DNA of 34,515 bases from Lachnospiraceae bacterium (GTDB lineage: Bacteria > Bacillota > Clostridia > Lachnospirales > Lachnospiraceae). Location of the stretch: contig JAFYEL010000012.1 in NCBI GenBank assembly GCA_017544285.1, positions 1 through 34,515 of the forward strand, in the 5' to 3' direction. The first letter of the stretch is position 1. Each line of letters starts with the position of its first letter. The position numbers and the translations under genes were made by a program. Of this stretch, positions 1 through 34,515 are shown one piece after another. The notes beneath the pieces are model-generated. The model was not told where the DNA came from. It was given only the letters and a program-made list of their open reading frames with translations, and did no database searches.

Positions 1-61
1 CAAAGCCTCTGGCCTTTACCAGCGCTACGATTTTGTCCATTGAGTTTGCGTTTGATTCCAT
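1..61 (-). CDS. glyQS: Glycyl-tRNA synthetase, N-terminal fragment (gene runs off the left edge)
   Basis: Only the first 20 codons are in the window, read leftward from an ATG at 61-59. The peptide contains MDKIVALVKARGF, which matches the conserved start of the single-chain (alpha2) glycyl-tRNA synthetase, the cytoplasmic enzyme that charges tRNA-Gly. On the leftward strand GGAGG stands 3-4 bases before the ATG, which supports this start. The gene is divergent from ribU, with about 180 bases between it and the FMN riboswitch. I see no T-box signature in that gap and no convincing leftward promoter. The identification rests on a very short peptide. Confidence 0.75.
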   Translation of the reverse strand, partial: MESNANSMDKIVALVKARGF

Positions 62-191
62 AATCCTCCATTCTGCGACTGTAGATTATCGAACAGCCGT
101 TTTGTAATACTATAATATTTATTTAGAAAGAAGCAGTTGTACACTATCCTGAATTACATTAGATAGATCAGCCTTCTTTTTATCTGTTAAT

Positions 192-220
192 CCGACACCT
201 ACAGTTGAATATTCTATACT
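192..220 (+). promoter_or_regulatory. Putative sigma-A promoter of ribU
   Basis: CCGACA (192-197) and TATACT (215-220) are 17 bases apart. This would start transcription around 227, about 15 bases before the riboswitch. An overlapping alternative is TTGAAT (205-210) with TGTAAA (227-232). Sequence match only. Confidence 0.4.
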
Positions 221-242
221 GTCCTTTGTAAACAGAACAGGA

Positions 243-355
243 GATCTTCAGGGCGGGGTGAAATTCCCCACTGGCGGTACAGTCCGCGAGCCCGAAAGGG
301 CCGAGCCGGTCGGATTCCGGCACCAACGGTTACAGTCCGGATGAAAGAAGAGGTG
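243..355 (+). promoter_or_regulatory. FMN riboswitch (RFN element) controlling ribU
   Basis: The conserved RFN blocks are present in order: GATCTTCAGGGCGGGGTGAA at the 5' end, then TTCCCCACTGGCGGTA, AGTCCGCGAGCCC, a variable GC-rich stem, and the 3' block AGTCCGGATGAAAGAAGA. This is the FMN-binding aptamer that represses riboflavin genes when FMN is plentiful. The 3' strand of the closing stem (about 340-350) runs directly into AAGAGGTG (348-355), the ribosome binding site of ribU. No separate terminator hairpin with a T-run lies between the aptamer and the ATG at 361. Control by hiding the ribosome binding site is therefore more likely than transcription termination. Confidence 0.95.
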
Positions 356-360
356 TAAAA

Positions 361-1065
361 ATGAAAGATCTTATTTACTTTGTCGTCACTATTCTTGTGC
401 TGTTTGTCGCAGCGATCATCTTCGAGAGGATAATCAAAAACCGAACGGAGCAGAAGAGCCGTGGTTTTGGCGTGAAAAAGACCGCCATGACCGGAATGAT
501 GGCAGCCCTCGCGGCCATCCTCATGCTGGTTGAGGTGCCCCTTCCCTTTGCGCCTTCCTTTTACAAGCTGGACCTTTCCGAGGTGCCGGTGCTGATATCC
601 GCCTTTGCCTTCGGCCCCGTGGCGGGAGTTCTCACCGAGTTCATAAAGATCCTGCTTAAGCTGGTGATCAAGGGAACTTCCACCGCCTTCGTGGGAGAGC
701 TGGCAAACTTCGCCGTGGGCTGTGCCCTGGTGCTTCCCGCCTCGGTCGTTTATTTCTTTAAGAAAAACAAAAAGAGCGCCATACTGGCCTGCATCACAGG
801 CACACTGGTGATGACCGTTTTCGGCAGCATATTCAACGCGGTGTATCTTCTTCCCGCGTTTTCAAATCTTTACGGCATGCCCATGGAGGTTATCCTGGAT
901 ATGGGCTGCAAGGTCAATCCCCTTGTAAAACAGGGGGATATAATCTCATTTGTGGCCGCCTGCGTGGCACCTCTGAACCTCGTAAAGGGAGCAGTGGTTT
1001 CCATCATCACCATCCTGGTCTACAAACACATCAGTCCCGTGATAAAAAAGAATACGGATTCTTGA
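361..1065 (+). CDS. ribU: Riboflavin ECF transporter substrate-binding (S) component
   Basis: This is an integral membrane protein of 234 residues that binds riboflavin at the outer face and delivers it into the cell with a shared ECF energising module, which is not in the window. After a first membrane helix (about 5-23) and a basic loop, the ECF S-component fold starts near residue 40 (MTGMMAALAAILM). It continues with the family hallmarks KLDLSEVPVLISAFAFGP and a following hydrophobic helix series (5-6 helices in total). The protein is slightly longer than usual RibU because of the extra N-terminal helix. The FMN riboswitch directly upstream makes the substrate assignment strong. AAGAGGTG stands 5 bases before the ATG, inside the 3' edge of the riboswitch. 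The stop codon overlaps the -35 box of the next promoter. Confidence 0.92.
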   Translation: MKDLIYFVVTILVLFVAAIIFERIIKNRTEQKSRGFGVKKTAMTGMMAALAAILMLVEVPLPFAPSFYKLDLSEVPVLISAFAFGPVAGVLTEFIKILLKLVIKGTSTAFVGELANFAVGCALVLPASVVYFFKKNKKSAILACITGTLVMTVFGSIFNAVYLLPAFSNLYGMPMEVILDMGCKVNPLVKQGDIISFVAACVAPLNLVKGAVVSIITILVYKHISPVIKKNTDS

Positions 1066-1090
1066 AATCGGAGCCCAAAAGCGGTATCAT
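1062..1090 (+). promoter_or_regulatory. Putative promoter of the hrb-rarA-kinase operon
   Basis: TTGAAA (1062-1067) and TATCAT (1085-1090) are separated by exactly 17 bases, about 30 bases before the first gene of the operon. The -35 box overlaps the ribU stop codon. The same arrangement (TTGAAG-17-TATCAT) occurs at 10255-10283, which suggests a common housekeeping promoter form in this genome. Confidence 0.6.
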
Positions 1091-1119
1091 AATAGCAGTA
1101 TGATTTTTGGAGGACCGTT

Positions 1120-1242
1120 ATGAGTATATTTTTATTTTTGGGCGCGGTCGTACTGCTGTCCATAGTTGTGGTTGTCGTGGTCTCCGCAGTATCCACCATC
1201 ACGGGGATCGTCAATGAAGTAGCGAAAGAGGACGAGCAATGA
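1120..1242 (+). CDS. Small single-span membrane protein (40 residues), unknown function
   Basis: This is a short gene with a good ribosome binding site: GGAGG at 1109-1113, six bases before the ATG. It encodes 40 residues: a very hydrophobic helix rich in Val, Leu and Ile (about residues 3-31) and an acidic, charged tail ending KEDEQ. The stop codon overlaps the start of the flavin-reductase/rubredoxin gene by four bases (ATGA at 1239-1242), so the two are probably translationally coupled. It is the first gene after the promoter at 1062. I do not recognise a family. A role as a membrane anchor or partner for the next protein is only a guess from the coupling. Confidence 0.65.
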   Translation: MSIFLFLGAVVLLSIVVVVVVSAVSTITGIVNEVAKEDEQ

Positions 1243-1865
1243 ATAATAAAGCTATGTACAAGCTTTCCTACGGCCTTTTTGTTCTGACTGCAAAGATGGG
1301 AGATAAGATAAACGGCTGTATCACAAATACCGCGATACAGGCTGCTTCCGAACCGAATCAGATCAGCGTAGCCGTAAATAAAGCGAATTACACTCACGAT
1401 ATGATAATGGAGAGCGGAAAGTTCACGGTTTCGGTGCTCAGTGAGGCCGCATCCTTCGATCTTTTCAAGCGCTTCGGTTTCCAGTCCGGCCGCAATGTCG
1501 ACAAGTTTGCCGGATTCGGGGGCTTTAGGGAAGGCCCCTTCGGCATCCCGATCATTACCGAGGGTACCAACGCATATTTTAACGTACTTGTAAGCCGTAC
1601 CGTGGATCTGGGGTCACATACCATGTTCATCGGCGGTATAAACGATATGGATGTTCTTGCGGTTGTGCCTTCCGCAACCTACGCCTACTACCAGGAGCAC
1701 ATCAAGCAGAGCCCTGCAGCGCCGGCAGCCGCCGCAAAAGAGGGGCAGACGGTATGGCGTTGCACCGTATGCGGTTATGAATACGTGGGAGAGGAGCTCC
1801 CCGCGGACTTTATATGTCCTTTGTGCAAGCATCCGGCTTCCGATTTTGAAAAGGTTATCAAATAA
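1239..1865 (+). CDS. hrb: Flavin reductase-rubredoxin fusion (high-molecular-weight rubredoxin type)
   Basis: This is a cytoplasmic redox protein of 208 residues. Residues 1 to about 150 form a flavin reductase-like FMN-binding domain, with the family features NTAIQAAS and FTVSVLSEAASFDLFKRFG. A short Pro/Ala linker follows (about 150-165). The C-terminal 40 residues are a rubredoxin with both iron-binding pairs, CTVCGYEY and CPLCKHP. This layout matches Hrb of acetogenic clostridia, which takes electrons from NAD(P)H and passes them to flavodiiron proteins or rubrerythrin for detoxification of O2, peroxide or NO. The electron acceptor here is unknown; no flavodiiron gene is in the window. 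It overlaps both neighbours (ATGA at the start, TAATG at the end). Its FMN need fits with ribU next door. Confidence 0.88.
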   Translation: MNNKAMYKLSYGLFVLTAKMGDKINGCITNTAIQAASEPNQISVAVNKANYTHDMIMESGKFTVSVLSEAASFDLFKRFGFQSGRNVDKFAGFGGFREGPFGIPIITEGTNAYFNVLVSRTVDLGSHTMFIGGINDMDVLAVVPSATYAYYQEHIKQSPAAPAAAAKEGQTVWRCTVCGYEYVGEELPADFICPLCKHPASDFEKVIK

Positions 1866-3202
1866 TGGAACAGTTGTCGCTGTTTTCTAATAATGTCTAT
1901 CAGCCTCTGGCCGCAAGACTGCGGCCGGAGAGCCTTGATGAATTTGCAGGTCAGCAGCACCTTGTCGGAAAAGGCAGGGTGCTTCGTTCTATGATAGAAA
2001 ACGATCAGGTTTCATCCATGATCTTCTGGGGGCCTCCCGGGGTGGGCAAGACCACACTTGCCCAGATCATTGCCGGCAGCACAAAGGCCTCATTCATAAA
2101 TTTTTCAGCAGTTACAAGCGGAATAAAGGATATAAAGACCGTCATGCAGCAGGCGGACGAGATGCGGGGTATGGGCAAAAAGACCATCCTCTTCGTGGAC
2201 GAGATCCATCGTTTCAACAAAGCCCAGCAGGACGCCTTCCTTCCCTTTGTGGAAAAGGGCAGCATCATACTCATCGGAGCCACCACCGAAAACCCCTCAT
2301 TTGAGGTAAACGCGGCTCTTCTGTCCAGGTGCCGTGTCTTTGTGTTAAAGGCGCTGGAGGTCTCGGATCTCACCGCCCTTATGGAGCGCGCCATAAAGGA
2401 TCCCCGGGGGTACGGGGGCCAGGATATTAACCTGGAGGATGGCATCCTTGAGAGGATAGCCGTTTTTGCCAACGGGGACGCCAGGATCGCCCTTTCCACC
2501 TTCGAGATGGTGATCACAAACGGAGAGGTCGGCTCTGACGGCTCCACCACTGTCACCAAAGAGATACTTGAGCAGTGTATTTCAAAAAAATCCCTGCTTT
2601 ACGATAAAAACGGAGAAGAGCATTACAACCTGATATCGGCACTCCACAAATCCATGAGGAACTCCGACGCCGATGCAGCGGTCTACTGGCTGGCGAGGAT
2701 GCTGGAGGGAGGCGAGGATCCCATCTACATCGCCAGGCGTATCACAAGGTTTGCCAGCGAGGATGTTGGACTGGCGGATTCCGAAGCGCTTAAGGTGGCA
2801 GTGGCGGCATTTGAGGCCTGTCGCCTTATAGGAATGCCGGAGTGCAGCGTTCATCTGACCCACGCGGCGGTCTATATGGCTCTGGCACCCAAATCAAACG
2901 CCATGGAGATCGCCTACAACACCGCAAAGGCTGACGCGGTGGAGTCGGTGGCCGAGCCGGTGCCTCTCCACATCCGCAATGCTCCTACCTCGCTTATGAA
3001 GGACCTGGGTTACGGAAAAGGGTATCAGTACTCCCACGACTACGAAGACAAGATGACGGAGATGAGCTGTCTCCCGGATTCCATGGCCGACAGGCAGTAT
3101 TATTTTCCCACGGACCAGGGGGCAGAGGAAGATCTGGGAAAGCGCTACGAGTATATCAAGTCCTGGAAGGCCTCGCGCCGCAAAAAGGATAAACAAGGGT
3201 AA
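1865..3202 (+). CDS. rarA: Replication-associated recombination protein A (AAA+ ATPase)
   Basis: This is a cytoplasmic clamp-loader-like AAA+ ATPase (445 residues, usual RarA/MgsA length) that acts at stalled replication forks. The N-terminus has the RarA signature PLAARLRPESLDEFAGQQHL. Walker A is GPPGVGKT (56-63) and Walker B ILFVDEIHRFNKAQQDAFLP (108-127). Sensor 1 is IGATTENPSFEVN, and the arginine-finger region ALLSRCRVF follows. The C-terminal half has the usual tetramerisation region, including LARMLEGGEDP, IARRITRFASEDVGLADSEA and PTSLMKDLGYGKGYQY. The start overlaps the previous stop by one base (TAATG), and only five bases separate its stop from the next start. rarA is normally not linked to histidine kinases, so the neighbourhood is unusual even though the gene is ordinary. 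Confidence 0.95.
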   Translation: MEQLSLFSNNVYQPLAARLRPESLDEFAGQQHLVGKGRVLRSMIENDQVSSMIFWGPPGVGKTTLAQIIAGSTKASFINFSAVTSGIKDIKTVMQQADEMRGMGKKTILFVDEIHRFNKAQQDAFLPFVEKGSIILIGATTENPSFEVNAALLSRCRVFVLKALEVSDLTALMERAIKDPRGYGGQDINLEDGILERIAVFANGDARIALSTFEMVITNGEVGSDGSTTVTKEILEQCISKKSLLYDKNGEEHYNLISALHKSMRNSDADAAVYWLARMLEGGEDPIYIARRITRFASEDVGLADSEALKVAVAAFEACRLIGMPECSVHLTHAAVYMALAPKSNAMEIAYNTAKADAVESVAEPVPLHIRNAPTSLMKDLGYGKGYQYSHDYEDKMTEMSCLPDSMADRQYYFPTDQGAEEDLGKRYEYIKSWKASRRKKDKQG

Positions 3203-3207
3203 GAAGG

Positions 3208-5397
3208 ATGAAGGATATCAGGGGGATCAACGAGATAAGGACGGTTTCGCATGTGGCGCTGGTTCTGACCACCACCATCTTTTCGGTGGTGCTCATTTCT
3301 CTGAACATGCTGCTTGGGTGGGAGCACTGGACCATTCCGATATGTGCCGTATCAGCCATAGGCTGTCTGGTTTTGCATATAAACAACACGCTTCCCGAGA
3401 GAGCCAGGATATACATCTATTCCATGGTGCTGATGATAGAGATGTTTTACTACTCCGTAAACGTCGAGACTCTCTATGATTGTACCCCCGTTGTTGTGCT
3501 GGCCCTGGTGATCTTTGTCATGACCCAGGAGAAATCCCTGACCCGCTGGTGCATGGCCGTGGGTTACCTCGGCATGATCTGGCACCTGACCTATGCCGGT
3601 ATCCACGGCGGACTGAATATGAGCCTGTCCGGAGTGGTCAGGACCGTATGGCATATGCTCATAGTCCTCATTGCCGGAGTGGCCACCACCAGACTGGTGG
3701 GAAGCCTTGCCAGAGGAGAGTCAAGGTACAGGGAGTATATTGCTTCCCTGGAAGACGAAAACAAGAGCGCCGGCGATTTTCTGGCCAGTGTATCCCACGA
3801 GATAAGACTTCCCATAAATGCCGTGATAGAGATCACGGATTCCTGTGAAAAGCAGGAGAAGGATCCCGAGCTTAAGCACTTCCTTAAGGCAGCAACCCGG
3901 GAGGGCAAGAAGGTTGCCATGCAGATCGGCGACATTCTTGACTATGCCGAGATCGAGATGAAGAAGCTCACCTTCAACAACATAAACTACAGACTGTCAT
4001 CGGTTCTTGAGGATGTCATATCTTCGATACTCCCCTATAAATCAAAGGATATCGAGCTGGTGATCGATGTGGAGCCCTCCATCCCCGCGGTGATGAACAC
4101 CGATGTGGGTAAGCTGAAAAAAATACTTTTGCACCTTATCATGAACGCCATCGAATTTACCAGAGACGGCGGCGTGTATGTGCGTATATATCCCGTTCGT
4201 CAGGAGTACGGCATGAATCTATGCATCGATGTGTCCGATACGGGAGTGGGAATGAAGGAATCGGATCTGGATCGGATCTTCGAACGCTTCTACAAGGCGG
4301 ATAATCCCGACGGATCCACTTCCGCCGGCCTGGGGCTGGGCATGTCCATTGTTGCGGGCTTTGTCAGGTATCTGGGCGGCTTTATAACCATCGACAGCGC
4401 AATGGGTGAGGGCACTAAGGTCAGTGTCAGCATTCCACAGGTGATAGTGGATGATTCCGAGTGCATGGTGGTTTCCGACCGTGAAAGCATGAGCCTGGGC
4501 GGATATTTCCACTATGAGCTCTTCCCCAACCCTCATGTCCGCGAGTTCTACGAAAACATGATCAAAAATATCGCCTGTGGGCTCAGGGTTCCCATGCACA
4601 GGGTGCAGAACGGCAGCAGCCTGAAGACCATGGTCGATGAGCTGAAGCTTACCCATATGTTTGTGGGTTCGAGAGAGTACGAGTCGAATCCCGCCGTCAT
4701 CGAGGAGATCGCAAGGGGTATGTATGTGTTCCTGGTGGCTGAAAAAGGCTACGCCCTTCCCGAGGGTTCGGCCATCAGGCTTCTGGAAAAACCCTTCTAC
4801 TGTTTTAACATAGTCAGAGCCATAAACCAGACGGGGTCCGTTGTGACCGGCAATTCCGCCGAAACCGATGCAATGCATTTCTTGCCGGAGATCACTTATC
4901 ATGAGGCTGAAGATACTTCTCCGGCCTCCGCCGGACCGGCGGCGGAAACGAATATCTATGAGGTGACCGGTAAAAAGGATGAGGCGGACATACTGGAGGC
5001 TGCGGGGATCGATACCGGAAAGGGCCTTATGTATTCCTTAAACGACAGGGAACTGTACGAGACACTCCTTCGGCAGTTTGTTATGGACAGTGAAGAAAAA
5101 CTGACCAACGCCGGACTGTTCTTTGACTCCAATGATCTCTCCGATTACGAGATCGTGGTCCACGCCTTAAAGAGTACCGCACAGATGATAGGTGCCATGA
5201 AGCTTTCCGATGAAGCCAGGCTTTTGGAGAGAGCGGCAAAGGGAGGCGACGGAGGTTATATCCGCGACAATCATGCCCGGGTGATGGAAATCTACCGTCA
5301 GTCTGTGGAAGCGATAGCAAAAGCGTTTCCCGATCCCGGCGATGATGAAGAAGATGTGCTGGAGTTTGCCCCCGAGGGAGGTGATCTTTCCATATGA
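3208..5397 (+). CDS. Membrane hybrid histidine kinase with a dead receiver domain and a C-terminal HPt domain
   Basis: The protein has 729 residues. Residues about 10-175 form six predicted membrane helices with no large outside domain. The HisKA domain has its phospho-acceptor in SVSHEIRLPIN (His197). The ATP-binding domain has MNAIEFTRDGG (N box), DVSDTGVGM (G1) and AGLGLGMS (G2), so kinase activity is expected. In HisKA the residue four after His is Leu instead of the usual Thr/Asn, which should weaken phosphatase activity. Residues about 420-550 resemble a receiver: LLEKPF keeps the conserved Lys, but the acidic pocket and phospho-acceptor Asp are absent. Residues about 600-720 are an HPt domain with VHALKSTAQMIGA (His652). 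The gene overlaps the next kinase gene by four bases. An AGGG eight bases upstream supports the start. Confidence 0.85.
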   Translation: MKDIRGINEIRTVSHVALVLTTTIFSVVLISLNMLLGWEHWTIPICAVSAIGCLVLHINNTLPERARIYIYSMVLMIEMFYYSVNVETLYDCTPVVVLALVIFVMTQEKSLTRWCMAVGYLGMIWHLTYAGIHGGLNMSLSGVVRTVWHMLIVLIAGVATTRLVGSLARGESRYREYIASLEDENKSAGDFLASVSHEIRLPINAVIEITDSCEKQEKDPELKHFLKAATREGKKVAMQIGDILDYAEIEMKKLTFNNINYRLSSVLEDVISSILPYKSKDIELVIDVEPSIPAVMNTDVGKLKKILLHLIMNAIEFTRDGGVYVRIYPVRQEYGMNLCIDVSDTGVGMKESDLDRIFERFYKADNPDGSTSAGLGLGMSIVAGFVRYLGGFITIDSAMGEGTKVSVSIPQVIVDDSECMVVSDRESMSLGGYFHYELFPNPHVREFYENMIKNIACGLRVPMHRVQNGSSLKTMVDELKLTHMFVGSREYESNPAVIEEIARGMYVFLVAEKGYALPEGSAIRLLEKPFYCFNIVRAINQTGSVVTGNSAETDAMHFLPEITYHEAEDTSPASAGPAAETNIYEVTGKKDEADILEAAGIDTGKGLMYSLNDRELYETLLRQFVMDSEEKLTNAGLFFDSNDLSDYEIVVHALKSTAQMIGAMKLSDEARLLERAAKGGDGGYIRDNHARVMEIYRQSVEAIAKAFPDPGDDEEDVLEFAPEGGDLSI

Positions 5398-8090
5398 TAA
5401 AAAGATTCCTTCGTTATCTGTTAAATGAGAAACTCGATATTCAGGAGCGCCTTTTCGGACTGTCCACAGCCATAGGCATGACGGGAGTTGCCGCGGCCTT
5501 TGTTTCCGGTCTTATCCTCGGTGAGTCAAAAGCGGGCCTGATATATGCCGTGGCAAGTTTTTTCTGCTACCTCGTGATAGTGTTCCTGGGTTACCGGTTC
5601 CGCAGGGTAAACCTGGCGGCCAAGATCATATCGGTGGCCATCATCTTTGTTTTTCTGCCCCTGACCTTCTTTACCAGCGGAGGTATATACGGAGGCTCTC
5701 CGATATGGTTTCTGTTCGGCATTATCTATGTGGGCATGATCATGAATGGGGGCAGCAGGATATTCTTTCTCCTGGGAGGCGTGATAGTCACTGCTGTCTG
5801 CTGGGTAGTGGGAAAAGAGCATCCGGAATATATCGTTCAGCATACCGAGAATACGGCCTATTCCGACGCCATGTGGTCACTTTATATCGTGTGCGGCGTA
5901 CTCCTTTCCCTGATCATCTTCCAGACCTATCTGTACAGGCGTGAAAACCAGAGGGCAGCAGCACAGAAAAAAGAGATCGAGGAGCTGGGTGAGGCCCAGA
6001 ACCGTTTCTTTTCCAGCATAAGCCACGAGATCAGGACTCCCATAAATACCATCATCGGTCTGAATGAGATGATCCTGAGGGAGAATGCCTCAAAGGAGAT
6101 AAACGAGGATGCGGTGAATATCCAGACCGCCGGCAGGATGCTGCTCCATCTGATCAACGACATCCTGGATATGTCCAAGATCCGTTCCGGACAGATGCAG
6201 CTCACCACCATGGCTTATAAAACCGGTGATATGATCACCGACATCGTGGGCATGATATCCGTAAAGGCAAAGGAGAAGAATCTGAAGTTCTCCGCGGACG
6301 TGACTCCCAAGCTTCCCGCGGAGCTCATAGGCGATGAGGTGAGGATAAAGCAGATTTTGATAAATATCCTCAACAATGCCATCAAGTACACCAACGATGG
6401 TTTCGTCTCCATGTCGGTCCAGTGTGCATCCCTGACGGATAAAAGGATGAACGTGATCTTTGCCGTGACCGACACCGGCATTGGCATCAAGAAAGAGAGC
6501 ATGCCCTTCCTTTTCAACGCGTATCAGCGTGCCGATGAGGAAAAGAACCGATATATAGAGGGAACGGGCCTGGGACTTTCCATAGTAAAGCAGCTGCTGG
6601 ATCTTATGGACGGCAGGATCACCGTGAACAGCGTATACACCAAGGGATCTACCTTCATCGTGGAGATCCCGCAGAAGGTTGCGGACTCCAGTCCCGTGGG
6701 CGAGCTTGACTTTGAGGGCAGCTCCGTAAGCAGGAGCAGGGACTACAAATATAACAGGAGCTTTGAGGCGCCCGAGGCAAAGATCCTGGTGTGCGACGAC
6801 ACGGCGGCTAACCTCATTGTGGTGGAAAAGCTCCTTCGTCCCATCCATGCAGATGTCACCACCGTGAAGAGCGGTGCCATGGCGTTGGAAAAGACCCTGG
6901 ATAATCACTACCACGTGATCCTCATGGATCATATGATGCCCGAGATGGACGGAATAGAATGTATGCACAGGATCAGGAACCAGACGGGAGGACAGTGCAA
7001 GGATTCAAAGATAGTCATCTTTACTGCCAACGCGGGGTCGGAACACAGGGCCATGTATTCAGAGGAAGGCTTTGACGGATATCTGGTGAAACCTGTCACG
7101 GGAAGCGCCCTTGAGGCTGAACTTCGCAAGCAGCTGCCCCGTGAGATCGTCCTCTTTGCCGGTGATGCGGAAAAGATATTCGACGACGGAAACGTGGTCG
7201 CATCCATGCACAGCAACAAGACCCTTGTTTCCATAACCACCGAGAGTGTGGCGGATCTTCCCGGGGATTATAAAGAAAAGAACAAGGTATCCGAAATTCC
7301 CTACAAGGTAATAACCGACAGGGGCATCTTCCGGGACGGCATGGAGATAGAGACCAGAGGTGCCATTTCCTATATGCAGAGTACCGATGCCAATGTCTAT
7401 TCACAGCCCCCCGGGGTGGAAGAGTACGAGGCCTTTTTTGCAAAACAGCTTGAGAACAGCTACAACGTGATCCACATCGCACTGTCATCGAAAATAATGA
7501 AGTCCGGATTCGAAGACGCAATGGAGGCTTCAAAAGCCTTCGACAATGTCACCGTGATCGATTCCCAGCAGGTGGGAGGCGGCCATGGACTTCTGGTGAT
7601 GATGGCATGCCGGCTGGCGGATCAGGGCCTTTCCCCCAGAGAGATAACCGAAGAGCTTCTCCGCATCAGGAGCAGAGTGGTGGGTGGCTTCATAGTTGAC
7701 GATGCCGAATACCTGGTAAGGGCAGGACAGATACCGGCACGGATTTACGGCTTCACCAGAGCCTTCATGATCCACCCCGTGATCGTTATGAAAAAAGGCC
7801 GCATGAAGCTTGGCAGGGTATGCTTCGGCACAAGGGAAAAGGCATGGGAGACCCATGTCAGGAAAGCACTTAAGAGCAGACGCCGGCCCGATAAGAGACT
7901 GCTGATCATCACTCACGTGGGCCTTACTCACAGAGAGATAGAGAGTATCAGGGAGGCTGTCCTCAGCGTTGTGAAATTTGAAAACATATATGTGAACCAG
8001 GCCTCCCCCGCCATTGCGGTAAACTGCGGCCCCGGAACCTTCGGCCTCTTCTGTTTTACACAGGACGATGTTGACATTTACAAACCTTAG
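5394..8090 (+). CDS. Membrane hybrid histidine kinase-receiver fused to a DegV lipid-binding domain
   Basis: The protein has 898 residues. Six predicted membrane helices (about 20-185) and a short coiled linker lead to HisKA with SISHEIRTPIN (His211). The HATPase domain has NILNNAIKYTNDG, AVTDTGIGI and GTGLGLSIV. The receiver (about 461-580) is intact: CDD near its start, the phospho-acceptor Asp512 in LMDHMMPEMDG, IFTANAG, and Lys in YLVKPV. Residues about 611-898 match a full-length DegV domain: SITTESVADLP, YSQPPGVEEYEAFF, ALSSKIMKSGF, VIDSQQVGGGHG, YLVRAGQIPAR, FMIHPVIVMKKGRMKLGRV and CGPGTFGLF. DegV/FakB proteins hold a fatty acid in a closed pocket and present it to the kinase FakA. The His usually just before GPG is absent here (VNCGPG). 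Fusion to a kinase suggests lipid sensing or a phosphorylation-controlled lipid carrier; this is inference. The start overlaps the preceding stop (ATGA). Confidence 0.88.
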   Translation: MIKRFLRYLLNEKLDIQERLFGLSTAIGMTGVAAAFVSGLILGESKAGLIYAVASFFCYLVIVFLGYRFRRVNLAAKIISVAIIFVFLPLTFFTSGGIYGGSPIWFLFGIIYVGMIMNGGSRIFFLLGGVIVTAVCWVVGKEHPEYIVQHTENTAYSDAMWSLYIVCGVLLSLIIFQTYLYRRENQRAAAQKKEIEELGEAQNRFFSSISHEIRTPINTIIGLNEMILRENASKEINEDAVNIQTAGRMLLHLINDILDMSKIRSGQMQLTTMAYKTGDMITDIVGMISVKAKEKNLKFSADVTPKLPAELIGDEVRIKQILINILNNAIKYTNDGFVSMSVQCASLTDKRMNVIFAVTDTGIGIKKESMPFLFNAYQRADEEKNRYIEGTGLGLSIVKQLLDLMDGRITVNSVYTKGSTFIVEIPQKVADSSPVGELDFEGSSVSRSRDYKYNRSFEAPEAKILVCDDTAANLIVVEKLLRPIHADVTTVKSGAMALEKTLDNHYHVILMDHMMPEMDGIECMHRIRNQTGGQCKDSKIVIFTANAGSEHRAMYSEEGFDGYLVKPVTGSALEAELRKQLPREIVLFAGDAEKIFDDGNVVASMHSNKTLVSITTESVADLPGDYKEKNKVSEIPYKVITDRGIFRDGMEIETRGAISYMQSTDANVYSQPPGVEEYEAFFAKQLENSYNVIHIALSSKIMKSGFEDAMEASKAFDNVTVIDSQQVGGGHGLLVMMACRLADQGLSPREITEELLRIRSRVVGGFIVDDAEYLVRAGQIPARIYGFTRAFMIHPVIVMKKGRMKLGRVCFGTREKAWETHVRKALKSRRRPDKRLLIITHVGLTHREIESIREAVLSVVKFENIYVNQASPAIAVNCGPGTFGLFCFTQDDVDIYKP

Positions 8091-8104
8091 TAATAGAGTA
8101 TAGT
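8077..8104 (+). promoter_or_regulatory. Putative promoter of the CNNM/CorC gene
   Basis: TTTACA (8077-8082) and TATAGT (8099-8104) are 16 bases apart and straddle the end of the kinase-DegV gene. A perfect TTGACA lies just upstream (8071-8076), but its spacing to TATAGT is 22. A small GC hairpin follows in the leader (CGGGC 8109-8113, GCCCG 8117-8121); it has no T-run, so it is not a terminator. Confidence 0.4.
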
Positions 8105-8146
8105 AAATCGGGCCCCGCCCGAAACACGGATAAGGAGTATACTACA

Positions 8147-9409
8147 GTGGAATCACAACCACCATTGCAGCTTATTATATTGTTTTTGCTGATGGTACTG
8201 TCAGCATTTTTCTCATCCGCGGAGACCGCCTTCATGACAGTGAACCGCATACAGATCCAGCTCCTCGCAGACGATAACGACCGCGGGGCAAAGCGGGTTC
8301 TGTGGATACTGGATCACAAGGCAGAGATGCTCTCCGCAATCCTCATAGGAAACAACATAGTCAATCTCTCCGCCTCGGCGCTGGCGACAAAGATCACCAT
8401 AGACACTTTCGGCAGTGCGTTTATCGGCGTGACCACCGGTATCCTTACTCTGGTGGTCCTGCTCTTCGGAGAGATAGTGCCAAAGAGTCTTGCCACCGTT
8501 TTTTCCAAAAGACTGTCCCTGATCTATTCCATACCGGTACGGTTTCTGATGGCGGTGCTGCACCCTCTTGTTTTTGTGGCCGACAGGATAAGGCAGGGGG
8601 TTTTCCGCCTGCTTAAGATAGACGAAAATACCAGAGAAAACACCATGACCGAAGACGAGCTGAAAAGCTACGTGGATGCGGGCCTTGAAGAGGGGGCCAT
8701 CGAGGACGACGAGTTCGAGATGATCTCCAACGTGTTCAGTCTTGACGAGTCCCTGGCCAAGGACATAATGGTGCCCAGGATCGACATGGTGTATATACAT
8801 ATCGATGCCACCAGGGAAGAGGTGCTCTCCACCTACAGGGAGTACAACTACACCCGGTATCCCGTGTACAACGAGAACAGGGATACGGTCATCGGTACCA
8901 TCAATATGAAGGATCTGCTGGCGCAGAGCCCCGATGAGAACTTCCACGTGGGACAGATAATGAGGGAGCCCCATTTCACCTTCGAACACAAGGAGGTGGG
9001 AACTCTTCTTATAGAGATGAGGCAGAGTGCCATCAGCATCATCATAGTGCTGGATGAGTACGGTTCCGTATCCGGTATGATCACCCTTGAGGACATCCTT
9101 GAAGAGATAGTGGGAGAGATAAGGGACGAGTACGATCACGACGAAAAGGACTCCATCATCTCTCTTCCCGGTGAGGGAGAGTATCTGATAGACGGAGGCA
9201 CCAACCTTGACGATGTCAACGACAAGCTGGGCACCTCTTTTACCTCCGAGGAATACGACTCCATCGCCGGATACATAATCGAGTATCTGGACAGACTGCC
9301 TAAGAGCGGAGAGGAGATCAGCCTTGAGGACGGCAGCCGCATTATAGTGGAAGTTGTCCGGAGGAACCGCATCGAGAAGGTACACCTGTTCCTTAAGCAG
9401 AATGATTGA
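8147..9409 (+). CDS. CNNM-CBS-CorC/HlyC family membrane protein (hemolysin C-like, putative Mg2+/Co2+ efflux)
   Basis: The protein has 420 residues and starts with GTG; AAGGAG at 8132-8137, nine bases before, supports this. Residues 1 to about 185 are the CNNM (DUF21) membrane domain, with LSAFFSSAETAFMTVNRI near the start and FGEIVPKSLA in the third helix region. Next comes the acidic linker MTEDELKSYVDAGLEEGAIE. A pair of CBS domains (about 205-325) includes IMVPRIDMVYI and YTRYPVYNE. The CorC_HlyC domain (about 340-420) ends in VEVVRRNRIEKVHLFL. Members of this family are proposed to export or sense magnesium and cobalt, with CBS domains binding adenine nucleotides. The older name hemolysin is historical. 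It is followed by a small membrane protein gene that overlaps its stop. Confidence 0.93.
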   Translation: MESQPPLQLIILFLLMVLSAFFSSAETAFMTVNRIQIQLLADDNDRGAKRVLWILDHKAEMLSAILIGNNIVNLSASALATKITIDTFGSAFIGVTTGILTLVVLLFGEIVPKSLATVFSKRLSLIYSIPVRFLMAVLHPLVFVADRIRQGVFRLLKIDENTRENTMTEDELKSYVDAGLEEGAIEDDEFEMISNVFSLDESLAKDIMVPRIDMVYIHIDATREEVLSTYREYNYTRYPVYNENRDTVIGTINMKDLLAQSPDENFHVGQIMREPHFTFEHKEVGTLLIEMRQSAISIIIVLDEYGSVSGMITLEDILEEIVGEIRDEYDHDEKDSIISLPGEGEYLIDGGTNLDDVNDKLGTSFTSEEYDSIAGYIIEYLDRLPKSGEEISLEDGSRIIVEVVRRNRIEKVHLFLKQND

Positions 9410-9668
9410 TATGAAAAGAGTACTTGCCATTGCCGGCATAGTGATCCTTGCCGGCCTTTATATAACCACACTTGTGACGGCCATCGCCGGCGGGCCCTTC
9501 ATGCCCGTTTTCATGGCATCCCTTGCGGCAACCATCGCGCTGCCCATTACGATCCATCTGTTCCTGATGATCAACAATGCCAGGAACGGCAGATCCGTCA
9601 TGGATGAACCCTACAACTACAAACAAAAAAAAGAGGCTGAAGATGGCGATAAAGACAATAATATTTGA
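9402..9668 (+). CDS. Small two-helix membrane protein, unknown function
   Basis: The protein has 88 residues if started at the ATG at 9402, which overlaps the stop of the CNNM gene. A second ATG at 9411 would remove three residues; neither has a clear ribosome binding site, so coupling to the upstream gene is likely. Two hydrophobic helices are clear: VLAIAGIVILAGLYITTLVT near the start and MPVFMASLAATIALPITIHL in the middle. A polar, charged tail follows, ending in Asp, Asn and Ile. I do not recognise the family. The 3' end overlaps the HAD phosphatase gene by 26 bases in another frame. Confidence that it is a real gene is moderate and rests on the helices, the overlap and the lack of any other use for the stretch. 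Confidence 0.6.
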   Translation: MIDMKRVLAIAGIVILAGLYITTLVTAIAGGPFMPVFMASLAATIALPITIHLFLMINNARNGRSVMDEPYNYKQKKEAEDGDKDNNI

Positions 9669-10251
9669 CATAGGAAACGTTCTCACACAGTTCTCCTGGG
9701 AGCGGCATTTCAAAACTCTGGGCTTTGAAGGGGAAGTTTTTGAGAGGGTTGCAAACGCAACGGTGAAAAGCCCCATTTGGGGAGAGTTCGACCGGGGAGT
9801 TCCCGACTCCGAGATCCTTGCGGCCTTTATAGAGAGAGACCCGGGCATGGAAGAGCAGATCAGACTGATGTTCAGTAATATTTCCGGGACCCTCAGCCGC
9901 TGCGATTATGCCATCCCCTGGATAATGCAGCTGAAAAAAGAGGGCTACCGGGTGCTCATCCTCTCGAACCTCTCATCAAAGACGGTACACGAGTGTTATC
10001 CCTGCCTGGATTTCATGAATTACGTGGACGGTGGGATCCTTTCCTATATGGAGGGAGTGGTCAAGCCCGAGAGGGAGATCTACGAAAGACTCATAGAGAG
10101 ATATTTCATCAAACCCTCCGAGGCGGTCTTCCTGGACGATACCGTGAAAAACATCGATATGGCTATTGAACTGGGGCTCAGGGGCATAGTTTTTAAAGAC
10201 TATGATCAGGCATCAAAGGAACTTGCCGATCTCCTTTTGCGGGAGAAATAG
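9643..10251 (+). CDS. HAD-family phosphatase, YihX-like
   Basis: This is a cytoplasmic hydrolase of 202 residues. Motif I is IFDIGNVL, with the nucleophile Asp. The second Asp of the usual DxD is Gly, as in E. coli YihX (FDLGNV). Motif II is LILSNLSS. Motif III is VVKPEREIYERL, and motif IV is VFLDDTVKNIDMAIELGL. The whole C-terminal half runs parallel to YihX, a sugar-phosphate phosphatase (alpha-glucose 1-phosphate), but the substrate here cannot be read from the sequence. An upstream ATG at 9577 would add residues that do not belong to the fold. The ATG at 9643 has AAGAGG six bases before it and begins right at the first beta strand, so it is preferred. Confidence 0.85.
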   Translation: MAIKTIIFDIGNVLTQFSWERHFKTLGFEGEVFERVANATVKSPIWGEFDRGVPDSEILAAFIERDPGMEEQIRLMFSNISGTLSRCDYAIPWIMQLKKEGYRVLILSNLSSKTVHECYPCLDFMNYVDGGILSYMEGVVKPEREIYERLIERYFIKPSEAVFLDDTVKNIDMAIELGLRGIVFKDYDQASKELADLLLREK

Positions 10252-10254
10252 AAC

Positions 10255-10283
10255 TTGAAGTTTTCGGGCAAATAGATTATCAT
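10255..10283 (+). promoter_or_regulatory. Putative promoter of the SEC-C protein gene
   Basis: TTGAAG (10255-10260) and TATCAT (10278-10283) are 17 bases apart, about 30 bases before the gene. The form is nearly identical to the promoter at 1062-1090. Confidence 0.55.
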
Positions 10284-10315
10284 CTTACTACAATATTTTT
10301 TCAAAGGAGTGACTT

Positions 10316-10831
10316 ATGGGACTGTTATCCGACTGGCGTGACAAGGCATATTCTCAGACCGCCAACAAAGGAGACCTGCAGAGATTCTGGCAGGCATATT
10401 TTCTTAAAGAAAAGGATATTTACTCAGAACTTTTAAAGAATCCTTCCGAGGCCGTTACCGGTACGGTAAAGGAGCTGGCTGAGCGTTTTGGCGTAGATGT
10501 TGAGACCATGGTGGGCTTTCTGGACGGTATCGACGAATCCCTCGCAGAGGGCGTTGACAACAACATCGAAGAGATGACCGAGGACTCGCAGGTATTTCTG
10601 GGATTTGATACCGAAAAGCTCTACAAAAACATGGTTGCCGCACAGGCAGACTGGCTTTACAACCTTCCCGAATGGGAGAATATCTACGACGAAGACACCA
10701 GGAAGCGCCTCTACAAGGAACAGAAGAGATCCACGACCTTCGTCAGGGAAGAGAAAAAGATTGGCCGCAACGATCCCTGTCCCTGCGGATCCGGCAAAAA
10801 ATACAAGAAGTGCTGCGGCGCTAATGCATAA
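10316..10831 (+). CDS. SEC-C motif zinc-binding protein, unknown function
   Basis: The protein has 171 residues. The first 130 or so are a helical, acidic domain starting [14 protein letters not shown] and containing [21 protein letters not shown] recognise it only as a conserved hypothetical domain. The last 25 residues are a complete SEC-C motif, [19 protein letters not shown], which binds zinc through three Cys and a Cys/His. The same motif ends SecA, where it contacts SecB and ribosomes, and is found on many stand-alone proteins. A strong ribosome binding site (AAAGGAG, 10303-10309) precedes the ATG. It has its own promoter and terminator, so it appears to be a single-gene unit. Confidence 0.85.
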
Positions 10832-10837
10832 AATGAT

Positions 10838-10864
10838 CCCCCGCAGATCTGCGGGGGTTTTTTT
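10838..10864 (+). terminator. Intrinsic terminator after the SEC-C gene
   Basis: A perfect 20-base inverted repeat, CCCCCGCAGATCTGCGGGGG (10838-10857), is followed by seven T. It starts seven bases after the stop codon and ends only 11 bases before the next start codon. Confidence 0.93.
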
Positions 10865-10875
10865 ACGGGTGAGTT

Positions 10876-12168
10876 ATGCTTAAGATATTTCTTGTGGAAG
10901 ATGAATATGTGGTGCGTAAAGGCATCCAGAATATAGACTGGGAAGGGCACGGTTATGAGTTCTGCGGCGAGGCCGCGGACGGAGAGCTGGCTTTCCCTCT
11001 CATACAGAAGCTGAGGCCCGACATAGTCATCACCGACATAAAGATGCCTTTCATGGACGGACTGGAGCTCTCGAGGCTGATCAAGAAGGAATTCCCCTGG
11101 ATGGAGATAGTCATACTCTCGGGCTATGCCCAGTTTGACTACGCCAAGGAAGCCATCAGCATTGGTGTGGCCCACTATCTTACGAAGCCCATCAGTGCAG
11201 AGGAGCTGCTGCGTGAGGTGGGCAGGATAGCCGAGAGCATAGGCAACCGCAGGGCAGAAAAGGAGACCCAGGAAAAGGCCGAGCTTCTGGAGCTGGCCGG
11301 TGGTCTTGAAAAGGATCTTCTCACGGCCTGGCAGAACATTTCCAAGCTTCGTGACGGGATCACCAGCGGAGCCCTGGCTGATGCAAAGAGCCTTGCCTCC
11401 GCAGTGGTAAAAGGCAGCGTCTCCGAGCGGACCGAGGGCGACGATGAGGCCAGAGAAGATGCGGCGGGAATGCCGGGGATCAGACCCGGAGAGATCGACC
11501 GCAGAAGGGTGGACGACTTTTTGCGCCACGGCAAAAGGGACGACATCGCCGGATTTCTGGATGGCTTTATCTCGGATATCGGCGAGGGGGCCATCAACTC
11601 CCTTCTCATCAGACAGTATATTACCATGGACGTCTATTTCGCCTGTGCTTCCTTCCTGTCGGATATCTGGGACGAGGCAGCGGAGGACACCCCTCCGGAG
11701 CCGGGCTTTGACGAGATGGCCGCCCAGACCCTGGACGGGACTGTGGACTACATATCCGAGCTTCTTGACAAGGTGATGATGCTCAGGGATGAGCTTGTGA
11801 ACAACAGCCGCGGAAAGAGTGTGGTGGACGACATCAAAAAGTACATCGACGACAACTACGGAGATGATGAGCTGACACTCAACAAGATAGCCTCCAAGCT
11901 GGGATTCTCACCGGGACATCTCAGCATGGTCTTCAGCCGTCATACCGGTACCACCATCATAAAATACCTGACGGATTACCGCATGAACAAGGCAAAGGAG
12001 CTTTTAAGATGCACCTCGAAGCGGAGCGCGGACATTGCCTTGGACGTGGGATACAAGGATCCTCATTATTTTTCTCATATATTTAAGAAGACCCAGGGTA
12101 TGACCACTACCATGTACAGGAGCCAGAAGGCTGAGGAGGAAAAGAAGCCGGATGAAGAAATGGGTTAG
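10876..12168 (+). CDS. AraC-type response regulator (YesN family) of the pentose locus
   Basis: This is a cytoplasmic transcription factor of 430 residues. The receiver (1 to about 120) is intact: VEDE near the start, Asp54 in VITDIKMPFMDG, ILSGYAQFDYAKEAI, and Lys in YLTKPIS. A long helical, acidic linker (about 125-320) follows, typical of YesN proteins. The C-terminus (about 325-425) has two helix-turn-helix motifs of the AraC class: LTLNKIASKLGFSPGHLSMV and SADIALDVGYKDPHYFSHIF. It overlaps the YesM-type kinase gene by 17 bases, and the sugar transporter operon starts after that. The two most likely form the system that activates the pentose genes; this is inferred from position. No promoter is visible in the 11 bases between the upstream terminator and the ATG. 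Confidence 0.92.
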   Translation: MLKIFLVEDEYVVRKGIQNIDWEGHGYEFCGEAADGELAFPLIQKLRPDIVITDIKMPFMDGLELSRLIKKEFPWMEIVILSGYAQFDYAKEAISIGVAHYLTKPISAEELLREVGRIAESIGNRRAEKETQEKAELLELAGGLEKDLLTAWQNISKLRDGITSGALADAKSLASAVVKGSVSERTEGDDEAREDAAGMPGIRPGEIDRRRVDDFLRHGKRDDIAGFLDGFISDIGEGAINSLLIRQYITMDVYFACASFLSDIWDEAAEDTPPEPGFDEMAAQTLDGTVDYISELLDKVMMLRDELVNNSRGKSVVDDIKKYIDDNYGDDELTLNKIASKLGFSPGHLSMVFSRHTGTTIIKYLTDYRMNKAKELLRCTSKRSADIALDVGYKDPHYFSHIFKKTQGMTTTMYRSQKAEEEKKPDEEMG

Positions 12169-13276
12169 GGAATGGCTTAAATCTATGCCGTTGGAGACCA
12201 GGATAAGGCTGTCATACGCAGTGCTGCTGCTGCCTTTTGCAGCCTTCATGCTGTTCTGCCTGGCAAATCTCTGGAGAATGAACATGCGCTATGATGAGCT
12301 GCTGCTCACCGTGCTGAAATGGCATCCCGAGGCGGAGTCCACGAGAAACGGGATCCGCCTTTATTATTCGCAGATGCTTTCCTTTGTGGTGGCCGGCTTC
12401 GCCATTCTGACAGTGGCCACCATAGTTGTTTCCTATCTGCTTTCGCGCTCCATCACGAAGCCCATCGGAAGGCTTTCCAGGGCGGCGGAGCGGGTGGCCA
12501 GAGGAGAGCTTTCCGTCCGTGTCAATGTGGACAGCGGCGGCGAGGTTGAGACACTGGCCCGTTCCATGAATACCATGATCGTCAGGACCAACAGGCTGGT
12601 AAAGCAGGTCACGAGAGAGCAGACCAGGCTCAGGAAAGCGGAGCTGGAGCTGCTGCAGTCACAGATAAACCCCCACTTTTTATACAATACCCTTGACACC
12701 ATAATATGGCTTGCGGAGGCGGGAGACCAGCCCAGCGTCGTCAGCATGGTAGGCAGTCTTTCCGATTTTTTCCGGGTGAGTCTGAGCCAGGGCAGGGATA
12801 TAGTCACCGTCAGGGAGGAGCTTAAACATGTCTACAGCTACCTGCAGATCCAGCAGGTGCGCTATCAGGATATCCTGGAGTATTCCATAAACGTTCCGGA
12901 GGAGCTGTTTGAACAGTCAATTCCCAAGATCACCCTTCAGCCCCTGGTGGAAAATGCACTTTACCACGGTATAAAAAACAAGAGGGGGATGGGAAGGATC
13001 ACCCTCTGGGGAGAACGTCAGGGCGGAGTTTTCCGTCTCTATGTCAGCGACAATGGCATCGGAATGAAAAACGACAGACTGAAACAGGTGAGCGACACCA
13101 TAAACAATCCCTCCGCTTCGGACGACGAGATCTTCGGCCTGAACAACGTAAATGAGCGTATCAGAATGAAGTTCGGAGGGCGTTACGGCATCCATGTGGA
13201 CAGCAGTTATCTGGTGGGGACTCTGGTCACAGTGCTCCTTCCGTATAAAACTGAACATGGAGAAGAGCTCGGTTAA
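12152..13276 (+). CDS. YesM-type sensor histidine kinase with a very short outside loop
   Basis: This is a membrane kinase of 374 residues. Helix 1 is about 22-43, then only about 27 residues lie outside, then helix 2 (about 71-97). A HAMP domain follows with SRSITKPIGRLSRAAERVARG. The His_kinase domain has the phospho-acceptor His175 in QSQINPHFLYNTLDT. The ATPase domain has LQPLVENALYHGIKN and VSDNGIGM. Most YesM proteins have a large outside dCache domain; here it is missing, so direct sugar binding outside is unlikely. The downstream gene encodes a sugar-binding lipoprotein, and clostridial and Geobacillus systems are known where a sugar-binding protein reports to a kinase (AraP-AraS-AraT type). 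A similar arrangement is plausible here. The start codon at 12152 lies inside the regulator gene, preceded by GAGG. Confidence 0.9.
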   Translation: MKKWVREWLKSMPLETRIRLSYAVLLLPFAAFMLFCLANLWRMNMRYDELLLTVLKWHPEAESTRNGIRLYYSQMLSFVVAGFAILTVATIVVSYLLSRSITKPIGRLSRAAERVARGELSVRVNVDSGGEVETLARSMNTMIVRTNRLVKQVTREQTRLRKAELELLQSQINPHFLYNTLDTIIWLAEAGDQPSVVSMVGSLSDFFRVSLSQGRDIVTVREELKHVYSYLQIQQVRYQDILEYSINVPEELFEQSIPKITLQPLVENALYHGIKNKRGMGRITLWGERQGGVFRLYVSDNGIGMKNDRLKQVSDTINNPSASDDEIFGLNNVNERIRMKFGGRYGIHVDSSYLVGTLVTVLLPYKTEHGEELG

Positions 13277-13331
13277 TAATCTCAACCTAAATATTTGAAA
13301 TCTACACTTAAAAAACGCACAAAATCAAAAA

Positions 13332-13359
13332 TTGAAACAAAAAATATATTATCTATATT
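13332..13359 (+). promoter_or_regulatory. Putative promoter of the sugar transport operon
   Basis: TTGAAA (13332-13337) and TATATT (13354-13359) are 16 bases apart in an AT-rich stretch. This would give a leader of about 90 bases before the binding-protein gene. I see no clear catabolite-control (cre) box. Confidence 0.5.
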
Positions 13360-13395
13360 TTACGAAAAAACGGTGTGAGATATTATTATTCACGT

Positions 13396-13450
13396 CGGGA
13401 GAATAGGCTCCCGTCAGATTCCGGTTTAAAACCGATTTTTTTTAAGGAGG
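13396..13450 (+). promoter_or_regulatory. Structured leader: two hairpins and a T-run ending at the ribosome binding site
   Basis: Hairpin 1 has a 6-bp stem, CGGGAG (13396-13401) with CTCCCG (13408-13413). Hairpin 2, CGGTTTAAAACCG (13422-13434), is weak (5-6 bp) and is followed by A and eight T (13436-13443). These run directly into AAGGAGG (13444-13450), the ribosome binding site of the binding-protein gene. This could be a weak terminator or attenuator, or a structure that affects translation or stability. No function is proven by the sequence. Confidence 0.45.
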
Positions 13451-13455
13451 AGAAT

Positions 13456-14526
13456 ATGAAGAAAAAGGTATTGGCAGCTGTTCTTGCCGGTGCAATGGTA
13501 CTTGGCCTTAGCGCATGCGGCGGCGGCGCAGCAGCAACAAACGAGCCCGCTCCCGCTCCTGCAGCAACCGAGGAGAAGAAGGAAGAGGCAGCTCCCGCAG
13601 CTACCGAGGAGAAGACTGAGGAGGCAGCTCCCGCAGCTTCAGGCGACCTGATCAAGGTTGGTATCATCAACAACGACCCCAACGAGTCAGGTTATCGTAC
13701 CGCAAATGACAGAGACCTTCAGGCTACTTTCAGCGCAGAGAATGGCTATGATGCATCTTTCGCATACAGCCTTAAGAACGATGAGCAGATCGCAGCAGCT
13801 CAGAAGTTCATTCAGGACGGTGTTGATTACCTTCTGCTTTCCGCAGCTGATACAGCAGGTTGGGACGGCGTTCTTCAGGACGCTAAGGATGCAGGCATCG
13901 AGGTTATCCTCTTTGACCGTACCATCGACGCAAGCCCCGATCTCTATGCAGCTTCCATCGTTTCCGACATGGACAAGGAAGGTCAGACCGCAGTTGACTG
14001 GCTTGCAAGCCAGAACCTTGACAAGTATGATGTGATCCATATCCAGGGTGTTATGGGTAGTGCAGCTCAGAAGGGCCGTTCAGGCGCTCTTGACGCCAAG
14101 GTTGCAGCTGAGGATAACTGGAACATCGTTACCCAGCAGACTGCAGAGTGGAACGCAGAGACCGCACAGCAGATCGTTCAGTCCGTTATCGATTCCGGCA
14201 AAGAGTTCAACGTAATCTACGCTGAGAACGACGATATGGCTAAGGGTGCTGTAGCAGCTCTTGACAAGGCAGGCATCTCTCACGGTGTTGGCAAAGACGT
14301 GATCGTTATGGGCTTTGACTGCAACAAGTGGGCTCTTGAGGAGCTCCTTGCTCAGAACTGGAACTATGATGGACAGTGCAATCCTTTCCAGTCTTCTTAC
14401 ATCGACGATGTAATCAAGAAGCTTGAGGCAGGCGAGACCATCGCTGAGAAGACCATCATCATGGATGAGAAGGGCTTCGATGCCACCACTATTACACAGG
14501 AAGACGTAGACACCTACGGAATCTAA
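13456..14526 (+). CDS. Sugar ABC transporter substrate-binding lipoprotein, YtfQ-like
   Basis: This is a lipid-anchored protein of 356 residues on the outer face of the membrane. A signal peptide ends in the lipobox LSAC, with lipidated Cys21. Residues about 28-58 are a flexible Ala/Pro/Glu linker with two imperfect copies of APAATEEK(K/T)EEA. The Peripla_BP_4 sugar-binding fold follows. It closely follows E. coli YtfQ in such places as NESGYR, AADTAGWDGVLQDAKDAGI and VILFDRTID, so a furanose form of a sugar is likely. Together with the araD and kinase genes, arabinose or arabinofuranose is the best guess. The ATG at 13456 has AAGGAGG six bases before it; an in-frame GTG at 13375 would put 27 residues before the signal peptide and is rejected. 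Codons are noticeably biased (GCA/GCT, CGT, CTT, GTT), as in a highly expressed gene. Confidence 0.92.
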   Translation: MKKKVLAAVLAGAMVLGLSACGGGAAATNEPAPAPAATEEKKEEAAPAATEEKTEEAAPAASGDLIKVGIINNDPNESGYRTANDRDLQATFSAENGYDASFAYSLKNDEQIAAAQKFIQDGVDYLLLSAADTAGWDGVLQDAKDAGIEVILFDRTIDASPDLYAASIVSDMDKEGQTAVDWLASQNLDKYDVIHIQGVMGSAAQKGRSGALDAKVAAEDNWNIVTQQTAEWNAETAQQIVQSVIDSGKEFNVIYAENDDMAKGAVAALDKAGISHGVGKDVIVMGFDCNKWALEELLAQNWNYDGQCNPFQSSYIDDVIKKLEAGETIAEKTIIMDEKGFDATTITQEDVDTYGI

Positions 14527-14565
14527 TCTATCCTGTGACAGCTAATAGCTAAAGCACAATTCCGG

Positions 14566-14603
14566 CGGCCCGGCGTCACAAAGTTGACAGTCGGGCCGTT
14601 TTT
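14566..14603 (+). terminator. Terminator-like hairpin between the binding-protein and ATPase genes
   Basis: CGGCCCG (14566-14572) pairs with CGGGCCG (14592-14598). The stem continues inward through GTCA (14575-14578) with TGAC (14585-14588), and five T follow. It sits inside the operon, so partial termination or protection of the binding-protein mRNA from 3' decay is likely. That would give more binding protein than ATPase and permeases. Confidence 0.8.
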
Positions 14604-14621
14604 GATTAAAGGGGGACCGAT

Positions 14622-16145
14622 ATGAAGGAAAATGCCATATTGCAACTCACCGGAATATACAAGAGTTTTCCGGGAGTCAAGGCACTTCAGAATGTTGATT
14701 TCAATCTCTGTAAGGGTGAGATACACGCGCTTATGGGAGAAAACGGAGCCGGTAAGTCCACACTGATAAAGGTGCTGACCGGCGTATATACAAAAGACGA
14801 GGGTGAAATTTATCTGGACAGTCATGTGGAGCCTGTAGCGATCCGTTCGCCTCAGGATGCTCAGCATTTCGGAATAAGCACGGTGTATCAGGAGATCACC
14901 CTCTGTCCCAATCTTTCGGTTGCTGAAAACATCTATATTGGCCGTACCGACGGTATTTACCAGAATTGGAAAAAAATGAACGAGGGCGCAAGAAAAATGC
15001 TTCAGTCCCTCGAGATCCCCGTTGAGCCTACCACACAGCTGGGAAGCTGCTCCATAGCAGTTCAGCAGATGGTGGCCATAGCCAGGGCGGTGGACATGGA
15101 CTGCAAGGTCCTGATCCTCGACGAGCCTACTTCTTCACTGGATGACCAGGAGGTTCAGAAGCTCTTCAGGCTTATGCGGGAACTTAAACAGCGAGGTGTT
15201 GGTATTATATTCGTTACCCACTTCCTGGATCAGGTATACGAGGTCTGCGACAAGATCACCGTTCTCCGCGACGGACAGCTTGTGGGCGAATACGAGATCA
15301 AGGATCTGCCCAGAGTGCAGCTCGTATCAAAGATGCTCGGCAAGGAGCTTGATGACATGTCGGATATCAAATCCGAAAGCAGTGCACCCGCAGAGCTCGA
15401 GAAAGCCGACGTCATATTCGAAGCAAAGGATCTTTGCTCAAACGCAGGTATCAAGCCCTTCGATTTCTATATCAAAAAGGGTGAGGTCAACGGCTTTACC
15501 GGACTTCTCGGTTCCGGACGAAGCGAGTGCGTAAGAGCCATTTTCGGAGCCGACAGGGTTACCGGCGGCACCGTTAAAAAGAATGGCAAGACCATCAAGA
15601 TCCAGAAACCCATAGATGCAATGAAAAACGGCATAGCGTACCTGCCTGAGGACAGAAAGATCGACGGTATCGTCGGCGATCTCTCCGTTCGGGAAAACAT
15701 CATTCTCGCCCTCCAGGTCATGAAGGGATTCTTCAAGCCCTTCACCAAGGCCCAGGCCAATGCTTTTGCCGATGAATACATTAAGCTTCTCTCCATTAAG
15801 ACCGCTTCGGCGGACACACCGATCAAGTCACTTTCCGGCGGAAACCAGCAGAAATGCATCATCGCCCGCTGGCTGCTGACACATCCCGAGTATCTTATTC
15901 TGGATGAGCCCACCAGAGGTATCGACGTTGGTACGAAGGTGGATATTCAGAAGCTCGTCCTCAAGCTTGCATCAGAGGGCATGAGTGTAACCTTTATCTC
16001 ATCCGAGACAGACGAGATGCTCCGAACCTGCTCCAGGCTCATCGTCATGAGAGACCGCAAGGTAGTAGGAGAACTTTCGGGAGATGATCTGACACAGACA
16101 AAGATCATGAGCACCATAGCCGGTAATGAGGAGGAGAAAAAATGA
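14622..16145 (+). CDS. Sugar ABC transporter ATP-binding protein, YtfR/RbsA/MglA-like (two nucleotide-binding domains)
   Basis: This is a membrane-associated ATPase of 507 residues, the usual length for the tandem-domain sugar importers. Domain 1 (about 5-240) has Walker A GENGAGKST, the signature region CSIAVQQMVAIARA and Walker B ILDEPTSSLDD. Domain 2 (about 265-500) has the modified Walker A GLLGSGRSE, normal for this family where Lys is lost. It also has signature LSGGNQQKCIIARWL and Walker B ILDEPTRGIDVG. The start ATG has GGGGGA eight bases upstream. It comes after the internal hairpin and overlaps the first permease gene by four bases (ATGA). It energises import through the two permeases downstream. 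Confidence 0.95.
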   Translation: MKENAILQLTGIYKSFPGVKALQNVDFNLCKGEIHALMGENGAGKSTLIKVLTGVYTKDEGEIYLDSHVEPVAIRSPQDAQHFGISTVYQEITLCPNLSVAENIYIGRTDGIYQNWKKMNEGARKMLQSLEIPVEPTTQLGSCSIAVQQMVAIARAVDMDCKVLILDEPTSSLDDQEVQKLFRLMRELKQRGVGIIFVTHFLDQVYEVCDKITVLRDGQLVGEYEIKDLPRVQLVSKMLGKELDDMSDIKSESSAPAELEKADVIFEAKDLCSNAGIKPFDFYIKKGEVNGFTGLLGSGRSECVRAIFGADRVTGGTVKKNGKTIKIQKPIDAMKNGIAYLPEDRKIDGIVGDLSVRENIILALQVMKGFFKPFTKAQANAFADEYIKLLSIKTASADTPIKSLSGGNQQKCIIARWLLTHPEYLILDEPTRGIDVGTKVDIQKLVLKLASEGMSVTFISSETDEMLRTCSRLIVMRDRKVVGELSGDDLTQTKIMSTIAGNEEEKK

Positions 16146-17248
16146 GTCCTGAAATGAACAAAGTTTCTAAAAAGTCCGACTTTCCGGGGAGCCTTCTGCG
16201 CAATCAGCTTTTTATCCCCTTTGCGGCACTTTTTATACTTCTTGTATTTAACCTTATAGCCGATCCTTCCTTTTTCAAGATCACCATGAGCCAGAGTAAT
16301 GCGGGCAATGCAGTGCTTTTGGGGCCCATCATCACGATCCTTGACAATGGTTCGGAGCTGGCTATCCTTGCCATAGGCATGACCCTGGTAACGGCAGCTA
16401 CCGGCGGACAGGATATCAGTGTGGGCGCAGCCATCGCCATCGCAGGTTCCACCCTGCTGAGAGTGCTCTGCGGAACCAACACCAGACCCGATACCCTGCG
16501 CACCACCGTTTTTGCAGCCTTCCTTATCAGCGTGCTGGTGGCCATGGCCTTCGGTGCATTCAACGGAATGCTGGTGGCCATATTTAAGATCCAGCCCATG
16601 GTTGCGACCCTGATCCTTTATACGGCAGGCCGCTCCATAGCAGCATGGATAAACAACAACGAGCTTCCCATCATCAGCACCCAGGCATCCCCCACCTTTG
16701 CTTACTACGGCGGATACATCCCCGGGATTCCGATCCCCACGCCCTTCTTCATTGCAGCGGCATGCGTGGTAGTGATCCTTCTGGTGCTGAAGTTCACGAA
16801 CCTGGGTCTTTACACTCAGGCTGTCGGTATCAACGAGAGCTCATCCAGACTTAACGGACTGAATCCCGTATTCATCAAGTGGCTTACCTTTGTTATCCTC
16901 GGTGTCTGCGTAGCGGTTGCCGCACTGATCAAGGTCAGCAGACTTTCTTCCATCAACTATTCCGTTATCGCAAAGGATATAGAGATGGACGCCATCCTTG
17001 CTGTGGCGCTGGGCGGAAATGCCCTCAGCGGAGGAAAGTTCAACATGGTTGCCTCCATCATCGGTGCATACGTTATTCAGATGCTTACAACGACGCTTTA
17101 CAAATTCCAGGTACCTTCGGATGCGCTTCCCGCATACAAGGCCGTAGTCGTAATACTCCTGGTAGTATTCTCGGCACCGGCTGTCAGGGAAAAGCTTGAG
17201 CGCATGGACATCGGCCGATCTAAAAAGACCGGTGGGGTAAGGGCATAA
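16142..17248 (+). CDS. Sugar ABC transporter permease 1, YtfT-like
   Basis: This is an integral membrane protein of 368 residues of the BPD_transp_2 (ribose/galactose-type) permease family. It has about nine or ten hydrophobic helices. The family motif TAATGGQDISVGAAIAIAGS comes after helix 2-3. The cytoplasmic loop that contacts the ATPase appears later as GINESSSRLNGLN and is followed by DAILAVALGGNALSGGKFN. Two different permease genes next to a YtfQ-like binding protein match the E. coli YtfQRT-YjfF layout; this one corresponds to YtfT. It is translationally coupled to the ATPase gene. Confidence 0.93.
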   Translation: MSPEMNKVSKKSDFPGSLLRNQLFIPFAALFILLVFNLIADPSFFKITMSQSNAGNAVLLGPIITILDNGSELAILAIGMTLVTAATGGQDISVGAAIAIAGSTLLRVLCGTNTRPDTLRTTVFAAFLISVLVAMAFGAFNGMLVAIFKIQPMVATLILYTAGRSIAAWINNNELPIISTQASPTFAYYGGYIPGIPIPTPFFIAAACVVVILLVLKFTNLGLYTQAVGINESSSRLNGLNPVFIKWLTFVILGVCVAVAALIKVSRLSSINYSVIAKDIEMDAILAVALGGNALSGGKFNMVASIIGAYVIQMLTTTLYKFQVPSDALPAYKAVVVILLVVFSAPAVREKLERMDIGRSKKTGGVRA

Positions 17249-17262
17249 AGGAGGATAGAAAA

Positions 17263-18273
17263 ATGGGTAAGAAATTAAAGAATATGACCGATTCAAACCT
17301 TTTGCTCCTTATAACCATCGTCATCTTTTTCCTGATGTACGTCGGAGCCGTGGTATTCCAGGGAAAGGGCTTCCTTAAGGCCCAGACCTTCTTCAACATT
17401 CTTAATGAGAATGCAGCACTCATCATACTGGCCTGCGGCATGAGCCTTGTAATGATCACCGGCGGTATCGATATTTCCGTTGGTGGTGTGACCGCACTGG
17501 TTACCATGTGCTGTGCAGTTTATCTTGACAGGCATGACGGCAATGTGGGCTTCTCCATAGTCATAGCCCTTCTCATCGGACTTGCCTTCGGTATTGTCCA
17601 GGGTTATCTGGTTGCCTACCTTGACATCCAGCCGTTCATAGTCTCGCTGGCTGGTATGTTCTTTGCCCGAGGTATGACTACCATAGTAAACACAAACCCT
17701 TTCAACGTTGAGAACGCCGAGTTCGTTGCCCTCAAGGCCACCCGTGTGGTAGTTCCCTTCATGGGAACCATAAACAAAAAGGGCAAGTACGTGGACGCCT
17801 ATGTTGAGATCGGCGTTATAGTTGCCCTCATCATGGTAATCCTTCTGTTCTGCTTTCTGCGCTGGACCAGCCTGGGCCGCAGCTTCTATGCAGTGGGCGG
17901 TAACAAGCAGAGCGCTCTGATGCTCGGTATCAACGTTAAAAAGACAAAATTCCTTTCGCACCTTATCTGCAGCATACTGGCAGGTATCGGCGGCTATGTA
18001 TACTTCCTTCACGTAGGTTCCGGAGCGGCAACAAACGCCCAGGGCGCCGAAATGAACGCAATAGCCTCATCCATCATCGGCGGCACGATGCTTACCGGCG
18101 GTGTCGGCAATATCATAGGTACCCTCTTCGGAGTGCTTTCACTTGCCACCATTAAAAACATCGTTGCAAGTGCCGGACTCGACCAGGCATGGTGGACGGG
18201 TATCACCATCGCTGCAATGCTCTGCATCTTCCTTGTGATCCAGAGTGTGGTAATGGCACGTAAAAAGAAATGA
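17263..18273 (+). CDS. Sugar ABC transporter permease 2, YjfF-like
   Basis: This is an integral membrane protein of 336 residues, the second BPD_transp_2 permease. It has about nine or ten hydrophobic helices, GMSLVMITGGIDISVGGVTA near helix 3, the ATPase-contact loop AVGGNKQSALMLGINV, and SSIIGGTMLTGGVGN later. It likely pairs with permease 1 to form a heterodimeric channel, as YtfT and YjfF do. AAGGAGG at 17248-17254, eight bases before the ATG, marks the start; the gap to permease 1 is 14 bases. Confidence 0.93.
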   Translation: MGKKLKNMTDSNLLLLITIVIFFLMYVGAVVFQGKGFLKAQTFFNILNENAALIILACGMSLVMITGGIDISVGGVTALVTMCCAVYLDRHDGNVGFSIVIALLIGLAFGIVQGYLVAYLDIQPFIVSLAGMFFARGMTTIVNTNPFNVENAEFVALKATRVVVPFMGTINKKGKYVDAYVEIGVIVALIMVILLFCFLRWTSLGRSFYAVGGNKQSALMLGINVKKTKFLSHLICSILAGIGGYVYFLHVGSGAATNAQGAEMNAIASSIIGGTMLTGGVGNIIGTLFGVLSLATIKNIVASAGLDQAWWTGITIAAMLCIFLVIQSVVMARKKK

Positions 18274-18283
18274 GGGATGAAAA

Positions 18284-19870
18284 ATGGAACATAAGGATCT
18301 GATACAGAAGGGTGAGGCCGTACTTGGAATAGAGTTCGGCTCCACCAGGATCAAAGCAGTTCTCATAGACCGCAAGGGTACTCCCATCGCATCCGGAGGA
18401 TACGGATGGGAGAACAGCTACACCGACGGAATCTGGACCTATCCCATTGAGCAGATCCACGAAGGTCTCAGAGAGTGCTACAGTGACCTGCTAAAGGATA
18501 TTGACGAAAAATACGGCGTAAAGCCCACACGTTTCGCGGCCATCGGAATCTCCGCAATGATGCACGGATACCTTGCTTTTGACGGGGATGACAACCTTCT
18601 GGTTCCTTTCAGAACCTGGAGAAATACCATCACCGAACAGGCAGCGGTTGAACTTACGGAGAAATTTGGGTATAATATTCCCCAGCGTTGGAGTATAGCC
18701 CATCTCTATCAGGCTATCCTCAACAAGGAAGAGCATGTGGGCAGGATCGCATTCCTCACCACACTGGCAGGCTATGTACACTACAGACTCACGGGCAAAA
18801 AGGTCCTGGGAGTGGGAGATGCCTCGGGCATGTTCCCCATCGACATATCCACCGGTGACTATGACGCCGGAATGCTTGACAAGTTCAGAAGCCTTGCAGG
18901 TCAGCCCTGGGATATAAAGGATATCCTTCCCGAGGTGCTCACCGCAGGTGATGACGCCGGATGCCTCACCGCAGAGGGCGCAGCCTTCCTTGACAAGACA
19001 GGCAGCCTTGAGGCAGGTGTTCCCGTTTGTCCTCCCGAGGGCGACGCGGGCACAGGCATGACAGCCACAAACAGCGTTGGTGTTCGCACCGGTAATATTT
19101 CCGCGGGTACTTCCGTATTTGCCATGGTGGTCCTTGAGAAGGAACTTTCAAAGGTATATCCCGAGATAGACCTTGTGACCACTCCCGACGGAGCGCTGGT
19201 GGGCATGGTACACTGCAACAACTGTACCAACGAGATCAACGCCTGGGTAAACCTCTTTAAGGAATACAGCGAGCTCATGGGCCAAAAGGTCGACATGAAC
19301 GAGCTTTTCACAAAGCTTTATTCCGTTGCTCTTTCCGGAGACAAGGATTGCGGAGGTCTTCTGACCTACAACTATCTTTCCGGAGAGCCGGTTACCGGAT
19401 TTGCAAAGGGCGCACCCCTTTTCGCAAGAGGTCCCGAAGGCAGGTTCTCACTTGCCAACGTTATGCGGGCAAATCTTTATTCGGCCCTTGCCACCCTTAA
19501 GGTGGGCCTTGACATCCTGTTTAAGCAGGAGGGAGTAAAGGTTGACGAAATGCTGGGCCACGGCGGTTATTTCAAGACCGAAAAGGTCGGACAGAGCATA
19601 GCCGCAGCCGCTATCGATGCGCCGGTTTCCGTAATGGAGACAGCGGGAGAGGGCGGAGCCTGGGGTATAGCACTTCTGGCAGCTTATATGGCAGACAAAA
19701 AAGAGGGACAGAGCCTTTCCGATTATCTGGCACAGGTGATCTTTGCCGGCATGGACGTTAAGAAGCTCTCACCCGACGCAGAGGATGTGGCCGGATTCGA
19801 GAAGTTCATGGAGCTCTACAGAAAGGGCCTTGAGACCGAGAAGGCCGCAGCCGATCTGTTTGCCGTTTAA
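18284..19870 (+). CDS. FGGY-family sugar kinase, probably L-ribulokinase
   Basis: This is a cytoplasmic kinase of 528 residues. The N-terminal phosphate-binding strand is VLGIEFGSTRIKAVLIDRKG. The sugar-binding half includes GISAMMHGYLAFDG and FRTWRNT. The second ATPase half has ISAGTSVFAMVVLEK, then LGHGGYFKTEKVGQSIAAAA and ETAGEGGAWGIALLAAYM, the region of the second FGGY signature. FGGY enzymes phosphorylate pentoses and related sugars. The araD gene next door suggests the substrate is L-ribulose, but xylulokinase cannot be ruled out from sequence alone. GAGGG stands seven bases before the ATG. The gene sits 10 bases after permease 2, in the same operon. Confidence 0.8.
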   Translation: MEHKDLIQKGEAVLGIEFGSTRIKAVLIDRKGTPIASGGYGWENSYTDGIWTYPIEQIHEGLRECYSDLLKDIDEKYGVKPTRFAAIGISAMMHGYLAFDGDDNLLVPFRTWRNTITEQAAVELTEKFGYNIPQRWSIAHLYQAILNKEEHVGRIAFLTTLAGYVHYRLTGKKVLGVGDASGMFPIDISTGDYDAGMLDKFRSLAGQPWDIKDILPEVLTAGDDAGCLTAEGAAFLDKTGSLEAGVPVCPPEGDAGTGMTATNSVGVRTGNISAGTSVFAMVVLEKELSKVYPEIDLVTTPDGALVGMVHCNNCTNEINAWVNLFKEYSELMGQKVDMNELFTKLYSVALSGDKDCGGLLTYNYLSGEPVTGFAKGAPLFARGPEGRFSLANVMRANLYSALATLKVGLDILFKQEGVKVDEMLGHGGYFKTEKVGQSIAAAAIDAPVSVMETAGEGGAWGIALLAAYMADKKEGQSLSDYLAQVIFAGMDVKKLSPDAEDVAGFEKFMELYRKGLETEKAAADLFAV

Positions 19871-19872
19871 TG

Positions 19873-19889
19873 ACCGGTAAAAGACCGGT
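19873..19889 (+). repeat. Short inverted repeat between the sugar kinase and araD genes
   Basis: ACCGGT (19873-19878) and ACCGGT (19884-19889), themselves palindromic, can form a 6-bp hairpin with loop AAAAG right after the kinase stop codon. No T-run follows, so it is not a normal terminator. It may be an mRNA processing or stability site. Confidence 0.5.
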
Positions 19890-19921
19890 CGAAAAGAATA
19901 GGATCACTGAGAGGTAGATCA

Positions 19922-20641
19922 ATGCTCGAAGAGTTAAAGAAACAGGTATACGAAGCCAATATGCTGCTTCCCGAGTATAAGCTCATAACCTTTACCTGGG
20001 GAAATGTCAGCGGCATCGACAGGGAAAAGGGGCTGTTTGTGATAAAGCCCAGCGGAGTCGAGTACGAAAAGCTCCGCCCCGAAGACATGGTAGTATTGAA
20101 CCTCGACGGAGAAGTTGTGGAGGGGACCTTGCGCCCCTCCTCTGACACTCCGACGCATCTCGAGATATACAGGAATTTTAAGGAGGTGGGAGGTGTTGTA
20201 CACACCCACTCATCCTACGCCACCAGCTGGGCACAGTCCGGACTTAGCATACCCTGCTACGGAACTACCCATGCGGATTATTTTTATGGCGACATTCCCT
20301 GTGTGAGATGCCTTACAAAAGAGGAGATCGAAGACGCCTACGAGACCAACACCGGCAAGCTCATCGTAAGTGAGTTTGAGCGCATGGGCAGGGACCCCAT
20401 GGCAGTGCCGGCTGTACTTTGCAAGAACCACGGTGTTTTCACCTGGGGCAAGGACGCGGTTGATGCGGTGCACTCCTCCGTTGTAGTGGAAGAGGTTGCA
20501 AAGATGGCATTCCGCACAAGACTCATCAATCCCGGTGTGGAGAGCGCCCCCACTGAGCTTCAGGATAAGCACTATTTCAGAAAGCATGGGGCAAATGCTT
20601 ACTACGGTCAAGATACAGGGGAAACTACTGTGAAGCAGTAG
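19922..20641 (+). CDS. araD: L-ribulose-5-phosphate 4-epimerase
   Basis: This is a cytoplasmic zinc enzyme of 239 residues that converts L-ribulose 5-phosphate to D-xylulose 5-phosphate, the last step of L-arabinose breakdown before the pentose phosphate pathway. The class II aldolase fold is clear: [10 protein letters not shown] and VIKPSGVEY for phosphate binding, RPSSDTPTH for the catalytic Asp. The zinc ligands are His94 and His96 in VVHTHSSYA and His170 in [10 protein letters not shown]. The normal family end is near [10 protein letters not shown]. Here nine more residues (DTGETTVKQ) and the stop codon are encoded by the first copy of a palindromic repeat, so the tail is probably an acquired extension. 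The gene follows the kinase by 51 bases. Confidence 0.93.
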
Positions 20642-20702
20642 AGGGGTCCCGTATTAGATACAGGGGAAACTACTGCGGAGCAGTAGAGGGGTCCCCGTAT
20701 CA
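20612..20702 (+). repeat. Tandem palindromic repeat (two copies of about 45 bases) across the araD stop codon
   Basis: Copy 1 (20612-20656) and copy 2 (20657-20702) are nearly identical. Both start GATACAGGGGAAACTACTG, have CAGTAGAGGGGTCCC in the middle and end GTAT. Copy 2 folds fully: GATAC and GGGG pair with CCCC and GTATC outside, and CTACTGC with GCAGTAG inside. The copies differ mainly near the inner loop (TGTGAAG versus TGCGGAG) and by one C, and both keep the inner stem. There is no T-run. It resembles a mobile extragenic palindrome of the REP/MITE kind; no copy was noticed elsewhere in the window. Confidence 0.85.
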
Positions 20703-20707
20703 GCGAG

Positions 20708-20726
20708 GGAAATGTTTACATTTTCC
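20708..20726 (+). repeat. Imperfect hairpin in the thrS leader
   Basis: GGAAATGT (20708-20715) pairs with ACATTTTCC (20718-20726) with one bulged T, directly after the tandem palindromes. No T-box motif is present before thrS. No function can be assigned. Confidence 0.4.
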
Positions 20727-20780
20727 GAGGAGATAGAAAAAGTAGATCGTTCTAAAATAACTATGAGGAGAATATGAAAA

Positions 20781-22751
20781 ATGAAGATCACACTTAAGGA
20801 CGGCAGCAGCAAAGAATACGCCGCCGGCACCAGCATAATCGACATCGCTAAAGACATCAGCGAAGGTCTTGCAAGGGTTGCCTGCGCCGGAAGGATAGAC
20901 GGAGAGGTCAAAGACCTTCGAACTACCCTCGACACAGACTGCACCCTTGAGATAGTGACCGCGACGGAGCCCGACGGACTCCGGGTGATCAGGCACACCG
21001 CATCCCATGTTATGGCACAGGCGGTAAAGAACCTTTTCCCCGGAGCAAAGGTCACCATAGGCCCCGCAATAGACGACGGCTTCTACTACGATTTTGACGC
21101 CGATCCCTTTTCCAGAGAGGATCTTGACGCCATCGAAGCCGAGATGAAAAAGATCATCAAGGAGGGCCATCCCCTGGAGCGTTTCGAGCTTCCCAGGGAA
21201 GAGGCCATAAAGCTGATGGAGGAAAAGGGTGAGCCCTACAAGGTAGAGCTTATAAAGGATCTTCCCGAGGATGCCACCATTTCCTTCTACGATCAGGGAG
21301 GCTTTGTGGATCTTTGTGCAGGTCCCCACCTTATGAGCACAAAGGGCATAAAGGCCTATAAACTCATTTCCTCGTCCATGGCCTATTGGAGAGGCGACTC
21401 AAACAAGGCCAGGCTTCAGAGGATATATGGAACCGCATACAATAAAAAAGAGGAGCTTGAGGCACACCTCAAGCGCCTCGAAGAGATCAAACTCAGGGAC
21501 CACAACAGACTGGGCCGTGAGATGAAACTCTTTACCACCGTTGATGTCATCGGGCAGGGGCTTCCCCTGCTGGCTCCCAGGGGCACAAAGATGGTCATGA
21601 AGATGCAGCGGTGGATAGAGGACATAGAGGAAAAGGAATGGGGCTATGTGAGGACCAAGACTCCTCTCATGGCAAAGTCGGATCTTTACAAGATCTCCGG
21701 ACACTGGGATCATTACCTTGACGGCATGTTCCTGCTGGGAGATCCCCAGGATCCCGACTGCATGGCCCTCAGGCCCATGACATGTCCTTTCCAGTACTAT
21801 GTGTACATGAACGAGCAGCATTCCTACAGGGATCTTCCCATAAGGCTTGCCGAGACCTCCACACTTTTCAGAAACGAGGACTCCGGAGAAATGCACGGCC
21901 TTACCAGAGTGCGTCAGTTCACCATCAGCGAGGGACATCTTATCGTGCGTCCCGACCAGATGGTAGAAGAGGTGAAGAGATGTCTCCAGCTGGCAAAGCA
22001 TGTGCTCACTACCCTGGGCCTTGAGGGAGAGGTTACCTACCATCTTTCCAAGTGCGATCCCGAGGACTTCAAGAAGCCCGAGAATGAAAGAAAGTATATC
22101 GACACCTTGGAGAAGTGGGAGCAGGTTGAGCAGCATCTGCGCGACATCCTGAACGAAGTGGGTGTTTCCTACACCGAGGATGTGGGTGAGGCCGCATTCT
22201 ACGGTCCCAAGATCGATATAAACGCCAAAAACGTTTACGGCAAGGAAGACACCATGATCACCATCCAGTGGGATGAGATGATCGCCGAGAAATTCGGAAT
22301 GTACTACATTGATGAAAACGGAGATAAGGTGAGACCATTCATAATCCACCGTACCTCCCTGGGCTGCTATGAGAGGACTCTTGCATGGCTCATTGAGTTC
22401 TATGCGGGAAAGTTCCCCACCTGGCTCTGCCCCGAGCAGGTCAGGATACTGCCCATATCCGAAAAGTATGCCGATTATGCCGAGAAGGTGCGTAAGGCCC
22501 TTGCATCGGCGGATGTGGATGTCACCGTAGACAACCGCTCCGAAAAGATAGGCTTCAAGATACGTGAGGCAAGAATGGACCGCCTTCCCTACATGCTCAT
22601 TGTGGGTGAAAACGAAGAGGCGGCAGGCACTGTATCCGTAAGGAGCCGTTTTGCCGGAGACGAGGGTGCAAAGTCTCTCGATGACTTTATAGCCCAGATC
22701 ACGGAAGAGATCAGAACAAAGGCCATTCGAAAAGAAGAAGCGGCCGAGTGA
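20781..22751 (+). CDS. thrS: Threonyl-tRNA synthetase
   Basis: This is the cytoplasmic class II synthetase that charges tRNA-Thr (656 residues, full length). Domains in order: TGS (1 to about 62, MKITLKDGSSKEYAAGTSI), the editing SAD domain (about 65-240) with HTASHVMAQAV, the catalytic core (about 265-535), and the anticodon-binding domain (about 545-645). The three zinc ligands of the active site are present: Cys335 in PMTCPFQYY, His386 in ISEGHLIV and His523 in IIHRTSLG. GAGGAG at 20765-20770 lies ten bases before the ATG. A nearer ATG at 20774 runs into a stop after seven codons. The 139-base gap upstream holds palindromic repeats but no T-box, which often controls thrS in Bacillota. The EAL gene follows by 17 bases. 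Confidence 0.97.
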   Translation: MKITLKDGSSKEYAAGTSIIDIAKDISEGLARVACAGRIDGEVKDLRTTLDTDCTLEIVTATEPDGLRVIRHTASHVMAQAVKNLFPGAKVTIGPAIDDGFYYDFDADPFSREDLDAIEAEMKKIIKEGHPLERFELPREEAIKLMEEKGEPYKVELIKDLPEDATISFYDQGGFVDLCAGPHLMSTKGIKAYKLISSSMAYWRGDSNKARLQRIYGTAYNKKEELEAHLKRLEEIKLRDHNRLGREMKLFTTVDVIGQGLPLLAPRGTKMVMKMQRWIEDIEEKEWGYVRTKTPLMAKSDLYKISGHWDHYLDGMFLLGDPQDPDCMALRPMTCPFQYYVYMNEQHSYRDLPIRLAETSTLFRNEDSGEMHGLTRVRQFTISEGHLIVRPDQMVEEVKRCLQLAKHVLTTLGLEGEVTYHLSKCDPEDFKKPENERKYIDTLEKWEQVEQHLRDILNEVGVSYTEDVGEAAFYGPKIDINAKNVYGKEDTMITIQWDEMIAEKFGMYYIDENGDKVRPFIIHRTSLGCYERTLAWLIEFYAGKFPTWLCPEQVRILPISEKYADYAEKVRKALASADVDVTVDNRSEKIGFKIREARMDRLPYMLIVGENEEAAGTVSVRSRFAGDEGAKSLDDFIAQITEEIRTKAIRKEEAAE

Positions 22752-22768
22752 TAACAGCGAGGAATACC

Positions 22769-24709
22769 ATGCAGTGGAATGTTGATTTTGAAATAGCATC
22801 AATTGTATACCAGGTGGTATTCCTTGTCTTTTTTCTGGTAAAAAAGCGTCTGCCCACACGGCAGAACCGTCTGTATGCGGCGTCGCTGTTGTCGGCTTTT
22901 GTCTGTCTTTTGCTGGATGTTTCTACCGCCTATCTGAATTCGTATTCCTATCTGTTTTCACGTGCCGTTCTCTATGGCGCAAACATGGTGTATTTCATCA
23001 CCATCATCGTGATGGCGGTGCTGTTCTTCAATTACGTGCTGGCCCTTACAAACCAGTATGAATTTTACAAATCATCACTTTATTATGTGCTTATGCTGCC
23101 GGCTGTATCCAGCGTGTTCATGACTCTGACCACGCCCGTCACCGGCTTTCTTTTCTCCATAGACGAGACCCTTCATTACAGCCACGGTATCGGTTACAGC
23201 ATAGCACTGGTATCCGATTCATTCTATGTGATCATTGCTTTCACCTTTGTTTTTGCCATGAGGAAAAGACTCCCTGCACCCAAGAGGTTCAGCATGTATT
23301 TCGCCTGCATTCCCACGGTTGTCGGTGTATTGCTCCAGGCGGTGTGCTTTCCCACTGTGCTGCTGGTGAACGCCATGACCACCCTTTCCTTTACGGTCAT
23401 CTATCTTTCCCTGGAAAACCCCGACATGTATATAGACAATTCATCGGGAATGTTCAACGGAGATGCTTTCAAGGAAATGGCCTATGAGGCCATCAAGCAG
23501 GGAAAGCCTTTTTCCTGTATCTTCCTCACCATATCCGATTACAAAAATCTTGATGCGGTATACGGAACAGAGAATATCGACGCTGCCACCATGGAGGTGG
23601 TAAGGTATCTGCGCAAGATGTATTTTGCCAGGAACATCTGCCGTCTGCAGCCCTGGACCTTTGTTATCCATGAGAGTGCAAGCGGAGATTACGAAGAGAT
23701 AGTCAGGGCCCTTACCGGGCGTTTCTCGAAGCCCTTTGCCGGCATCAATGCCCAGCTCAATTTTGAACCCGAGATAGTTGTCCTGCCTTACTGGCACATG
23801 CCCTCGGATGTGGCGGGGATAGAGTCCGTATACAACTTTGTCATGTCAAAGAACGGTCCTCACAAGCCCGGAACGGTCATCGAGGTAAACGAGCGCCTCA
23901 TAGGCCGCATGGAGCATGAGAGGGCGGTTGAGCACGCCATAGAGAACGCCATATCCATGGGCAGTATCCAGATCTATTACCAGCCCATTTTCTCCGCAAC
24001 GGAGGACAGGATCACCTCCTGCGAGGCTCTTGCAAGGCTTTTCGATGAAAACATCGGTTTTATTTCTCCCGAGGAGTTCATCAAAAAGGCGGAGGAGACC
24101 GGAAGTATCGGAAATCTGGGTACCCAGATCTTTGAAAAGGTATGCCTTTTTATCAAGGAGCACAAGCCCGAGCAGTACGGCGTCAGGCATGTCCATGTGA
24201 ACCTGTCTCCCATGCAGTTCAAGCAGGAGAATCTGGCAAAGGACCTTATCGAACTCACGGACAGATATAATCTGGACAGGAGCATGATAGTGCTTGAGAT
24301 CACTGAGACCGCAGCAGTGGAGGAGAGCCTTATTATCCACGGAAACATGAACAGGCTCATTTCCGCCGGCTTCACCTTCTCACTTGACGATTACGGAACC
24401 GGCTTCTCCAATACCGCTTCCATCATCAGACTGCCCTTCACCTCCGTGAAGCTGGACAAGTCCCTTATATGGGCATTCTTCAACAGACAGAGCGACATAC
24501 TTCCCGATCTGATCAGTATGTTCATCCACCAGAAGCTTGAGCTTATCGCCGAGGGCGTTGAGACCAGAGAGATGGTCCACACTCTGGGGTCCATGAACTG
24601 CGTCAATATGCAGGGCTTCTATTTCGCAAAGCCCCTGCCTCCCAGAGAGTTCATGTCCTATGTCTGGGAGTTTAACCGTGCCGACAACTCAAAGGCACTG
24701 ATCAGCTGA
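22769..24709 (+). CDS. Membrane c-di-GMP phosphodiesterase (EAL) with a degenerate GGDEF domain
   Basis: The protein has 646 residues. Six or seven membrane helices (about 5-215) form a sensor-like region. Residues about 220-370 have a GGDEF-like fold, but the catalytic motif is replaced by RLQPWTFVIHE, so it cannot make c-di-GMP; it may bind a nucleotide or only support dimers. The EAL domain (about 385-640) keeps the residues needed for hydrolysis: CEALARL (Glu419), VNLSPMQF, LEITET, LDDYGTGFS (Asp540-Asp541), VKLDKSL, EGVET and QGFYFAKPL. It should break down c-di-GMP at the inner membrane face. The ATG at 22769 has GAGGA five bases before it and is chosen over a GTG at 22748 that overlaps the thrS stop. 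Confidence 0.9.
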   Translation: MQWNVDFEIASIVYQVVFLVFFLVKKRLPTRQNRLYAASLLSAFVCLLLDVSTAYLNSYSYLFSRAVLYGANMVYFITIIVMAVLFFNYVLALTNQYEFYKSSLYYVLMLPAVSSVFMTLTTPVTGFLFSIDETLHYSHGIGYSIALVSDSFYVIIAFTFVFAMRKRLPAPKRFSMYFACIPTVVGVLLQAVCFPTVLLVNAMTTLSFTVIYLSLENPDMYIDNSSGMFNGDAFKEMAYEAIKQGKPFSCIFLTISDYKNLDAVYGTENIDAATMEVVRYLRKMYFARNICRLQPWTFVIHESASGDYEEIVRALTGRFSKPFAGINAQLNFEPEIVVLPYWHMPSDVAGIESVYNFVMSKNGPHKPGTVIEVNERLIGRMEHERAVEHAIENAISMGSIQIYYQPIFSATEDRITSCEALARLFDENIGFISPEEFIKKAEETGSIGNLGTQIFEKVCLFIKEHKPEQYGVRHVHVNLSPMQFKQENLAKDLIELTDRYNLDRSMIVLEITETAAVEESLIIHGNMNRLISAGFTFSLDDYGTGFSNTASIIRLPFTSVKLDKSLIWAFFNRQSDILPDLISMFIHQKLELIAEGVETREMVHTLGSMNCVNMQGFYFAKPLPPREFMSYVWEFNRADNSKALIS

Positions 24710-24722
24710 CAAAGGAGATCTC

Positions 24723-26225
24723 ATGAAACGCTCTTACGTTTTCCCCCTGTTTTTTTCACTTGTTTTCATATTGCTGACCTCGGTCTGGGGCAGTCCGCTC
24801 TATTACAAAACCTTTGGCGCGGACTCTTCTTTTTTCTCCATGATAGGCAGGCTCATACTGGACGGAAAGGTTATGTACAGGGACTATGTTGACGTCAAGG
24901 GTCCCGTTTTCTTTTTCTGGGAGGCCTTCGGACAGCTCTTTTTCAAGGGCAGGACCGGAGTGTTTTTCATCGAGTGTATCTGCATCCTGTTCACGGAGTT
25001 TTTCTTGTGCAGGTTCTGCGATCTCAGGGAGCTTTCCCGCGGAGGCTTCATCTTAGTCCATGTGGTCTTTTACACTTTGCTTGTGGGGGCGCTCTGGGGC
25101 GGAAATACCCTTGAGGAATATGTGCTGCCTCTGCTCCTTGCATGCACCTGTATCACCCTGGGATTTTTAAAGAACGGCACGTACAAAAATACTGAAGTCA
25201 TCTTTATGGGACTTGCCTTCGGCATATGTCTGTTTTCCAAGGTAACGGTGTCGGCACCCATCATCGCAGTGGTGCTTTTTATAAGCCAAAGACTGATAAA
25301 GGAAAAACGTTTTAAGGAGCTGGGGAAGTGCGCCGCACTTTTTGCCGCCGGGATCCTGATAATAGCTGTTCCGGTTTTGGCCTGGTACGCCTTTAAGGGA
25401 GCCCTGGGAGATATGCTGGAATGGAGCTTTCACAAGGCATTTTTAAGAGCAGTGGATACAAATTATGACGTGAGCGGAAACGAGTTCAATGACACGGGAC
25501 TGAAGATGCGCCTTCTCTGCATGCTTCCGGTGATCTGTGCCCTGCTCACCGGTATCAGCCTGCTCTTTCAGGGGAAAAAGAGCGAAGACAGGGATGCGGG
25601 GGAAAGAGGAGCCCTTCTGACTCTCATGAGCGCCCTGGTATTTGCTTCCCTGTGGTTTGGGACCTCATACATTTACTATTACATCATGGAACTCCCGGTG
25701 GTCATTCTTACCGTGGCGGAGCTTTACACAGACCTTAAGGCAGCCGAAAAGAGTACCCTGAGCTGGGCCAGATCAAGAGCGGTGCTGGTGATGCTCCTCA
25801 TAAGCTGCATCGTCTTTGCCCGGGATTTCCTTGAGAACCTGCCGGCATACAGGATCATACTCACGACGAATGCCACAGAGCTCATCGAAGAGCAGCTGAC
25901 AAAGCTTTACAGCGTGATCCCCGGGGATGAAAAGGAAGACGTGCTGTATCTCTCCCCGGGCCCCATGTTTTTTGAGGTTAACGGGATCGTACCCAACACC
26001 AGGTGTCCCAACAACCTTGGGTATTTCTGCGATCTGGATGAGGGGATCTATTCGGAGGTGAAGGGTGCCCTGGAGGGTCCTGAGAGACCGAAGTGGATAG
26101 TGACGGGACATCTCGAAGAGCTGGGGCTTCCGGAGATACAGGACCTGGTAAAAGAAAGCTACAGCCTTTACGCCAAGGGCGATCTTAACAATATATACAT
26201 ACTGAAGACCGAAAAGCCTCAGTGA
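24723..26225 (+). CDS. Multi-span membrane glycosyltransferase-like protein (GT39/PMT-like, GT-C fold)
   Basis: The protein has 500 residues with 10-12 predicted membrane helices. The N-terminus has the layout of lipid-phosphate-sugar-dependent GT-C enzymes: a first helix, then GADSSFFSMIGRLILDGKVM with Asp34 in the position of the catalytic acid, and MYRDYVDVKGPVFFFW with a second conserved Asp-Lys-Gly-Pro. Such enzymes transfer a sugar from a polyprenyl phosphate carrier to an outside acceptor. Donor and acceptor are unknown, and the last 120 residues form a soluble outside tail with no motif I recognise. AAGGAG (24712-24717) precedes the ATG. It follows the EAL gene by 13 bases and ends tail to tail with azlD, overlapping it by seven bases. 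Confidence 0.72.
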   Translation: MKRSYVFPLFFSLVFILLTSVWGSPLYYKTFGADSSFFSMIGRLILDGKVMYRDYVDVKGPVFFFWEAFGQLFFKGRTGVFFIECICILFTEFFLCRFCDLRELSRGGFILVHVVFYTLLVGALWGGNTLEEYVLPLLLACTCITLGFLKNGTYKNTEVIFMGLAFGICLFSKVTVSAPIIAVVLFISQRLIKEKRFKELGKCAALFAAGILIIAVPVLAWYAFKGALGDMLEWSFHKAFLRAVDTNYDVSGNEFNDTGLKMRLLCMLPVICALLTGISLLFQGKKSEDRDAGERGALLTLMSALVFASLWFGTSYIYYYIMELPVVILTVAELYTDLKAAEKSTLSWARSRAVLVMLLISCIVFARDFLENLPAYRIILTTNATELIEEQLTKLYSVIPGDEKEDVLYLSPGPMFFEVNGIVPNTRCPNNLGYFCDLDEGIYSEVKGALEGPERPKWIVTGHLEELGLPEIQDLVKESYSLYAKGDLNNIYILKTEKPQ

Positions 26226-26545
26226 AATACAAGCTGGACCAGAATCATGTAGCAGATGGTTCCGGGGATGATGGAGGCCAGGGTATTCCTGGTCTTTACA
26301 AAGATACCTGCGGTAAGGATTCCTGCGATTGCTTCGGGCAGACCGTGAGGGGCTTTGAAAACGGAAACGTCCTTCATGCAGTAGACCACCAGCATGGCCA
26401 TAACGGAATAGGGCAGAACTCTCCCGAGATAATCAACATACGGGGGAGTTTTTTTGTCCTTAAAAAGCACAAAGGGAAGGCCCCTTAGTATGATGGTTCC
26501 TATGCTCATCACGGCGATGAGGGCTATGGTATGTCTGTCATCCAT
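26219..26545 (-). CDS. azlD: Branched-chain amino acid exporter small subunit
   Basis: This is a membrane protein of 108 residues with four hydrophobic helices and the AzlD-family features TIILRGLPFVLF near the start and VLPYSVMAMLVVYCMKDV in the middle. AzlC and AzlD together export branched-chain amino acids and their analogues. A longer reading from 26581 is open, but the ATG at 26545 is right: AAGGAG stands seven bases before it, inside the end of azlC, and it begins with the conserved helix. The start overlaps azlC by eight bases. The 3' end overlaps the convergent glycosyltransferase gene by seven bases, and no terminator is visible between them. Confidence 0.88.
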   Translation of the reverse strand: MDDRHTIALIAVMSIGTIILRGLPFVLFKDKKTPPYVDYLGRVLPYSVMAMLVVYCMKDVSVFKAPHGLPEAIAGILTAGIFVKTRNTLASIIPGTICYMILVQLVFH

Positions 26546-27266
26546 TTCGGGTCTCCTTTTTTTCGGTGCCATCCTGTGCAAGAGAAGCCTCGATGCGCTT
26601 TCTGGCCAGGGTGAGGACCAGAGTTATGGAAACCATGGATGGTATCAGGAAGTTCTCGGGGCCGAAGATGAGAAGGCACCCAAGAGTGCAGATAAGTCCC
26701 GTGAGAGCAGGGAAGTGATCGTGGGAGGTCATCCACTGTTTTACAAAAACGGTGATGAAAAGCGCGGTCATGGAAAAGTCAATGCCCGTGGAATTGAAGC
26801 TGAGCTTCGTGCCTATGAGGGCTCCCAGGGCCCCGCCTATGATCCAGTAGCTGTGGTCGAAAAGTGCCACCAGGAACCGGAAAAGATGGGGATCGACGCC
26901 CCTGGGCACGAGGTTGTCCACCGTAAGGGCATAGGTTTCGTCCGTAAGGGAAAAAATCAGATAGGGCTTTTTCAGTCCGGCGCCCTTGTACAGTGGAAGC
27001 ATGGATATTCCGTAAAATATGTGCCTTGCATTCACCGCAAGGGTGGTGATGGCGGCGGAGACTATGGATGCGGAGGATGCGATGAGGGAAACCCCCACAT
27101 ACTGCATGGTGCCTCCGTATACAACAATGCACATGAGGACGGCCCAGGGGACTCCGTAGCCGGCCTTAGCCAGCAGTACCCCGAAGCCGATGCCCAGAAA
27201 TATGTATCCGCTCATAACGGGAGCAGTGGTTATCAGAACCTTTTTCAGGAGCTGAAGCGTTGACAT
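26538..27266 (-). CDS. azlC: Branched-chain amino acid exporter large subunit
   Basis: This is a membrane protein of 242 residues. AzlC-family features are LGIGFGVLLAKAGYGVPWAV near the start, YGGTMQYVGVSLIA, and NARHIFYGISMLPLYKG, followed by FSLTDETYALT. About seven hydrophobic helices are present. With AzlD it forms an exporter for branched-chain amino acids (family knowledge). The only in-frame ATG before the first helix is at 27266. The nearest purine-rich stretch, GAGAGG, is about 13 bases upstream, so the ribosome binding site is weak. It is divergent from the aquaporin gene, with a 126-base gap. Confidence 0.9.
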   Translation of the reverse strand: MSTLQLLKKVLITTAPVMSGYIFLGIGFGVLLAKAGYGVPWAVLMCIVVYGGTMQYVGVSLIASSASIVSAAITTLAVNARHIFYGISMLPLYKGAGLKKPYLIFSLTDETYALTVDNLVPRGVDPHLFRFLVALFDHSYWIIGGALGALIGTKLSFNSTGIDFSMTALFITVFVKQWMTSHDHFPALTGLICTLGCLLIFGPENFLIPSMVSITLVLTLARKRIEASLAQDGTEKKETRNG

Positions 27267-27326
27267 GGATGTTGAAATACCTCTCTTAAACTGTTATAAT
27301 AAGTCATTGAATTATGCTTGGGAATA

Positions 27327-27338
27327 CTGTGCGCACAG
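27327..27338. promoter_or_regulatory. Perfect 12-base palindrome between azlC and the aquaporin gene
   Basis: CTGTGCGCACAG is a perfect dyad in the middle of the divergent gap. It is flanked by GGGA (27320-27323) and TCCC (27341-27344), so a longer imperfect dyad also exists. Its position suggests an operator for one or both genes, but no binding factor is known. Confidence 0.45.
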
Positions 27339-27392
27339 CGTCCCATATTGTACTACAATCACTTCAAATAGTCAAAGCGAACGGAGGTATTC

Positions 27393-28085
27393 ATGAGAAA
27401 ATATATTGCCGAGTTTATAGGCACTTTCACACTGGTATTCATGGGCTGCGGAACAGCCATGCTGGTGGGGTGCGACCCCGCCGAGGGAACGGGTTATCTT
27501 CTTACGGCCCTGGCATTCGGACTTTCCATAGTTGCCTGTGCCTACAGCATCGGAAACATCTCCGGCTGCCATGTCAATCCCGCGGTTTCACTGGCGGTGC
27601 TCATAAACGGCGGCCTCACCGCAGGTGAATTCGGTCTGTATTGCCTTTCACAGGTTCTGGGAGCCATCTTCGGAAGCGGCGCCCTCGCTGTTGTATTCAA
27701 GGTGGGCTTTGTTAATGACGCCACCGGCGGATACGGGTCCAACGCCCTCGCGGGAGTTGGGTACAGCGCCATAGCGGGGCTTCTTGTGGAGTTCATCCTC
27801 ACCTTTATCTTCGTAATGACCATTCTCGGCGTCACATCCGAAAAGGCGGGCCACGGATCCTTCGGCGGCCTGATCATAGGAGCAGCCCTGACCTTTGTGC
27901 ATATCTTCGGCATCGGACTTACGGGAACAAGCGTAAATCCCGCACGCAGCCTGGCACCTGCCATCTTCTGCGCCATTGCCGGAGACACCTCGGCCATTGC
28001 ATCCCTGTGGGTGTTCATTGTGGGACCCTTTGCCGGGGCGGCGGCTGCGGCGTTTGTTTACAGGGCACTTGAAAACGAGGAGTGA
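27393..28085 (+). CDS. aqpZ: Aquaporin, AqpZ-type water channel
   Basis: This is a membrane channel of 230 residues with six helices and two re-entrant NPA loops: NPA at 62-64 (GCHVNPAVSL) and NPA at 182-184 (TGTSVNPARSL). The selectivity filter matches AqpZ position by position relative to the NPA motifs: Phe42, His170, Thr179 and Arg185. This favours water over glycerol. GGAGG stands a few bases before the ATG. A small unknown gene follows one base after its stop and is probably co-transcribed. Together with the divergent azlCD it shares an intergenic region that carries a palindrome. Confidence 0.93.
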   Translation: MRKYIAEFIGTFTLVFMGCGTAMLVGCDPAEGTGYLLTALAFGLSIVACAYSIGNISGCHVNPAVSLAVLINGGLTAGEFGLYCLSQVLGAIFGSGALAVVFKVGFVNDATGGYGSNALAGVGYSAIAGLLVEFILTFIFVMTILGVTSEKAGHGSFGGLIIGAALTFVHIFGIGLTGTSVNPARSLAPAIFCAIAGDTSAIASLWVFIVGPFAGAAAAAFVYRALENEE

Positions 28086-28086
28086 T

Positions 28087-28356
28087 ATGTCGGAGTCGGC
28101 CTTTAACAGAGCCCTTTCAAATTTTACATACGAGGTTGCCTGCAGACGTGGTATCAGGCACCTGTACGATCTGGGCTACGATGTGGACTCCATACTTAAG
28201 GAACTGTCCTATCCGGCAAAGCGGGAGACCGTGGAGCGCGAAATAAAGGAATACCGCGAGGAAAAGGAAAAACAGGCTGCGGGCGCAAAACTTCCCACCT
28301 ATGTCTCGGAGACCGATGAACTGGGCCGCAGCACTTTCAGGAGAGTTGATACCTGA
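28087..28356 (+). CDS. Small conserved-looking protein (89 residues), unknown function
   Basis: The start at 28087 has GAGGAG (28077-28082) four bases before it and lies one base after the aquaporin stop. A longer in-frame reading from 27976 would overlap the aquaporin gene and is not needed. The protein is soluble and mostly helical: FNRALSNFTYEVACRRGIRH, then LYDLGYDVDSILKELSYP, then a highly charged helix (EREIKEYREEKEK) and a short tail. The repeated pattern of Leu and Tyr around an Asp/Ser turn looks like a small helical-bundle or DNA/protein-binding fold, but I do not recognise a family. Confidence 0.65.
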   Translation: MSESAFNRALSNFTYEVACRRGIRHLYDLGYDVDSILKELSYPAKRETVEREIKEYREEKEKQAAGAKLPTYVSETDELGRSTFRRVDT

Positions 28357-28422
28357 AAATTATCCCCGAACTATAAGGGTTTAACATAGATGTAACCTAA
28401 GTGACAAAAAAGGAGGCGGAGA

Positions 28423-31400
28423 ATGAAAGGACGTATTCACAGATTACAGAAGGCCTTTTTGAGCACGGTGCTCTCGGCTGCCATGGTCGTGGGCAGCATC
28501 CAGCCCGCAGTTTACGCGGCTGCACCGGAAGAGGTCGTTACTGAACAGCTTACTGAAGAAAAGACCAAAGACACCCTCAGAGATATGGTGAGCGATGAAG
28601 CCTACCCCAACGGGCTTATAGAGTTTGGTCAGACACTTTATGAGATAAAAGAGGGCGGAGAAGATATTATTACCGTGGTCCGCGAAGGCAATACGGACAA
28701 CAGCGCCGGCGTTACCTTCAAGGCGGTGGATGTATCCGCAAAATATGGAATGGATTACACCCTGTCAGTCAGAGAAGGATCCGGCAGGGATAAGGAGCGC
28801 GAGCTCGAGGGGAATCCCGACACCCGTCCCCTTGTGATGGATGATGCCGAGGTTCTCCCCGAGGACGCGGGAGATATTGAGGTTGAACAGACCATTGAGG
28901 AGAGCGCTGAGGAAGCGGTTGCAGAGGATGCGGCCGAGGAGAGCACGGAGGAAGCGGTTGCAGAGGATGCGGCCGAGGAGTCGGTAGAGCAGACCGCAGC
29001 CGGTGAGGAAGTGGTTTCGTCTCTGGATGGAGAAGAGTCAGATGAGGCCGATGATCCCATAACCGAGCCCGAGAGGGAAAAGGCAGAGGAGCCCGTTTCC
29101 GCAGCCGAGAGCGACGCTGAAGAAGAGCCTGTAAGGGACGAGGTTGCCGAGGAGCCGGTAGCTGAGGAAGAGTCTCCCGAAGAGACCGTTGTCGAGGAAG
29201 ACGCTGCAGAAGAAAAGGTGACGGAGAAAACCATCCCCGCCAGAAATACCGGACTTGCCAATGCATACTACATGCAGAACGGCGAGACGGCTCCCGTGAG
29301 AGACTGGAGACAGTACTCGGATGATGAGGTAGAGCCCGAGATCAAGGAAGCCATGGACAAGGGCGAGGAGCAGTCCATTGCTGCCATGAAAGATGTTGAG
29401 GGCGTGGTTTACAGAGTAAATTTTGCCCCCGGCGAGTATAAAAAAGAAATCGCAGTCAAGGTAAACAAGGACGGAGTATCCGAGTCCGACGAAGTCATCG
29501 CTTTCCTTCTGTACGACGAAGAGGGCGCGGAGCTTGGTTCAAACTACCACGGCTATGTGAACATAAAGGATATCGACGAAAAGCAGGACAACATCTTCTC
29601 CATGAAGGAGAGCAGGGTCCGTGTCCTGCCCGGTGAGAGCTATGCAAAGGTATCCATAGTAAGGACAGGCGGAACAGAGCAGATGGCCATGGTCAACGTG
29701 GGCACCAAGGGCGTTACCGCCAAGTCCGGCGAGGATTACGAGTCATTTAACACTGATCTCTTCTTTGCCCCCGGCATAACCGAGAGGGAGTTGCAGATCC
29801 CCATCAAGGGCGACCGTGCAGAGAAGAGGACCTTCTATGTGGGTATCAAGAGCAATTCCGAGAAGGTCATCGAAAAGAAGAATGCCACCCTTGTCACCAT
29901 AGAGCCCCTTGCAGTGGTAAGCGGTGATAATGAGCCCGAGGAGGCTTTGGACGGGGCATCCGATGCTGCGGACACTGCCGCAGAGGAGAGTGATACAAGG
30001 CTTACCATAGAGGAAAATGCCGACGGCGACAAGACCTACAGCTACTACTACGCCGACTACACTCATCAGAACGGAAAAGACTCACGCAGAAGTTACTGGA
30101 TCGCCGGTGACAACGTGGCCCATCAGGGAATAGATATCTCCGGGGCAAAGAGCGTCACCATCAAGTTCACTATGAACGGAGATACCTGGTATCCCTGGCC
30201 CTTTTCCAATGCCAGAGGAAAGAAGGCAACCGTACGCCTTGAGTCCGGAAACGGCAAATACCAGGAGATAACCAGGACCACCAGTAATGATAACGACAGC
30301 TTTACCGTAACCTTCAACAATAACGGCTGGAGCGATTACAAAAAAGCCTTTATCTCCATCGAGACCTGGGGTACGGGCTGCATGAAGAATGCAAACACCT
30401 GGCTTAATATCAAGGACAAGATGGAAGTCACCTATTCCACGGTGAAGTTCAATCTGCAGAACGGTAATGCCGAGAATAAATACACGGAGAAGACCTATAC
30501 CCAGCAGAAAGAGTATTCTACCCATGACAGCTTCTTCCTGGGGACTGCATCTTTCGACGCGTCAAAGTCGGATGTTTACAGCAAATCTTTCGATGTCGGC
30601 AATGCGCTTAACATCTATTATCACTTTGCAAATAAGCCCAACTCCGCAAATATCCTGCCTTCCGCGGAAAACATCGAGATCAAGGGCTACAAGATCAAAA
30701 AGAATACCGGAAACAACAAGTGGAGCGACGAGCTGATAAAGAGCGGTACCATAATAGATACGGCGTGGGTTAACTCCCATGCAAAGGATTACAGGCAGAG
30801 CGACGACTCCTTTATCCTGGCTCCTGTATGCGGGCCCAAAAGGGTAAAGGTTACCTTCCAGAACACCGACAGCAAGAAGGGTAATTACAAGGGATATTCC
30901 GACAACGAATCCTTTGAGATGAACTGTCTGGACACCCTTGATATCAGCAGCGCCACAAAGTCGGGATACGCCGTAAAGGCCATCCAGATGGACTATGGCA
31001 ATTACACAGCATCCTCGATAAACCTGGCAGACAAGAACAGGCTGGTGGCAGGCTTTGGCGGTAAGTACAATAAGACCGCTACCGTTAATCTGATCTATGA
31101 CACCACCCACCTCAGAGTCCTGGCAGATCCCCTCTTTAAGGGCAAGGATTCCGTCAAGCTGGGCAAGGTGTTCTACGCAGACGATGAGAACAAGAAAACC
31201 TGGATCGGTGACTGGCAGAACATCATCGACGTCCAGGGCGTAAACATGTACAAGACATACAACCTTGTGGGCATGACCGAGCTTGAAAAGGACGCATCGG
31301 GTCAGTCGGGCGCCAGCAAGTACAGGGTTGTATGGAGAGACGGAACCCTCGACGACGACGAGGACGGCGTTATGTCCGAGGATCCCTCCTATACCAGCTT

Positions 31401-34400
31401 TAAGGTGTCGAGGGGTAATGTGCTTCCTTACATCATGAAGCGCACCACCGGACGCGTATACTACAATTTCGAACCAAAGGCTGAGGCAGGCAATCCCGCC
31501 GATATCGAGGGCTTCTTAAATCTGCAGGATGAGTATCTCATCTCCGGCAAAAAGACAGAGAGAGGTCTCAACAAGGCCCAGGTTGTGGTTGATTACAACG
31601 AAGGGACTACGGCACACGGACAGTCACATGACAAGAGGCTTTCCGGAGACGGATATTTCAGGATCGCCTCCAACGAATTCAGCCCTTATAATGTATATCT
31701 TGTAAACATCAGTTATGACGGTCCCGAGGGCAGCATCAACGTGGGCGCTCCCATCTATCCCGCCGACTGCACCAACGTGGTAGTGAAGGCGCAGGATGAC
31801 ATGCCTATAAAGGATGTGACCCTCTACAAGCACACCAAGGAGTGGAAGACCCTTACCCAGGAGGCTGATAAATGGGAGGTTGTCACTCCCACCGGCTTCT
31901 ACGACGGTTACTTCATAGACTTCACCGTGGGTACCGACAAGACCAATACCGACGAGGACAAGGCATACCGCGTGGAAATGACAGCCGACAAATCCGGCGT
32001 TGAGACCACCGAGGGCGTGCTCCAGTTCTACGACGGAGATTCTCCCATTGGCGACCCTGTAAAGGGTGAGCCCATCGCAAAGGGTCTGGGACGATTCAGA
32101 TTCGAATTCAAGCCCGATGCCATGAAACTTAAGCCCGGCGTTACCGCAAGGGTTAAATTCACCGACGGCCAGGGCCACGAGTATCTGGAGAGAGAGCTTG
32201 GCCTCAAGCTTTCACAGGAGGTTGGAACTCTTACACTTCTCAACGAGTTCGCAATGAACTGCGGCGTGAACATCGACTTCCTCAGCAATGTTGATTCCCG
32301 ATTCTTCATGGGATGGGCCGGAAGTTTTGACGAATTCCAGACCGCCTCGGACGATTCCGGCGACAAGATCCTTACCATAGGAATCGGCAAGCAGATCGCT
32401 GAGAAGACAAAGGACAACAAAAAGACCAAGCTTCAGGAGGCTGCCGAAAAGCTGATTGAGGCCGATGAGGATATCGGAGCGAAGAACCAGGCACTTAAGA
32501 AGGCTGAAGAAGCTAAGAATGCTCAGGGCGCCGGAGAAAAAGAGAAGAAAGCATACAAAGAGGCCAAGGAGGCCTACGACAAGGCCAAGTCCGACAGGAT
32601 CGAAAAGGCCGATAAATACGATGAGGAGGCCGACAAGACCCAAGAGAACGGCCCCGAGAAGAAATCCACAAAGATAGGCGGCAAGCTTGAGATCGCCCTG
32701 GGAGTGAGACTGGTGCTCACCTACGCCTTTGACGGCGAAAAGTCCATGTACTACTTCAAATCCATGATGATCACCGCAAAGCTCACCGTGAAGGGAAGCG
32801 TTGACATCAAGTTCCAGCTGCCCTGGGGCTTTACCATCAACATCGGTATCGAGGCCGGCGGTGACATAGGCGCAAGTTTCATAGTAAGAGAGCGCACCGA
32901 CGACGAGATCAAGGCCAAGGAGGCTAGACAGTACGCCGGAGGCGGAGACAAGGACAAGCTGGATTACTTCATCTGGAAGAGCAAGGACTTTGAACGGGAG
33001 GGCAATCTGAACATTGCGCCGTACATAACCCTGAAGGTTGGTGCCGGAGCACTCTTCGGAGCGCTGGAGGCAAACATTTCGGGTACAGCAGCCTTTGACT
33101 TTAACTTCTACACCGGTGATACCGATCATACCGGTACGGTGAAGCTTTCCGCAACGGTAACCGCAAAGGTCATCTTTGTATTCACATATGAGAAGCAGAT
33201 CGCGGAAAAGACATTCCCTCTCTTCGGAGTAGATGATGAGGGTGACAACGCCTTAGAGGGCGCCTTTGAGGAGGCTCTTTCCGAGCTGCAGAACGAAAAT
33301 GCCTTAAACGAGAGCCTGGGCATGCTTGATAAGGTCGACTTCAGCTACATGAAGAACGGCTCAAAGTGGAAGAGCACCCACAGGATCAATGAGGAGCTTG
33401 AAAAATCCGCAAGAGGTGAAGAGGGTGCAGACCGCAGTCTGGACGAGGATCCCGAGGTATATGCCGAGGCATCCATAGCCGACAAGATCGTGGAGAATCC
33501 CGAGTTTGATATGGCTCCCCTCTCAACAGGCTCCAACGGAAACAACAGGTTTGTGGCTGTATTCACCAGTGTCCCTGCAGACAGGGTTGATGACCAGGAC
33601 CATAAAGAGAACGAAAGAGCAGCATACTACACCGTATACAACAATGGCTGGAGCACACCGGCTCTTATAGACGACGACGGTACCCTGGATATGGATACCA
33701 GAGTATTCTCACTGGGAGACAAGGGCGCTCTCATGGTTTGGTCATCTGTAGATGAGGAATATGCTAAGAACACCCCCATTAACAAGCGTCAGATGGCCAT
33801 GAACCTTAAGTGTCGCATTATCAGCGAGATCGGAAATGTGTCGAAACCGATGTATATCACCAAGAATGCCATTGATACCGCAGCGGTTTCCGCAAACAGT
33901 GTATCACCGGATTCCCTTCCGGATTTTTCGGATTTTACCTGCGATGTTGCGGCAAATGTCGCATACAATGATGACGGATTCGTGGTCTTCTACGAAAAGA
34001 AGGAGTACAAAGACAGTGAAACGGCCATAGGAGATGTGGTCTACCCTGAGATTGATGTCTTTGCCGCAAGAACCTTTAAGTTTAGAAAGACCGGCTCTGA
34101 CAATCCATTCGACGGAACCTGGGATGAGGGCACATCCGATCAGGACGTAAATGAGGTAAAGAAGTATATCACAGAGAGATATAAGGATAAGTATAACCTC
34201 ACCGACGAGCAGATCAACGAAAGAACCGAAGCATATATAAAATGCTTCTATGGACAGAAGATGTTCGAGTATCTGCCTAAGATATCCCTGGAGGAGGAGA
34301 TTTACACACCGGCTGATCTTGAGGCGGCTGAGGATGTATCAAACGCTCCACAGGTCGGCTACTGGAAGGAGGGCACCGAGGCCACAGTGCATACCCTGTC

Positions 34401-34515
34401 ATCAAACAATGCAGTGATACTGGACAGCGATGCCATCAGCTACAACAACCTTGGTCTCTTTGCCTATACTCTTGACTGGGATTCGGATCTTGAGAATTAC
34501 AACGACAGAGAGATC
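28423..34515 (+). CDS. Giant secreted Calx-beta protein, 5' part (runs off the right edge)
   Basis: The frame is open for 2031 codons from the ATG at 28423 (AAGGAGG six bases before) to the window edge, with no stop. Residues 1-32 are a signal peptide (cleavage likely after VYA). Residues about 65-118 and 325-390 are two halves of one Calx-beta domain, shown by YGMDYTLSV and then VNFAPGEYKKEIAVKV. Between them lies a roughly 200-residue insertion, rich in Glu, Ala, Val and Asp over residues 119-268. Residues about 391-490 are a second, unbroken Calx-beta domain (SGEDYESF, FFAPGITERELQI). Beta-rich regions of unknown fold follow, with a Lys/Glu/Ala coiled coil at about 1327-1408 and a Gly-rich beta region at about 1417-1600. 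Near residue 1707 onward there are blade-like repeats (NNGWSTPALIDDDG). Calx-beta domains bind Ca2+ and occur in adhesins. No cell-wall anchor is visible because the C-terminus is missing. Confidence 0.88.
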   Translation, partial: MKGRIHRLQKAFLSTVLSAAMVVGSIQPAVYAAAPEEVVTEQLTEEKTKDTLRDMVSDEAYPNGLIEFGQTLYEIKEGGEDIITVVREGNTDNSAGVTFKAVDVSAKYGMDYTLSVREGSGRDKERELEGNPDTRPLVMDDAEVLPEDAGDIEVEQTIEESAEEAVAEDAAEESTEEAVAEDAAEESVEQTAAGEEVVSSLDGEESDEADDPITEPEREKAEEPVSAAESDAEEEPVRDEVAEEPVAEEESPEETVVEEDAAEEKVTEKTIPARNTGLANAYYMQNGETAPVRDWRQYSDDEVEPEIKEAMDKGEEQSIAAMKDVEGVVYRVNFAPGEYKKEIAVKVNKDGVSESDEVIAFLLYDEEGAELGSNYHGYVNIKDIDEKQDNIFSMKESRVRVLPGESYAKVSIVRTGGTEQMAMVNVGTKGVTAKSGEDYESFNTDLFFAPGITERELQIPIKGDRAEKRTFYVGIKSNSEKVIEKKNATLVTIEPLAVVSGDNEPEEALDGASDAADTAAEESDTRLTIEENADGDKTYSYYYADYTHQNGKDSRRSYWIAGDNVAHQGIDISGAKSVTIKFTMNGDTWYPWPFSNARGKKATVRLESGNGKYQEITRTTSNDNDSFTVTFNNNGWSDYKKAFISIETWGTGCMKNANTWLNIKDKMEVTYSTVKFNLQNGNAENKYTEKTYTQQKEYSTHDSFFLGTASFDASKSDVYSKSFDVGNALNIYYHFANKPNSANILPSAENIEIKGYKIKKNTGNNKWSDELIKSGTIIDTAWVNSHAKDYRQSDDSFILAPVCGPKRVKVTFQNTDSKKGNYKGYSDNESFEMNCLDTLDISSATKSGYAVKAIQMDYGNYTASSINLADKNRLVAGFGGKYNKTATVNLIYDTTHLRVLADPLFKGKDSVKLGKVFYADDENKKTWIGDWQNIIDVQGVNMYKTYNLVGMTELEKDASGQSGASKYRVVWRDGTLDDDEDGVMSEDPSYTSFKVSRGNVLPYIMKRTTGRVYYNFEPKAEAGNPADIEGFLNLQDEYLISGKKTERGLNKAQVVVDYNEGTTAHGQSHDKRLSGDGYFRIASNEFSPYNVYLVNISYDGPEGSINVGAPIYPADCTNVVVKAQDDMPIKDVTLYKHTKEWKTLTQEADKWEVVTPTGFYDGYFIDFTVGTDKTNTDEDKAYRVEMTADKSGVETTEGVLQFYDGDSPIGDPVKGEPIAKGLGRFRFEFKPDAMKLKPGVTARVKFTDGQGHEYLERELGLKLSQEVGTLTLLNEFAMNCGVNIDFLSNVDSRFFMGWAGSFDEFQTASDDSGDKILTIGIGKQIAEKTKDNKKTKLQEAAEKLIEADEDIGAKNQALKKAEEAKNAQGAGEKEKKAYKEAKEAYDKAKSDRIEKADKYDEEADKTQENGPEKKSTKIGGKLEIALGVRLVLTYAFDGEKSMYYFKSMMITAKLTVKGSVDIKFQLPWGFTINIGIEAGGDIGASFIVRERTDDEIKAKEARQYAGGGDKDKLDYFIWKSKDFEREGNLNIAPYITLKVGAGALFGALEANISGTAAFDFNFYTGDTDHTGTVKLSATVTAKVIFVFTYEKQIAEKTFPLFGVDDEGDNALEGAFEEALSELQNENALNESLGMLDKVDFSYMKNGSKWKSTHRINEELEKSARGEEGADRSLDEDPEVYAEASIADKIVENPEFDMAPLSTGSNGNNRFVAVFTSVPADRVDDQDHKENERAAYYTVYNNGWSTPALIDDDGTLDMDTRVFSLGDKGALMVWSSVDEEYAKNTPINKRQMAMNLKCRIISEIGNVSKPMYITKNAIDTAAVSANSVSPDSLPDFSDFTCDVAANVAYNDDGFVVFYEKKEYKDSETAIGDVVYPEIDVFAARTFKFRKTGSDNPFDGTWDEGTSDQDVNEVKKYITERYKDKYNLTDEQINERTEAYIKCFYGQKMFEYLPKISLEEEIYTPADLEAAEDVSNAPQVGYWKEGTEATVHTLSSNNAVILDSDAISYNNLGLFAYTLDWDSDLENYNDREI
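28900..28977 (+). repeat. Tandem 39-base coding repeat in the acidic insertion
   Basis: Two in-frame copies (28900-28938 and 28939-28977) differ only at the third codon (GCT versus ACG). Each encodes a 13-residue unit ESxEEAVAEDAAE. Near identity at the DNA level indicates a recent duplication, so the length of the acidic insertion probably varies between strains. Confidence 0.85.

Follow-up and report, generated by a model that had tools for sequence, protein, structure and literature searches.

The window, by which we mean the whole 34,515-nucleotide stretch of Lachnospiraceae DNA analyzed here, carries two overlapping genes on the same strand, A and B, whose features are collected in Table 1. 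In the product of gene B, a HisKA domain (residues 201 to 266; PF00512, E = 7.9e-17), an HATPase_c domain (residues 313 to 427; PF02518, E = 3e-25), and a Response_reg domain (residues 464 to 577; E = 3.8e-19) are followed by a DegV domain that spans residues 612 to 888 and matches positions 2 to 278 of the 280 positions of the PF02645 profile (E = 5.4e-39). All four domains scored above their own Pfam cut-offs, and the NCBIfam DegV model TIGR00762 gave 150.1 bits against a cut-off of 99.7, whereas the membrane region at the N terminus matched no family in the Pfam scan. The start of gene B is sound, because the Shine-Dalgarno-like GGAGGTGAT lies 8 nt before the ATG at 5394 and the ATGA at this position overlaps the stop of gene A by 4 nt. 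An internal start at Met606, which would yield a free DegV protein, was considered and rejected, as the preceding sequence holds no Shine-Dalgarno-like stretch. Neither a stop nor a frameshift was found between the receiver and the DegV domain in the window sequence. A preliminary description of this DNA had proposed that kinase, receiver, and DegV are fused in a single frame, and the fusion proved to be real: It is encoded by one open reading frame of 898 aa with four Pfam domains, and the same one-frame architecture recurred in all 80 loci that were fetched from other genomes.

Table 1. Features of the A-B locus, with positions in the window.
Feature	Position	Strand	Basis
Gene A, partner kinase HisKA-HATPase-pseudoreceiver-HPt, 729 aa, 4-nt overlap with B	3208..5397	+	Pfam
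A pseudoreceiver-like stretch, residues about 430-545, limits by eye	4495..4842	+	no Pfam REC match
A HPt domain, His652	5065..5244	+	PF01627 E 2.5e-7; HALKS motif at 652
Shine-Dalgarno-like GGAGGTGAT, 8 nt ahead of gene B ATG 5394	5377..5385	+	sequence
Gene B, hybrid histidine kinase HisKA-HATPase-REC-DegV, 898 aa	5394..8090	+	single open frame, Pfam
B N-terminal membrane region, residues about 10-185, several hydrophobic segments	5421..5948	+	hydropathy scan
B HisKA, phospho-acceptor His211	5994..6191	+	Pfam
B HATPase_c	6330..6674	+	Pfam
B receiver domain, Asp512	6783..7124	+	Pfam
B DegV domain, residues 612-888	7227..8057	+	PF02645 E 5.4e-39
B Gln779 at FakB catalytic/latch Arg position (R170, 4X9X numbering)	7728..7730	+	alignment
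B Phe811 at FakA-docking Arg position (R202), then Gly812	7824..7829	+	alignment
B N-C-G-P-G; Asn877 at carboxylate-network His position (H266)	8022..8036	+	alignment

B carries the features of a hybrid kinase, namely the HisKA His, the N and G boxes of the HATPase, and a receiver with its Asp, acid pair, and Lys. Across 97 aligned B proteins (window included), the tested kinase and receiver residues were conserved in 94 to 97 of the sequences: N328, D360, G362, G364, G390, G392, and G394 of the HATPase boxes were each present in all 97, D469 and K566 of the receiver in 96, and D468 in 95. His211 and Asp512, which had been put forward earlier as signs of an intact kinase and an intact receiver, were each kept in 96 of the 97. 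Mean pairwise identity across B was 27% for the membrane region, 38% for DegV, and 57% for the receiver.

The same architecture recurs in a family of proteins. A protein search of genome contigs returned at least 599 matching stretches, and in every one of the best 80 loci, which were fetched, a kinase motif, a receiver, and DegV lie in one frame of 785 to 1203 aa. By record, these loci belong to Lachnospiraceae (66), Oscillospiraceae (5), Eubacteriaceae (1), Clostridiaceae (1), and Rikenellaceae (1), with no family given for 6, and the titles of many records point to rumen isolates or rumen MAGs. Using a profile of 29 fused DegV domains, we found, among the matches listed, DegV frames of 700 aa or more in at least 46 of 299 genomes belonging to the same family, a count in which diverged forms such as the fusion in G399 (197.6 bits) could go unnoticed lower down. 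Frames of this length mostly scored above 260 bits versus below 245 bits for the usual free DegV; exceptions to this division were G399, three split cases described below, fusions cut by a contig end (G406, locus L232; G417, locus L231; and L002, the second fusion copy of the window genome, in which receiver and DegV are present), and two B genes that lie in adjacent frames. In one of these two (G513, locus L230), an HK-REC frame of 633 aa precedes a separate DegV frame of 288 aa, and in the other (G531, locus L233), an HK-REC frame of 574 aa precedes a DegV-HPt frame of 419 aa, each of which may reflect a frameshift or a true split; L230 to L233 stand outside the residue counts given below. 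DegV frames of 580, 601, and 620 aa (L172, L178, and L177, respectively) are other cases and were excluded from both the fused and the free sets. Wider samples, thresholded at E up to 1e-60 such that lower-scoring forms would escape, gave DegV frames that reach 700 aa in 9 of 391 genomes sampled from the class (6 belonging to the same family and 3 to one other genus) and in 3 of 398 sampled from the phylum (all belonging to the same family). The long DegV frame is rare in these wider samples. Among plasmids, at least 5000 records matched B, none over 80% of the query, and the 10 matches listed end at residues 568 to 691, with DegV covered by none.

The fused DegV domain has kept its length. 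Among the 282 alignment columns that are filled in more than 80% of free DegV proteins, only 2 were filled in fewer than half of the fused and split rows, and dN/dS of the fused domain was 0.06 to 0.15 in the 11 of 16 close pairs for which it could be computed, ratios that are rough given that dS exceeded 1 in most pairs and that the pairs are not independent. Since these ratios are low and 280 of 282 columns are kept, the domain is maintained rather than decaying. The earlier claim of a complete DegV domain is correct with respect to length alone, as most of the functional residues of FakB are replaced.

We quantified these replacements in 98 distinct fused domains (103 rows, from which 5 exact duplicates were dropped) and compared them with two sets of free domains. 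The first contained 83 free DegV proteins of the fetched loci, which were mostly the best Pfam scorers (68 of the 83 come from L084 to L143) and which included 3 split and 10 sister-clade domains; the second, a less biased control, comprised all 39 free-standing DegV proteins outside the split class in eight genomes with a fused or split form. Residues R173, R205, H270, T62, and S95 of FakB1 we take to be R170, R202, H266, T61, and S93 in 4X9X numbering, a correspondence drawn from motif positions in the alignment and from the FakB2 literature, not from superposition. In FakB1, Thr62, Ser95, Ser171, and His270 make up the carboxylate network, Arg173 is required for catalysis, and Arg205 binds both FakA and the membrane (PMC8892158, PMC9136124). 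The docking Arg R202 was present in 2 of 98 fused domains versus 80 of 83 and 34 of 39 free ones, the catalytic Arg R170 in 29 of 98 (that is, replaced in 69) versus 82 of 83 and 38 of 39, and the network His H266 in 3 of 98 versus 69 of 83 and 32 of 39. All three occurred together in 0 of 98 fused domains, in contrast to 69 of 83 and 32 of 39 in the free sets. Position 266 was Asn in 86 of 98 fused domains versus 0 of 39 in the control, and Cys followed at position 267 in 77 of 98, which establishes the Asn-Cys pair ahead of GPG (N877-C878), previously noted for the window alone, as a family-wide trait and bears out the suspicion that the lipid contact differs. Where free DegV has basic residues, at positions 200 and 202, the fused form mostly has hydrophobic ones, and the position of Gly812 was G in 102 of the 103 fused rows. 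At the two hydroxyl contacts, where the alignment is locally uncertain, position 61 was S or T in 85 of 98 (Ser in the window), and position 93 was S in 61 of 98 and not Ser in the window. Within the control, four of the 39 domains lacked R202 and had Tyr at 266, and one more had His at 202; loss of R202 alone is not unique to the fusion.

The window genome illustrates both classes. At positions 61, 93, 170, 202, 266, and 267, its B protein reads Ser, Met, Gln, Phe, Asn, and Cys, versus Thr, Ser, Arg, Arg, His, and Leu in its free DegV protein L001, and its second fusion L002 is altered further, with Tyr at 93 and Thr at 202. The idea that B couples to the Fak system through acyl phosphate, which had been entertained for this protein, is not supported: Of the 98 fused domains, 96 lack the docking Arg and 69 the catalytic one, although the genome encodes a FakA-like protein as well as the canonical L001.

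Gene A belongs with gene B. Filtering for overlap removed 3 of the 82 B frames in the 80 loci, and an A homologue lies immediately 5′ of B in 75 of the resulting 79 B genes. In the remaining four (L012, L029, L053, and L066), no A was called; BLAST found a partial A in L029 and L066, and L012 starts 530 nt from a contig end. An HPt site was found in A in 42 of 76 A-B pairs, in B in 32, in both in none, and in neither in 2 (L027, and L062 with its short B frame). Where B measures 1115 to 1203 aa, it terminates in an HPt and A measures 604 to 722 aa; where B measures 785 to 972 aa, A is mostly 818 to 964 aa long and is shorter in L016, L042, L060, L062, and the window. Pfam scans of three A proteins from short-B loci returned HisKA, HATPase, REC, and a weak-to-clear HPt match, and one A protein from a long-B locus showed no HPt. 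In A proteins that have a REC, the pseudoreceiver is placed ahead of it. Of 76 A proteins, 73 have G, A, T, or S in the phosphosite column of the pseudoreceiver, 2 have D, and 1 has V. The pseudoreceiver of the window likewise has no phosphorylatable Asp and no Pfam REC match. As the A protein of the window, like that of L016, lacks a receiver of its own, the only receiver of the pair is that of B, with Asp512, and the only HPt is that of A, with His652; judged by its domains, the window is a reduced case of the A-B unit.

A transfer of the HPt from A to B was also considered and rejected, as the HPt tails of the long B proteins are closer to those of other hybrid kinases: All 32 scored higher against other fetched hybrid-kinase HPt domains than against any A tail. 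By this comparison, the HPt of long B is a replacement that did not come from A, and it was probably acquired in one event, because all 17 long B frames in the DegV tree form one clade.

That tree, obtained by a quick IQ-TREE search and rooted on ordinary free DegV, contained 99 DegV domains (51 fused, 3 split, 10 of a sister type, and 35 other free ones). All sampled fused domains form one clade (SH-aLRT 95), which is joined by three free-standing, split DegV proteins (SH-aLRT 99); a clade of free DegV with intact residues adjoins the fused and split group (SH-aLRT 100). In the three split cases (G064, G505, and G044), a separate DegV gene with Asn-Cys and without the docking Arg lies directly 3′ of an A-type kinase. 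No kinase motif was found in the fetched flanks of the 10 sister-clade DegV proteins with intact residues, five of which had short flanks. The HK-REC part of B was, for its part, 39.6 to 44.3% identical to the first 15 hybrid-kinase matches listed. The likely order, as read from these relationships, is that a free carrier became the partner of kinase A and was then fused to a second kinase that resembled an ordinary hybrid kinase.

Genes around the pair offer candidates for its output. We labeled neighbors as HD-GYP, GGDEF, or kinase by short motif searches, with only some confirmed by Pfam (a REC-HD_5 protein in L020 and a receiver in L068). Across 73 loci, receiver proteins free of a kinase motif numbered 52 in the 312 kb within 2.5 kb of the pair versus 13 in the 424 kb farther out, and REC-HD-GYP proteins, as judged by motif, numbered 13 versus 1. 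A kinase-motif-free receiver protein lies directly upstream on the same strand, with a gap of less than 60 bases, in at least 23 of 62 loci, and 16 of these proteins have a motif of the HD-GYP or GGDEF kind. Immediately downstream of the pair, a receiver protein without an HD-GYP, GGDEF, or kinase motif is encoded in 17 of 63 loci. In the window, Pfam found no response regulator directly adjacent to the pair. The nearest one (10876-12168) is of the AraC type and has its own kinase beside it, so the target of a relay must lie elsewhere. We counted 15 HD_5 matches in the genome. No lipid genes were found among the nine neighbor clusters scanned with Pfam. The two-gene unit, the split forms, the single fused clade, and the neighboring response regulators are all additions to the preliminary description.

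Taken together, we propose that A and B would constitute one membrane-anchored, two-kinase phosphorelay. HisKA, ATPase, and receiver of B are intact by sequence, and the sole HPt of the pair is found in A (or, in another clade, in B); phosphate would thus pass from the kinase to Asp512 of the B receiver, then to His652 of the A HPt, and finally to a response regulator encoded apart from the pair; in many relatives, this regulator would probably be the c-di-GMP enzyme encoded nearby (REC-HD-GYP or REC-GGDEF) or a different receiver protein. A relay is favored because exactly one HPt is present in 74 of 76 pairs and never two, and because A precedes B in 75 of 79 cases. The DegV domain would be a former FakB that has ceased to serve FakA and now acts as the ligand-sensing module of the relay; it may still enclose a hydrophobic ligand, a free fatty acid or a related acyl compound from the membrane, the binding of which would alter the adjoining receiver or kinase of B. 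Such a departure from a FakB is favored because R170, R202, and H266 never occur jointly in the 98 fused domains while the tunnel columns are kept. We regard DegV as a ligand sensor of the A-B relay as the most likely reading, with chances that are about even. A domain placed after a REC is more usually an output than an input domain, which weakens the sensor reading, as do the variability of the Ser93 contact (S in 61 of 98), the service of the FakA_C domain in docking without a tunnel, the absence of lipid genes from the nine neighbor clusters, the probable origin of the HPt change in one event with an HPt that did not come from A, and the more altered site of L002.

The strongest competitor, which we nonetheless consider rather unlikely, is that the fused DegV binds no ligand and serves in docking or dimerization, tethering A, FakA, FakB, or some other protein to the relay. 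FakA_C within FakA sets a precedent for such a role (PMC9136124), the mostly hydrophobic residues that replace the basic ones at 200 and 202 could form a new protein interface, the Ser93 and His266 contacts are weakened, and, to judge from the three split cases, a DegV may be able to function in trans next to kinase A. However, FakA_C lacks the insertions that roof the FakB tunnel, whereas the fused DegV keeps 280 of 282 columns and, in 85 of 98 domains, the hydroxyl at position 61. Less probable still is that DegV is the output of B, with phosphorylation of Asp512 opening or closing the lipid site so that the kinase controls the loading or release of lipid at the membrane. This would suit the position of DegV after the receiver, and the dynamic region of FakB, which opens at membranes, could be driven allosterically (PMC8892158), but the HPt that 74 of 76 pairs retain suggests that phosphate moves out of the protein, the surroundings of the pair are enriched in receiver proteins, and, with the Arg that contacts membrane and FakA lost in 96 of 98 domains, no known lipid acceptor is apparent. 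There is very little likelihood that DegV still functions as a FakB, supplying FakA with fatty acid, and that the fusion only regulates or localizes it: The genome does encode a FakA-like protein and the PF02645 match runs almost end to end, yet R202 (FakB1 R205) is kept in only 2 and H266 in only 3 of 98 domains, and the same genome has the free DegV L001 with canonical residues. Finally, an assembly error or a decaying passenger domain, as might be suspected from a 146-contig draft that is 84% complete and from the two relatives with REC and DegV in separate frames (L230 and L233), has a negligible chance of explaining the fusion, since the window shows no stop or frameshift and 80 of 80 fetched loci from other genomes are one-frame, with low dN/dS (0.06 to 0.15) in the 11 computable pairs and one supported fused clade.

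The A-B unit can be compared with several known systems. With the FakB/DegV family (PF02645, TIGR00762; S. aureus FakB1, 4X9X), B shares a full-length domain, and a search of the PDB gave 20 distinct sequences at E up to 0.001; B differs in that the domain sits behind a kinase and a receiver and in that the fused class has replaced the docking Arg, the network His, and, in 69 of 98 cases, the catalytic Arg. Fetched hybrid kinases of the HK-REC-HPt type (e.g., L010:1189-5154), the source of the 15 matches mentioned above, share with the long B proteins an HPt at the end, whereas in B a DegV follows the REC or lies between REC and HPt; two of these kinases, when scanned with Pfam, showed dCache sensors. 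SaeS, the kinase of the S. aureus SaeRS system, is not known to have a DegV domain. SaeRS resembles the A-B unit as a two-component system that responds to the cellular fatty-acid pool, and Fak acts on this system indirectly (PMC5539427). Because fatty acids are reported there to inhibit SaeRS, a link between Fak and two-component signaling is not in itself novel. FakA_C is a FakB-related domain reused inside a larger protein, but it belongs to a lipid kinase and is described as lacking the tunnel insertions, whereas the fused DegV keeps those columns (PMC9136124). FakB4 of S. pyogenes is likewise a DegV protein, proposed to act in the control of lipids rather than in their uptake, but as presented in PMC10138225 it is a separate protein without a kinase. 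Among the papers listed by searches of a largely open-access collection, no title or abstract describes a kinase fused to DegV, in agreement with what had been supposed. Such proteins are probably present in databases under the label DegV or kinase, because NCBIfam scores the domain above the DegV cut-off. What is known is a hybrid kinase with an added domain; what is new is DegV as that domain, together with its conversion.

These data suggest that, in many gut and rumen Lachnospiraceae, a carrier of lipids has become a component of a signaling switch. They also show that a DegV label does not always denote a FakB, as the fused class can be told from most of the free FakB-like proteins of the same genomes by residues 202 and 266. 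In its fullest form, which we offer tentatively and hold to be possible but short of probable, our proposal is that a carrier was recruited once, as a separate partner that was then fused, and gave rise to a new class of cytoplasmic lipid or acyl-ligand sensors that would set the phosphate flow of a relay, and thereby the turnover of c-di-GMP, in Lachnospiraceae. This family comprises major fermenters of the gut and rumen. If the fused domain senses a fatty acid or acyl compound, a lipid carrier would have given rise to a dedicated sensor of lipids, and the status of the membrane lipids could, in that case, be linked to c-di-GMP.

The two-component pair of the window, in which a partner kinase gene carrying an HPt domain (A) lies directly upstream of the kinase-receiver-DegV fusion gene (B), was also encountered in altered arrangements. 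In three genomes, the system takes a split form, where a degenerate DegV stands as a separate protein directly behind an A-type kinase. At two further loci, the B gene is present as two adjacent frames that part between the receiver and DegV, which may reflect either a frameshift or a true split. Multiple copies occur as well: two loci (L004 and L034) each hold two A-B pairs in tandem, and three long DegV frames (at least 700 aa) are listed for each of two sampled genomes of the window's family, G002 and G041.

One kinase-DegV fusion (L081) was found in a metagenome-assembled genome labelled Alistipes (Bacteroidota). Because its closest neighbour in the DegV tree is a domain from G060, which belongs to the same family as the window, we consider this assembly to be probably misbinned or mislabelled.

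Coordinates of variant forms and of window features away from the A-B pair
Feature	Location	Strand	Remark
Split-form DegV	L162:4651-5542	+	A-type kinase directly upstream
Split-form DegV	L163, L164	minus	A-type kinase directly upstream
B gene as two adjacent frames	L230:4177-6863	+	break between receiver and DegV
B gene as two adjacent frames	L233	minus	break between receiver and DegV
FMN riboswitch	window 240-356	+	Rfam RF00050, 105.9 bits
ECF transporter S component	window 361-1065	+	directly 3' of riboswitch
AraC-type response regulator and histidine kinase, then sugar-type ABC transporter, FGGY kinase, class II aldolase	window 10876-20641	+	
EAL-domain (c-di-GMP phosphodiesterase) protein	window 22748-24709	+	653 aa

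Elsewhere in the window, the S component is probably a riboflavin transporter, given the FMN riboswitch that directly precedes its gene, and the genes from the AraC-type regulator to the aldolase look like an ordinary sugar-uptake cluster. The EAL gene stands 3' of a threonyl-tRNA-synthetase-like gene and does not adjoin the A-B pair. Seven minus-strand ORFs scanned in 28086-34515 (~6.4 kb) gave no Pfam matches.

Altered residues were also seen in other DegV proteins. A 601-aa protein (L178:3095-4901) has Phe at the FakA-docking Arg (R202 in 4X9X numbering) and Asn at the carboxylate-network His (H266) and, judged by eye, appears to carry a FakA-type N-terminal part ahead of its DegV. The free DegV proteins of four loci (L201, L216, L224, and L227) are of an RVY/RIY type, where the docking Arg is lost and Tyr replaces the His; these possibly represent another non-FakB class.
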